This document shows positions 1 to 64,000 of a stretch of DNA of 64,000 bases, one piece after another (the stretch's first letter is position 1; each line of letters begins with the position of its first letter). Location: positions 310,001-374,000 of the forward strand of contig NC_006043.2 in assembly GCF_000006445.2 (NCBI RefSeq), in the 5' to 3' direction. The notes beneath the pieces are model-generated. The model made no database searches. It was not told the origin of the DNA and worked only from the letters and a program-made list of their open reading frames with translations. Source of the stretch: Debaryomyces hansenii CBS767 (taxonomy: Eukaryota > Ascomycota > Pichiomycetes > Serinales > Debaryomycetaceae). The position numbers and the translations under genes are program-made.

Positions 1-100
1 CTGTAAAGAAGCCGATAATATATTAGTCAAATATATAAGTATATACGAATCCTTAACGCAATATTTGCGTTCTGTATGAAAGTTATTGAATTGAAAGATA

Positions 101-2029
101 CTATTGTTTTTTCCTCTTGGCATTACCATCATTAACTTCATCGATCGACCTTTTGTTAGACGAAGCATCGTTCAGATCGGAGTTCACTGAGTTACTAGCC
201 TGCGAATTTGAAGCATTAGAGTTATCCAAGAATTCGTTGACATCAAACTCATCTATATCAGGCTTTTCATAATCGTCTGAATTCTGTTTATGATTCTGAT
301 GTAGGCTTTGCAAATTTTGCAATTGTTGTTGTTGCTGTTGCTGTTGTTGCTGCTGAGCTGCTAATTTCTGAATCCAATCCTGAACTTGTTGGATCGACTG
401 ACCCTGCTTAAAAATATTTTGCTCCAATCCATTCATTACTTCAGATGTATTATTTGACGAACCTAATGGAGTGCCAGATTTGATGTATTGTTGCCCAGGT
501 GTATTAGGTACGCCAAAGTATGAATTATTTTGAGAATTTAACTCTGGGAAATAATGTCTTGGAGAAGAAACACCGGGTTCATTATTCATTAACTGCTGGT
601 ATATTTTATTTACATTACTATTAGGAGAATCATTAGGGGTGTTTTCATATGACCTAATAATCTCCTCAATTGAACCACTGTTGCTGTTCCTTTGTGCTGT
701 TTCTCTAGGAGAAGGATTATTTGATGGAGACTTTTGATATGCTTGATCCATCAACATTAAACGAGGTCTATTAAATGGACTGGGAGGCTGTGACGGCTGG
801 TCTGTCATTGAGGGGACCTGTATAGGCTGGTGTGGTGCTTGGTTATGTGCTTGTGGAGGTTGCTGGTAATTATAAGTAGTCATCTGGTTATTGGAATTAA
901 AATCATCAAGGCCAATTGAACCATTATCAACTTCCAATAATTTTCCTGCTGAGTTACCATAAACCGCAGCTAAGAATTTTAAAATCTTTTCTAAAGTTTG
1001 AGCCTGTTGTTGGTGTCTTTCTCTAGTCAAAAAATTTTCCTGCCATAAGGTTTTATTATCATTCCTTACCCTTCTTAAGTCTTCACCTATAGCAAATTGA
1101 TTGACCTTAATTTGATCCAATTCGTTCAAAACAGATTGAAAATTGAGATTTCCAGCTTCCAAGTGGTCCGATTCCTGACTAATGGTTTTATTTCTAACAA
1201 TTTTATCTAATAAGTCTTCCCTACCTCTTATGAAATAAGGATTCTCGAATTGCCAAATCTCATCGTTCGACTTGTCATCTTTATTAAGAGTACCATTACT
1301 GATATCTTGCACTTTATGCCACCCATACATGTTCAATTGTCTAACAAAACTGGCAAAATTATTATGCTTAAAATATTTAGGTAAGATAAGTTTCATGAAT
1401 TCTTCTCTGTGAAATACCTGAAATGTCTTCCCATTGTCATTCCATCTAATGTAATCATGGTTTGCAGGATCATTCACCATTGACCAAATCTTCATTACAA
1501 ATGCAGGTCTAGTTTTCGAACTGGAGGCTTCTTTGCGCTTTTTTGTGGTTGTAGTCACCGTATTCGTCTTCTTATCTTGGCTTTCGCTGGCCTTTGGCAA
1601 CGATAACGTGGGTGGGATATTTAAATTATTCGGTATAACAGATTCTGATAGCGGCGCCAATGGTGGTAATGAAGTCGTATATTTTGGTTGGCTAACCGTT
1701 GTCAATTGATTGTAATCATTGGATGATAATATTGGTGTCAATCCGCTTGGCTCCTGTTGGTTCGAATGAGTTTCTGCTTGCAGTTGCAGTATTGAGGAAA
1801 GTGATGATAGTTGTTCTTGTGGCTGATGTTGTCGATTCTGTTGGGTATGTTCATGTTGTGAGTTATCGTATATATCATTATAGTAATTATGCGGCGTATT
1901 TCCGGTAGAATTCATTAGGTTCTGGTCATATTGAGTATTATCTCTATTTATGACTTGAATGTCATCGCTGTTATCATTATCAAAGATTTCTATTATAGGA
2001 TCATCATCGTAGCTGGACATTCTCACCAT
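101..2029 (-). CDS. HSF1: Heat shock transcription factor Hsf1
   Basis: Trimeric activator that binds nGAAn repeats and drives chaperone genes in the nucleus. The winged-helix HSF DNA-binding domain spans about residues 173-282 and includes the recognition-helix region NNFASFVRQLNMYGWHKV. A hydrophobic-repeat trimerisation region follows at about 290-350. The N-terminal 170 residues are Asn/Gln-rich and acidic, as in yeast Hsf1. The C-terminal region is low-complexity, with a polyglutamine run coded at about 319-358. Total length is 642 aa, within the range of yeast Hsf1. Two in-frame ATGs (2029 and 2020) lie close together and either could start the protein. The gene ends near the left edge of the window and shares orientation with the copper-fist gene upstream. 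Confidence 0.95.
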   Translation of the reverse strand: MVRMSSYDDDPIIEIFDNDNSDDIQVINRDNTQYDQNLMNSTGNTPHNYYNDIYDNSQHEHTQQNRQHQPQEQLSSLSSILQLQAETHSNQQEPSGLTPILSSNDYNQLTTVSQPKYTTSLPPLAPLSESVIPNNLNIPPTLSLPKASESQDKKTNTVTTTTKKRKEASSSKTRPAFVMKIWSMVNDPANHDYIRWNDNGKTFQVFHREEFMKLILPKYFKHNNFASFVRQLNMYGWHKVQDISNGTLNKDDKSNDEIWQFENPYFIRGREDLLDKIVRNKTISQESDHLEAGNLNFQSVLNELDQIKVNQFAIGEDLRRVRNDNKTLWQENFLTRERHQQQAQTLEKILKFLAAVYGNSAGKLLEVDNGSIGLDDFNSNNQMTTYNYQQPPQAHNQAPHQPIQVPSMTDQPSQPPSPFNRPRLMLMDQAYQKSPSNNPSPRETAQRNSNSGSIEEIIRSYENTPNDSPNSNVNKIYQQLMNNEPGVSSPRHYFPELNSQNNSYFGVPNTPGQQYIKSGTPLGSSNNTSEVMNGLEQNIFKQGQSIQQVQDWIQKLAAQQQQQQQQQQQLQNLQSLHQNHKQNSDDYEKPDIDEFDVNEFLDNSNASNSQASNSVNSDLNDASSNKRSIDEVNDGNAKRKKQ

Positions 2030-2399
2030 AATAGTTAATATATATTATCCCTATTCCAATTTATCCTTTGATAGCAATCTTCAATCCTCCGAAGTATTGA
2101 TCTAGTTTGGAAACCTTAAGAAAGCTGGTGATTGAATGAAGTGATATATTTTAATTTTTAAATGCCTAGTAGTGTGGTGACCGATAAATTAAATTTCATA
2201 GTTTATGCTGCATATATGATAGAGTAATATCGAAGTAGATATACTTTGGCCATATAGGAACTATTGACGTAAAAGAACATATTCATCGTTTGCTAAACGA
2301 AACAAGGAACTTATATTTAATCATATGGTTAGATCATAAATATTATTGATAAGTAGCTATTTACAAAGAGAAGTATTTACATAAAAAAAAGTATATACC
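2030..2399. other. Intergenic: HSF1 promoter and MAC1-type gene 3' end
   Basis: AT-rich spacer between two genes on the minus strand. I see no coding frame, RNA gene or convincing heat shock element array. Confidence 0.5.
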
Positions 2400-3908
2400 T
2401 TACTTTCTACAACAATTGGATGTTTTCCCGTTGCCAGAATTAACATCCAAGCTCTCCGACGAATTGCTAGATACATTCTCACTCGAAGAATGAATGATTG
2501 GAGTATCTGTCAGATTATTGCTAGTGTTAGTACCGTCTCCTATGGAATTAATTAAGTCTTTATAATCTCCCGGCATCATATGATTAAATAAATCATCTAG
2601 CTTCATTCCATTGATAATCCCATGTGTCTCACAATTGAAACAATCACAGTCATTCGAGCAGGAGCAAACGTTGGATTCTATGTATTTCTCTACTTGATGC
2701 TCTCCTTGTGTGTAACCCTGTAAAGGTCTCTGTATAGGTTTCTGCGAATGGTTTTGATTTGTAGGTTGTTGTTGGGCTAGGTCTGTTTGTAAAGTATACA
2801 TGTGATCATTTACTAAGTTCGTATAATTATTCGGTGTTTGATTATTTGATGTGGTATTGGCGTTGGAAATAAGCAGATCACCATTTTGGATATTACCCAA
2901 CTGCGAAAGGGAATGAACATTCTGTGTCCCGTTGTGAGTGTCCAAAATGTCATTCGCAAAGACATTATTGATATCTGTGTCTGAATTAGTAACCCCCCTA
3001 GATATGTTATTCTCTACTTGGCTATTAGTCATCTCACTTAACTTATTTGCGTAATTACTCATTATTTCATGGGGCATTTTTATTTCGTTGTTGTTTGCAT
3101 AATTCATTAAATTACTAAACTGGTTGTTATTCAAGTTATTCATACTAACGTTGCCATGGACAAAGCACCCTTCACAGGCACAATTACTATCACATCCACA
3201 AGACCCTGGTATTGAGCACGAAGGAATTTTAACCACGTCAAATAGTAAATTATCGTTACCGCTGTTGATTTTGTCATTATCTTTATTATTATCATTATCT
3301 ATAATTACCGAATGCTCATTACCACTAATTTCGTCTTCGTCATCATTCTCGTTTTTTATTTGTATCAGTTTAGAATAGTCTATAAATTTACGTTCATTCT
3401 CCGGTTTCATATGCTTTTTAAGATAGGTCTTCAAAATCTTCAGTTTATTGATATTCTTATTCGTCTTATTTGAACAGCATCCGCATGATTTCTTCGGCTT
3501 GCTTATTCCATTCAAACAGCATGAAGTTGTGTTAATGAAACTATTGCTATTAATTATCGGTAATGGTGGTTTACTACTTTCATCTATCGTGATATCATCC
3601 TGGTATGGGCCAATAATCTGACCATTATTTAAGTCAATAACGTGTTTTGGAGAGGCCTTTAATATTACTACTGGTATTTTCTTATTTTCACAATTTCCTT
3701 TGCCATGTCCTGTACCACTGTTATCATTTTTATCTATTTCCTCTGCAAAAACTGCAATTCTATGATTTGGGTTACCATTAGCATGAACATTTGGTCTACC
3801 CTTAGATCTTACTTGAAGTAATGGCCTAGTATGATGCCGACACAGACTTGATCTGTGTCCTCGTATACACTCGATACACGAGTATTTGACATCGTCTATC
3901 AATATCAT
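2400..3908 (-). CDS. MAC1: Copper-fist transcription factor, Mac1 type
   Basis: Nuclear regulator of copper (and with it iron) uptake genes. The copper fist starts at the chosen ATG (3908): MILIDDVKYSCIECIRGHRS, then the CRHH motif and the minor-groove KGRPN hook. The frame is open 28 codons further upstream, but copper fists normally start at this methionine. In the C-terminal half, two Cys-rich repeats of the CxCx4CxCx2Cx2H kind (around CGCDSNCACEGCFVH and CSCSNDCDCFNCETH) match the Mac1 copper-sensing repeats and differ from Ace1/Cup2 architecture. An extra cluster CCLNG...CGCC lies between. Length is 502 aa, slightly above S. cerevisiae Mac1. The linker is Asn-rich. Confidence 0.85.
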   Translation of the reverse strand: MILIDDVKYSCIECIRGHRSSLCRHHTRPLLQVRSKGRPNVHANGNPNHRIAVFAEEIDKNDNSGTGHGKGNCENKKIPVVILKASPKHVIDLNNGQIIGPYQDDITIDESSKPPLPIINSNSFINTTSCCLNGISKPKKSCGCCSNKTNKNINKLKILKTYLKKHMKPENERKFIDYSKLIQIKNENDDEDEISGNEHSVIIDNDNNKDNDKINSGNDNLLFDVVKIPSCSIPGSCGCDSNCACEGCFVHGNVSMNNLNNNQFSNLMNYANNNEIKMPHEIMSNYANKLSEMTNSQVENNISRGVTNSDTDINNVFANDILDTHNGTQNVHSLSQLGNIQNGDLLISNANTTSNNQTPNNYTNLVNDHMYTLQTDLAQQQPTNQNHSQKPIQRPLQGYTQGEHQVEKYIESNVCSCSNDCDCFNCETHGIINGMKLDDLFNHMMPGDYKDLINSIGDGTNTSNNLTDTPIIHSSSENVSSNSSESLDVNSGNGKTSNCCRK

Positions 3909-4978
3909 TGTTGAATTAGAAATATAGATTAAAGTGTCTTTTTGTAACAAAATTTGTGCTTCATATTTTTTATTGAGCAATTTGTTTTCCAAATCAGAAT
4001 TGGGTCCATTTCAATTTATTCTTTGCATTTATTTAGACTTATCATACAGAACAATTAATTATAACAAGTATACTAGACTCCCAGAACTTTAGTATGGTAC
4101 CAAACGGTATCTGGTCCCTTAAAGTGCTTTTTTGTGTTGTTCCAATATGTCTTATGGAACACAATATTTTCAACTTGACGCAATTCTCATGTAAACTAGA
4201 ATTCTTAATGTAAAATCTCTTTTTACTTTGATACGGTATATTTGTTCGTTCTACAAGCATATAACTAAAACGTTTATTTATAGCATATTCTATACCTATT
4301 TTGCAATTACCTGCTTTTTTTGTTCCATCATGGCAAATATCGTCAAAAATTGCGATTATGACTATCTATAAATTATCTTATTATCATTTTTTTCATTAAT
4401 TAAAATATTTTAGAATATAAGTAGTATCCTAATAATATTAATATTGGCCTAAAATTAGATTTATACATTTGTTAGTCAACAATTTCAAAGCTAAGCACAT
4501 ATCATAGCCATAGCTGGCGTTTCCATTAATAGCTGCAAAATTGTAAAAAGGCTCCATAAAACGGTTTTTAGCACTATTAGAAACTAAGACAATGCCATCT
4601 ACATCTCCTAGTCCATATAAAAATATAATCTGCAATGGTTATATTTATGAAATATTTACTACTTAATTGTATTTATATTAAATGGCCGACTGTCTTCTAG
4701 ACACCACAATAATAAAAACAAAATTGACGAATAAATGGTGAAATAATTCAATTTATCATAGATCTTAAGGAATGAAAGTAGCTTACTTATTGACACAATG
4801 GACGTTGTGGTATAGTGAAATATGTTCCATCCATCCTAATCTCGTAAATGTAATAGAAACTAAATTAACACACACACGACCATTAAAAAAACTATCAATT
4901 TTTTTATATGGTGTTCATCAGAGAGTAATATCTTCACAGATAAAGTTTATGCTAAAGACATTAGTCCATAAAAGAATA
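3909..4978. other. Intergenic between MAC1-type gene and ALA1
   Basis: AT-rich divergent promoter region. A 60-odd codon frame on the minus strand at 4438-4635 has no ATG, but it opens right after a splice-acceptor-like TTGCAG and has protein-like composition (for example YNFAAINGNASYGYD). It could be the last exon of a small spliced gene, but I could not find a first exon in the right phase. The frame at 4042-4260 looks like chance. From 4772 the plus strand is open in the ALA1 frame (see ALA1). Confidence 0.4.
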
Positions 4979-7837
4979 ATGTCTACTTCAAGTAATAATT
5001 GGCCAGCATCGAGGGTCAGAAGTACTTTTTTAGATTATTTTAAAGTTAAACAAAACCATACTTTTGTTCCATCATCTTCAGTTGTTCCTCACAATGATCC
5101 TACGTTATTATTTGCTAACGCTGGTATGAATCAATATAAGCCAATTTTCTTGGGTACTGTTGATCCAGCTTCCGATTTTTCAACCTTGAAAAGGGCTGTC
5201 AATTCGCAAAAGTGTATCAGAGCTGGTGGTAAACATAATGATTTGGAAGATGTTGGTAGAGATTCATATCACCATACGTTTTTTGAAATGTTGGGTAACT
5301 GGTCGTTTGGTGATTATTTTAAGAAAGAAGCTATTTCATGGTCTTGGGAATTATTGACAGAAGTTTATAAATTGGAACAAGATAGATTGTATGTGACATA
5401 TTTCGGAGGTGATGAAAAGCAGGGATTACAGCCAGATTTAGAAGCTAAGAACTTCTGGTTAGCTGTTGGTGTTGCTGAAGATCATATCTTACCAGGCAAC
5501 CTTGAAGATAACTTCTGGGAAATGGGTGACCAAGGTCCTTGTGGTCCATGTTCTGAAATTCACTATGACAGAATTGGTGGTAGAAACGCTTCCAGTTTAG
5601 TCAATATGGACGATCCAAATGTTTTAGAAGTTTGGAATATTGTTTTCATGCAATACAACAGGGAACCAGATTCGTCTTTGAGATCTTTGCCTGCTAAACA
5701 TATTGATACTGGTTTAGGATTTGAAAGATTAGTGTCAATCTTACAGAACAAGTCGTCCAATTATGACACCGATGTTTTTCAACCAATTTTCAACAAGATC
5801 AGGGAAATTACCGGTGTTAGGCCTTACACAGGTAAATTCGGTTCTGAAGATAGAGACGGTATTGATACTGCTTATAGAGTTATCGCTGATCACGTTAGAA
5901 CTTTAACGTTTGCTATTACTGATGGTGGAGTTCCAAATAATGAAGGTAGAGGTTACGTCTTGAGAAGAATTTTGAGAAGAGGTTCACGTTATGTTCGTAA
6001 ATATATGAATTATCCTATTGGCTCGTTCTTTCAACAATTAGTTCCTGTTGTCGTAGAACAGAACTCTGAGATCTTCCCTGAAATTTTGAAAAATCAACAA
6101 GATTTGACTGAAATTTTGAATGAAGAAGAATTATCCTTTGCTAAAACGTTAGATAGAGGTGAAAAATTATTTGAGCAATACGCTATTATTGCTTCAAAAA
6201 CACCAGAACAAACTTTATCTGGTAAGGACGTCTGGAGATTGTATGATACTTATGGATTCCCAGTTGATTTAACCAGATTAATGGCTGAGGAAGCTGGGTT
6301 GAAAATAGATGAAGAAGGATTCGAAAAGGCTAAGGAAGAATCAAGGGAAGCTTCAAAGGCCACAAATAATAAGGCCGGCGTTTCGTTAATTAAATTGGAC
6401 GTCCACGCATTATCAGAATTGGATGGTAACGATAAGGTTCCAAAGACCGACGACTCCTTCAAATATGACATAGAAAATATTAAAGCTAATGTGGTTGCCA
6501 TTTATAATGGTTCATCTTTTGTTGACTCCATTTCCGAAGCTGGCTCTCAAGCTGGTATATTATTAGACAAAACCCCATTCTACGCCGAACTGGGTGGTCA
6601 AGAATACGATACTGGTAAATTAGTCATTGATGGTGTTGCAGAATTTAGCGTTTCTAATGTTCAAGTTTATGGTGGTTATGTTTTGCATACTGGTTCATTA
6701 CTTGAAGGATCTTTAAAGTTAGAAGATGAAATTATTGCTACCTATGATGAATTACGTAGATGGCCAATCAGAAATAACCATACTGGTACACACGTCTTAA
6801 ACTTTGCCTTAAGAGAGGTCTTGGGCGATAATGTTGATCAAAAAGGTTCTTTAGTTGCCCCAGAAAAATTAAGATTTGATTTCAGTCATAAGCAAGGTTT
6901 AACTCCAGATGAATTATTAAAGGTTGAAACTATTTCCAATGACTATATTAAAGAAAACAAGCAAGTTTATGCCAAAGATATTAGGTTGAATGATGCTAAG
7001 GAAATAGATGGTTTAAGAGCAGTTTTCGGTGAAACTTATCCAGATCCGGTCAGGGTTGTATCCATCGGTACTTCTGTTGAAGACTTGTTGAAGGATCCTA
7101 AAAACTCAGAATGGCATAAAGTTTCCATTGAATTATGTGGGGGTACACACGTTGCTAAAACTGGGGATATTAAAGATTTAGTCATTATTGAAGAATCCGG
7201 TATTGCTAAGGGTATCAGAAGAATTGTTGCTGTCACAGGCACAGAAGCGCATCAAGTCCAAAAGGTTGCTCTGGATTTCGATAAGGAATTGGACCATACT
7301 ATGGGTTTAGCCTCTGGTCCAATCAAGGAAACTAAAGCTAAAGAATTGGGTGTCAGTTTGAAAAAATTATCTATTTCGGTTTTGGATAAGCGTAGCTTGA
7401 ATGATAAGTTTAATAAATTAGACAAGTCCATCAAAGACCAATTAAAGGCTGTACAAAAAGAAGAATCAAAGAAAGTCTTAGAAGTTGTTAATACGTGGTT
7501 GAATGCAGAAGATGCAAAGGATTACCTAGTCAGCTTTGTGCCAATCAGTGCTAACGCTAAGGCTATCACTGAAGCCATTAATTTGTTGAAAAAGCAACAC
7601 AAATCCAAATCTATCTACTTGATTACCGGTTCTGATAAAGTCGCTCACGGTTGTTACGTTTCCGATGAAGCTATTGCTAAGGGTATTGATGCCACTAACT
7701 TAGCAACCGCTGTTTCCTCCAAGGTTGGTGGTAAAGCCGGTGGTAAAGGTAATGTTGTTCAAGGTATGGGTGACAAGCCTCAAGGTATTGACGAAGCAAT
7801 TAACGAGCTTAAAAAGTTATTTGCAGAAAAATTATAA
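4979..7837 (+). CDS. ALA1: Alanyl-tRNA synthetase, cytosolic and probably mitochondrial
   Basis: Class II synthetase that charges tRNA-Ala and edits mischarged Ser/Gly. From ATG 4979 (MSTSSNNW) it is 952 aa. The catalytic core includes [29 protein letters not shown] and [13 protein letters not shown]. The editing domain has the zinc ligands in [14 protein letters not shown] and CGGTHV, and a C-Ala domain ends the protein. The frame stays open upstream through ATGs at 4949 and 4772. The 38 residues before the core start carry eight Lys/Arg and no Asp/Glu, which resembles a mitochondrial presequence. In S. cerevisiae one ALA1 gene makes both forms from alternative starts, so the same is likely here. 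A CTG codon at 6590-6592 lies at the conserved Ser/Cys of FYAESGGQ. Confidence 0.96.
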
Positions 7838-8172
7838 ATCGACCAATGTAAGTAGTTATTTGATTATCAATATATAAGACAATATTAGTATATACTGTAG
7901 ATCACAAGCATTTGGAAGCATTTCCGATTTTTCTCCGAGATAGTCCACAAAATCGCATTTTTCACTAGTTATTGCTTAATTGAGTAATCTAGGAAGATGA
8001 AATTTAGTCGTGTGCAGGTGAGCTGACTTACTAATATCAAAAATTAATTACACCGCCATCAACAAGACTATTGTAACCAAAAGAAACTTCATTAATAATT
8101 AGATTTTCTAGATTATTTACGTGATAATTCCCAGCGTTTACCTTATTTATTACTGACATTTAGTTATAGAAC
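7838..8172. other. Intergenic between ALA1 and PPQ1-type gene
   Basis: ALA1 3' region and promoter of the phosphatase gene. No coding frame or RNA gene seen. Confidence 0.5.
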
Positions 8173-9852
8173 ATGGGAAATAGCCCGTCTAAAAATGATC
8201 CTCTGCCGACTAATTCATCTGCTAATCAAACATTAAATCAATCAACAAGCTCCAATGGGGAGTTAGAATCAGATGAATCCATACCCCCGCTATCGGGTTT
8301 ATCTGGTAATAAATTAAATGGAAGTTCCAAAACTTCCGCCATCAAAATTGTTAATAAAAACGATAACAAATTCAATTCCAATTATTATAATACCAATAGC
8401 AACACCCCATCCAGCATTTATAAGAAAAACGGCGTACAAATATCACCTAAGAAGAATAGTAAGTCGAATGGGAATCATGATTTAGCACTAGACTTGGAAA
8501 TAGGGGTATCTATGGCGAAATTGTTGAGCAATAGCTCACCATCTGCGCCAGGCAGTAACAAGTTGTCATTACCTTCTCAGCAAGAATATAGTTCATCATT
8601 TGATAGCGAAAAGTCCGAGGTCTCAACAGTATCTCCTGTGTTTACCACGTTGGGTGAATACAAGGACGAAGATCTGTTACTGTCTTTGGGATCTTCAGGG
8701 CCAAATGATAACTTTGGTGTTGTCAAGGGCGACTTAGACTTAGATACAATTGTGGAAATATCATTGGAATCAACTCCTGAACCCCGGAAAGTTCCTGATA
8801 AAAGTATCGACCAACCTAAAAAACACTTAGATACGCAGATTAGCCTGACTAGCTCTACTTCTTCATTACAATCACCAGTGGAAAATTCAAACGTCAAGAG
8901 ACCTCAAGTCAATGTTGACGAGATTATCGACAGATTATTAGAAATTGGTTTGAAAAGACCAAATAATTCGTCGGCGAATTCGTCACGTAAGAATAAGGAC
9001 AAGTTACCGTTGACTTCTCAGGAAATCAAGTACGTTTTGAATAAGTCTCGTTCAATTTTCTTAGATCAACCAACACTTTTAAGATTGTCACCGCCTGTAA
9101 AAATTGTTGGTGATATCCATGGTCAATTTCATGATCTAATCAGAATTTTTAATAGCTGTGGTTATCCTCCTTATACAAATTATTTATTCTTAGGTGATTA
9201 TGTTGATCGTGGATATAAATCTTTAGAAACCATTTTGCTTTTATTGTGCTACAAAATAAAGTACCCTGAAAACTTCTTCATGTTGAGAGGTAATCATGAG
9301 TCTGCAAACATTACTAAAATTTATGGGTTTTATGATGAGTGCAAGAGAAGGTTACCTAGCATTTCAGGCAATCATAAACTATGGAAAACTTTCGTTGATG
9401 TCTTCAACGCTTTGCCAATAGCGGCCACCATTAATGATAAAATATTTTGCATTCATGGTGGTCTATCTCCAGACTTAGCTGATTTGAAGCAAATTGAAAA
9501 TATTAAAAGACCAACTGATATCCCTGATAATGGGTTATTGGCTGATTTATTATGGTCTGATCCTGATCCTCTGATTAAGAATTTTTCCCCAACTAACTGG
9601 CCCAAAAATGACCGAGGGGTTTCTTACTGTTTTGGAAAAAAGCATGTCGATTACTTCTGTTTGAAATTTAAAATGGATTTGATTGTGAGAGGTCATATGG
9701 TGGTTGAAGACGGCTACGAATTCTTTGATAAAAGAAAATTGGTCACTGTTTTCCTGGCTCCTAATTATTGTGGTGAGTTTGATAATTATGGAGCCATTAT
9801 GAGTGTTGATAAATCACTATGTTGTTCTTTTGAGTTGATTAAACCACAATAA
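8173..9852 (+). CDS. PPQ1: PP1-like Ser/Thr phosphatase, Ppq1/Sal6 type
   Basis: Fungal protein phosphatase of the PPP family; Ppq1/Sal6 affects translation fidelity and signalling in S. cerevisiae. The 559 aa comprise a Ser/Asn-rich N-terminal half and a PP1 catalytic domain from about residue 250. Metal and catalytic motifs are intact: GDIHGQ, GDYVDRG, RGNHES and HGGLSP. Several family-specific choices point to Ppq1 rather than Ppz1: [17 protein letters not shown], and [13 protein letters not shown] instead of RAHQ. An N-terminal patch ([12 protein letters not shown]) also resembles Ppq1. The catalytic domain has small insertions ([17 protein letters not shown]). It starts MGNSPSK, a plausible N-myristoylation signal as in Ppz proteins. 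A CTG codon at 9754-9756 falls on the invariant Ser of FSAPNYC. Confidence 0.88.
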
Positions 9853-10245
9853 TTCAAAGGGGCAACCATATAGCCTTTTTTTTCTACATTCTTACATTGT
9901 TGCTATTATTGTTGTGAATTTTGAAGTTGGGTTTGAAACATTTTATTACAATTAGTTAAATGAAGTTTTACTATTTTTAATGACGTTTTATGAATCAACT
10001 CTTTTATTTCTATTATATATATATATATATATTTGTGTTTACACTTACACTTAATTTTCGTGTGGACTTTCGTTTAGCTTTAAAGTAAGCTTCAAAGGTC
10101 CTCTTTTCTAAATAAATGGATATAATTATTTTACAAAATGGAAGAGATATAATAATTAAATGTACTTGAACTAAATTAAATTAAACACATATATACAAGA
10201 TTATGGGAAAGGTTCATAGTGATAAAGGAAGCAAACGAAGCTTTT
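9853..10245. other. Convergent 3' intergenic with AT dinucleotide tract
   Basis: Spacer between the 3' ends of two converging genes. It contains a (TA)n run at about 10013-10032 and AT-rich sequence suited to 3'-end formation. No gene seen. Confidence 0.55.
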
Positions 10246-13200
10246 TTAATTATTTCTCTTGAAAATTGAAAAAATAGACCCTTTTCTAAATCTGAACAAC
10301 CAATATAACGCTAAAACAAAACAAAGGTTGAAGGCAATATAGACACAATAAAACCCAATATTTCTCCATCTGTTGGAAAATTCTGCGCCAACGGAACTCA
10401 AATATTCATCTGCGATACTGTACGTACAATATCCACATTCTTTAGTAGCCTGTGGTTCTGATAAATAACCACCTCTAGCTTTAACGAAGTCTCCTGCAAA
10501 TTGTTGGCATGTCTGACCAGACGGAGGATTAAAGTAAGCTAGCTCAACATCACTACAATGGACTTTTCTACCATGTAAAAACGCAGTTATCAAATTTTGA
10601 ATGAAGTAAGTATATGGACTCGCCTTATTCATAAACGTCCAAAATCCAGGCATCAAATTCACCGGTTGAACAACACCACTAAACGCAACCACAAATGTAT
10701 AAAAGAATGAGGTTAAAACTGCAGCTGATTCCAAGTCTGGTGCAATATAGAGAATCAATAAACCAAAAGTTACAACAAAGCCTTGTAAAAATATACCTTG
10801 AGTCAAATAAAACATTCCTGAATGTGAAGGTGATGGATCAGCCTGAGTTGGGAAATATAATGAGACGAACATAATTGTAGAGCCGAAAATCAAGTAAGGT
10901 AATTCATTAATACATTGCGCAATTACCATTAATGACCAATGATACGTATTTGATAATTTTTCTCTGCCTTCGAATAAATCACGACCTTTGATGGCATGTT
11001 CTTGAATTTGATTAATGACGGGTGCAGAAACAACAACAGCTAAGAATCCAGCAAACATACCATTTTGCATACCAGTAACAGAATGCTTTAAACCGAAGAA
11101 TGTAAATCCAATAAATAAACCAGCCATGGTCATAAGCATAATTTTAGACATGATGTATTCAGGGTTTCTCCAGAACGTCAAGGCATTCCTACGAACAACT
11201 ATAATGAATTGATACCAATAAGGAACAGCATACGTTGACCTTAATTGTTTTATTTCCTTTGGATCATGCACATCTTCTACTTGCTTAGATAATTCTTCAA
11301 TGAGTCTATCCCGTTCAATATCAGATGCTCTTTTCTCAGGTGAATTGCACCAAGTCTCAAACCAGTCTTGAGTAACTGAAGCTGTTGCACCAGCTCCAAT
11401 TGCTTCCAAAATATATTCGGCTGGGTTCTCATGATCATCACATTTCCTTGCACCATTGCCTTCGAAATAACTAACAATTGCATTAGAATGGTCACCAATA
11501 TCACCAAAATAAACCGTTTGTCCACCCTTTTTCAAAAGTAACAATCTGTCAAATTCTTCAAATAACGTAGCTGAAGGCTGATGAATAGTACACAAAATAG
11601 ATTGTCCAGCATTTGATAACTCACGTAATAACTTAACAACTGCCCATGCAGACTGTGAATCCAAACCAGATGTTGGCTCATCTAAAAATAATAATAAAGA
11701 CGGCTTTGCAACCAATTCAACCCCGATTGACAATTTCTTCTTTTGCTCAACATTAAGACCATCCCCGGTTTTACCAACTAAGGCATCCGCATAATCTTCC
11801 ATGTCTAAGGCCTTAATAATTTTTTCGACATAATCCAATTTTTCAGCGTCATCGGCATCATTAATTCTTCTCAATCTGGCTGAAAAAATCAAAGACTCTC
11901 TAACCGTTAACAGCTCAACATGAATATCTTGTTGCTGGACATATCCTGTACGACGTCTGAAAGACAAGTCTAATGGTTTACCATTTACCAACATATCACC
12001 AGTAACAACACCAACGTCAATACGCTGAGCTAATGTGTTAAGTAAAGTCGTTTTACCTGCACCTGATTCACCCATTAAAGCTGTCAATGTACCAGGAATA
12101 CAATAACCAGAAACAGAATCTAGCAATTTACGGTCGCCACCATCATATTTAACAACATAGTTCACATCCTTCCAAACAAACACATCTCTAGATTTTAAAT
12201 TTTTAAAGATTTTAAGCTTATCCTCTGAATTTACGTTAGTTTTTTCTAATGTATTCGAAGAAGAGGAACTTGTTTCAAGGTCACCAGGCGTCTGACCTTT
12301 GTCTTGCGGTAAAACAATAGAATCAGGAACTTTTCCTCTCAAAAACATTAGTCTATCACCACCCCCACTAATAGGTCTAATAAACTCAACACCAAGAGCC
12401 TTCACACAAGTAAAGAATACTAAGAACCCTATCATAATTCCAAAATTTCTCCAAACGTGAGAAAAACTGTAAGTGAAAGCAACTTTTAAATAGTTGTCAC
12501 CAGAAACCCAGCTTTGACCAGGAACGGAACCTTTGAATGCACAAACTTGACTGCCTTGACTTAAGTTTTCATATCCTGGCCCGCTCGGTGTCAAATACAT
12601 TCCATCACATTCCATTTTACGTCCATGAAACTCAGTAGCAATGATTGCTTCAAACGCGTATAAAACAGGATTAATATACGAAATCCACTTAAACCAAGGG
12701 TGCATGGAAGGTCTTTGGATCATGTATGACGAATACATAAGAGAGGCTAATACCAAAACACCAGCTATAGCATTTGCACCAGATATGGTTTTGTTTAAAG
12801 AAGCCACTGCCTCAAATAACCCAGACATAGTCAATGAAAGTAGGAAAACAAACAAAACACATGTAAAAAACTTCCCTGCATCAGCCGCTAAATTAGACAA
12901 GAAATAAATAATTAACACGAACAAGAATGTAACAACTAACGTGACAGGAATAGATGTAACAACACTAGCCAATGCATCAGCTGATGGATGATACATGGAA
13001 TAATTTTTCTGTTTCATTAAAATGCTCCTACTATTAAATGAAGCTGAAACTTCGGCCAAACCCATTAATGAAACATATAAAGCCGCAAAAAAGATAACAC
13101 CACCTCTTGAGAAAGCTCCACTAACTGAATCTGGCGTATTATAATAAAGTGAACCAGCAATAAGACCTTGACTGATAGCAGCGACAAGTTGAGTGATTGT

Positions 13201-14679
13201 ATAGGCTTTATCACCCCAAAGTCTTTGGAAACCTCTAGTTGTGCATAACTTCAATTGTTGCAAATAATTAATAGTAAACTTGGAATTGGTTCTCAGATAC
13301 TTCATTTTCTCTTGTTTAAGAGAATGGTAATAACCCTTACGTGTTTCATCTTCATTGATCGAATCATTGTATTCTTGGATCTCTTGCTGTAAAATTCTGT
13401 ATTGTTCAGACTTTAACCAATAATCTTCAAATTCTTCTGCCGTACTGGGAACTTTATTCCCCATCCCAGGCTTAGCATATCTACCAATAGGATCTGTTAC
13501 CGCCGTTAAAAATTCGGCAGTCGATTGTCTTGCTGGGCATTCGTATCCCATATCTTCAAAATATTTCTTAGCTTCCATTACAGGCCCAAAATAAACTTGT
13601 CTTCCCTTATATAATACCGTAACTTTATCAAATGTTTCGTAAATATTTTCACTCGCCTGGTAGATGGCAACAAATGCCGTATTCTTCAATAAGTTCGTGG
13701 ATGTTCTGATCGCATGTGCATACTCTAATGCAGTAGAAGCATCCAAACCTCTCGTAGCATTATCCCAACAGTAAATTGAACCACGACATGCCAACGCCTC
13801 TGCAATCGAAACTCTCTTACGTTCACCACCAGATACACCTCTAACAAAGTCATTACCCACTTTTGTATGATAAGTGTGTCTGAGCCCGAATACAGTAGCC
13901 AAAATCTCCTTCAACGCATCAATAAATTTTTCTCTACTGACATCATTAACTCTTAATTCAGGGGTCTTACACGCAATGGCAAATCTCAATGTTTGCTCAA
14001 CGGTTAAATGTGGGAAATGAACATCCAATTCGGGGACGTATACCAAATCGTTCTTGAAATTCTTTAACATTTCCTTCTGGGTAATGCCATCGTACCTAAT
14101 ATCACCATCTACGCCCGTAAATAAGTCTAAATCAGTACCACCAATTGCTTTCAAAAGAGACGAGCAACCTGCCCCAGGTCTCCCCAAGACTAAAACCATT
14201 TCTCCACTTCTAGCATACCCGTTGACGTTACTTACGATCTTTCTGTCCTGAATCTTACGCTTGGCCATTGCTCTCTGGATTCCTCCAATTGGCCCTTTCA
14301 TCAAATCGTAAACAGTCACAGCAACCGAAAACGATTCATCAACACCATAAACTGTTAAATCCTTGAAGCTGACACCAGAATTTCTCAATTTGATCCCCTG
14401 ACTCTTTGACGTCTCAATAAAGCTCAGCAAAATCTTGTGCAAATCAAAATTGTTTGGGTCTATCTCAATCCTACCGTCCCTTGTAGTTCTTCTAGACATC
14501 TCCCGAGATAATGTTTCAAGTCTGTCCAACACATCTCTTGAATTTCCGCTAGTGATAGACCTAACCAATTCTAACCTATCGTTCTGTTCTACGGCCTCCT
14601 GGTCTGCTCCATAATATTCATTAATACTACTGGATATGGTTGCACCATCATTAGCATTAGATATAGAATCAACACCCAT
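10246..14679 (-). CDS. PDR/CDR-type ABC multidrug transporter
   Basis: Full-size plasma membrane efflux pump of the ABCG/PDR family, arranged NBD1-TMD1-NBD2-TMD2, 1477 aa. NBD1 has the fungal degenerate Walker A with Cys in place of Lys (GRPGAGCSS, residues 166-174), the signature VSGGERKR and Walker B CWDNATRGLD. NBD2 has a canonical Walker A (GESGAGKTT), a degenerate signature LNVEQKKKLSIG and Walker B LLLFLDEPTSGLD. This asymmetry is typical of Cdr1/Pdr5. Each TMD carries about six membrane segments. The closest named relatives are Candida Cdr proteins, which export azoles and phospholipids. I cannot tell which paralogue this is. Confidence 0.95.
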   Translation of the reverse strand: MGVDSISNANDGATISSSINEYYGADQEAVEQNDRLELVRSITSGNSRDVLDRLETLSREMSRRTTRDGRIEIDPNNFDLHKILLSFIETSKSQGIKLRNSGVSFKDLTVYGVDESFSVAVTVYDLMKGPIGGIQRAMAKRKIQDRKIVSNVNGYARSGEMVLVLGRPGAGCSSLLKAIGGTDLDLFTGVDGDIRYDGITQKEMLKNFKNDLVYVPELDVHFPHLTVEQTLRFAIACKTPELRVNDVSREKFIDALKEILATVFGLRHTYHTKVGNDFVRGVSGGERKRVSIAEALACRGSIYCWDNATRGLDASTALEYAHAIRTSTNLLKNTAFVAIYQASENIYETFDKVTVLYKGRQVYFGPVMEAKKYFEDMGYECPARQSTAEFLTAVTDPIGRYAKPGMGNKVPSTAEEFEDYWLKSEQYRILQQEIQEYNDSINEDETRKGYYHSLKQEKMKYLRTNSKFTINYLQQLKLCTTRGFQRLWGDKAYTITQLVAAISQGLIAGSLYYNTPDSVSGAFSRGGVIFFAALYVSLMGLAEVSASFNSRSILMKQKNYSMYHPSADALASVVTSIPVTLVVTFLFVLIIYFLSNLAADAGKFFTCVLFVFLLSLTMSGLFEAVASLNKTISGANAIAGVLVLASLMYSSYMIQRPSMHPWFKWISYINPVLYAFEAIIATEFHGRKMECDGMYLTPSGPGYENLSQGSQVCAFKGSVPGQSWVSGDNYLKVAFTYSFSHVWRNFGIMIGFLVFFTCVKALGVEFIRPISGGGDRLMFLRGKVPDSIVLPQDKGQTPGDLETSSSSSNTLEKTNVNSEDKLKIFKNLKSRDVFVWKDVNYVVKYDGGDRKLLDSVSGYCIPGTLTALMGESGAGKTTLLNTLAQRIDVGVVTGDMLVNGKPLDLSFRRRTGYVQQQDIHVELLTVRESLIFSARLRRINDADDAEKLDYVEKIIKALDMEDYADALVGKTGDGLNVEQKKKLSIGVELVAKPSLLLFLDEPTSGLDSQSAWAVVKLLRELSNAGQSILCTIHQPSATLFEEFDRLLLLKKGGQTVYFGDIGDHSNAIVSYFEGNGARKCDDHENPAEYILEAIGAGATASVTQDWFETWCNSPEKRASDIERDRLIEELSKQVEDVHDPKEIKQLRSTYAVPYWYQFIIVVRRNALTFWRNPEYIMSKIMLMTMAGLFIGFTFFGLKHSVTGMQNGMFAGFLAVVVSAPVINQIQEHAIKGRDLFEGREKLSNTYHWSLMVIAQCINELPYLIFGSTIMFVSLYFPTQADPSPSHSGMFYLTQGIFLQGFVVTFGLLILYIAPDLESAAVLTSFFYTFVVAFSGVVQPVNLMPGFWTFMNKASPYTYFIQNLITAFLHGRKVHCSDVELAYFNPPSGQTCQQFAGDFVKARGGYLSEPQATKECGYCTYSIADEYLSSVGAEFSNRWRNIGFYCVYIAFNLCFVLALYWLFRFRKGSIFSIFKRNN

Positions 14680-15006
14680 TATTATTGTGCCTTAACTAAC
14701 AATCCCTTTATGTAGATAGTTTTCAAATTATCAAGGATAGAAGGTATTTATATTTGTTTTCTAAGCGTTGGCACCATGAACGGCTTTAACATGCGATGAT
14801 GTAAATAGAGTCGGAAATAATGAGGAAATAACGAGGAGATAAAATTGGAGTGTATGGATGTTTCGGATATTGCTTCTTCAAGCGTTTTCCAGGTACTAAT
14901 AATTACTAAGATGAGAACAGTAACAGTTACCACCGCTTACAAATATGTCATCATGGAACCCAATTATGTATATATTACATTATAGCTTGCTATATTCGTT
15001 TTTATG
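14680..15006. other. Promoter region of the ABC pump
   Basis: Upstream of the pump on the minus strand. A CGGATAT at 14864-14870, about 190 bp before the start, resembles half of the drug response element used by Tac1-type regulators, but one half-site is weak evidence. No gene seen. Confidence 0.35.
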
Positions 15007-16467
15007 CTAGTCAGTGAAATTCACAGGGAATCTTCTCTTCAAATGGGGAGACGAGGAATTATCGACACTAAACCCCATAGAGTCGTATTTTTCATGATTT
15101 ATCGATGGATTGGTATTGGAGGTGGCGTATTCCGCCTCGTGATCATTGTCGTCATCGTCATCGTCATCGTCATCGTCCTCGTCATCGTCATCGTCATCGT
15201 CCTCATCTTCTTCTTCTATGTTATCATCTTTTTCTACGTCGTCGTCTACAACGTCGTGTTCGCCCGCTTCGTAGTATGAGGTATCTTCGTTGGCAAAATA
15301 TATCACCTCGTCATCAGGAGAGATATTTTTACCCATCAATTGGATCAATTGGGCGTAATACAAGTCCAAGACGTCTTTCGCAAATTTGATGCTCGACTTG
15401 CCATTTTCCAACTGCTTTGCGGGCACACACCTCCAGTCGACTCGATTCAAGAAATCGAGTTCCAAACAGTTCAATTCGCTAATGGCTACACCTCCAACTT
15501 TTGCATAATGTTCATTTGTGTAGAAGAAGTCCTCCATCAGCTTCTGTGCGAGCATTGTGGCCACAAGAAGAAACCGGTGCACAGTCCACGAATTGAGGGT
15601 GAAAAACGGCTGATAATGATGCGACAATAAATCAATGTAGTAGATCGTGGTCAAGAGAGTTGCAGCCGTAAAGTTGTTAAACTTTGTCAATCTAGTTAAG
15701 TATGTGTGAATGGATATCCCTGGCGGTGCACGCGAGTGGTACCGGGTCAAGACACTGTTGCTCGATGACGATTTTTCCTGGGGGTTCGATATCGATGCCG
15801 GAACGCTCTTATCGTTCAAGCTTATCAACGACCTCAACATTCTCGATAAAAGGTTTATCAAGTCATCTATTGTACATTCCATGAATTCCTTCGCCAACTT
15901 TTTGGTGACCTGCTTGAGTTTTGTCTCAGGGTATGAATTCGTGTCTGCCGGTGATTCTGTCGCTGTCACCGTTCCAGCCGGCCGTATCGCTTCTTCATTT
16001 CCCTTGTTCTTCGTCCTCTGTTCGTCCCTCCGTTTTCGTATTATCGGTATTATGTCTTCTTCAACATTTCTCTTCTGATGCAATTTTTCGTACGCCTCGT
16101 CTTCGTTCTTCCTAGCTGGCCCGCTCTTACTCTTCACCAAATATTTTTCATATATGTCGTACGTCTTATCCGTCCGATGCTTATCTATCGACTTGAAGTA
16201 TATTTCATGACCACTCAATGAATTCTTACGTTGTGGTTGCTTCATGTACTGGGAAAGAAACGAATCGGGCATTACTCTGCCCATCGCACCCTCTTCCATC
16301 ATTTGGTCCTCTGTCATCTTATTTTCTTCTTCAGCGCATCCCATTGTTATGTCTGGACTTCTTTTGGGCGTACTCAACAAACTTATTGATCTTGTCGTTG
16401 TTGTCCTATGCAAATACCCTCGATCATGAGGTGATGAAAACGGTGATACCCTTTGTAGTAAGCTCAT
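15007..16467 (-). CDS. PHO80: Pho80-type cyclin of the Pho85 kinase
   Basis: Cyclin partner of Pho85, which phosphorylates Pho4 when phosphate is plentiful. The divergent cyclin box lies at about residues 195-360, with the Pho80 hallmarks YHSRAPPGISIHTYLTRL, LLTTIYYIDLL, FTLNSWTVHRFLL and HYAKVGGVAISELNCLE. At 486 aa it is longer than S. cerevisiae Pho80 (293 aa) because of a 190-residue N-terminal extension and an acidic tail. That tail is coded by a GAT/GAC repeat on the minus strand at about 15150-15205 and forms a long Asp/Glu run. Pcl6/Pcl7 are the alternatives, but the box reads closer to Pho80. A CACGTG (16908-16913) lies 440 bp upstream. Confidence 0.75.
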   Translation of the reverse strand: MSLLQRVSPFSSPHDRGYLHRTTTTRSISLLSTPKRSPDITMGCAEEENKMTEDQMMEEGAMGRVMPDSFLSQYMKQPQRKNSLSGHEIYFKSIDKHRTDKTYDIYEKYLVKSKSGPARKNEDEAYEKLHQKRNVEEDIIPIIRKRRDEQRTKNKGNEEAIRPAGTVTATESPADTNSYPETKLKQVTKKLAKEFMECTIDDLINLLSRMLRSLISLNDKSVPASISNPQEKSSSSNSVLTRYHSRAPPGISIHTYLTRLTKFNNFTAATLLTTIYYIDLLSHHYQPFFTLNSWTVHRFLLVATMLAQKLMEDFFYTNEHYAKVGGVAISELNCLELDFLNRVDWRCVPAKQLENGKSSIKFAKDVLDLYYAQLIQLMGKNISPDDEVIYFANEDTSYYEAGEHDVVDDDVEKDDNIEEEDEDDDDDDDEDDDDDDDDDDNDHEAEYATSNTNPSINHEKYDSMGFSVDNSSSPHLKRRFPVNFTD

Positions 16468-17218
16468 ATATATTTATATGTATATAGATAAGAAAGGTAT
16501 ATTACAACTACGTACACAACTCGACTCTTGTTTGTAATATAACTTCAATCTATAATTTCAGGAACTAACTTGTTATAAATATCCCATATGGCCATTAACA
16601 AGAAGAAATCAATCATTGAAAGAAACGTTTTCACTATAAGTGTGGTATTGCTATGTAGAGGATCTTCGCACCAATTTAGCACGTGCGCATATCGACCATT
16701 TCTTTCGCTTGACCCAACCGACTGGACCAGAGACCTGCTATCGAGAGAACGCCAACCCTTACTAGTGGTATTCCACAATCTAGCTGAATAACCCGTCTGG
16801 CAGTACTGATACATTTCAGAGGAGTGTCATATAAGTCTAAGTTCATGAATTCTCTGTGCGACACAAAAATACAAGTCTCACCCTTTGACATACACTAATT
16901 ACGAGACCACGTGTAGTACTATTAACAATTTAGAATAGGTTTTCTTGCAGTTACGTAGGCTGTGTAGAAGATAACGAGATTCTCGAAGAGGGAAGTTTAA
17001 AGTTTTTGACGTCAGAGAAGGAATTGAATGCATAGTTCTGTATTTTTGTTAAATAGAGCTTATTTAGGATTTAATCGATGAGAAGTAGCCTTCTGAAGCA
17101 TTTTTGGGTTGCAGTAGGTCGCTTAGTATGTAGTGGTGGATTTGGTCAACGGAGAGGTTATTGAATGAGATTGTTGTGTGGTCCGGGTAGTGCATCATGG
17201 TTTTAGAAGAAAAATGGC
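16468..17218. other. Intergenic between PHO80-type gene and tRNA-Leu
   Basis: Contains a CACGTG E-box (16908-16913), the core bound by Pho4/Cbf1, and a TGACGTCA CRE-like palindrome (17007-17014). Two overlapping minus-strand frames of 71 and 89 codons (16545-16891) contain a hydrophobic stretch but match no family I recognise, so I do not call a gene. Confidence 0.4.
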
Positions 17219-17225
17219 AAAAAAA
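17219..17225 (-). terminator. RNA polymerase III terminator of tRNA-Leu
   Basis: A run of seven A on the plus strand gives T7 on the minus strand, three bases past the tRNA 3' end. Confidence 0.8.
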
Positions 17226-17228
17226 TAT

Positions 17229-17310
17229 TGACTCCGACGAGGTTCGAACTCGTGCATCTTTACGATAGTAGAACTTGAGTCTACCGCCTTAACCACTCGG
17301 CCACAGAGCC
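17229..17310 (-). tRNA. tRNA-Leu (anticodon CAA)
   Basis: An 82-nt class II tRNA. The acceptor stem GGCTCTG pairs with CGGAGTC (one G-T and one T-G wobble) before discriminator A. The D stem is GCC/GGC. The anticodon stem GTAGA/TCTAC closes the loop CTCAAGT, giving anticodon CAA with U33 and G37. The variable arm is TATCGTAAAGATGC, and the T arm ACGAG-TTCGAAC-CTCGT includes the B box. No intron is present. It decodes UUG as leucine and is not the tRNA-Ser(CAG) that reassigns CUG. Confidence 0.96.
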
Positions 17311-17683
17311 TCTTTTTATAAAGTTTTATTTGCAAGCAGTCAAGTGGCACCTGTTGATCGTTGTTTACTGTTGTACTTCTTATCGAGACTGTATCACAAG
17401 ACTATTAATAATCCTTATTGAGACAATTATATCACACCATATCAATACAATGGCATTGTTCAAGTAGCTATCGTGCAAATAACTGCTGTCCAAGGAATCA
17501 ATATTAGAGAATACTGCTGATGTCCGCATATTTAACCTAGCTGATTTCTCTACAACCTTATTGAATGCAATTTAGTATGGGAAGCAGGCAACTTAAAGCC
17601 ACGAAACCGGACAGAAATCACCATGCGGTCAAACTATCGAACGTATCATAGACATTCACCGAGAAAGCAGTTACTAACTGAAT
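17311..17683. other. Intergenic upstream of decayed regulator
   Basis: 5' flank of the tRNA and old promoter region of the pseudogene. No frame or RNA feature recognised. Confidence 0.4.
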
Positions 17684-19230
17684 AGTTGCAAATCGTGTCG
17701 AGCAAAAAAGATAGAGTGAAGTTCCTTATGGTCATTGCGTCAAACATGATCGCTGCTGTGAACCCAGATTTGAGAAGAAAAAACTATTCGCATACATATG
17801 TTAAGTCGCTAGAATATCGAGTGGCCAAACTAGAGCAGGTTTTAAAGAAATTGCAGGATTGTCCACTAGAGAATCACTTTCCCATACTGAATTCCCTTAA
17901 TCTTAGTGATTTAGTAAATAAGGATGAGATATACCAGACTCTTTCTGAATATAATGAGACATCAAGTTCAGTAGACCAGTCAAATCTGACAGATTATGGC
18001 TCATTATCTGGTTATGATGATATGATAATCAAAACGGTATCCGCTTCTTATTCAGAATCTACAAATTCTTTAAATGACACGATTAAGCTTAGGAAGAACC
18101 TGGGAATAGCAGTATACGGATCATTTCACTTTTATTCACATGACTCCTTTTTGACTAAATTCTTCGGTGTTAAGTATGACAATAATACAAATCCTCAGAC
18201 ATATACATATTTTTCCGAAGAATTAGTATATAGCATAGTGGCTCTCAGTTCTAAAATATCAAGTATCCAGCAGGTTGAGTCTGAATCCTATGAATATTAT
18301 AATAAAGCAAGAAGATTAGTATTTGATAAGCTAAATGTACCTAAAATAACAACAATTCAAACGCTATTATACCTCGCATTCTACGATTTGGGTGAGGGGT
18401 ACAATTCTTCAGCTTGGCTTCTTAATGTAATAGCGTTTAGAATTGGCAGACATAGGATTTCAATGAATCCACAAAACTGGCATATTAAAAGTAAGGAGAT
18501 TTTGTCCGCTCAAGATATTGAAATAAGGAAGCCAATATACTGGGGATGTTATACTGCCGACTATCTTATAAGCTTGCTATTGCGTAGACCATTTTAACTA
18601 TGACTCTCAATTTCAACTATTCCGCATTCCGATGATCTACCTTTACAGAAGAATATTGAAAGTTTCGAATTTTATGATCCAAGCTTTAGGTATAAAGTTG
18701 CTTTACCACTAAAAGAATGTAAGTATGTTATCACTATCAGCTCATTATTTTTATAAAATATTCATTGATAAAAAACGTGTCAAGATAAATGAACTACAAA
18801 TATAACCATGAATTAATGAAATGGAGGAGGGAATTGCCAGAAACCTTATGGTGGAATCAAAACAATTTTAAGTCTGACAATTATGATCCGTGTGTTATGG
18901 GGCTACGTTATACTTATTATATTATGTTGCTATGCTTCAATCAGCCATTTCTTTCATCTTACAGAGATAATTCAAACTCAATGCTGGTTTAATCAGCGAC
19001 CTATACATTGTGATACTGAAGTTTTTACAAGGTTTTAATTCTACAGCGAAGACTTCATTGTTGACTACTTATGCGTCAGTTATGTGCATCAGTGTTATCT
19101 TATTATTGAAAACTCGCCTAATGAAGAATTGGAAATAAAATTGGACTTGTTTTTAAAGATTTTGATATTTTGAAATTGGAAGTTGTCTGAGTTTTGAACT
19201 TATCTATCTTAATATGAGCAATCCTGATAA
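17684..19230 (+). pseudogene. Decayed Zn2Cys6 transcription factor
   Basis: Remnant of a fungal binuclear-zinc-cluster regulator. At 17685 one frame reads CKSCRAKKIE and then hits a stop where the third cysteine should be, so the zinc cluster is destroyed. From about 17690 to 18597 another frame encodes a coiled-coil-like linker (YVKSLEYRVAKLEQVLKKL) and part of the fungal-specific middle homology region, ending at LLLRRPF. After a frameshift, homology resumes with PHSDDLPL and ESFEFYDPSFRYKVALPLKEC, and again at 18789-18992 (KWRRELPETLWWN, MLLCFNQPFL). Weak C-terminal traces follow. There are at least three frame breaks. The original target genes are unknown. Confidence 0.8.
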
Positions 19231-19577
19231 AGGAAAGGCTGATAATAATAGAAATTCTCATATAGAATCAAAAGACTTATTAAGTCATGATATAATAAAA
19301 GTCAGTGCAGTAAGATTTCTTTGGAGTCTTTGCTATACCAAGTTTAGAAAGCTTAATTAATTTTAATGAAGACTTATTTAATATAAACGATACTTTAGGT
19401 TTTGCTGATTTGTTCGACTAATTGAATTATTTGTAAAACAGATTTCATTCTCAGTGAATTCTATACCTGAACAAATAACGCTTTATAATTAAATATAAAA
19501 TAGCGAATAATTTTTTCGTAACCAACTTCTTTGCATTGAATATTTACTTTATTCACATATGTGATCATATACTGGAA
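19231..19577. other. Intergenic between two pseudogenes
   Basis: AT-rich. May hold further decayed C-terminal regulator sequence, but nothing I can align by eye. Confidence 0.35.
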
Positions 19578-20254
19578 ATGAATAGATCTGTCACCCATGC
19601 ACTGATCTTCCTCTTTTTCTTGAACTAGAAGCAACACGCGATCCCGATTTATCCGGTAAAATATGTATGATGAGACATCTCAGAGAATTGTAGATGTCCT
19701 TTTAAAAGCATTTGGAGCAATTGCCGCATCACAAGGAATTTGTAATAACTTTACTCTGGAATCAATGATACTGACAACAATGTTTCTTTTGGGTATTATG
19801 AAACTATTTGTGGAGGATCTGGTGCAGGCCAAAGCTGGAATGGTCAAAATGCTGTCCAGTGTCATACGACCAACACCAGAATGACTGACGTTGAAATATT
19901 TTTGAAAAGCGCTATCCTGTTATATTACATGAATTTTCGATCCGACATGGATCCGGTGGTGTTGGTGAACACAGTGGTGGTAACAGAATAATCAGAGATA
20001 TTAAGTTTACCATTGCAAAGTTAGAAGTATCATGCGTAAAGGAGAGAAGGTCAATTGCACCATTTGGTTTATCAGGAGGTGGACCCGGTTTGAGAGGGTC
20101 AAATTATTGGTGCAGAAAATTAATATCTTCGAATAGTCAGCAAAAAATTTCTCTCGGTGGCAAATGTTCACTCAATGTGAACAAAGGAGACCGTATAATT
20201 ATCATGACTCCCGGTGGTGGTGGATATGGAAGTAAGAAAGTCATCAAATACTAA
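19578..20254 (+). pseudogene. Truncated, frameshifted 5-oxoprolinase (Oxp1) fragment
   Basis: 3' remnant of the ATP-dependent 5-oxoprolinase that opens 5-oxoproline to glutamate in the glutathione cycle. Only part of the C-terminal (HyuB-like) domain is left. Pieces lie in different frames: NRSVTHALIF, then TSQRIVDVLLKAFGAIAASQ, then after a shift SFGYYETICGGSGAGQSWNG and TTNTRMTDVEIF. After another shift at about 19900 comes EKRYPVILHEFSIRHGSGG, and the fragment ends in FGLSGGGPGLRGSNYW and IIIMTPGGGGYG before a stop. Each shift is one or two bases. About 1000 N-terminal codons of the roughly 1280-codon family are missing. Confidence 0.88.
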
Positions 20255-21501
20255 AATGGTTGCACACCCGTAAATCAACAGATATAATATGCATTCCGAA
20301 TTACATGTCCAAGAATGTTACTGAAGGAAAGAACAGATATAGTACAATTGAGAAAGTGAGATCTCCATTTAATATATGTTGAACAAGAACTGCGCCTAGA
20401 ATAAATCAAACATTAACCTTATATAAGCCGTGAACTGAAATAATGACCATTAATTAGTAGAAACTGGCTTTCATGAGAAATTGTCTTAAAATTAGACCTG
20501 AATATCTTGGCTGTAATGTAAATTCTACTTGATGAAGTTAAACTATTTATAACTTGTAAAGATGAGGCAAGAATTCTAGGTTATCAAGCCTGCGCGTATA
20601 TTTTGGAATAGGGAAACGTACATGCAGTTTAAGTAGCAATGCCGTTGCTCCTGTACTCAGGACTTCAAAAAAGAATCAGATAACATCCGCAGGAGCTTTG
20701 TCTCGTATAGATTTTTGTAATAAAAGATCAGATTAATTCTAATTCCCATGTTTGATAACCTTTTTTTTCTTTTTAAGTAGGAAGTTCAATATGTTCACGT
20801 GTGGTTGAATGTCACAACAAAATTTACATTTATTATGGGACCAGAAGTATACCATTCAAGCGTATATATCTTAAAACTAGACACATGTTATAAATACCAA
20901 GGCACAAAATTACTTTTTGAGCCGCATTTGATCTCGATGCCCAAGAAACCAAATATTTTTGAGTGGTCAGATGCATCAGGCGTACAATAAGATTAGATAA
21001 AAAAGGTACATTTTAGAATATGCCAAGCGAACATCTCATGCGAGATAAATCGGGAATGCTAATGCGGCATCGGAATTAGTGGTAAAAATTTGTTGATCCA
21101 GAATTACAGAAGCGACGAGGAAACGGGCTGTCAGGATAAGAATTGAAACGAAAGCAAATATAAGAAAGTAAATAAAAGAGTATATGTTTGTTATTATATA
21201 CTGTATGGTTAGAATAAAGTGGTATACGACCTATTGATCGCTTAAGGTATTTGTTGGAATTGCATTTGCCATATTCGATTTAAAATTATACCGCCGCAAT
21301 TTAGAAGCGTTCTCGCACCTCATGTCATCTGGTCAACAAGGTTATGAAGTCTCGGCCTTATGCAAGATTAACCGGGAAATGAAAAAGATGCATTTGGGAC
21401 ATCCATCTCATGTACTCGCTCTAATGAAATAAAAAGTATAAATATCTTTGAATTTTTCAGTGAAAAACAGACAGTCTCAGAATTTACTTAATAGTAATAC
21501 C
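20255..21501. other. Long intergenic upstream of siderophore transporter
   Basis: About 1.25 kb without a supported gene. It contains a CACGTG at about 20795. A 63-codon frame at 20799 has no ATG. No clear tandem iron-regulatory GATA sites were seen. Confidence 0.4.
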
Positions 21502-23376
21502 ATGGATAATAAGAGTACCAAGGAATCGGAGTTAGACTTTTCTTTGCGTTCAAAAGAACTAAACTCTCGTGAGGCCTCCGATATTTCCCTCAATAAAGGT
21601 AATGGAAATTCCGAAAACAGCTTAGATGAAGTTAAGGAACATAATAAATTTGTCTATCTGGGTGCATGGAACAAGAAATTATTGTACGTCGCTTACGCTG
21701 TTTTAATTATTACAGCATTTGTCGAAAGCTTTGCAAATAATTCTACCAGCTCTTTAGATTCGTATGCTACTTCAAGTTTTAATGAGCATGCCTTAATTGC
21801 AACCGTAGCTGTTGTATATAAGATTACAGCTATCTGTGCTTATCCGATTTTGGCGAAAATTGCAGACCTTTTGGGTAGAGCAGAAGGATTTACATTGTCA
21901 ATGATACTCTATAGCTTGGCCTACGTACTCTATGCGAGTTGTCAAAATGTGGATACATATGTTTGCGCTGAGATCTTTTTTGCTATTGGTAGGAATGGTT
22001 ATAGAATATTTCAACTTATTTTCATTGCTGATACATCATCCTTGATAAATAGAGGAATATTGTCTCAACTTCCAAATGCTATTGGTGCAATACCCTCTTT
22101 GTATGCTGGTTCTTATGTACAAGATGCATTTTTGGAGCATTCAACGTGGAGGTGGGGATATGGATCTTTTGCAATTATCTTAGCTGCCTTTTGCTTTCCT
22201 TTAGGTGGTATCATGTTTTATTTAGATAGAAGGGCTAAACAAAATGGACAAAAAAAGGTATACCAAATACTCGAAAATATTCCAAAAGATGCAAAATGGT
22301 ATGAGAAGGCCTATCAAATATTATTCGTGGAATTGGATTTGATCGGAGGAGTCTTATTATTGTGTGGATTTGCATTATTTTTTGTCCCTTTCACTGTAAC
22401 AGGAAAATCATCGTCCTATAAATGGCATGAGCCCAAATTAATAGTGATGCTTGTTATAGGATTCGTAATATTTTGTTGCTTCCTCGTGTGGAATACAAAA
22501 TTTGCAAAGAAGCCTTTCGTGCCTACACAAGCATTGAAGTCGAAGACCGTAGTTATTATTGTTGTGTTAGTTGCATTAGATCTATGTGAAAACTCTTCCT
22601 TTGCAACATATTTCAAGACTGTTTTACAAGTTGCTGGTTATTATAGTGCAGGAGCTGCTACCAGAATAGATAACTCCAAAAAAGTTACTGTTGATATATT
22701 CAACGTTTTCGGTGGACTTCTAATGAAATATACCAAAAGATCAAAAATATATGCTTTAATTGGAATTCCAATGTTAGTTTTGGGACATGGCTTATTAGTT
22801 TGGTTTATGCGTCGAGGTGATGGCGAAATGGCTAGTTACGCTTTGTTAGTTATGGCCGAAGTATTTATCGGGTTTGGTAGAGGCATGTACCAATGTGCAT
22901 TGCAAGTAACTATTCAAGCAATTGCAGGAATTGAAGGAATAGCTATGTCCACCGCTTTCTTCTTAGCATTCCAGTCTATTGGATCTTTGATAGGAAGCGC
23001 CATCTCTGGTGGTATTTGGAATACTGTGGTCTTGAGCAAGTTAAATTTGTATCTTCCTGAGGATGATAAAGATCTTGCCAAAAAGATTTACAAAAGCATT
23101 ACCGTTGCAATGTCCTATGAAAAAGGATCTGATATTAGAGATGGAATTAACAGGGCATATGCGGAGACTATCCAAATCATTGGTTGGACTGGTCTCGGAA
23201 TAATCGCACCTATGCTAATTTTAATGTTCTTCATTAAAGAGGTTAAGTTATCGGAAGCAAAGGATATTTATTCTGTCTCGATTTCTGAAGAAGAAATAAA
23301 AATTAAGGAGGAAAAAGAAATAGAAATTAAGGAGGAAAAAGAATCATTGAAAAAAAACACATCTAGAGGTCAATGA
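21502..23376 (+). CDS. Siderophore-iron transporter, ARN/SIT family (MFS)
   Basis: Proton-driven importer of ferric hydroxamate siderophores, 14-TM major facilitator type, 624 aa from ATG 21502. The 18 codons in frame upstream have no ATG. A charged cytosolic N-terminus of about 65 residues leads into the first membrane helix (KLLYVAYAVLIITAFVESF). Family markers include NNSTSSLDSYATSSFNEH, AKIADLLGRAEGF, STWRWGYGSFAII, LQVAGYYSAGAATRIDN and the amphipathic helix before the last membrane segment. The C-terminus has a short KEEKE-rich repeat. It resembles S. cerevisiae Arn1/Sit1 and Candida Sit1; substrate choice cannot be read from sequence. It is intact although flanked by pseudogenes and retroelements. 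Confidence 0.92.
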   Translation: MDNKSTKESELDFSLRSKELNSREASDISLNKGNGNSENSLDEVKEHNKFVYLGAWNKKLLYVAYAVLIITAFVESFANNSTSSLDSYATSSFNEHALIATVAVVYKITAICAYPILAKIADLLGRAEGFTLSMILYSLAYVLYASCQNVDTYVCAEIFFAIGRNGYRIFQLIFIADTSSLINRGILSQLPNAIGAIPSLYAGSYVQDAFLEHSTWRWGYGSFAIILAAFCFPLGGIMFYLDRRAKQNGQKKVYQILENIPKDAKWYEKAYQILFVELDLIGGVLLLCGFALFFVPFTVTGKSSSYKWHEPKLIVMLVIGFVIFCCFLVWNTKFAKKPFVPTQALKSKTVVIIVVLVALDLCENSSFATYFKTVLQVAGYYSAGAATRIDNSKKVTVDIFNVFGGLLMKYTKRSKIYALIGIPMLVLGHGLLVWFMRRGDGEMASYALLVMAEVFIGFGRGMYQCALQVTIQAIAGIEGIAMSTAFFLAFQSIGSLIGSAISGGIWNTVVLSKLNLYLPEDDKDLAKKIYKSITVAMSYEKGSDIRDGINRAYAETIQIIGWTGLGIIAPMLILMFFIKEVKLSEAKDIYSVSISEEEIKIKEEKEIEIKEEKESLKKNTSRGQ

Positions 23377-23499
23377 TTTTAGTTGTTTAAAATACGTAGA
23401 TAGAATATATGAATTTAATTTTTCTCTTAATTATAACTCAGATTATAGCTTAAAGGTAAATGTAAAGTTTCCAGATAAATGATCGTGTTGCTGAACATT

Positions 23500-23867
23500 T
23501 GTTGAAATATTTAGTGAAAAATATTTTTAATGGGCAATTTACTTGAGAAAATGCAAACTAGTTGCAAAATCAAATAAACACTGCTTGTGAATATTCCCAT
23601 TCAGAGTGGGATGACCATGAGCTGATAAAATAATTAATTGAACTATTCAATACTGGTAAAGAGCCTAATTGAGGTCAATCTGAATACCTTTCAGATTGTA
23701 TTTAGATAGTAAGTAATATATATTTGAAATTATTGATTATACTGTGCAAACTGTTATATTGTATAAAAAACTGAAAAAGATAAAAAAGATACCGAAATGA
23801 CTTCCCCTTTAGAGAAATTAGTTCAAGATTGTGTACCAAGTTCCATTCAAAACCATCGTGTCATTGA
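23500..23867 (+). repeat. Diverged LTR of family C with start of gag
   Basis: Begins TGTTGAAATATTTAGTG and aligns, with many changes, to the antisense LTR-C copies at 31964, 34689 and 37414. It runs into a gag start at ATG 23797 (MTSPLEKLVQ). It is cut at 23867 by an LTR-A. This is the left edge of the retrotransposon block. Confidence 0.75.
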
Positions 23868-24322
23868 TGTTGAAATATATAAGTATATTTTATGCGAAGT
23901 CAGAATAAATTGAGAAATCATGTAAAGCGGCTGCAAATTCTTTTATATCTCAATAGAACCAGAATTCCGTTTGGCTTTCTATTGTTATACCATAAAGATT
24001 ACGCCCGCCTTATGATTGTTGAAGCTATCATTGGATAGTAGTTTTTCTTGGAAGAAAGGCACTGATAAAATGCCTTTCGGTTTCCATATATCTGCCTTCC
24101 CATTCGCTGTTTACCTGGAAAACGGGAAGCGTACTCCTATTCTTGTGCAAAGATTGGACTATATAAAGAGGTCTTTGGACCTCCTTGAATACAGAATTTA
24201 TATAGAGATTAAGTAAATTATATATTATAATTGACACTGACTAACTGATTAACTGACTGACTGATTACCTAACCTGATACTGACCTGATAATGTATGCTA
24301 CTTTCGAGAATTTACTTCAACA
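23868..24322 (+). repeat. LTR family A
   Basis: 455 bp from TGTTGAA to TTCAACA, nearly identical to the 457-bp copy at 39798. It is followed directly by a piece of pol rather than by a primer site, and the flanks show no 5-bp duplication, so it marks a rearrangement rather than a clean insertion. Confidence 0.85.
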
Positions 24323-24459
24323 GTTAGATATGGAGGAGCTCCAATCTCGTGGAAAAGCAAGAAACAGACTACAGTGGCAATGTCGACCACTGAAGCTGAG
24401 TATCTTGCATTGGGTGAGGCTACCAAAGAAGCGCTATGGATCATAATGTTGTTTGATGA
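24323..24459 (+). pseudogene. Fragment of copia pol (RNase H end)
   Basis: Encodes RYGGAPISWKSKKQTTVAMS and the following ALGEATKEALWIIMLFD, nearly identical to the RNase H region of the element ending at 39803. Cut on the left by LTR-A and on the right by LTR-B. Confidence 0.85.
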
Positions 24460-24877
24460 TATTGAAATATTTTAATGAGCCTGAAATCTACATTGCATAT
24501 TTTTAATGAGCATGCGATTAATTTGAGAAAATGTAATCTGGTTGCAAAAATATATTAAATTCCTATTCAAGTTAACAAATGGATTGCTCTTCTTAAATAT
24601 TTCTAGTTTAAGCCAAGTGGGTTAATAAGTGGGTTAGAAACCTTAAAACTGGCTAGTTTGAGTAATTAAATTGAGAATATTAATTACTACTAACGGTAAA
24701 GGTTTAATTGAGTAATTCTAATATTCTACTATATAAGAAGTCAATTGAAGAGCTAATTATATAGTATTTGGAGATTAAGTAAATTATATATTATAATACT
24801 GATTATACTGATTAAAAATTTGAAAAATTAAAAATGAATACTGATAGGACTTCACCTTTAGAGAGATTACTTCAAGA
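24460..24877 (+). repeat. 5' LTR of element B
   Basis: 418 bp starting TATTGAAATATTTTAATG and ending TTCAAGA just before the primer-binding site. The gag ATG (24834) lies inside it. Over the 151 bp shared with the truncated 3' copy (29881) I see one difference, which suggests a recent insertion. Confidence 0.85.
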
Positions 24878-24888
24878 GGTTATGAGTC
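24878..24888 (+). other. Primer-binding site of element B (half tRNA-iMet)
   Basis: GGTTATGAGTC directly follows the LTR. It is complementary, but for one base, to the anticodon-loop region of initiator tRNA-Met, the half-tRNA primer used by Ty5 and Copia. Confidence 0.75.
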
Positions 24889-25797
24889 GCTCTTCGAGCT
24901 TTACTGTTCCTGAATTGAGTAAGTTAGCTGGTGCTACTAACTATAATCAATGGTCTACTATGATCTTGAATCAACTGTATGAATTCAACTGTGACTTAGA
25001 CATGTTCCTTAACAATAGGTTTAAGGAAATTCCTGATATTATTGGTCTCGAACCCCGAGTCGAAGCAAAGATTCTTTCCCAATATCATGGTATTGTTGGA
25101 GCGTTAATGAGAAATACGCTTCCTGATAATCTTATCCACAAATATGTGTCGGAGAAGAATCTTTATGGACTTGCTATTTGGAATCGTCTTTATGATGACT
25201 TTGGAAAAATGACTGCTAAGCAGGAGGCCGATATGCTTCTGAAATTGCTTTTAAAACTTTTCACTCTGAACGACTCGTTGATTGAAAAGATGGAATTTTT
25301 AGAATCGAGTAGCTATGATGTTTTCCCTCTTACTGAGCAGAAACGGATTTGGTGTTTCTACTCGATATGTGATGAAAGGCTTCGGGAAAAGCTTCTTCAA
25401 CTCTATAAGCTGTCGCCTGAGCAGTTTACCTGGTTAAATGTGAGAAATGACATGGGTGATCTTATTGCGGCATCTACGCCCGCTATTGAACCTACTGTTG
25501 CTGGTGCCGTTTTTGCTCTACTGAAATCACCTCAGCGTCGAATTATGATCAAGTCCAAGTTGGTTTGTTTTAAATGCGGTGGCATTGGCCACAAGTCCAA
25601 CGTGTGTCCCTCTGTTGATGATGTTGATTACAGGAAACTGAAACCTCCTCCTAGTCACATTACTGCTGATGATGAATATCAATCGCTGCCCCCTCGTCCG
25701 GTTCGTGGGAAGCTTTGGGTTGCTTCCACTTCCACTTCCACGTTTCCTGATGGCTTCTATCTTGATTCGGGTGCTACTCTTCATGTTACGCACCAGA

Positions 25798-25879
25798 AGG
25801 AGCTATTACATGATTTCTCTGCTATCTCTGGATCTGTTAGGAGCTATTACATGATTTCTCTGCTATCTCTGGATCTGTT
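25798..25879 (+). repeat. 41-bp tandem duplication breaking element B
   Basis: Two exact 41-bp copies (25798-25838 and 25839-25879) beginning AGGAGCTATTAC. 41 is not a multiple of three, and the change of frame matches the observed shift from the gag/protease frame to the integrase frame. Confidence 0.95.
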
Positions 25880-26734
25880 ACTGGTCTTGCTTCGGACACA
25901 TCGTTTGAAATTATTGGTAAAGGAGACCTTCATTTCCTGTTGCCGGATGGTTCCCCTCTTACTCTTAGTGATGTGCACTATGTTCCAACTTGTGATCGAA
26001 ACCTTATTTCGGTTTCCAAAGCGACTCGTCGTGGCGCGCTGTTCTGTTTTCTGTCCAATTCAGTTCATGAATCTCGCTTAGGTCTTAAAGTTGGCACCCT
26101 TATTGGTCCTGAGAATGATCAACTTTATAAGTTTCTTTTGCCGCCTAAAGCCGCTCCCACGACGTCGGGTCGTATTTTGAATGCTACTTTCAATGCACAT
26201 TCTCGTCTCGGACACCCTAGTGCTACTGTTGAAAATAGGCTTGGAAAACACTATGCAACCTATGCTGAGGCTGCGAATTCCAAATCTGCTCAATCTAAAG
26301 ATATCTGTGAAGCGTGTGCTCGTGGAAAAGCTACACGTTCTCGTCCTAAGAAATCAACTTCTGACAGTATCACTGTTCAGGCTCCATTAGAACTTGTGCA
26401 TTCTGACGTATGTGGACCCTTTTCTCAACCCAGTTTGACCGATGATCGGTATTTTGTGGTTATTGTTGATGATTATACTCATTATATGACAGTGTATCCA
26501 ATTGCAGCTAAGTCTGCGGTTCCTGTGTGTATTTCTGATTTTATCTTGCGTGCAGAACGTTTCTTTCACAATCGTGGTGGATATCGTGTGGTGACGCTTC
26601 GTTCTGATAATGGTGGTGAGTATATGTCCTCCAGGTTTGACAATTATCTTGCTAATCGTGGAATTACTCACCAAACTACTGTTCCATATAATAGTCATCA
26701 AAATGCTGTCAGTGAACGAGCTATTAGAACCCTT

Positions 26735-27253
26735 TGTTGAAATATATTAGTATATTTTATGCGAAGTCAGAATAAATTGAGAAATCATGTAAAGCGTGTT
26801 GAAATATATTAGTATATTTTATGCGAAGTCAGAATAAATTGAGAAATCATGTAAAGCGGCTGCAAATTCGTTTATATCTCAATAGAACCAGAATGCCGTT
26901 TGGCTTTCTATTGTTATACCATAAAGATTACGCCCGCCTTATGATTGTTGAAGCTATCATTGGATAGCAGTTTTTCTTGGAAGAAAGGCACTGATAAAAT
27001 GCCTTTCGGTTTCCATATATCTGCCTTCCCATTCGCTGTTTACCTGGAAACAACGGGAAGCGTACTCCTATTCTTGTGGAAATATTGGACTATATAAAGA
27101 GGTCTTTGGACCTCCTTGAATACAGAATTTATATAGAGATCAAGTAAATTATATATTATAATTGACACTGACTAACTGATTAACTGACTGACTGATTACC
27201 TAACCTGATACTGACCTGATAATGTATGCTACTTTCGAGAATTTACTTCAACA
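26735..27253 (+). repeat. Solo LTR-A with 62-bp partial duplication
   Basis: A full 457-bp LTR-A (26797-27253) preceded by an extra copy of its first 62 bp (26735-26796). It is flanked by CCCTT on both sides (26730-26734 and 27254-27258), the 5-bp target duplication of a true insertion into the integrase region of element B. Confidence 0.95.
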
Positions 27254-29871
27254 CCCTTACCGAGAAAGCTCGTGTCATGATGTTTGATGTAAATACGCCC
27301 CTCAGCTTGTGGGCTGAGGCTGTTAATTGTGCTACCTTTATTGTTAATCGTTTGCCTTCGACTTCTGTAAAGAATGAGTATCCGTATAAACGCTGGTATA
27401 AGAAGTTCCCAGTGTTGGATGGATTGCGTCCGTTTGGATGTCTGGCCTATGCGTACATTCCTGAATCTGTACGCTCTTCGAAATTGTCACCTCGTTCTAT
27501 TCGAGGAGTTATGGTTGGGTATGCACCTACCCAACATGCGTACCGTATCTTTGATCTTGACTCCGGTACCGTTGTTGTTAGTAATAATGTAAAGTTCGAT
27601 GAATCTGCGTTTCCCTTCCGGTCTATGAACAATGTTCCACATCCTGTTATGGCGTCGAAGCTGTCTTCTTCACCTGTGTCTGTGTCTTCCTTTTTCTCAG
27701 TACCTGGGGTTCTGGCCACACATGAGTTGCCTGATACTGCAATGGCTATTGATCAGGTTGAGGTGGATACTTTGATGAGTGAATCTACACCAATGCCAAG
27801 TCTGGATTCCCTGATTCCTGCTCTGGAAGATTTAGTGTCTACTCAGGATGTTGTGATGCGTGACTCGTCACCTGTACCTGTCCTGGATGTTCAGACAATT
27901 CGTCTGGCTGATGATGATTCTTCCACTCGTGCTGTCACAAATATTTCTTCTGAGTCCCGGATTCGCTCTGTGTCAGCTCGATTATCTTCACCTGTACGTG
28001 AACCTGCAGTTGTTGAACCATCATCACCCCCAATTCCTGCGAGTCGGAAACTGTGTCCTCTTATTGAATATATTTCTGATTCTGAGGATTCTGCTTCAGG
28101 GGAAGATGATAATGAAGTCATTGATAACTCGAATGATGAGGACTATGTTGAACCAATAAGAAGAAGAAAAGCTGTTACGTTACCCGAAAGACTGCGTAGA
28201 CGGTCAGAGTTATCGTCTGATGATGAAACTGAACCTTCTAAGAAACAGAAATATGAGAAACTGAATGAAACTCTGTGTACTGCCTCAGGCTCCTCACTTG
28301 TTGTTAAAGGGTCTGGTTATTTCATGTCACATGCCTATGTTGTCAGTACAAAGAAAGATGGTGTACCAGTGACATACAAACAGGCAATACTGAGTGACGA
28401 AGCTGAAAAATGGAAAATCGCCATGGATAGTGAGATGAGTGCTCACTACTCAAATAATACATGGGATTTAGTACTGTTGCCTAAGGATAGAAAAGCAATA
28501 GGCAACAGATGGGTATTTACCAAGAAAGATGACGGTAGATACAAAGCTAGACTAGTAGCACAGGGCTTCAGTCAGGTTCCAGGGGAAGACTACTTGACGA
28601 CGTTCAGTCCTGTAATCAGATATGAGTCTGTGAAGCTACTTCTAGCATTCAGTGCTGTTGATCAGAGAGTAATTCACCAGATGGATGTTGATACCGCATT
28701 TTTGAACGGTACTGTAGAAGAAACACTTTATATGAAACAGCCTGTAGGTTTTGTAGATGAAGCTGAACCAGAGAAGGTGTGCAAGTTGGACAAATCGTTG
28801 TATGGATTGAAACAAGCACCGATATGTTGGAATACTACAATAATGAAATTTCTCACTGAGCATGGATTCAAAAGGACTGAGAGTGAACTAGGATTATATA
28901 TCAAGGATAATATAATACTAGGATTGTATGTGGATGATATCCTCATCTCAGGAAAGAATACTATTGAGATTGAAAAAGTAAAGAAACTTCTTTCGCTGAG
29001 ATTCAAAATGAAGGATCTAGGGATTGCAAGGAAATTTCTAGGCATCAATATTGAGCAGAGAGAAGATGGAATAAGTATCTGCCTCAATGACTATATTGAA
29101 AAGATTCTAGAGGAATTTAATATGACTGATTCGAATCCTGTTGCAACTCCGTCATTGGTTGGACAGGACTTACACAAAATTGATGATTCGCCTGAATGCG
29201 ATGCAAGTAACTATCGATCTTTGGTCGGGAAGCTATTATTTGCATCTACCACTGTAAGAACTGATATCAGCTACGCAGTAGGAATGTTAAGCAGGTATTT
29301 GTCCAAGCCTACTGAGAAACACATGAAATGTGCTAAGCATATGCTTAGATATTTGAAAGGAACCCAAGACATGGGTCACCATTATAATGGAGATAATAAA
29401 TTGCTGATTTATTGCGACAGTGACTGGGGAAGTGATTCCAGTGATAGAAAATCAATCACAGGATACATAGTGAAATATGGAGGAGCTCCAATTTCGTGGA
29501 AAAGTAAGAAACAACCTACTGTGGCATTGTCTACTACTGAAGCTGAGTATCTTGCTTTGACAGAAGCTATTAAAGAAGCCATGTGGATGGCCCAACTCTT
29601 CAAACAATTGAATATACCATTGAAACTTCCAATTCCTGTCTATGAAGATAATAATTCGTGTATTCTCCTTGCGGAACATCCTGTGTTCCACCAGCGCACC
29701 AAACACATTGATATTCGCTATCACTTTATAAGAGAGCACATTATTCAAAATGAAATTAAATTATGTCAAATTGATACGAATAATCAAGTTGCAGATATGC
29801 TAACCAAAGGGTTGAACAAAGTGAAGTTCACGAATCTACGTTCGTTAGCAGGTATGAAGAATATTAGGATT

Positions 29872-29880
29872 AAGGGGAGA
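29872..29880 (+). other. Polypurine tract of element B
   Basis: AAGGGGAGA directly before the 3' LTR, the plus-strand priming site. The equivalent AAGGGGAAG precedes the LTR at 39798. Confidence 0.75.
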
Positions 29881-30031
29881 TATTGAAATATTTTAATGAG
29901 CCTGAAATCAACATTGCATATTTTTAATGAGCATGCGATTAATTTGAGAAAATGTAATCTGGTTGCAAAAATATATTAAATTCCTATTCAAGTTAACAAA
30001 TGGATTGCTCTTCTTAAATATTTCTAGTTTA
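29881..30031 (+). repeat. Truncated 3' LTR of element B
   Basis: First 151 bp of LTR-B, overlapping the gag-pol stop codon, then a sharp junction to other sequence at 30032. Confidence 0.88.
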
Positions 30032-30071
30032 TCTTGAAGTAATTTCTCTAAGGGGGAACTCATTTCAGTAT
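30032..30071 (-). repeat. Short antisense LTR-C/gag start fragment
   Basis: About 40 bp matching the gag start of family C (MSSPLEKLLQ) on the minus strand, as in the array copies at 34680-34720. It is the scar of a rearrangement that removed the rest of the element B 3' LTR. Confidence 0.8.
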
Positions 30072-31122
30072 TGTTGAAATATATTAGTATATTTTATGCG
30101 AAGTCAGAATTAATTGAGAGTTTATATAAACTGGCTGCGAAACATTGTTATTCTGATTATTTTATTTGAATACAATACCATATCTACAAGGCTCATTGTT
30201 CAAATGATAACGATAAGCTTATCTGTAATTGTTCAAGTATATAATGAGTTATCATTGGATAGCTCCTTATCTTGAATGATAAATACAGATAACAAGCCTC
30301 GTAGATCTAATATATCTGCCTTCCCATTGGCCGTTTACTTGGAAACAACGGGAAACGTATGTTGAAATATCTTAGTATATTTTATGCGAAGTCAGAATTA
30401 ATTGAGAGTTTATATAAACTGGCTGCGAAACATTGTTATTCGGATTATTTTATTAGAATACAATACCATATCTACAAGGTTCATTGTTCAAATGATAACG
30501 ATAAGCTTATCTGTAATTGTTCAAGTGTATAATGAGTTGTCATTGGATAGCTCCTTATCTTGAATGATAAATACAGATAACAAGCCTCGTAGATCTAATA
30601 AATCTGCCTTCCCATTGGCCGTTTACTTGGAAACAACGGGAAACGTATGTTGAAATATCTTAGTATATTTTATGCGAAGTCAGAATTAATTGAGAGTTTA
30701 TATAAACTGGCTGCGAAACATTGTTATTCGGATTATTTTATTAGAATACAATACCATATCTACAAGGTTCATTGTTCAAATGATAACGATAAGCTTATCT
30801 GTAATTGTTCAAGTGTATAATGAGTTGTCATTGGATAGCTCCTTATCTTGAATGATAAATACAGATAACAAGCCTCGTAGATCTAATAAATCTGCCTTCC
30901 CATTGGCCGTTTACTTGGAAACAACGGGAAACGTACTCCTATTCTTGTGGAAATACTGGACTATATAGAGGTCTTTGGACCTCCTAGAATACAGAATTTA
31001 TATAGAGATTAAGTAAATTATATATTATAATTGACACTGACTAACTGATTAACTGACTGACTGATTACCTAACCTGATACTGACCTGATAATGTATGCTA
31101 CTTTCGAGAATTTACTTCAACA
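30072..31122 (+). repeat. LTR-A variant with a tandem triplication of its 5' 288 bp
   Basis: TGTTGAA starts occur at 30072, 30360 and 30648, exactly 288 bp apart. The three copies are nearly identical and only the last continues through a normal LTR end (30648-31122, 475 bp). The sequence is a second LTR-A subtype that differs from the 457-bp copies in its first part. It acts as the 5' LTR of the element whose gag begins at 31091. Confidence 0.92.
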
Positions 31123-31351
31123 GGTTATGAGCCATTTTTTGGACTTTGATGTTACGGAGCAGGATAAGCTCCGTGGTATTGATAACTACAAACTTTGGGC
31201 TGCTATGGTAAAGTCCAGACTGCTGGACCTTGACTGCCACTTAGATCTGTATCTAAGTAATGGGATACACAAGGTGAAAACCTTTTTCTTCGCAGATGGG
31301 GAAAAAACCCATCCATACCTTCGGGAAAAGAGATCCAAATTATTTTCCTAA
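31091..31351 (+). pseudogene. Start of a family-A gag, broken near the gap
   Basis: The ATG lies inside the LTR (MYATFENLLQQ) and the frame continues through the primer site into a Gag N-terminus (KLRGIDNYKLWAAMVKSRLL). Homology fades after about 31260, where sequence quality falls, and a stop follows. Confidence 0.75.
31123..31133 (+). other. Primer-binding site of family A (half tRNA-iMet)
   Basis: GGTTATGAGCC immediately after the LTR end CA. It is a perfect complement to GGCUCAUAACC of the initiator tRNA-Met anticodon arm. The same bases encode part of Gag. Confidence 0.85.
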
Positions 31352-31621
31352 AAAGGGGGCCTGTGTTATACATGGAAAAACTTGGGCCCTTAATTCCCGA
31401 GGCAGTGGTTGATGTGGAAAAAAATTTTTTTCTTCTATCCTTCCCCCATATAACGGGGGTGAGTAATTTTCACGTTATGTTTTTTATTATATTCCCGTCT
31501 TCCCTAAAACTTTTAACCGTCCACTTTTCTCCCCCCCCCCGGGCTTTTTTCCAACCCCTGTGAGGGACAAAAATAATATATATAATTAAGTCAAAAATAA
31601 AGGGTAGAGATCGAAAGAGAG

Positions 31622-31721
31622 NNNNNNNNNNNNNNNNNNNNNNNNNNNNNNNNNNNNNNNNNNNNNNNNNNNNNNNNNNNNNNNNNNNNNNNNNNNNNNN
31701 NNNNNNNNNNNNNNNNNNNNN
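31622..31721. other. Assembly gap (100 N) with poor flanks
   Basis: Exactly 100 N, usually a placeholder for unknown length. About 350 bp to the left and 55 bp to the right have long homopolymers (including ten or more C) and do not match the otherwise near-identical repeat copies, so they look like low-quality read ends. Confidence 0.95.
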
Positions 31722-31993
31722 GAAAATAAAGTGAAAATCCCTTGGGGGGCCCCGGGATGGGGGAACCCACCCCATCCTTTACCATGCACAGATGGTCGAT
31801 TCTGAGTGCGGAATTCATCATCCAGTCCAGATGAACCACGACCAGTAGTATGTCTCGGTTTCCGATAGTCAGCATCGCTAACAGAAGGACACACATTAGA
31901 TTTGTGGCCAATGCCACCACATTTAAAGCAAACCAATTTGGACTGAATCATAATTTTGCGCGCTTGAAGTAATTTCTCTAAGGGGGAACTCAT
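31722..31993 (-). pseudogene. Antisense gag fragment, array copy 0
   Basis: Same as the fragment at 34263-34718: MSSPLEKLLQ joined to the zinc knuckle CFKCGGIGHKSNVC. The end nearest the gap is unreliable. Confidence 0.75.
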
Positions 31994-32370
31994 TTCAGTA
32001 TTTGTTTTTCTATTTTTTTTTAGGTTTTACACAATATAACAGTTTGCACAATATAATCAATAATTTCAAGTATATATTACTTACTATCTAAAATACAATC
32101 GGAATACCTTTTAAATTGACCTCCTTATATAGTAGAATATTGGGATTACACATTTGAACGCTGTTTCCATTAACGGTAATGGGTATTACTTAAACCAGTA
32201 ATGAATAGTTTAATTAACCTTTTTATCGGCTCATAGTCATCCAATTTGTCTTAGAATGGGAATATTCACTGGTAGTATTCCCATTGTTAACTCAATCAAG
32301 TATTTATTTCGTTTTGCAACCTGTTTGCATTTTCTCAAATAAATTGCATTCTCACTAAAATATTTCATCA
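31964..32370 (-). repeat. LTR family C, antisense, copy 1
   Basis: On the minus strand it starts TGATGAAATATTTTAGTG (32370) and runs to TTCAAG in the gag start. About 407 bp; the 3' boundary is approximate because the primer site is deleted. Confidence 0.8.
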
Positions 32371-32397
32371 CCAAATATTTCATTAGATGGGCCATCT

Positions 32398-33743
32398 ATG
32401 GATATCGTGGGCCCACCTTCTCGTGGTTCGCTGTCGTCCTCTCCTGGTATTACCACCACTCCTAGAGTGGTTGAGCCGTTGTCCCCTCTCGTAACGCAAG
32501 AGGTGTCTCGTCCTCGTATCGAGTACATTTCTGACTCAGAAGCTTCGGTTCCAGGGGAAGACTATGCTACTTCTTTCTATGAACGTCATCACGATAACTT
32601 TGATAAGTCTGATGATGAGGATTATGTTGATGAACCTGTGAGGAGAAGAAGAGCTATTACTATGCCTGATAGACTGCGTAGAAGATCAGAAGTATCGTCG
32701 GATGGAGAAACTGAACCTTCTAAGAAACTGAAATATGAAACACTGCATACTGAATCAGACTCCTCGCTTGTTGTCAGAGGATCTGGTTATTTCATGTCAC
32801 ACGCCTATGTTGTTAGTACCAAGAAAGATGGTGTACCAGTAACATACAAACAGGCAATGCTGAGTGACGAAGCTGAAAAATGGAAAATCGCCATGGATAG
32901 TGAGATGAGTGCTCACTACTCAAATAATACATGGGATTTAGTACTGTTGCCTAAGGATAGAAAAGCAATAGGCAACAGATGGGTATTTACCAAAAAGGAT
33001 GATGGTAGATACAAAGCTAGACTAGTAGCACAGGGCTTCAGTCAGGTTCCAGGGGAAGATTACTTGGATACCTTCAGTCCTGTGATCAGATATGAATCTG
33101 TGAAGCTACTTCTAGCATTCAGTGCTGTTGATAATAGAGTTGTCCATCAGATGGATGTAGATACCGCATTTTTGAACGGTACTGTTGAGGAAACACTCTA
33201 TATGAAACAGCCTGTTGGTTTTATTAATGAGAATGAACCAGAGAAAGTCTGCAAGTTGAACAAATCGTTGTATGGATTGAAACAAGCACCGATATGTTGG
33301 AATACTACAATTTCAGATTTTCTTGCTGAACATAGGTTCAACCGAATTGACACTGAGTTAGGCATATATGTTCGAGGGAACATAATTATTGGCCTTTATG
33401 TTGATGATATCCTTATATCAGGAAAGGATATGAAGGAAATTGAAGATGTAAAGAAAATGCTCGCACTGAAGTTTAAAATGAAAGACTTAGGGGTTGCGAA
33501 GAAGTTTCTAGGAATTAATATTGCTCAGGATACCAATGGTATCAAGATATGTCTCTATGACTACATTGGAAAGGTGTTGCAGGACTTTGAAATGACTGAT
33601 GCAAACACTGTGGCAACTCCGACATTGGCCGGAGAAGACTTACACAAGGACGACACAGAAGAATGTGATGCCACCAGGTACCGCTCTCTAGTAGGAAAGC
33701 TATTATTTGCATCTACTACTGTTCGAACAGATATTGCGTACGC
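32398..33743 (+). pseudogene. Pol fragment (linker and RT), array copy 1
   Basis: Encodes the integrase-RT linker with the ISDSEAS acidic stretch and RRRSE basic stretch, then reverse transcriptase (RWVFTKKDDGRYKARLVAQG, YVDDILISGKD). It ends at RTDIAYAV, where the frame runs into an antisense LTR-A and stops at 33768. Gag, protease, integrase and RNase H are missing. Confidence 0.9.
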
Positions 33744-34262
33744 TGTTGAAGTAAATTCTCGAAAGTAGCATACATTATCAGGTCAGTATCAGGTTAGGTA
33801 ATCAGTCAGTCAGTTAATCAGTTAGTCAGTGTCAATTATAATATATAATTTACTTGATCTCTATATAAATTCTGTATTCAAGGAGGTCCAAAGACCTCTT
33901 TATATAGTCCAATATTTCCACAAGAATAGGAGTACGCTTCCCGTTGTTTCCAGGTAAACAGCGAATGGGAAGGCAGATATATGGAAACCGAAAGGCATTT
34001 TATCAGTGCCTTTCTTCCAAGAAAAACTGCTATCCAATGATAGCTTCAACAATCATAAGGCGGGCGTAATCTTTATGGTATAACAATAGAAAGCCAAACG
34101 GCATTCTGGTTCTATTGAGATATAAACGAATTTGCAGCCGCTTTACATGATTTCTCAATTTATTCTGACTTCGCATAAAATATACTAATATATTTCAACA
34201 CGCTTTACATGATTTCTCAATTTATTCTGACTTCGCATAAAATATACTAATATATTTCAACA
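33744..34262 (-). repeat. LTR family A, antisense, 62-bp duplication, copy 1
   Basis: 519 bp with the same 62-bp 5' duplication as the solo LTR at 26735. The flanks (TACGC and TCGAT) do not match, so it joins two unrelated element pieces and was not simply inserted. TGTTG is shared at the pol junction. Confidence 0.9.
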
Positions 34263-34718
34263 TCGATCACAGGAAGGAACATATTGGACATCAGTGAGAG
34301 TAAGGAAAGAACCATCAGGCAACAGAAAGTTAAGGGTTCCTTTCCCAGCAATTTCAAACAGGGTTCCCGAGTCAAGACCAGTAATTGACCCAGAACTATC
34401 AGAAAAATCATGTAATAGCTCCTTCTGACACGTAACATGAAGAGTCGCACCAGAATCAAGGTAGAATCCATCGGGGACACGCGATGTGGAAGCCACCCAT
34501 ACATTACCATGCACAGATGGTCGATTCTGAGTGCGGAATTCATCATCCAGTCCAGATGAACCACGACCAGTAGTATGTCTCGGTTTCCGATAGTCAGCAT
34601 CGCTAACAGAAGGACACACATTAGATTTGTGGCCAATGCCACCACATTTAAAGCAAACCAATTTGGACTGAATCATAATTTTGCGCGCTTGAAGTAATTT
34701 CTCTAAGGGGGAACTCAT
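34263..34718 (-). pseudogene. Antisense gag-protease fragment with internal deletion, copy 1
   Basis: Starts MSSPLEKLLQ and jumps straight to the zinc-knuckle region, a loss of roughly 650 bp (most of Gag and the primer site) compared with element B. It then has the zinc knuckle and protease DSGATLHVT and is cut by LTR-A at YVPSCDR. Confidence 0.88.
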
Positions 34719-35095
34719 TTCAGTATTTGTTTTTCTATTTTTTTTTAGGTTTTACACAATATAACAGTTTGCACAATATAATCAATAATTTCAAGTATAT
34801 ATTACTTACTATCTAAAATACAATCGGAATACCTTTTAAATTGACCTCCTTATATAGTAGAATATTGGGATTACACATTTGAACGCTGTTTCCATTAACG
34901 GTAATGGGTATTACTTAAACCAGTAATGAATAGTTTAATTAACCTTTTTATCGGCTCATAGTCATCCAATTTGTCTTAGAATGGGAATATTCACTGGTAG
35001 TATTCCCATTGTTAACTCAATCAAGTATTTATTTCGTTTTGCAACCTGTTTGCATTTTCTCAAATAAATTGCATTCTCACTAAAATATTTCATCA
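34689..35095 (-). repeat. LTR family C, antisense, copy 2
   Basis: Same as the copy at 31964-32370, shifted by 2725 bp. Confidence 0.85.
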
Positions 35096-35122
35096 CCAAA
35101 TATTTCATTAGATGGGCCATCT

Positions 35123-36468
35123 ATGGATATCGTGGGCCCACCTTCTCGTGGTTCGCTGTCGTCCTCTCCTGGTATTACCACCACTCCTAGAGTGGTTGAA
35201 CCGTTGTCCCCTCTCGTAACGCAAGAGGTGTCTCGTCCTCGTATCGAGTACATTTCTGACTCAGAAGCTTCGGTTCCAGGGGAAGACTATGCTACTTCTT
35301 TCTATGAACGTCATCACGATAACTTTGATAAGTCTGATGATGAGGATTATGTTGATGAACCTGTGAGGAGAAGAAGAGCTATTACTATGCCTGATAGACT
35401 GCGTAGAAGATCAGAAGTATCGTCGGATGGAGAAACTGAACCTTCTAAGAAACTGAAATATGAAACACTGCATACTGAATCAGACTCCTCGCTTGTTGTC
35501 AGAGGATCTGGTTATTTCATGTCACACGCCTATGTTGTTAGTACCAAGAAAGATGGTGTACCAGTAACATACAAACAGGCAATGCTGAGTGACGAAGCTG
35601 AAAAATGGAAAATCGCCATGGATAGTGAGATGAGTGCTCACTACTCAAATAATACATGGGATTTAGTACTGTTGCCTAAGGATAGAAAAGCAATAGGCAA
35701 CAGATGGGTATTTACCAAAAAGGATGATGGTAGATACAAAGCTAGACTAGTAGCACAGGGCTTCAGTCAGGTTCCAGGGGAAGATTACTTGGATACCTTC
35801 AGTCCTGTGATCAGATATGAATCTGTGAAGCTACTTCTAGCATTCAGTGCTGTTGATAATAGAGTTGTCCATCAGATGGATGTAGATACCGCATTTTTGA
35901 ACGGTACTGTTGAGGAAACACTCTATATGAAACAGCCTGTTGGTTTTATTAATGAGAATGAACCAGAGAAAGTCTGCAAGTTGAACAAATCGTTGTATGG
36001 ATTGAAACAAGCACCGATATGTTGGAATACTACAATTTCAGATTTTCTTGCTGAACATAGGTTCAACCGAATTGACACTGAGTTAGGCATATATGTTCGA
36101 GGGAACATAATTATTGGCCTTTATGTTGATGATATCCTTATATCAGGAAAGGATATGAAGGAAATTGAAGATGTAAAGAAAATGCTCGCACTGAAGTTTA
36201 AAATGAAAGACTTAGGGGTTGCGAAGAAGTTTCTAGGAATTAATATTGCTCAGGATACCAATGGTATCAAGATATGTCTCTATGACTACATTGGAAAGGT
36301 GTTGCAGGACTTTGAAATGACTGATGCAAACACTGTGGCAACTCCGACATTGGCCGGAGAAGACTTACACAAGGACGACACAGAAGAATGTGATGCCACC
36401 AGGTACCGCTCTCTAGTAGGAAAGCTATTATTTGCATCTACTACTGTTCGAACAGATATTGCGTACGC
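35123..36468 (+). pseudogene. Pol fragment (linker and RT), array copy 2
   Basis: Same structure and almost the same sequence as the copy at 32398, again truncated at RTDIAYAV by the antisense LTR-A. Confidence 0.9.
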
Positions 36469-36987
36469 TGTTGAAGTAAATTCTCGAAAGTAGCATACAT
36501 TATCAGGTCAGTATCAGGTTAGGTAATCAGTCAGTCAGTTAATCAGTTAGTCAGTGTCAATTATAATATATAATTTACTTGATCTCTATATAAATTCTGT
36601 ATTCAAGGAGGTCCAAAGACCTCTTTATATAGTCCAATATTTCCACAAGAATAGGAGTACGCTTCCCGTTGTTTCCAGGTAAACAGCGAATGGGAAGGCA
36701 GATATATGGAAACCGAAAGGCATTTTATCAGTGCCTTTCTTCCAAGAAAAACTACTATCCAATGATAGCTTCAACAATCATAAGGCGGGCGTAATCTTTA
36801 TGGTATAACAATAGAAAGCCAAACGGCATTCTGGTTCTATTGAGATATAAAAGAATTTGCAGCCGCTTTACATGATTTCTCAATTTATTCTGACTTCGCA
36901 TAAAATATACTAATATATTTCAACACGCTTTACATGATTTCTCAATTTATTCTGACTTCGCATAAAATATACTAATATATTTCAACA
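36469..36987 (-). repeat. LTR family A, antisense, 62-bp duplication, copy 2
   Basis: As the copy at 33744, with a few base differences (for example near 36752 and 36850). Confidence 0.9.
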
Positions 36988-37443
36988 TCGATCACAGGAA
37001 GGAACATATTGGACATCAGTGAGAGTAAGGAAAGAACCATCAGGCAACAGAAAGTTAAGGGTTCCTTTCCCAGCAATTTCAAACAGGGTTCCCGAGTCAA
37101 GACCAGTAATTGACCCAGAACTATCAGAAAAATCATGTAATAGCTCCTTCTGACACGTAACATGAAGAGTCGCACCAGAATCAAGGTAGAATCCATCGGG
37201 GACACGCGATGTGGAAGCCACCCATACATTACCATGCACAGATGGTCGATTCTGAGTGCGGAATTCATCATCCAGTCCAGATGAACCACGACCAGTAGTA
37301 TGTCTCGGTTTCCGATAGTCAGCATCGCTAACAGAAGGACACACATTAGATTTGTGGCCAATGCCACCACATTTAAAGCAAACCAATTTGGACTGAATCA
37401 TAATTTTGCGCGCTTGAAGTAATTTCTCTAAGGGGGAACTCAT
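36988..37443 (-). pseudogene. Antisense gag-protease fragment with internal deletion, copy 2
   Basis: As the copy at 34263, with the same deletion junction. Confidence 0.88.
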
Positions 37444-37820
37444 TTCAGTATTTGTTTTTCTATTTTTTTTTAGGTTTTACACAATATAACAGTTTGCACA
37501 ATATAATCAATAATTTCAAGTATATATTACTTACTATCTAAAATACAATCGGAATACCTTTTAAATTGACCTCCTTATATAGTAGAATATTGGGATTACA
37601 CATTTGAACGCTGTTTCCATTAACGGTAATGGGTATTACTTAAACCAGTAATGAATAGTTTAATTAACCTTTTTATCGGCTCATAGTCATCCAATTTGTC
37701 TTAGAATGGGAATATTCACTGGTAGTATTCCCATTGTTAACTCAATCAAGTATTTATTTCGTTTTGCAACCTGTTTGCATTTTCTCAAATAAATTGCATT
37801 CTCACTAAAATATTTCATCA
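37414..37820 (-). repeat. LTR family C, antisense, copy 3
   Basis: As the copies at 31964 and 34689. Confidence 0.85.
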
Positions 37821-37847
37821 CCAAATATTTCATTAGATGGGCCATCT

Positions 37848-39803
37848 ATGGATATCGTGGGCCCACCTTCTCGTGGTTCGCTGTCGTCCTCTCCTGGTAT
37901 TACCACCACTCCTAGAGTGGTTGAACCGTTGTCCCCTCTCGTAACGCAAGAGGTGTCTCGTCCTCGTATCGAGTACATTTCTGACTCAGAAGCTTCGGTT
38001 CCAGGGGAAGACTATGCTACTTCTTTCTATGAACGTCATCACGATAACTTTGATAAGTCTGATGATGAGGATTATGTTGATGAACCTGTGAGGAGAAGAA
38101 GAGCTATTACTATGCCTGATAGACTGCGTAGAAGATCAGAAGTATCGTCGGATGGAGAAACTGAACCTTCTAAGAAACTGAAATATGAAACACTGCATAC
38201 TGAATCAGACTCCTCGCTTGTTGTCAGAGGATCTGGTTATTTCATGTCACACGCCTATGTTGTTAGTACCAAGAAAGATGGTGTACCAGTAACATACAAA
38301 CAGGCAATGCTGAGTGACGAAGCTGAAAAATGGAAAATCGCCATGGATAGTGAGATGAGTGCTCACTACTCAAATAATACATGGGATTTAGTACTGTTGC
38401 CTAAGGATAGAAAAGCAATAGGCAACAGATGGGTATTTACCAAAAAGGATGATGGTAGATACAAAGCTAGACTAGTAGCACAGGGCTTCAGTCAGGTTCC
38501 AGGGGAAGATTACTTGGATACCTTCAGTCCTGTGATCAGATATGAATCTGTGAAGCTACTTCTAGCATTCAGTGCTGTTGATAATAGAGTTGTCCATCAG
38601 ATGGATGTAGATACCGCATTTTTGAACGGTACTGTTGAGGAAACACTCTATATGAAACAGCCTGTTGGTTTTATTAATGAGAATGAACCAGAGAAAGTCT
38701 GCAAGTTGAACAAATCGTTGTATGGATTGAAACAAGCACCGATATGTTGGAATACTACAATTTCAGATTTTCTTGCTGAACATAGGTTCAACCGAATTGA
38801 CACTGAGTTAGGCATATATGTTCGAGGGAACATAATTATTGGCCTTTATGTTGATGATATCCTTATATCAGGAAAGGATATGAAGGAAATTGAAGATGTA
38901 AAGAAAATGCTCGCACTGAAGTTTAAAATGAAAGACTTAGGGGTTGCGAAGAAGTTTCTAGGAATTAATATTGCTCAGGATACCAATGGTATCAAGATAT
39001 GTCTCTATGACTACATTGGAAAGGTGTTGCAGGACTTTGAAATGACTGATGCAAACACTGTGGCAACTCCGACATTGGCCGGAGAAGACTTACACAAGGA
39101 CGACACAGAAGAATGTGATGCCACCAGGTACCGCTCTCTAGTAGGAAAGCTATTATTTGCATCTACTACTGTTCGAACAGATATTGCGTACGCTGTTGGG
39201 ATACTTAGTAGACACTTAGCCAAACCCTCTGAGATGCATATGAAATGTGCCAAACATGTCCTCAGATATCTTAAAGGAACCCAAGATATCGGCCACCATT
39301 ATACTGGAGACAGCTCATTGGATATATATTGTGATAGTGACTGGGCTAGTGACAAGAGCGACAGGAAATCAATTACAGGATACATTGTTAGATATGGAGG
39401 AGCTCCAATCTCGTGGAAAAGCAAGAAACAGACTACAGTGGCAATGTCGACCACTGAAGCTGAATATCTCGCATTGGGTGAGGCTACCAAAGAAGCGCTA
39501 TGGATCATAATGTTGTTTGACGAGATGCGTGTGCCATTACAATTACCCATTTCGATCCACGAAGATAATAACTCATGTATACTCCTTGCAGAGCACCCTG
39601 TATTTCACCTGCGCACTAAGCATATTGACATACGCCATCATTTCATAAGAGAGCATATAATAAAGAAACAAATTAAACTTTGTCAGATTAGCACCCATAC
39701 ACAAATTGCGGACATGCTTACAAAAGGATTAAATAAGATTAAGTTCCAGGACTTGAGAAGTCTTGCTGGAATGACAAGAATTAGGATTAAGGGGAAGTGT
39801 TGA
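37848..39803 (+). pseudogene. Family-A pol 3' half (linker, RT, RNase H), array copy 3
   Basis: An open frame of 651 codons covering the linker, reverse transcriptase (YVDDILISGKD) and a complete RNase H (YCDSDWASDKSDRKSITGY, KHIDIRHHFIREH, ADMLTKGLNK). It ends at a polypurine tract (39789-39797) and a proper 3' LTR. The protease and integrase are missing, so this is the 3' half of an element. It is the only array copy that continues past RTDIAYAV and is probably the source of the others. Confidence 0.9.
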
Positions 39804-40254
39804 AATATATTAGTATATTTTATGCGAAGTCAGAATAAATTGAGAAATCATGTAAAGCGGCTGCAAATTCTTTTATATCTCAATAGAACCAGAATGCCGT
39901 TTGGCTTTCTATTGTTATACCATAAAGATTACGCCCGCCTTATGATTGTTGAAGCTATCATTGGATAGCAGTTTTTCTTGGAAGAAAGGCACTGATAAAA
40001 TGCCTTTCGGTTTCCATATATCTGCCTTCCCATTCGCTGTTTACCTGGAAACAACGGGAAGCGTATTCCTATTCTTGTGCAAATATTGGACTATATAAAG
40101 AGGTCTTTGGACCTCCTTGAATACAGAATTTATATAGAGATTAAGTAAATTATATATTATAATTGACACTGACTAACTGATTAACTGACTGACTGATTAC
40201 CTAACCTGATACTGACCTGATAATGTATGCTACTTTCGAGAATTTACTTCAACA
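39798..40254 (+). repeat. LTR family A (3' LTR), right edge of block
   Basis: 457 bp, TGTTGAA to TTCAACA, directly after the polypurine tract. Unique chromosomal sequence begins at 40255. Confidence 0.92.
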
Positions 40255-40647
40255 GACTTCAATATCCAATAAGAAGTTGTGAACCAAAGGAATCAGCTAA
40301 TTACTACGTGATAGGTCAGTAAAGGACATGTCTATATATTAATAGATTAGAATACGGTCAACAGCTTGGCATGTAGCATGCAAAATATATGCCAACTATT
40401 CTAACTCCTTATTATTTGATAGTCTTGAATATTAACGGTAATCGGTTTATCTAAAAATTTTTCTAAATATGAGCAGGAGCCTATATGCATTATAGATGTG
40501 AATGAACTATGTATTACAGACTAAGAATGTATAGAAAGTTTTAAAAACGAAAAAAAACTGAAAATATCCATATTTACTAGTCCATGGGCCCTCATGAATA
40601 ATTGGTAGAGAATCCCTCGATTACAAAATCATTATTTAAATTCCAAT
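40255..40647. other. Intergenic between retrotransposon block and RRP6
   Basis: Unique AT-rich sequence with no LTR similarity and no gene seen. It holds the RRP6 3' end. Confidence 0.5.
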
Positions 40648-42978
40648 TTATTTTTTTGTTGAGAATGTAGATGTCTTACCGGTATTTGGCCTTCGTGCTT
40701 TTTTGGCTCCTTTTGGTCCCTCTGCGTCTTTACCATACGGATCAAACGATCTCTTTTTCGGTTTTTCTTTACGGGAACTATTTCTAATTGATGAATCGAG
40801 TAATATTTTATTTGCATTATTGTAGTCAAAAGCGTCATTTTCCGCCGTTTGTTTAATTTCCGCCTTCGGTGTTTTTTGTTTTTGAGTCTTACGAAGCGTA
40901 ATGACTTCATTTGGATCCATTTCTTCATCTTTCAAAACTGTCGAGCTCTTTCCAGCATGGGTTTCGTCAATGTATGGCTTTTTAGGTTCATCATGTTGCT
41001 CATTTCTATGAGAAATTTCAGGAGATATTATAATTGGATTGGGTTGAAGGTTTTTTGATGCATAATCTAGTCTGTCTTTGTAATCCCCAGAAGTATGGTT
41101 TATAACTTTATTCTTTTCTACGTCATACTCAACTGAAAACAGGTCATTATTGTTATTGAGAAGTTCTGAAAACAACGCAGATTTATTACTTAACAACTCA
41201 GTTCCGTCAAAAAATAAAACGTTTTTATTATGTGCATATATGTCTTCAAATGCCTTTGACCTCGATATGATCTTATCAAGGTCATCATCACTAATATTCA
41301 TTTTATCATTATCAGCAGCTTTCGATATGTCATTCCACTTATCGACTAATTCCCAGTCGCTATCTGCCATACTCTTTAAGGTATTTTCTATTAAGTTAGC
41401 CAAGTCCTTTGCATTTTGTCTTACATAATCTGAAATATAATTCGAAACTCCTAAGACCTTTTGTACATCTACTGGTTGGCTTAACGACGACAAGCTGACT
41501 AGCAATTGATTAGACATGATATATCTAACTGACTCATCGTCTCTTTTAGCCAAAGCATCTCTCCAATTATATAAAGCTTCGATTAACGGTTTTTTATGAT
41601 AAGGCACATTATATTGCAATAATATTGACGAAAACGGTTCTTTGGGATTATTTGCCATTACAGGACAAGAAACTTTTCCTCCGGAAGTTGATAACGGACG
41701 GAATTTTGTATATTCAAACCTTCTCTTAGCAACTTGGCGTGATTCGTATAACACTTCTTGTAATCTGTTAGCTCCTGCGTCTATTAATTTATTCCTTAAT
41801 TGATCATAGATGTTCAACAAGAAATGAGTGTCGGATCTTGCGTATGCAAGCATGGGAGGGGATAGAGGCCTGATTCTCCAATCTGCTAGTTGGTATTTCT
41901 TTGAAGTCTTAAAGTTTGCAAATGTCTCTAACAAGTAAGCTAGGGAAAACTTTGGAAATCCTAGCTTCTTAGATGCATGATAAGTATCAAATAATGAGAC
42001 AATGTATAGTCCCAAGTCTCTTTGCAACCAAATAATATCCATAAACGCACCATGAAACACTTTAACAATGTCGGGGTTAGTAAAGACTTTATTCAAGCTT
42101 TCCAAGTCATCCCTCAATTTCAAAGTATCAATAATCCAGTCTTGATCTCTACTAGAAATTTGCATGAGACACACTATACCATAATAGGACCTATAATCAT
42201 GATGTTCCAAATCAATCGCAATTTCAGATTGTTCTGACAATAACGATATCATCTCATTTAACACGTCAACCGAGTCCACCCATATGGCTGATGTTTTCAG
42301 CCATGGCTTTGAGGGTATAGGCTCTTTTTTAGTCAAAATTGAGTCCGGATAAGGTTGGCTGTCAATTTCAAATTCGTATGGTTGCACATAATATTCTGGA
42401 TCAATATCATTTGATTCCTCTTGTTTCATAGGAACAATTAATTTTGTAGACTCGTCAAAAGATTTCAATTCGTTAGGCTTGGATGAGATCTTGGGCTTAA
42501 ACGGATGTGTTTCTGAATTATCAACTTTATTACGAAAATTAATTTGTGGCTTTACCATTCTCTTTCCTTGATGCTTATTAGAACTATCATTGATAGTATT
42601 AGAATCCTCTAAGTAAGTAAACCCTTTTGCTTCAGCATTCGCTTTACGTGAATTTGCATTTTGAGCTTGATCGAAGGCGATGTCGATCTTCTCGAATATA
42701 TTATCAAGAACATTTGCTATAGGATTCCAGTTAGCATGGGATGAAATATTATCCTTACCAAATGGTACATCCTTTACATCATCAAAAGAACAATGAATAA
42801 GCTTATTAGAAATATCTAATAAGCTTTTGGCGGATTCATCAATCTTTTTGGATAAATCTGAATCCAATGATTTGTAAAAATTGATATCCTGGGCCGCTAA
42901 TGAAGAGGAATTTCTGACCGTCTGAACAACATTCGGTAATATGTCATCAAAAGTGCTTACACTTGGTATATCCGACAT
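40648..42978 (-). CDS. RRP6: Nuclear exosome 3'-5' exonuclease Rrp6
   Basis: Nuclear-exosome ribonuclease that trims 5.8S rRNA and snoRNAs and destroys faulty transcripts. 776 aa. The N-terminal PMC2NT region (about 10-100) binds the Rrp47 partner. The DEDD-Y exonuclease domain spans about 225-400 with D256 and E258 (AIDLEHH), D314 (HGAFMDIIWLQRD), Y379 and D383 (YARSDTHFLL). An HRDC domain follows at about 455-535. The Lys/Arg-rich C-terminus (KKRSFDPYGKD) carries likely nuclear localisation signals. It is divergently transcribed from REI1 over a 175-bp shared promoter. Confidence 0.95.
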   Translation of the reverse strand: MSDIPSVSTFDDILPNVVQTVRNSSSLAAQDINFYKSLDSDLSKKIDESAKSLLDISNKLIHCSFDDVKDVPFGKDNISSHANWNPIANVLDNIFEKIDIAFDQAQNANSRKANAEAKGFTYLEDSNTINDSSNKHQGKRMVKPQINFRNKVDNSETHPFKPKISSKPNELKSFDESTKLIVPMKQEESNDIDPEYYVQPYEFEIDSQPYPDSILTKKEPIPSKPWLKTSAIWVDSVDVLNEMISLLSEQSEIAIDLEHHDYRSYYGIVCLMQISSRDQDWIIDTLKLRDDLESLNKVFTNPDIVKVFHGAFMDIIWLQRDLGLYIVSLFDTYHASKKLGFPKFSLAYLLETFANFKTSKKYQLADWRIRPLSPPMLAYARSDTHFLLNIYDQLRNKLIDAGANRLQEVLYESRQVAKRRFEYTKFRPLSTSGGKVSCPVMANNPKEPFSSILLQYNVPYHKKPLIEALYNWRDALAKRDDESVRYIMSNQLLVSLSSLSQPVDVQKVLGVSNYISDYVRQNAKDLANLIENTLKSMADSDWELVDKWNDISKAADNDKMNISDDDLDKIISRSKAFEDIYAHNKNVLFFDGTELLSNKSALFSELLNNNNDLFSVEYDVEKNKVINHTSGDYKDRLDYASKNLQPNPIIISPEISHRNEQHDEPKKPYIDETHAGKSSTVLKDEEMDPNEVITLRKTQKQKTPKAEIKQTAENDAFDYNNANKILLDSSIRNSSRKEKPKKRSFDPYGKDAEGPKGAKKARRPNTGKTSTFSTKK

Positions 42979-43153
42979 ACTAATATTAAGATTCTAGGTT
43001 GTTTATTATGCTACTATGAAAAAGATTTTTATAATTATATAGGCTCATCAGCGATTTTTTCACGTGAGCATCTTGATGCTCATTGAATTTTTTTTTAACT
43101 TGTCTCTGTAGGTTCTATACTACTAGTTCTCCTTATAGTTTAGCAGGATCGTA
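42979..43153. promoter_or_regulatory. Shared RRP6-REI1 promoter with TCACGTGA and PAC-like sites
   Basis: Contains TCACGTGA (43060-43067), a flanking T-run, CTCATC (43044-43049; PAC core on the other strand) and a second T-tract near 43090. These suit co-regulated ribosome-biogenesis genes. Cbf1-type binding is inferred. Confidence 0.55.
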
Positions 43154-44371
43154 ATGCAATATACTTGTAATTCATGTAATTTAGCTTTTCCGGCTCCAGA
43201 GGACCAAAGGGTCCACATGAAATCGGATTGGCATCGTTATAATTTAAAGAGAAGAGTCGCTGAACTACCACCCATAGATGAAAATCTATTCAATAGTAAA
43301 GTATCGTCATTATCCATTACCGAAAATGGAGCAGACAATAATAATGAAGAAAAGATGAAGAATAAAGCTCAATTAACCAAAAAAGAAATTAGAAGAAGGG
43401 AAAAGGAAGTACTTCAAGCCAAAAAGAAACAGATTTTAGAAACCGCAAGAGAAGCAATGATTGCCAAGATGAAAGAACAAAATAGAGATAATGATAGCCC
43501 ATCAGAGAGCATACAGGAGGACGAATTAATATCGATAAGAGATATGAAACTTGACGACAATAATTCGGACACTAAAAATGAATCAACACCTGAGCAACAA
43601 GAGGAGCACTTAATGAAGGAAAAGCTTTCGAATAGCGTTGAAATACCAGTAACCACATGTTTATTCTGTCATGCGAAACAGAAGGCAAATTTCGATGATA
43701 TTGAATCTAATATTCAACATATGTTCGTAATGCATGGTCTTTATATCCCAGAAAGAAAATATTTAGTCGATGTGGAAGGCTTGATCAAATATTTAGGAGA
43801 AAAGATTGGTCTCGGAAATATATGTCTCTGTTGTTCATACCAAGGTAAAAATATCGAAGCTGTTAGAGAACATATGTTAAATAAAAGACACATGAGATTG
43901 CCTTACGAAACTGAAGATGAAAAATTAGAGGTTTCAGAGTTTTATGACTTTAGCTCAACTTATGATGATGATGCTGTTGATAATAAACCTGTAAATGAGG
44001 AAGATTGGGAAGATGTCTCGGAGGACGAAGAGGAAGCGGATGATTATAGCGATGAAGAATTATCTCCGGCTGATAGTGCACTTTATCCAAACGGCCACGA
44101 ACTTGTTTTACCGTCAGGAGTGGTCGTTGGACATCGTTCACTTGCAAGATACTACAGACAAAACTTAGCTCCAGAACGTGTATTATCAGAAGGTCAAGGT
44201 ACTGTTATTGCAGCTGAAACAAGACATATGTTAAATATCAAAGACAGAGAAGTCTTGGCAACACAGAAGAGAGCTTGGGGTAGAGAAAAGAAAAGGGAGG
44301 ATGTTAATGATAGAAGAGCTGCTAAGTTCGTTAATAACCAGCCACATTACAGAGATCAATTATTACAGTGA
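43154..44371 (+). CDS. REI1: Cytoplasmic 60S maturation factor Rei1/Reh1
   Basis: Zinc-finger protein that helps release and recycle export factors (Arx1-Alb1) from pre-60S subunits in the cytoplasm. 405 aa, close to S. cerevisiae Rei1 (393). A C2H2 finger starts at residue 5 (CNSCNLAFPAPEDQRVHMKS, then DWHRYNLKRR). Two later fingers follow: CLFCHAKQKANF...HMFVMHGLYIP and CLCCSYQGKNIEAVREHMLN. The Lys/Glu-rich coiled-coil stretch and acidic patch (EDWEDVSEDEEEADDYSDEE) are typical. The C-terminal segment GHRSLARYYRQNLAPER, which enters the peptide exit tunnel, is conserved. It could equally be named REH1, since CTG yeasts may have one gene for both. Confidence 0.92.
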   Translation: MQYTCNSCNLAFPAPEDQRVHMKSDWHRYNLKRRVAELPPIDENLFNSKVSSLSITENGADNNNEEKMKNKAQLTKKEIRRREKEVLQAKKKQILETAREAMIAKMKEQNRDNDSPSESIQEDELISIRDMKLDDNNSDTKNESTPEQQEEHLMKEKLSNSVEIPVTTCLFCHAKQKANFDDIESNIQHMFVMHGLYIPERKYLVDVEGLIKYLGEKIGLGNICLCCSYQGKNIEAVREHMLNKRHMRLPYETEDEKLEVSEFYDFSSTYDDDAVDNKPVNEEDWEDVSEDEEEADDYSDEELSPADSALYPNGHELVLPSGVVVGHRSLARYYRQNLAPERVLSEGQGTVIAAETRHMLNIKDREVLATQKRAWGREKKREDVNDRRAAKFVNNQPHYRDQLLQ

Positions 44372-44430
44372 GTGTATTTATAGTATTTTCTAGGTATAGT
44401 ATATATATACAAGAATTTTCCTTTTTAATT

Positions 44431-47064
44431 TTAACATAACGCTAAAATACTTAATGACGAAATCGTATCGATTAATATGTTAGTCAAAAGAGTCCAGCTG
44501 GCGAAAAATAATAATTTGGGTGAAAATACTGACCAGATGAATAAGTGAAATCTTAAGTTAAAACAAGAAGCGACCAAACTTAACCCGGCCATTGAGTAAA
44601 AAAGAAATCCTGCCAAAGATTTTACGTATAATATTTGGTACTTCAAAAATTTCAAGTTAACAAGGTCCTTAGATGACTTTTTAGTATCAAAACAAACAAC
44701 GTTATTTTCGAATATCAATTGTAAAGAAGCTAAAGACCAAAATATTGGCCCTGCAAAGTTGGAACAATATGTCAAAACTCCTACTAAAAAGACATCATAC
44801 GATTTAAACCCATTATACGAATTTGATAAATCTACCGTCGCCAACAGATTAGTATTCCCCATAGAAAAGAATGACAAATTTTGCATGCATAGCGAGAATA
44901 GGGTAATAATTATCATTAATTGGTCAATATTCTTCCGTAAAACGATTTCGTTATTAGCCAACAATTTCGCCGCCAGAAACTTAACTAAAGAAAATATAAG
45001 AAATATCGGAACAATCTCTGGCCTTGACTGGTGAAGTAAGAAAAGGGTCAAAACATTTGATAAATCAGTTAATAGACCATAGTGGAGTTTTCTTATTTTT
45101 CCTAAAACAATTCGAACTATAATCAAAACTCCTATGCAGTAGAACAAAATCTTTGAAAGATGGATATTTAATTCATGTAATTGATTCTTCTCTTTCGGAT
45201 CTATTGTGATGCCATATGATTCACACGTCCAATTTAAGAATGCAAGTAACCAATCCGGAACACGTTTACCATCATTGAAATATTGACAAAGCTTGAACAG
45301 AAATGAGATCGAACAAGTAACAAAGGTAACAATAAATGTAACTAGACTTCCGAAGTCTTTTACATTCTCCCTAAGTGACTCATATTCTCTCAAAGTAACA
45401 CAATGTATTAGACTCCCTTGAGAATAAATAAGTATAGCAGTTAAAAAATAAGTAGCTATATTCAAAACCCATAATAGATCCACATTTTGCAACAAGTACG
45501 CGGAGAAGGTGTAAGGTGTTGTAAATTTTTGACCCGTAATGCTCCACGATCTGATAATTCTTAAACCAACTAAAATAAGCCAAAAATACTTTAATGATTT
45601 CAAATGGTTGTTAAAATATAATGCAAAAAGACATATTATACTAAAGAACCACCAAATTTGATATTCTTCTTCAATAAGGGACGATGCATGAAAATGAATT
45701 GAATAAACTATTGATATCCCAATAAAATACCAATTATATTTTGGGTTTATAGTTGCTTGTACTAGAAAATACCAATTAAATAAACCAAATGCGACAATAG
45801 CCATAGCGACTAAAATGGATAGCCCTATATATATATCGACATATTTATATTCCGTTGCAGCAGACGTTAATAGACCCTGAATCTTTGATAGGAAATCATA
45901 ATGTACATCAATCGACCCTGAATCTTGCGATTTCTTCCATTCGTTAATTATATCAGTGTCGTTTGCATGCTTGGCTTCATATATGTTCATGAATTGCTCA
46001 GAATTTTCCATTAAAATCGATTTCTGGGCTTCTGGTTTCCAAAGACCAAGAATGTCCTTTATAACTATACCAAGGTTATTTTTTGGTATAGGAAAATTTA
46101 GCAAAGTTGCTAATGTAGGAACTAAATCAATTTGATTGATATAATTGTAATATTTGTAGTCATTATTATAAGCTAAGGGGCTCTTTAAATTTTTTTTAAG
46201 CATTTTGAATTTTGGTGAAGCGAATAATAAACCTGGATTAGTTTCACCCATTGAAGATCCACCGTGGTTACCAATTTCATTCATACCATGATCACCCATT
46301 ACCACTAGCAATGTATTCGAATCGATAGTTTCTTTATATAACTTCTCTATAATGCCATCCATCTCTTCTTGCTTTCCTCGCATAAATATAGAATTGGGAC
46401 CTCCCTTATGTCCGATATGATCAAGTCCCAAATAATGTAAAATTAATGCATCCCATTTAGAATTAAACAAATCATCATTCAAATGTCTAGTAACGTTATT
46501 GTCTACATCGGTAAAATCATTGACAAAAAACGAATTTGTTCCCTCATATTGGTTGAAAAATTTTTCAGGAGGAAACAACTTCAACCATGTATCGTCACCA
46601 AAGAAGTTAAACACCTTCAGATTGTTTTGAAATTGGTGCAACCAAGAATCTTGGTTCAATAAGCTTTGCGAGTTATCCTTATCGTCTGCAATGTTCAAAA
46701 TAGCATCCAAAAAGCTCGGAGTACCCCCGGTGGTAATCCCTTTCAACCTTGGCAACGTCACCGTAGGCGGATTGGAATAACTTGTGAATGGCAATGCACA
46801 ATTTTCATTTATCAATTGATGCACAAATTTCATATGCGAATGGTCCGAATATAAGAAGTCCGACCTCATCGCATCAACAACCATTAATATCAACTTATCA
46901 AATTTTGCTTCGTTATGTTCCATAAAAGGCGATTGGCCCGTATGGAATTCATTAAATCCTGGTACCACCACTTTGGATGGAAAAAATCCCTTAAGAAAGA
47001 TTGAGTACCCAATGACATGCAATATCAACAAACCAAATAACACTCCCCATTTCGAACTACCCAT
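44431..47064 (-). CDS. LAS21: GPI ethanolamine phosphate transferase 2 (Las21/Gpi7)
   Basis: ER membrane enzyme that adds ethanolamine phosphate to the second mannose of GPI anchors. 877 aa from ATG 47064; the upstream in-frame codons lack an ATG. After one N-terminal membrane helix comes a lumenal alkaline-phosphatase-like domain with metal-binding motifs MVVDAMRSDF, NPPTVTLPRLKGITTGG, GLDHIGHKGG and GDHGMNEIGNHGG. The C-terminal half has about ten membrane helices. The DAMRSDF and PRLKGITTGGTPSFLDA wording fits Las21/Gpi7 better than Gpi13 or Mcd4. Confidence 0.93.
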   Translation of the reverse strand: MGSSKWGVLFGLLILHVIGYSIFLKGFFPSKVVVPGFNEFHTGQSPFMEHNEAKFDKLILMVVDAMRSDFLYSDHSHMKFVHQLINENCALPFTSYSNPPTVTLPRLKGITTGGTPSFLDAILNIADDKDNSQSLLNQDSWLHQFQNNLKVFNFFGDDTWLKLFPPEKFFNQYEGTNSFFVNDFTDVDNNVTRHLNDDLFNSKWDALILHYLGLDHIGHKGGPNSIFMRGKQEEMDGIIEKLYKETIDSNTLLVVMGDHGMNEIGNHGGSSMGETNPGLLFASPKFKMLKKNLKSPLAYNNDYKYYNYINQIDLVPTLATLLNFPIPKNNLGIVIKDILGLWKPEAQKSILMENSEQFMNIYEAKHANDTDIINEWKKSQDSGSIDVHYDFLSKIQGLLTSAATEYKYVDIYIGLSILVAMAIVAFGLFNWYFLVQATINPKYNWYFIGISIVYSIHFHASSLIEEEYQIWWFFSIICLFALYFNNHLKSLKYFWLILVGLRIIRSWSITGQKFTTPYTFSAYLLQNVDLLWVLNIATYFLTAILIYSQGSLIHCVTLREYESLRENVKDFGSLVTFIVTFVTCSISFLFKLCQYFNDGKRVPDWLLAFLNWTCESYGITIDPKEKNQLHELNIHLSKILFYCIGVLIIVRIVLGKIRKLHYGLLTDLSNVLTLFLLHQSRPEIVPIFLIFSLVKFLAAKLLANNEIVLRKNIDQLMIIITLFSLCMQNLSFFSMGNTNLLATVDLSNSYNGFKSYDVFLVGVLTYCSNFAGPIFWSLASLQLIFENNVVCFDTKKSSKDLVNLKFLKYQILYVKSLAGFLFYSMAGLSLVASCFNLRFHLFIWSVFSPKLLFFASWTLLTNILIDTISSLSILALC

Positions 47065-47484
47065 ATTATATATTTTGTATATCCAGTATCCAATGAATCT
47101 AAAATTCAATTACTTTCCTTCTGTTCTCGTATGGAACAACAATTACAGCTATCAAGCGTGTGGTGTTCAAAATATTTGTGGTGAGAAATAGACATGTCAA
47201 AAGAAATGGAGATGGTCAGATAGTTCGTGCTTACGATTCAAACAATTCATACAGTAGGTAGAGAAATGCCCATAAAGAAGGTTTTCACACTTAATTCCAA
47301 GCTAGATTGTACTAAACTTTTAAAGCCGTCATACATTTGTAATGCACGATATTGAACTATTAAGCGTTAATGATAAGCCCTTTTTAGACCACGGAGCGCT
47401 TATATAAGCGTTAGTATATTATGAACGGAACAAACTTAATCCATTAATCGTTCATTTGAGAGCTAAAGAAAGAGTTAATTGTGT
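47065..47484. other. Divergent promoter between LAS21 and Zn2Cys6 regulator
   Basis: 420 bp, AT-rich, no gene. Serves both flanking genes. Confidence 0.5.
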
Positions 47485-48992
47485 ATGAGTGTGACTAGTA
47501 AGGCGAATATGATTACAAGGTCAAGGAAAGGGTGCTTAAGTTGCAAGAAATTGAAAATTAAGGTAAGTACTTATTAAAGATAACCATAGGATTGTCCGCT
47601 AACTATATTTAGTGCAATGAAGCTAAACCATCTTGTGAGTATTGTGAATCCACAAAGCGCCAATGCCAATACCCAGATATGGAAATCATGCAGACGAATT
47701 TTGGGGTAGATCTGAGGAGGACCCGAAGAAGAAGAAACGATGATAAGAATTTGATGAGGGAGATGAGGCTCAATGCTACTACAAAGTTATTACAGATTAA
47801 CCTATTGGAATTACAATTGCTTAAATTCTTCCACGAACAATGTACACAGTTTTTTAGTTTTTGTGGGGTGGACAAAAATATTGAATACGTATGGAGTCAT
47901 TCTGTTCCGACAATTTTTTCGCAATCTCTGTTGGTAAGGAATGCCATATATCTGTTTTCTGCTTTAACCTTGTGGCCATTTTACAACATAGATGAGTCAT
48001 TGTGCCTAGATAAAATTTCAAAGTTGCTAAAGTATGACGAAGCGGTTTTGCTGGGGCAAAACGGAATTGCTTCGGGAATTATAAATAAGGGTATATCAGT
48101 GGATGTGACGGATTCGTTGACTCAGGCTAGTTTATTTGAGGTAACCACTGAGTATTTTATTTCCACCTTAAGAGAGAATCAACTAGCAATTACTAGACAT
48201 TATGAGGGTCCGGATATAGAACTTCGAACATTTGGAAGTATCAATGAAGCTGCGGAATTAACGATTACTAGTATTTTAATATTCTCCTATATGTGCCTTC
48301 ATCCTGATGGAGTTCTTCCCATAGTAGTATTCAATGATGACACCCAAGTTGATTTCATATCTTTGAGTAAAAACATTGGTAGTATTATGGCGTCCGCAAG
48401 AGGAACCCTTGTGGATACTAAATTTGGAGGGCTATTTGCCAGACACTCAAAATATAGAAATACAAACGTTCCTAGAGACAGGTATCGTATAACAAGAATT
48501 TTATTCGATAAGTTAGACGAATATTTTTATGATGTTAGTCATACAGTGGAGATTGATCTGATTTCAGCATTGGAATATGAGACATTAAAAGTAACTATTG
48601 ATGCATTAAATAATTGTTTATACCAAGCGGACGTCTGTAACTTCCCTATTGCAATGTTCTCCTGGATTTTATTTGTCCTGGATCAATACTATGGTTTGGT
48701 GAAAAATAAGCAACCTTTTGCTACTAAAATATTGTTTGTTTACGCTTGTTTGAATCTTATATTTGATTTTGCATTTATTAGGAGCAGGAGTAGCTTCACA
48801 AAATTTGCACACTGGTACAAAGAACACATGGACCCTGATGAATTTGACCAAAACTTGTACCATGTTGCTATTGATCATGAACATCAATTTACAGTTGACA
48901 ATTTCTCAACCATCAGGGATTTTGACCCTGTATCGTTCTCTGATAACTTGGATAACGTTTTAAATAAAGATGATATTTATGAATGGCTATAA
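47485..48992 (+). CDS. Zn2Cys6 transcription factor, two exons
   Basis: Fungal zinc-cluster regulator, 485 aa after splicing. Exon 1 (47485-47562) encodes 26 residues ending in CLSCKKLKIK. Exon 2 (47613-48992) continues CNEAKPSCEYCESTKRQCQY, which completes the six cysteines (CX2CX6CX6CX2CX6C). A gene model without the intron loses the DNA-binding domain. The rest is a helical regulatory region of the Fungal_trans_2/Upc2-like sort (KFFHEQCTQFF, LVRNAIYLFSALTLW), tentative by eye. It lies 870 bp upstream of, and in line with, a GABA/polyamine-type permease, which may be its target. Specific identity not recognised. Confidence 0.88.
47563..47612 (+). other. 50-bp intron inside the zinc cluster
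   Basis: 5' splice site GTAAGT, branch-like GCTAAC about ten bases before the 3' TTTAG. Removing it joins two halves of a perfect Zn2Cys6 motif in phase 0. Confidence 0.92.
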
Positions 48993-49861
48993 AGGTAATA
49001 TTAAATTATTTATTAAAGTTAAACTCGTATTGCTGTTTCTACTTTGCTTTGTGGGTTGGGTATGACTTATAAAGAAAGGTCTGATTGAGATCAATATGCG
49101 ACAACTGATTTAATTTCTGGATGTAGAGGATCGTAGCATCGAAACAAGGCTACCTCAGGATAAGATGCGATCTACATGTTTTACTTTCACCAAGGTATGA
49201 TACCGCATATTCAAGGAAGTATTTCAAAAAATCGGCTTAAAATCTAACATAATTAAGGTTTAAATATTTTTGTATATTATTTTGGCATAGTATTAGGCTT
49301 GATACTAACTAGGTTGATCTTATGACCCATTCACACATCATCTATTGAATTTTGACGTATTGCACCTACTCATATGGAGCAGAAATAGTCTAATAAATGT
49401 GCATTGTTCAGAATACCGATAGTAGAAATAAAAGTGTTAGACTTGAAATTGAAAGGTTGGAGATATTAAAAAATTCAGATAGTATATCTCGATGTAGTAG
49501 TCCGCTAGTGCATTATTACTAAATGCAGATATTCTAAACGAGATCCCGCTATCATCGAGAAATGGAGATCAGTTTATGTACACGACTCCCCTTTTATTAG
49601 ATTTTTCTTATCAGTGAAAAATTGATGGGATTACTTTTGATAAGAAACAATGGTTATAGGAAGCTGATTGCGTACAATAGATGCCTATATATATTTAGTC
49701 ATTGTGGGCCTAATTGAAATATTTTAATTATTATACCATTACATATTAGTATATATTATACCTACTTCTATATGTTATTATTAGTTGCAAATAGATGATC
49801 ATACAAGTTGATAACTAAAGTAATATTCCTAATTTAAGCTCAAGTACAATAAAACAGTGAA
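48993..49861. other. Long promoter region of the permease
   Basis: About 870 bp, AT-rich. No coding frame or RNA gene seen. The length suggests a regulated gene. Confidence 0.4.
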
Positions 49862-51586
49862 ATGGGAGAAAATTTTAAAAGTTCCAACAAGATACATCCT
49901 GTGGTGTCAAATATACTTGTTGATGATTTGCATATTACATCGATACTATCTAATCAGAATATCACGATTAACGTGGACCATGAGATTGATAAGGATGAAG
50001 CATTAATATTAGCTTTAGGATACAAACAAGAGTTCAAACGTGAGTTCTCTCTCTGGACATTATTTGCGGTCTCATTTAGTGTCTTGGGATTACTTCCATC
50101 TATCGCAGCTTGTTTTGATTACCAACAGTTGGTGGTGGGGATGTCGCCAGTTCCATGGATTTTGGCGATTATTTTTATTTCATCGGTTGCATTATCCATG
50201 GCTGAAGTTGCCAGTGCGTTTCCCACTTCACTGGGAACGCCGTATGCGGTATCACAGCTAGCACCTCCAAGATGGGCGCCTGTATTAACGTGGCTAACCT
50301 GTTGCAGTAACTGGTTGTGTCAAATCACTGCGGCACCATCTGTTAATAATAGTTGTGCTTGGTTAATTTTGGCATTAAAGACTTATAATTCTAACGATGG
50401 GTATAGTCCATCCTATGGGGAGGTATATGGCTTAACGACTGGAATTCAAATAGTTCATGGGATTATATCTTCCATGCCTACTAGATGGTTGGCCACGTTT
50501 AATTCTATGGGGACAATTACCAACATTTTGTTCTTGGTTATTGTATTTGTAATGATTTTGGGAGGAAATGATCGTCAAGATCATTTTAACGATATTACAA
50601 AATTCAATTCAAATGATACCGCTTGGAAGTTCTATAACCAGACCGACTGGCCAATGGGTATTGCAGTCTTACAATCTTTCTTGGGTGTAATTTGGGCTAT
50701 GTCGGGGTACGATTCACCATTCCATTTATCAGAAGAATGTTCCAATGCTAATGTGGCCGCTCCAAGAGCCATCATACTTACAGCAACTTGTGGTGGTGGT
50801 ATCGGTTTCTTATTCATGATAGCTATTGCATATACGTTGGTTAGTATTGACCAGATTGCCGAAGATCCGCAGGGTCTAGGGCAGCCTTTCGTTACTTATT
50901 TAACTCAAATATTGAGCAAGAAAGCAGTCAATGCAGCCACAGCATTAACAATCATATCTTCTTTTTTCATGGGTTGCTCATGTATGTTAGCAGCGTCCAG
51001 AGTTACCTATGCCTATGCCAGAGATGGATTTTTTCCGTTATCTAGATATTGGAAGATTGTCAATAAGAAAACACAAACACCTATTAATGCAGTATGGGTT
51101 AACTTATTTATCGGTCAACTCTTGTTATTACTCCAGTTTGCGGGCGATACTGCTATAGGCGCCATCTTTTCCGTAGGTGGAATTTCAGGCTTTGTTTCTT
51201 TCACCATGCCAACTTTATTAAAGATCACTTATGCTAACAAGTCTTTCAAGAGAGGCCCTTGGCATTTGGGTAGATGGTCAAGGCCTATTGGTTTTGTATC
51301 AGTGGCATTTGTAACAGTAATGATTCCAATATTATGTTTCCCCACAGTGAGAGGTGACGACTTGACCCTCGATCAGATGAACTGGACTGTAATTGTTTAT
51401 TTCGGACCTATGCTTTTGTCATTGTTATGGTTCGTTATCGATGCCCATAAATGGTATAAAGGTCCTAGACCAAATATTAATGATGAAGATATTGTCTACG
51501 GTAACTCGACTATAATTGATGGTTATGACAATGAGAAACGGAATCATAATGAAGTTATATCTTCAAAAGATAATGATTTTATTTAA
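49862..51586 (+). CDS. Amino acid/GABA/polyamine permease (APC superfamily)
   Basis: Twelve-helix permease of the amino acid/choline transporter family that includes yeast Uga4 (GABA, putrescine), Tpo5 and Hnm1. 574 aa. Family marks include ALGYKQEFKREFSLWTLFAV at the start of helix 1, EVASAFPTSLGTPYAVSQLA, WAMSGYDSPFHLSEECSNAN with AAPRAI, and SRVTYAYARDGFFPLSRYW. The N-terminus is hydrophilic (about 60 residues) and the tail is charged. Closest in feel to Uga4-type GABA permeases, but substrate is not certain. A zinc-cluster regulator lies directly upstream in the same direction. Confidence 0.88.
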   Translation: MGENFKSSNKIHPVVSNILVDDLHITSILSNQNITINVDHEIDKDEALILALGYKQEFKREFSLWTLFAVSFSVLGLLPSIAACFDYQQLVVGMSPVPWILAIIFISSVALSMAEVASAFPTSLGTPYAVSQLAPPRWAPVLTWLTCCSNWLCQITAAPSVNNSCAWLILALKTYNSNDGYSPSYGEVYGLTTGIQIVHGIISSMPTRWLATFNSMGTITNILFLVIVFVMILGGNDRQDHFNDITKFNSNDTAWKFYNQTDWPMGIAVLQSFLGVIWAMSGYDSPFHLSEECSNANVAAPRAIILTATCGGGIGFLFMIAIAYTLVSIDQIAEDPQGLGQPFVTYLTQILSKKAVNAATALTIISSFFMGCSCMLAASRVTYAYARDGFFPLSRYWKIVNKKTQTPINAVWVNLFIGQLLLLLQFAGDTAIGAIFSVGGISGFVSFTMPTLLKITYANKSFKRGPWHLGRWSRPIGFVSVAFVTVMIPILCFPTVRGDDLTLDQMNWTVIVYFGPMLLSLLWFVIDAHKWYKGPRPNINDEDIVYGNSTIIDGYDNEKRNHNEVISSKDNDFI

Positions 51587-52506
51587 GGCATTTTAAGGCA
51601 TTTTATGTAATTCTTTTTGGTATATTAATAAATGGGTAATTTTTCGATTTAGATTTTAGTGCATTTTGATAATGTATACCTCTGAATGCCTAAAAAGCCC
51701 GCTCGTACATCCAATTTATAGAGAAGACGGTCGATATAGATTGTGACAATTGATTTCATGAGATAAAGAAAGCATTAATATTACTGCAAAAGGTTTTGAG
51801 AGCCATAAAATATGTGAGGTTAATCCTAGTTGAAATTATTCATTGCTTCCTCATCATTTTTATACATATTTAGCCAATCTCTGAAACAACTTGCATTACG
51901 AATACATAAGAAAATATTTTAACTTAAATCTTTTAAATTGCTAGAGTTGGTTATTCACACTCATCAACGCTGCATTTCAGCCGTGCATTCGAGGATTATC
52001 TATTGTTTCTATATATAATGTTCTATGGGGATATCTTGTACGACTTTTATTACTGCTGATTTCAATATTATATCGATTGTTAATTGTGTGGATCTTGACA
52101 AAAATTAAGAAGTTTTAATATACCAGGATAATTATAAAAAGTATCTAGTCTTCTGAGACGTTCTACTTACTATAGATTATTGCATTTAAATCCAAAAACT
52201 CAAAATTCAAAGAATTGAGAAAATGGTGCAACTTCGCAACTTTCAGCATGAGCTCCACGAAAGCAAACTCTCAAGCTAACACCCAGGCTAACACTCAATC
52301 GAACACGTAGCTGACATTGCTATTATAAAATAGATGCCCGAGTATAAGCCCCCTCGTATTCTCACTGAGCATATGATCCAATATGGCTGAATTGTTCATT
52401 CGCATGACTTGTTTTGCTAATTTGCTACAAAAATATCCGTTACTGCATCTAATCATCTGTAAACTAAAAAATTATACCGTAAGCGAGTGTGAAATGTACA
52501 AACTAT
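51587..52506. other. Intergenic, about 0.9 kb
   Basis: 3' ends of converging genes plus AT-rich sequence. A 20-codon frame (52248-52310) with a QANTQANTQSNT repeat is too short to support. No RNA gene recognised. Confidence 0.4.
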
Positions 52507-52977
52507 CTAGGACTTATAATGCGCTGGAGGCGGTCCGTCAGGCCTTTGGAACTCATCCGGATTAATATCATCAACCTTGCTTCCATTGTATCCTGGTTGT
52601 TCACTATATCCTGGCTGGCCGTTATATCCTGGCTGTTCAGTATACCCTTGCTGTTGGTTATATCCACCATATCCGCCAGCGTCTGGGTTTGCTGGCGGGT
52701 ATTGGTTATCCTGCTGGTTTGGATATCCTTGTCCTTGATTATAATAACCTCCTGCTTGTTGCGTTTGATAATACTGGTTATTATCCATAACATGAACCTT
52801 ACCCTTATTCTTTCTCTTTCTCAAGCAAAACAAGACTACCACGATGAGAAGTGGAATAAGAATTAACAACCATAATAACCATTTATACGAACCCCACCCA
52901 GTGCTACCATTATTACCATATCTATTAGGATAATAGAGTCTCTTATTTATCTCTTCATTAATTTCCTTGACATACAT
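52507..52977 (-). CDS. Small single-pass membrane protein, Rcr-like
   Basis: 156 aa from ATG 52977. A short polar N-terminus is followed by one hydrophobic helix (WLLWLLILIPLLIVVVLFCL) and a basic stop-transfer RKRKNK. The cytosolic tail is rich in Gln, Tyr, Gly and Pro, with a repeat of the kind GYNGQPGYSEQPGYNG. The layout resembles yeast Rcr1/Rcr2, small ER/endosome membrane proteins that affect plasma membrane protein sorting and chitin. The tail lacks an exact PPxY Rsp5-binding motif (it ends PPPAHYKS), so the assignment is by architecture only. Confidence 0.7.
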   Translation of the reverse strand: MYVKEINEEINKRLYYPNRYGNNGSTGWGSYKWLLWLLILIPLLIVVVLFCLRKRKNKGKVHVMDNNQYYQTQQAGGYYNQGQGYPNQQDNQYPPANPDAGGYGGYNQQQGYTEQPGYNGQPGYSEQPGYNGSKVDDINPDEFQRPDGPPPAHYKS

Positions 52978-53217
52978 TTTCAATTTCCTTTAATTGAAGA
53001 AGAGTAAAATAATTTCTTGGTTGCTTTAATGGTAATAGAAAAGTTGTAGTTGCAGTTGTTTCCATTTTTGAATGGCACACGACTTTTGTAGATACGACAT
53101 TATATTTATCACGACATTCACTCGGCGCGACATCACTATTCTCGTAGCCTGTTCTACCCGATAAAGACCATCACTACGAAGTAAACTTTAGTGGTATATA
53201 GTGACTTACGGGTAAAT

Positions 53218-55494
53218 ATGAGTTTTCATTTGGTACCTCCGCCAGAATCAAAATTAAAGAAGAATTCCAAAAAGAATTCGAATGAGAAGATACCCAAGAA
53301 AACTATTATTCCGACTAATTTAAAGATTCACGGTAATCCTCGGCCTCAACTACGGACGTCGAAATCTTCAAACAGCAGTGTATCTAGCTACTCAGATTAC
53401 ACGCCTGAAAGCAAGAACAAAAATGCGGAAGTGAATGCGGATGAACTATCTAAAAGTTTGTTGGGGTTAAAAAAATCGACGTCGTCGCTTTCGCTATCAC
53501 GCATGCAAAAAAAGAACAAGAATAATGAAAGTCAAGGATCACATACACCGGTTTCGCCGAGAACGAGCGGGAGGAGCAAGGCGCAGAGTACAGGGGCACA
53601 TTCTAATGGACGGTCTTCTCCGATGCTGAATCGTTCAAACTCTTCGACGTTGTCTAATTTGAAGGCGAGGCGATCCCGGTCGGCGTCTCCGTCTGTGCTG
53701 CAATCATCCTCAAAACATCAACCTAATGTTAATGCAGCAAACGCAAATTATATGGACTTAGACTACATAAGCCGTAAATTAGACAATTCAGACTTACAGC
53801 GGAACGTTTCTCACGGCCGTAACATTATTGAAAATAATAATAAGAAAAAAATAGATGCTATTGATTTTAAGCCGATTATAGACCTTTCGATAGTGAACTC
53901 GTATGAGACGATGAAAGAGCACATGTATTTCCCTACTTTTCAAGTTTTGAAGTACCGTAATTTTTTAAACATTTTAAGAGATCATCATCAGAATGATCCC
54001 ATTAGTTTTGCAAGTGTGAGAAATCATTCCCTAATAAATTTCATAGCTAGTTATAAAGTGGGTCAGCGTATACCAGAAAACGTGGATATCAAGCAGCATG
54101 ATTTAAGATTCTATGAAACGTTGTTAGGGACAGAATTGTTACGTTCTAGAACGATATTTCGACAATTAATCAGACGAGACAGTGCAAAGATTAAAAATAA
54201 ATCCATGATTATAAATTGCGAAGAATTGGTACAACTAAATCTTTCGAATTACGTTAGGTTTGTTTTTAATATGCCTGATGAAATACCAGTTCCTTTGGAA
54301 CAATTAGACTCGATTCAGCGCACACATTATAAATATAAAGAGTTGTTCAAGAAAATCGGGCATGTATTATATTTAATGAATAGGGAAGTTGGAGGCGATG
54401 AAAATCCAGAATCTGGAAAGACTTATATTCTACAAACAATCCGAAAAGTTTCTTACGAGTATATTTTACTTGAAAAATATCTTTTTCATATTTTTTCAAA
54501 ACTCGGCGATAACTCCTTGATTCATAGTAGAAACTTAAAGGTTTTGTTTGATAAATTCAATAATAGAATGCAATCAAACAATAATGAATCAATAAAAGTT
54601 TTGCATTATAATGCATATTTCAGTTCTCAGTACTCGTGGTATTTATCGATCACAGCTCCATTTATACGGGTATTTGAAATGAATTCATATTCGGAGGATT
54701 TTGAACTTGTTAATAACCATGGTAATTACTATAGAAATCTCAATGATACTAAAAAAATTTCGTTCAAGGATCTGGATGTGGACCTTTATGATAAATACTT
54801 CAAGAAATTAGGACTCGATGATTATTTGAAATACCGGTCCTTAACCCCAGAAAAATTGGTTGCGTTACATGAGTCAATTGATAAATCATCACAAAAATTG
54901 AACAATTCCAAGAAAATAGAAACAGATGATGGGTTATCTAGCACTAGCCACAAGCCTATGAATTTTGAATACTATACAGAATCTCTAGCAACTATTTCTA
55001 GTGAGACTTTTCATCTTATTCAATCTAGAGATTTAGCACTTCAATTGACCCCCAAAAATTACTCGGTGATATTAACAGAATTCTACAGGATATTGCAAAA
55101 AGATGGCGTACTTGAAGTCCCATTTATACAGCTTAGTCGTAACAAAATAATGGAATCATTCCTGCAGCAGCACGATTTTTCCAAGGATGAGGGTTTCATG
55201 AATTTGAATCTTCTCGAGCACTTTAATATGATTCCAGACTTTTTGCAAGCCATATTGAAGGAATTATCCAATATTTTTGGTGAGGGAAATGTTAAATACC
55301 ATGTATCACTTTTGAATAGTATTGGTGAATTAAACTGTTTCTTGGCGAAGCACATATGCTTTCAACTTTTTGAAATGTTCGGTCGTTTAGATGAATACTC
55401 AGCAAAGTTCACCAATGTTGATGATACGAATCTGCGTGACATTAACGAAGATGGAATGTATTACTATATATATATAAGGGCCCACAAGAAATAG
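53218..55494 (+). CDS. Unrecognised protein with methyltransferase-like C-terminal segment
   Basis: 758 aa from ATG 53218; nine codons in frame upstream lack ATG. The first 200 residues are basic, Ser/Asn-rich and likely disordered. The rest is probably folded. Around residues 595-635 it reads FHLIQSRDLALQL...YSVILTEFYRILQKDGVLEVPF, which resembles the post-motif region of class I SAM methyltransferases (a D/H-SRDL loop, then the E-hYRhL-pgG-hE strand). I do not see the glycine-rich motif I before it, so catalysis is doubtful. I cannot name a family. It shares a promoter region with the Rcr-like gene on the other strand. Confidence 0.85.
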   Translation: MSFHLVPPPESKLKKNSKKNSNEKIPKKTIIPTNLKIHGNPRPQLRTSKSSNSSVSSYSDYTPESKNKNAEVNADELSKSLLGLKKSTSSLSLSRMQKKNKNNESQGSHTPVSPRTSGRSKAQSTGAHSNGRSSPMLNRSNSSTLSNLKARRSRSASPSVLQSSSKHQPNVNAANANYMDLDYISRKLDNSDLQRNVSHGRNIIENNNKKKIDAIDFKPIIDLSIVNSYETMKEHMYFPTFQVLKYRNFLNILRDHHQNDPISFASVRNHSLINFIASYKVGQRIPENVDIKQHDLRFYETLLGTELLRSRTIFRQLIRRDSAKIKNKSMIINCEELVQLNLSNYVRFVFNMPDEIPVPLEQLDSIQRTHYKYKELFKKIGHVLYLMNREVGGDENPESGKTYILQTIRKVSYEYILLEKYLFHIFSKLGDNSLIHSRNLKVLFDKFNNRMQSNNNESIKVLHYNAYFSSQYSWYLSITAPFIRVFEMNSYSEDFELVNNHGNYYRNLNDTKKISFKDLDVDLYDKYFKKLGLDDYLKYRSLTPEKLVALHESIDKSSQKLNNSKKIETDDGLSSTSHKPMNFEYYTESLATISSETFHLIQSRDLALQLTPKNYSVILTEFYRILQKDGVLEVPFIQLSRNKIMESFLQQHDFSKDEGFMNLNLLEHFNMIPDFLQAILKELSNIFGEGNVKYHVSLLNSIGELNCFLAKHICFQLFEMFGRLDEYSAKFTNVDDTNLRDINEDGMYYYIYIRAHKK

Positions 55495-55580
55495 ACTGGA
55501 TTCTATTTTTTAAACCTAACTTCAGTCATTTGAATAATAAAATGAATATGTAGTTTCTGGTAGTGCATAAAATTTTTTAT

Positions 55581-55588
55581 TGAGTCAT
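55581..55588 (+). promoter_or_regulatory. Gcn4-type site upstream of HIS7
   Basis: TGAGTCAT, the reverse complement of ATGACTCA, lies 77 bp before the HIS7 start. This is the consensus for Gcn4, the general amino acid control activator. Confidence 0.75.
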
Positions 55589-55664
55589 ATCAGACAAACA
55601 AAATGTAATTCGTTTTTGATTAATTACTCTACCCAAGTACTTAAAGTAAGTTAAACGTATAGAT

Positions 55665-57437
55665 ATGAAGACAGTATACGTTATAGATGTTGAGAGCGGT
55701 AATTTGCAATCCTTATTCAATGCCATAAAACGCATAGGGGGTTATGATGTTAAGTTTATTCATGATGCAAAAGAATTCGCCGACTACAATGATAGTATTG
55801 AAAAATTAATATTCCCAGGTGTGGGTAACTATGCTCATTTTATCAAGCAATTACACGATAGAGAGTTAGTGGATCCAATTACTAAGTATATCGAGAGTGG
55901 TAGGGCTCTTATGGGTATTTGTGTTGGATTACAAGCATTTTTCGAAAGTAGTGAAGAGAGTGATAATTCGGAATATCAGGGTTTGGGATATTTGAAATTT
56001 GGCTTATCCAAATTCAATAAGTCAGATCCAGTCTTTACTCAAAGAAAACAATTGAAAGCGGTTCCGCATATCGGCTGGAATAGTGTTAATACAATCAAGG
56101 CTAATAATACCACTCTTTCGAAGACAACGTCTTTTTTTGGAATCAATACAGTTAATAAATACTATTTTGTTCATTCATACGCGGCTATACTAAAAGATGA
56201 ACAACAAGAAAAGGTGATCAGCGAAGCCATTTCAAATGGCTGGGATATTGCTTTTGCAAGATACGGATCAGAAATCTTCTTAGCAGCGGTATCGTATAAG
56301 AACTTCTTCGCCACGCAGTTCCACCCAGAAAAATCTGGCGTTGCTGGTTTGAAAGTTATCAAAAGCTTCTTGGAAGGCTCAAGGTTTAGTGAGGTCACTA
56401 CATCTGATGCTCAGCCGGTTGATAATATTGAAAATACTTTGAGTGGATTAACCAGAAGAATTATTGCCTGCCTTGATGTTAGAAGTAATGATGACGGAGA
56501 TTTGGTTGTCACGAAAGGTGATCAATATAATGTTCGTGAATCGTCCGGAGATTCTGATGAAAGTAAGGTAAGAAACTTAGGAAAACCTGTTGAATTAGCA
56601 ACGAGATATTACAATCAAGGGGCTGATGAGGTTACGTTTTTAAATATAACTTCATTCCGTAATTCACCTTTGAAGGATTTGCCCATGTTGAAAGTCTTGA
56701 GTACAGCAGCAGAAACAATCTTTGTACCTTTAACAGTAGGTGGTGGAATTAAAGATTTAGTTGACCCAATCTCTGGTGAAAAAGTGCCAGCTGCCAAGGT
56801 AGCCAGTTTGTATTTTAGATCTGGTGCTGATAAAGTGAGTATTGGCTCTGATGCTGTCACAATAGCCGAGAATTATTATGCGAACAACAAACATAAGACG
56901 GGAACTACTTCGATTGAAACCATTTCTGCTACCTTTGGTAGCCAGGCTGTGGTTATATCTGTTGACCCAAAGCGTAAATACGTTCTGTCCCCATCTGAAA
57001 CCACAATGGAAACCATTCATATTCAGGATCCTCTGAAGTATGGTCCAGCAGGCGAGAAATATTGCTATTATCAAGTGACTTCTCAAGGTGGAAGAGTAAC
57101 TCACGAATTAGGTGCGCTTGAGTTATGTCTTGCGTGTGAAGATTTAGGTGCTGGTGAAATTTTATTGAATTCAATTGATCATGATGGTTCTAATAAAGGT
57201 TTTAATTTGGAATTATTAAGACAAGTTAAAGAAAAAGCTTCAATCCCTGTTATAGCTAGTTCTGGTGCTGGAAAGCCTGAACATTTCCAAGAAGTTTTTG
57301 ACATGGATTGTGGAATTGACGCTGCTTTAGGAGCTGGTTTATTTCACAGAGGTGAATATGAAGTCAACGATGTTAAGAGATATTTACAAAAAGAATGCTC
57401 TATGGATGTCAGGTTAGATGACACTGTGGAATTATAG
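55665..57437 (+). CDS. HIS7: Imidazole glycerol phosphate synthase (amidotransferase:cyclase)
   Basis: Bifunctional histidine biosynthesis enzyme, converting PRFAR plus glutamine to IGP and AICAR. 590 aa (S. cerevisiae His7 552). The N-terminal class I glutaminase has nucleophile C86 in [11 protein letters not shown], and its His-Glu pair is in TQFHPEKSG. The C-terminal HisF-type (beta/alpha)8 cyclase starts [20 protein letters not shown], with the first catalytic Asp, and continues to [15 protein letters not shown] and [12 protein letters not shown], which includes the second catalytic Asp. Complete and uninterrupted, with a Gcn4 site in its short promoter. Confidence 0.97.
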
Positions 57438-57585
57438 TATATAGATTATAGACAATAATACGTATTTAGTATGAAACTCAAATCTGCGACAATTTTTAAG
57501 TGCGTGATACTAGACTTGAATTTTTTGGTGCAATGTATTAAGACCTTCTGACAACATTGATATCTGTTAGAAAAGATGATATAAT

Positions 57586-60390
57586 ATGCTTTCATCTAAG
57601 AATGATCATTCAGTTGATGAAAATTCTGATTTATTAGAATTATCGGATTCTATTAGTCCTTCTGATATCTCAAACCATTCTTTTTATGGTAATTTTAAAC
57701 GTTCGAGCTCATTGCCAATACAATCCAATTTACCTACGCTATTTAATAATTTGAGGGCAAATGATAGAAAAGAACTGTCCAATAGTGGTACTTCGCCAGG
57801 AAGGAGTTGGTTAAGGAAATTAATGAGCCCAAGTAATAAATTGAATGACTTGGGTTCTATGGAAAATACAAAACCAGGATGGGCCGGAAAAAATGCTAAT
57901 AGTAAATCATTGGGGGATAATACGAATAGTGAAGAGGACTCATATGATATCTCTCTCGATAATGAGAGAGAAACAAGTGCATACCCGTTCAAGGATATTG
58001 ATCAAGTCAAGATACCGCCGGTATTCTTTAAAGAGGGTCTCTCATTGCTTAAAGTATCTCATAAATCTAAAAAAAGGACATTTTTTCAAATAGGAGAGAA
58101 AGACTTCCAATTTTCTTTGAAAAATGCATATGCATCGGCCTCCACCACAGCTTCAAGTGGGTTATATAGGCTTCTTACCCCTACATCATCTTATCAACCA
58201 AAAAATAAATCCTATGAATTCTCAATTGACGATATAAAAGCCATTTCGTATCAAAAAGATGCCAGCAATTATCGTAAGGAACTTCATGTATCAAAGGAAT
58301 TCGAAAGTCAATGGCTTACAATTATTTATTTTGACAAGAAGAAGAAAAAGTTGAAGACTATTCATGTTATTGCTGATACAGAACACGATCTAAAAAAGTT
58401 ATTGTCTGTATTGTCAGGGTTAAAGAAGTTGAGAAATAATTTGGCGAAGAATTATCTCCTAGATTTGAACGATATTGATGAAACTCAAAGAAATATGTTT
58501 ATCGGTAGAAGTCAAGAAGAGAATGAAAAAGAGATTAGGAAATTTCTTTCCTTCAATGATATATTAAAATATTCCAAAAGGCTAAACATAAATATGAATC
58601 CAACCTATTTAAGGACAATTTTTAATTTTGTATGTGCCGACAGTTCTGTCGATAGAGGGTTAGACTTTGATCAATTTAAGCAATTTGTGTCGATATTGAA
58701 AACAAGACATGATATCACTCATATATGGAATTCAACTTGTGGTGAAAACAAAAGTATGACCTTTGATATTTTCAAGAATTTCATGACAGACGTTCAGAAA
58801 GAAAGCTTTACAGAGGAGTACTTGAGAAAGATATTTAGGAAATTCTGTATTGAAGACAAGAACTATTGGATACCTGAAAATTTTAATAATTTCTTATTAT
58901 CAAAGTATTCCACATCGATGTATAATGCTGCAACAAACGAAAGTTACTTTGATCACCCTTTGAATGAATACTTTATATCATCTTCCCACAATACATACTT
59001 AATGGGTCGACAAGTTGCGGGGGATTCATCAATTGAAGGTTATATAAAAGCTTTGCAGAGGGGATGTAGGTGTGTCGAAGTTGATATATGGGATGGATAT
59101 ATCGATGGTATGGATGATAATGACAAAACAAATAACGAACCTATAGTCAGTCACGGTAGAACATTCACTAGTTCTATTTCATTGAATAATGTGTTCAAAA
59201 CTATAAAGAAGTATGCTTTCATTACCTCACCGTTTCCTTTAATAATAAGTCTCGAAATAAATTGCTCTATTGATAACCAACTTAAAGTGGTTCGAACACT
59301 AAAGGAAGTGTTAGGTGATACTCTAATCACGCAACCCATTGATGATAAGTTTACTTTGCCAACCCCATTGCAGTTGAAGCACAAAATTTTATTGAAAGTC
59401 AAGAAGACTAGTCCTTTCAGTGATCTTATTGCTAGCGAAAATGGAAATTACGTTTCTTCGACCACTACAACCACGACATCATTCAGTGAAGATAACGGAT
59501 CGGGTGGAGTTAAAAGAAGGTCTTCTTTCAGTATTAGGAGGAGAAAGGCAAGGAAAATCACTGACACGCTAAGTGATTTAGGGATTTATTTGCAGGGCGT
59601 AAAATTCAGGAATTTTTCATTACCTGAATCAAAAACGTTCAATCACTGTTTTTCATTGAGCGAGAAGTCAATTAACACCATGCTTAAGGATGATATTAAA
59701 TGTACTTCGATTGATAAACATAACAGGAAATACTTCATGAGGGTTTATCCATCGAATATAAGATTAAAATCGTCGAATTTTTTGCCAATGAAATATTGGT
59801 CGCACGGAGTACAAATGGTGGCTACAAACTGGCAGACTTATGACTTAGGTCAGCAAATTAATGAATCCTTATTTGAAAGCACCAATAGAAGGGGATACGT
59901 ATTAAAACCCGAGGATTTACGAAAACCTCTATTAAAATCATCTAATAGATCCATAGTCGCAAAACGAACAATTAAAACAAAATTTGACATAGAAATAATT
60001 AGTGCCCACCAACTCCCTAAACCGAAAGGATCAGTATCTGCTATAAACCCCTTTATCAATTTTGATATAACTGGAGCTAGCGATATAGTATGGGATCGTG
60101 GATCAGCTCCTTTGAGAACTTCAATAATTCCTGAAAATGGATTTAATCCTATATGGAACGAAAAATTCAGTGGTACTATTACTACATTCGATGACTTCGT
60201 TTTTGTGAGGTTTTTGATCAATGCATCTTCTTCAATTTCAGAGGTAGAAGAAATACAGCCTATAGGTATCCTAGTTTGCAAATTATTCGATCTCAAGAAG
60301 GGTTACAGATATCTTCCAATAAATGATTTATTAGGGGAGGAGTTAATATATTCTACATTATTTGTTAAGATTAATTATTACGAGCTATAG
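57586..60390 (+). CDS. PLC1: Phosphoinositide-specific phospholipase C (delta type)
   Basis: Cleaves PIP2 to diacylglycerol and IP3, which feeds inositol polyphosphate synthesis, kinetochore function and transcription in yeast. 934 aa. A disordered Ser-rich N-terminus precedes a PH-like region (about 145-285) and an EF-hand region (about 315-440). The X domain has catalytic H468 (SSSHNTYLMG) and H523 (VSHGRTFTSS) with metal ligands in CVEVDIWDG. A spacer is Thr/Ser-rich then basic. The Y domain includes NFLPMKYWSHGVQMVATNWQ. A C2 domain (about 795-925) ends the protein. All domains are intact. Confidence 0.96.
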   Translation: MLSSKNDHSVDENSDLLELSDSISPSDISNHSFYGNFKRSSSLPIQSNLPTLFNNLRANDRKELSNSGTSPGRSWLRKLMSPSNKLNDLGSMENTKPGWAGKNANSKSLGDNTNSEEDSYDISLDNERETSAYPFKDIDQVKIPPVFFKEGLSLLKVSHKSKKRTFFQIGEKDFQFSLKNAYASASTTASSGLYRLLTPTSSYQPKNKSYEFSIDDIKAISYQKDASNYRKELHVSKEFESQWLTIIYFDKKKKKLKTIHVIADTEHDLKKLLSVLSGLKKLRNNLAKNYLLDLNDIDETQRNMFIGRSQEENEKEIRKFLSFNDILKYSKRLNINMNPTYLRTIFNFVCADSSVDRGLDFDQFKQFVSILKTRHDITHIWNSTCGENKSMTFDIFKNFMTDVQKESFTEEYLRKIFRKFCIEDKNYWIPENFNNFLLSKYSTSMYNAATNESYFDHPLNEYFISSSHNTYLMGRQVAGDSSIEGYIKALQRGCRCVEVDIWDGYIDGMDDNDKTNNEPIVSHGRTFTSSISLNNVFKTIKKYAFITSPFPLIISLEINCSIDNQLKVVRTLKEVLGDTLITQPIDDKFTLPTPLQLKHKILLKVKKTSPFSDLIASENGNYVSSTTTTTTSFSEDNGSGGVKRRSSFSIRRRKARKITDTLSDLGIYLQGVKFRNFSLPESKTFNHCFSLSEKSINTMLKDDIKCTSIDKHNRKYFMRVYPSNIRLKSSNFLPMKYWSHGVQMVATNWQTYDLGQQINESLFESTNRRGYVLKPEDLRKPLLKSSNRSIVAKRTIKTKFDIEIISAHQLPKPKGSVSAINPFINFDITGASDIVWDRGSAPLRTSIIPENGFNPIWNEKFSGTITTFDDFVFVRFLINASSSISEVEEIQPIGILVCKLFDLKKGYRYLPINDLLGEELIYSTLFVKINYYEL

Positions 60391-60570
60391 CTTATAATCT
60401 TAGCTTATGTATAATACCCACCTCCACTAATGTTAGATAGCATCTTGTATATATAATTAATGATAAAATCACGTGAATAATTTTTTTTTTATAATCTCAT
60501 CTGATTTATGAAATATTCTACCAAGGACATCGAGTTTTCTAGTTTATTCTACAAATAATTGGGAAACAAG
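60391..60570 (+). promoter_or_regulatory. ENP1 promoter with TCACGTGA, T-tract and PAC-like site
   Basis: TCACGTGA at 60469-60476, a run of ten or more T at about 60480-60490 and CTCATC at about 60496-60501. The same trio occurs in the RRP6-REI1 promoter. Confidence 0.55.
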
Positions 60571-61926
60571 ATGGGTAAGATAACAGTAAGTGAGACGAAG
60601 GGAAAAGTTCGTCATAATCCATTATACAAAGATATTGAGTCACAAGGTGGGAATTTGAAATCAGCACCCACATCATCTCGTTCAAACCAAAAAAATACTG
60701 AAAAGAACGAAGAACACTTTCTAGATGCAGCAGCTTCGAGAAGAATCTTACAGTTGGCTAAGGAACAACAAGAAGAATTAGAAGACGAAGAAAATGCAGG
60801 AAAGACTAGACCAAGTTTCTTGGATACTTATAGATCTCAGAAGGATGAGGAAGACGAAGAGGAAGACGAAGAGGAAGAGGAAGAATATTCTGAGTTTGAA
60901 GAAGATGAAATAGCTGAAGAAGAAATAGAGGTTGATGAAAAAGACGCCGCTTTATTTGAAAAGTATTTTGCATCAAATGGGCCAGGAAATGGCTCGATAA
61001 ATTTGGCAGATAAAATCATGGCTAAAATTCAAGAAAAGGAGACTATTAAAGAAAATAATAGTAGGCCAGTTGATGCCGTGTTGTTACCACCTAAGGTTAT
61101 CTCTGCATATGAAAAAATTGGACAAATTTTGTCTACCTATACTCATGGTAAGTTGCCGAAATTATTCAAGGTTCTCCCAAGTTTACGTAACTGGGAAGAT
61201 GTGTTATTTGTAACCAACCCAGAAAAATGGACTCCACATGCTGTTTATGAAGCTACGAAGTTATTTGTTTCTAATTTGCAAGCGAATGAAGCTCAGAAAT
61301 TTGTTGAAATGGTATTATTGGAAAGATTTAGAACCTCGATTGAAGACTCAGAAGATCATTCATTAAATTATCATATCTATAGAGCATTGAAGAAATCTTT
61401 GTATAAACCAGGTGCTTTTTTTAAAGGGTTTTTGTTCCCATTAGTGGATTCTCATTGTTCTGTCAGAGAGGCCACTATTGCAGCATCAGTTTTAGCTAAG
61501 ATTTCCGTACCAGTATTGCATTCATCAGTTGCATTAACGCAATTGGTGCAGAGAGACTTCAAACCCTCTACTACTGTGTTTATTAGAGTCTTGATTGAAA
61601 AGAAATATGCTTTACCATACCAAACTTTGGATGAGCTAGTCTTTTATTTCATGCGCTTTAGAAAAGCTGCCCAAGCGAATGATTCAATGATAGATGAAGA
61701 AAAGGAAGAACCACAATTGCCTGTCGTTTGGCATAAAGCGTTCTTATCATTTGCTCAAAGATACAAGAATGATATTACGGATGATCAAAGAGACTTTTTA
61801 TTAGAAACTGTTAGGCAAAGATTTCATCATGCAATTGGTCTTGAAATCAGAAGAGAATTATTAGCCGGTAAACCTAGAACACCTCCTCAACCGGTAAAAG
61901 AAGCGATTATGATCGATGCTTTTTGA
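60571..61926 (+). CDS. ENP1: Bystin-family pre-40S factor Enp1
   Basis: Essential 18S rRNA processing and 40S export factor. 451 aa from ATG 60571 (MGKITVSETKGKVRHNPL); the four codons before it start with TTG. The N-terminal third has FLDAAASRRILQLAKEQQEE and a strongly acidic run (about residues 90-130). The bystin domain fills about 165-440, with LPKLFKVLPSLRNWEDVLF, SLYKPGAFFKGFLFPL and SVLAKISVPVLHSSVAL. Length is close to S. cerevisiae Enp1 (483). Confidence 0.95.
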   Translation: MGKITVSETKGKVRHNPLYKDIESQGGNLKSAPTSSRSNQKNTEKNEEHFLDAAASRRILQLAKEQQEELEDEENAGKTRPSFLDTYRSQKDEEDEEEDEEEEEEYSEFEEDEIAEEEIEVDEKDAALFEKYFASNGPGNGSINLADKIMAKIQEKETIKENNSRPVDAVLLPPKVISAYEKIGQILSTYTHGKLPKLFKVLPSLRNWEDVLFVTNPEKWTPHAVYEATKLFVSNLQANEAQKFVEMVLLERFRTSIEDSEDHSLNYHIYRALKKSLYKPGAFFKGFLFPLVDSHCSVREATIAASVLAKISVPVLHSSVALTQLVQRDFKPSTTVFIRVLIEKKYALPYQTLDELVFYFMRFRKAAQANDSMIDEEKEEPQLPVVWHKAFLSFAQRYKNDITDDQRDFLLETVRQRFHHAIGLEIRRELLAGKPRTPPQPVKEAIMIDAF

Positions 61927-62030
61927 AAAGTATTGTCTGCTACTATTTGTATTTTTAGAATTATATTAGTCTGAATTTGCTCTTGAATATATTAATATTT
62001 TAGTAAAATATAACTTATATATAATGTACA

Positions 62031-63809
62031 CTATACGGCGAAACCTGGGCCTTCATCTGAAGTTCTTTCCCTGGCTTCTGCGCAAAGCTTATCAAAATCA
62101 GCAAACAATGAATAATAACTTTGGACAACACCAATTATGGTTAGTGCTACAGTGCTTCCAATCCAAAGGCCATGCAAAGTTCCCCCAAAATTCGAGTAAA
62201 ATGTCAAGTAGATAGATAGCGGCAAACCTACTACATAGTAGGATACTAGGTTGACGATACCACCAATTTTTGTTTGACCCTGACCCCTCAAACAACCTGC
62301 TGAATTGGCATTCATTGCATCAGAAATCTGCATTAATGCAATTAACCACATAACTCCTTCGACAGTCTTTATCACCTTCTTGTCATTAGTAAATAATTCG
62401 GCAATCTGAGTTTGGAAGCAGAATAACACCAAAAAATTGAACGTAGATATGACAAGACCAAAACATAAAGAGACCCGTGTAGCTGTTTTGGCAGGTGAAC
62501 TCAATCCTGCGCCCAAAAAGTTAGCAATACGAGTGGATGAGGCAATACCAATCGCAAAAGGAACTTGATACGTAAGTGATGCCATAGTTGTACCAATTGA
62601 CTGTGCCGCTAAGGCAACGGTACCCAAGTAGGATGCCAATAATGTCAATATTTCAAAAGCAAGAAACTCTGCTTCTAACATGATCAAACCAGGTATTGCT
62701 AAATAAATTAGCTTATCCCAAGCTCTAAAAGAGTCTCTAATATTAAGTCCACTCCAACAAACCAACGGATGCAAACCAGTAGGGGTACTTTCTGGTTTAA
62801 CAAAATAGACAACAGCAACAAATAAGCCAATTGCCATCAACCAATAGTTAATGGCCACTGCAATTGGAGCACCAATATACCCTAAATGTTTGACGAACAA
62901 CCAATTCATAAGCAAATTCGATGGGGCTGCAAATAACAAAACCACTGTTGAAATGTGATAAATACCTTGAGCTTGTAAAAATCTTTTACCGCATTCAAAT
63001 AGAATATACGCTGGAATACCGGGAGCTATATATTGCAAATAGACTGCAGCATATTTGGCAGTCTCCTTATCCGGTAAAATAAGGGTGATCAACCCATATC
63101 CAAAAAATAACCAAATGACTAATACAGGTGCCATAACAGTAAAGATTAATGCTGTACACTTTTGCAAGTAGACCCCAACAAGCAGGTACTTCTTTGCTCC
63201 AAAGGCTTGAGGACATAATGTATCCAAAGCAGTTGCAATACCTTGAATAGTGGCATAACCAGTAATGTTTGCAGTCATCGAACCCATTGAAACAGCAGCT
63301 AATTCCACGGCACCCAAATGTCCAACAGTAAAAACGGATACTGTCGAAAGCGAATTTTGCAAAAGAAACGTCACAATCAATGGAATAGATGAAATAACCA
63401 ACGACTTTAATTCAATAGATGCTGTAGTAGTAGATAACTTTTTCGATATAATCGCTTCCTCAAATGTATCTATAACATCATCTTCACTTCCTTTTGAAGG
63501 TACTTTAATATTGCTGTCTCGTAAAAACAGCCTCTCTTGTTCTACAATTTCTCGAGTCACACTTGACTGACGACGATTTTTTCTGCTGCTAAGTACAGCA
63601 GGACGATCCAACAACTGACTGCTTTCATCGGGTGTATGTGGTGCAACCCCTTGGTCGTCATCAAAACTAATACCAGCATTGTCACCATGTGGCCTGATAA
63701 AATCAGAAGGAGTGAATAAGCCACCCTTACCTATTGAACCATAGACCACCGAAGCTCTCCGTTGGGAGTTCGAGTGAGTGAACTGATGTGTCCTTTCATT
63801 GAAGGACAT
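62031..63809 (-). CDS. MATE-family efflux transporter (Erc1/YDR338C type)
   Basis: Multidrug and toxin extrusion family antiporter, 592 aa, with 12 predicted membrane helices from about residue 130. A hydrophilic N-terminus of about 125 residues has the motif GSIGKGGLFTPSDFIRP, seen in yeast YDR338C-like proteins. Family marks are SVFTVGHLGAVELAAVSMGS, TALDTLCPQAFGA in the first half and ASSTRIANFLGAG in the second. Erc1 is linked to ethionine resistance and S-adenosylmethionine accumulation; YDR338C is uncharacterised. I cannot choose between them. Confidence 0.9.
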   Translation of the reverse strand: MSFNERTHQFTHSNSQRRASVVYGSIGKGGLFTPSDFIRPHGDNAGISFDDDQGVAPHTPDESSQLLDRPAVLSSRKNRRQSSVTREIVEQERLFLRDSNIKVPSKGSEDDVIDTFEEAIISKKLSTTTASIELKSLVISSIPLIVTFLLQNSLSTVSVFTVGHLGAVELAAVSMGSMTANITGYATIQGIATALDTLCPQAFGAKKYLLVGVYLQKCTALIFTVMAPVLVIWLFFGYGLITLILPDKETAKYAAVYLQYIAPGIPAYILFECGKRFLQAQGIYHISTVVLLFAAPSNLLMNWLFVKHLGYIGAPIAVAINYWLMAIGLFVAVVYFVKPESTPTGLHPLVCWSGLNIRDSFRAWDKLIYLAIPGLIMLEAEFLAFEILTLLASYLGTVALAAQSIGTTMASLTYQVPFAIGIASSTRIANFLGAGLSSPAKTATRVSLCFGLVISTFNFLVLFCFQTQIAELFTNDKKVIKTVEGVMWLIALMQISDAMNANSAGCLRGQGQTKIGGIVNLVSYYVVGLPLSIYLTFYSNFGGTLHGLWIGSTVALTIIGVVQSYYSLFADFDKLCAEARERTSDEGPGFAV

Positions 63810-64000
63810 TTTTACTAGGTTATATTTAAAAAAATATTAATGGGAAGACGCCAATGTCAGAAAAAAATAAACCAGAAGTGAAATTGATAACAGTTTCCGG
63901 ATTAAGTCGAGATCGTAATATTTCTTGTTATCGTACTACCAAATAAAACATAAATTCAAACTTAATATACACACTATGTTACTAATATACTTATACAGTA
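63810..64000. other. Promoter region of MATE gene at window edge
   Basis: AT-rich sequence upstream of the MATE gene. No further gene begins inside the window. Confidence 0.4.

What the first reader, a model, noticed from the sequence alone, without database searches (positions are those of the whole stretch)
23500..40254. Ty5-like retrotransposon block as a candidate centromere
About 16.8 kb made only of copia-type elements of Ty5 style (single gag-pol frame, half tRNA-iMet primer), nested, inverted and tandem, with no host gene, lies inside an otherwise compact gene-rich region. Clusters of Ty5-like elements (Tdh5, Tps5) mark predicted centromeres in Debaryomyces hansenii and Scheffersomyces stipitis. 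The opposed LTR-A copies also give long inverted repeats, a feature of some CTG-clade centromeres. The neighbouring decay of two genes on the left fits a low-recombination pericentromere.
Basis: partly seen in the sequence, partly recalled or inferred. Interest (0 to 1): 0.85.

Follow-up and report, generated by a model that had tools for sequence, protein, structure and literature searches.

The report
Ty5 retrotransposon cluster marking yeast centromere
This block of jumping-gene copies is very probably the centromere region of one chromosome of a Debaryomyces yeast; every one of the seven chromosomes has one such block, which agrees with what is already published.

Summary
Window 23503-40262 is Ty5-like copia retrotransposon sequence except 466 bases around a 100-N assembly gap, with no host gene. 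The genome (12.18 Mb, 8 contigs) fits Debaryomyces hansenii CBS767; that name is my inference. Inside lie 49 of 54 pol matches and 32 of 35 RVT_2 matches; 3 outside in each belong to another copia family. Of exact matches to LTR ends, 52 of 52, 34 of 34 and 6 of 6 lie inside. A few degenerate relics lie on the arms. So recent copies land only there, or survive only there. Papers already say each D. hansenii chromosome has one Tdh5 island that is probably its centromere (PMC3284337), and that Hi-C was used to place its centromeres (PMC4477656). Two side arguments fail: the block is GC-richer than its flanks (6 of 6 clusters read in full), and its inverted repeats are LTR copies. No Cse4 data were available. 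Smaller additions: gaps in 5 of 6 clusters, a 2,725-base tandem array, and a chimeric junction shared by two chromosomes that may partly be misassembly.

The parts
21502..23376 (+). Left flanking host gene, major facilitator transporter (624 aa), intact
   Evidence: PF07690
23503..23867 (+). Degenerate LTR relics at the left edge of the block
   Evidence: masked by matches to other clusters from 23503 on; 23671-23827 is 85% LTR-C
23868..24322 (+). LTR-A copy, followed to 24469 by a pol C-terminal fragment
   Evidence: 98.5% to LTR-A; pol residues 739-788
24458..24877 (+). 5' LTR of the LTR-B element, followed by primer site GGTTATGAG
24834..26081 (+). gag frame of the LTR-B element, broken near 25.8 kb
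   Evidence: ORF; PF17241 and zf-CCHC
26735..27253 (+). LTR-A insertion in the pol of the LTR-B element, with an internal 62-base duplication and 5-base target duplication CCCTT; the copy on contig C4 is empty here
27253..29886 (+). pol frame of the LTR-B element
   Evidence: RVT_2, SH3_retrovirus; 98% to C4 copy
29879..30075 (+). Chimeric junction: LTR-B cut at base 153, then about 40 bases of an inverted LTR-C end; found again twice on contig C4
30072..31122 (+). Two 288-base pieces and one full copy of an LTR-A-like LTR
31123..31133 (+). Primer-binding site GGTTATGAGCC, complementary to the initiator-tRNA anticodon arm (tRNA sequence recalled)
   Evidence: 13-base anticodon-arm pattern found 3 times in the genome, not checked to be tRNA genes
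31263..31745 (.). Poor sequence with a 100-N assembly gap at 31622-31721
31746..39198 (.). Tandem array, period 2,725: inverted gag fragment, inverted LTR-C, forward pol fragment, inverted LTR-A; two full units and a partial third
37848..39803 (+). pol frame at the right end
   Evidence: RVT_2
39798..40254 (+). 3' LTR-A, right edge of the block
40648..42978 (-). Right flanking host gene, RRP6-like exosome exonuclease

Best explanation
This is the Ty5-like (Tdh5) cluster of one chromosome of what is very probably Debaryomyces hansenii, and very probably that chromosome's regional centromere. Shown here: the elements occupy one site per chromosome; copies with intact LTR ends were found only there; insertions nest in older ones with 5-base target duplications; copies are further rearranged. 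Inferred: Cse4 (CENP-A) chromatin sits on or beside the block, and the element's integrase is drawn to that chromatin, so that new copies land in a gene-free place and pile up. The clusters more likely mark the centromere than create it.
For: One cluster per chromosome-sized contig: 49 of 54 pol matches, 72 of 74 LTR-A rows, 49 of 55 LTR-B rows, 32 of 35 RVT_2 matches, 14 of 15 Ty5 Gag matches with the 15th 4.5 kb beyond my C4 bound. Exact LTR-end matches inside: 52 of 52, 34 of 34, 6 of 6, reversed-pattern control 0. Another copia family has 3 copies, all outside. Published for D. hansenii. Target duplications and an empty site.
Against: No Cse4 or Hi-C data seen. The block is GC-richer than its flanks in 6 of 6 clusters, although PMC3284337 words the islands as GC-poor. 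No consistent skew switch, and PMC2924309 found no skew signal in D. hansenii. A few relics lie on arms. Several Ty5 clusters have been called centromeres by inference only. Species name inferred.
Confidence: 0.9

Rival explanations
1. The clusters are gene-free safe havens. Integration is roughly random, copies elsewhere were purged by selection or recombination, and the link to the centromere is indirect.
For: Degenerate relics on arms at a handful of places; compact gene-rich flanks.
Against: Three near-identical-scoring copies of another copia family persist on arms. Exact LTR ends occur only in the clusters. One site per chromosome is not explained by safety alone.
Confidence: 0.15
2. Ty5-like LTRs themselves build the centromere: the elements are centromere-making, not only centromere-seeking.
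For: In C1 nothing but Ty5-derived sequence is left after masking, apart from the gap region. PMC12711049 reports an LTR-origin hypothesis for point centromeres by others.
Against: PMC12711049 found Ty5-like elements present in two W. anomalus isolates and absent in a third, and favours association. Nothing here tests function.
Confidence: 0.12
3. Details of the block, namely the tandem array and the segment identical to contig C4, are assembly errors of a clone-based assembly.
For: N gaps lie in 5 of 6 clusters read in full. C1 338900-341262 equals C4 484658-487020 over 2,363 bases, starting beside the C4 gap and ending at the poor sequence by the C1 gap. Bases beside the C4 gap look like a cloning adaptor (recalled).
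Against: Units 1 and 2 differ at 5 positions. A further inverted C1/C4 match of 3,107 bases has 14 mismatches and does not end at a gap. The one-cluster-per-chromosome result does not depend on these details.
Confidence: 0.4

Closest known systems
Predicted D. hansenii centromeres, Tdh5 islands (stated in PMC3284337, citing Butler 2009, Dujon 2010, Lynch 2010)
   Same: One island of degenerate Tdh5 retrotransposons per chromosome; this appears to be one of them.
   Different: The islands are called GC-poor there; the blocks I measured are GC-richer than their flanks.
Scheffersomyces stipitis Tps5 centromeres (PMC8546629, passages)
   Same: Regional centromeres recognised as the only large Ty5-type (Tps5) cluster of each chromosome, about 20-40 kb.
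   Different: Those also hold non-autonomous LARD elements; none was looked for here. Blocks here measure 15-28 kb with gaps.
Ty5-cluster centromeres of Cyberlindnera sargentensis (PMC12711049, passages)
   Same: One Ty5-like cluster per chromosome; no shared non-Ty5 sequence found.
   Different: There Hi-C confirms the place and all copies are broken; here long open frames exist in some clusters and I had no Hi-C.
Inverted-repeat centromeres such as Candida tropicalis
   Same: Repeats shared between the centromeres of several chromosomes.
   Different: Inverted arms here are LTR copies of at most 519 bases, not repeats flanking a core.

Membership tests
Ty5-type copia retrotransposon (Tdh5) | Ty5-type gag and copia-type RT | tested here: met
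   PF17241, zf-CCHC, RVT_2, SH3-like, Pol_BBD
Ty5-type copia retrotransposon (Tdh5) | Primer site complementary to the initiator-tRNA anticodon arm | tested here: met
   GGTTATGAGCC after the LTR at 31123; tRNA sequence recalled, 13-base pattern found 3 times, not checked as tRNA genes
Ty5-type copia retrotransposon (Tdh5) | Single gag-pol frame | tested here: met
   not in this window, but gag and RT matches share open frames of 1,492-1,502 aa on C2, C4 and C7
Ty5-type copia retrotransposon (Tdh5) | LTRs with TG...CA ends and 5-base target duplications | tested here: met
   LTR-A TGTTG...CAACA; CCCTT in C1 with empty site in C4, CAATC in C3; several other LTR pairs show no duplication
Ty5-associated regional centromere | One cluster per chromosome, none elsewhere | tested here: met
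   7 of 7 chromosome-sized contigs; only relics elsewhere
Ty5-associated regional centromere | Cse4/CENP-A occupancy | not testable with these tools
   needs ChIP; no D. hansenii Cse4 data seen in the listings
Ty5-associated regional centromere | Hi-C clustering of the sites | not testable with these tools
   PMC4477656 says a Hi-C study placed D. hansenii centromeres; that study was not held, so coordinates were not compared
GC-trough centromere | Local GC minimum at the site | tested here: not met
   clusters 0.380-0.408, flanks 0.333-0.363, 6 of 6 clusters; wider or codon-position trough not tested
Inverted-repeat centromere (C. tropicalis type) | Long inverted repeats flanking a core | tested here: not met
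   longest arms 519 bases, LTR copies

The most novel reading that the evidence does not exclude
Tdh5 integrase is actively directed to centromeric (Cse4) chromatin, and the seven centromeres, held together in the nucleus, exchange retrotransposon sequence with each other, so that a chimeric junction formed once is now found on two chromosomes and in two orientations.
Probability: 0.35. Interest if true: 0.5.

Novelty: already known. Interest (0 to 1): 0.27.

Why it matters
It supports, from sequence and a whole-genome count, a published centromere prediction for a non-model yeast, and gives a clear case of confined retrotransposition: copies with intact LTR ends sit at one place per chromosome, while another copia family sits elsewhere. 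It also shows that five of the six clusters read in full contain assembly gaps, so these centromeres are not fully known in this assembly.

Tried and rejected
GC trough over the block: not found. Skew switch across six clusters: right minus left GC skew is up in three and down in three. Inverted repeats as a centromere feature: they are LTR copies. A shared non-Ty5 core: BLASTN of six clusters against each other left nothing unmasked in C1 apart from the gap region; unmasked stretches of other clusters (for example C3 988667-990047, C5 505428-506641) match none of the six at that threshold; short motifs were not searched, and C7 was not included. Synteny with known centromeres: RRP6 and REI1 were not found in the main text of PMC8262905, nor RRP6, LAS21, REI1 and SIT1 in PMC7263194. 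Genome-wide GC and control regions: not obtained. The BLAST-type LTR searches scored only 40 of 46 and 40 of 52 candidates, so I added three uncapped-looking pattern searches of LTR ends; they agree.

Full report
What is there. The block between the MFS gene (ending at 23376) and the RRP6-like gene (40648-42978, minus strand) is a mosaic of Ty5-like copia pieces. I distinguished four LTR types (A, an A-like type, B, C). An LTR-B element (24458-30031) has a Ty5-type gag (PF17241, CCHC) and a pol part (SH3-like, RVT_2). An LTR-A copy sits in its pol at 26735-27253 with the 5-base duplication CCCTT; the matching element on contig C4 lacks the insertion and has one CCCTT, so this is real nested transposition. 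A chimeric junction and two 288-base LTR pieces lead to a full LTR followed by the primer site GGTTATGAGCC at 31123. After the gap comes a tandem array of period 2,725: two full units with 5 differences and a third partial one. The block ends with a 3' LTR-A at 39798-40254.

Assembly quality. 31622-31721 is a run of 100 N with poor sequence on both sides, so 16.8 kb is not a true length. Of six clusters read in full, five contain an N run (C1, C2, C4, C5, C6; not C3). The four C7 pieces held have none, but C7 was not read in full. Bases beside the C4 gap look like a cloning adaptor (recalled, not tested).

Which genome. The window is G000:C1:310001-374000 of a 12,181,948-base assembly in 8 contigs. 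PMC5499181 lists D. hansenii CBS767 with 12.2 Mb and 7 chromosomes (passage). Among named hits in the 120 listed of 3,884, the RRP6-like protein is closest (57%) to Scheffersomyces xylosifermentans and S. stipitis; seven unnamed proteins are closer. The species name is an inference.

One cluster per chromosome. A pol search gave 54 matches; 49 lie in one cluster on each of C1 to C7. The other five are 3 long copies of another copia family (32% identity) and 2 short diverged scraps (C2:770838, C7:1547667). LTR-A: 74 rows, 72 inside; the 2 outside belong to one relic at C1:949030-949440. LTR-B: 55 rows, 49 inside, 6 outside, the longest of these 226 bases at 70% identity. In these two searches only 40 of 46 and 40 of 52 candidates were scored. 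RVT_2: 35 matches, 32 inside, of which 2 are below the curated cut-off; the 3 outside are the other family. Ty5 Gag: 15 matches, 14 inside and one 4.5 kb right of the C4 cluster as I bounded it. Pattern searches with up to 3 mismatches check this independently. LTR-A left end: 58 matches, 52 exact, all 52 exact ones inside; of the 6 inexact ones, one is the C1:949 kb relic and one lies 0.3 kb beyond my C6 bound. LTR-A right end: 41 matches, 34 exact, all inside; the C1:949 kb relic is the one outside match, with 1 mismatch. LTR-B left end: 7 matches, 6 exact and inside, the seventh 43 bases left of my C7 bound. The reversed-pattern control gave 0 in each. Cluster bounds were drawn from these hits; they sum to 131,820 bases, 1.08% of the genome. 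I give no chance probability, because copies within a cluster are not independent (tandem copies and duplications).

Age and confinement. The 26 LTR-A rows with at least 95% identity and over 300 bases all lie in clusters. Open frames of 1,492-1,502 aa holding both gag and RT matches exist on C2, C4 and C7. Relics occur on chromosome arms; of these the C1:949 kb one is the best preserved. Because another copia family persists on the arms, the simplest reading is targeted integration; selective loss elsewhere is not excluded.

Exchange between clusters. Many long segments are nearly identical between clusters; most are copies of the same elements. The chimeric junction at 29879-30075, however, recurs identically on C4 twice, once inverted. 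C1 338900-341262 equals C4 484658-487020 over 2,363 bases, but this block touches gap regions on both contigs and may be misassembly. The inverted C4 match (3,107 bases, 14 mismatches) does not end at a gap. Exchange or duplication between centromeres is therefore suggested, not shown.

GC: clusters C1 to C6 have 0.380, 0.408, 0.394, 0.387, 0.388 and 0.405, each above both of its flanks (0.333-0.363), so no local trough. Skew: no consistent pattern, in line with PMC2924309, which found none in D. hansenii. Decayed genes: a Fungal_trans-domain gene reduced to 17686-18597 with shorter frames after it, and frames at 19660-20254 that look like a hydantoinase/oxoprolinase by eye (not tested).

Relatives. 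The pol protein's named relatives in the listing include Candida jiufengensis (44%), [Candida] boidinii (42%) and Ogataea polymorpha (50% over 58% of the query); the best hits are unnamed (120 of 1,854 listed). O. polymorpha is reported to have Ty5-like clusters at its centromeres (PMC12711049, passage).

Literature. PMC3284337 (passages) states that each D. [quoted passage not shown] PMC7263194 (passages) and PMC7482064 (passage) repeat the association. PMC4477656 (passages) says a Hi-C study determined centromere positions in D. hansenii among others. The meta3C paper PMC4381813 (passages and section 7) included strain CBS767 and reports visible centromere co-localisation for each species of the mix. 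PMC12711049 (passages and Discussion) describes Ty5-cluster centromeres at Hi-C peaks in another order and argues that the elements are associated rather than centromere-making. Lynch 2010 and the Hi-C study themselves were not held.

Verdict. Open points are which DNA Cse4 occupies, whether Tdh5 targets it, whether centromeres exchange sequence, and what lies in the gaps.

Noticed in passing
G000:C2:330647-332233, C3:1072910-1074496, C3:1190399-1191985: Three long copies of another copia family (32% identity to the Ty5-like pol, open frames of 1,340 aa), all outside the clusters.
   Followed up: partly
G000:C1:949030-949440, C1:1090321, C2:770838, C2:1311639, C5:35668, C7:1355987-1356303, C7:1545924-1547822: Diverged or very short Ty5-like relics on chromosome arms; they could be escaped insertions or former centromere sites. 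The C1:949 kb one is the best preserved.
   Followed up: partly
L025:4060-6744 (G000:C3:969060-971744, minus): A telomerase reverse transcriptase-like gene (Telomerase_RBD, RVT_1; 894 aa) lies about 3.4 kb from the left edge of the C3 cluster.
   Followed up: yes
G000:C4:484531-484657: Bases on both sides of the C4 assembly gap resemble a cloning adaptor (recalled), a sign of uncleaned clone ends inside the cluster.
   Followed up: no
G000:C3:988667-990047: A 1.4-kb stretch without Ty5 matches inside the C3 cluster, with a 208-aa ORF at 989299-989922. So not every cluster is free of other sequence.
   Followed up: no
G000:C5:513648-516221 and 517581-520154: A 2,574-base direct duplication, 99.9% identical, inside the C5 cluster, a second recent local duplication like the one in the window.
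   Followed up: no
window 17686-20254: Two decayed genes left of the block: a Fungal_trans-domain gene and frames resembling a hydantoinase/oxoprolinase by eye.
   Followed up: partly
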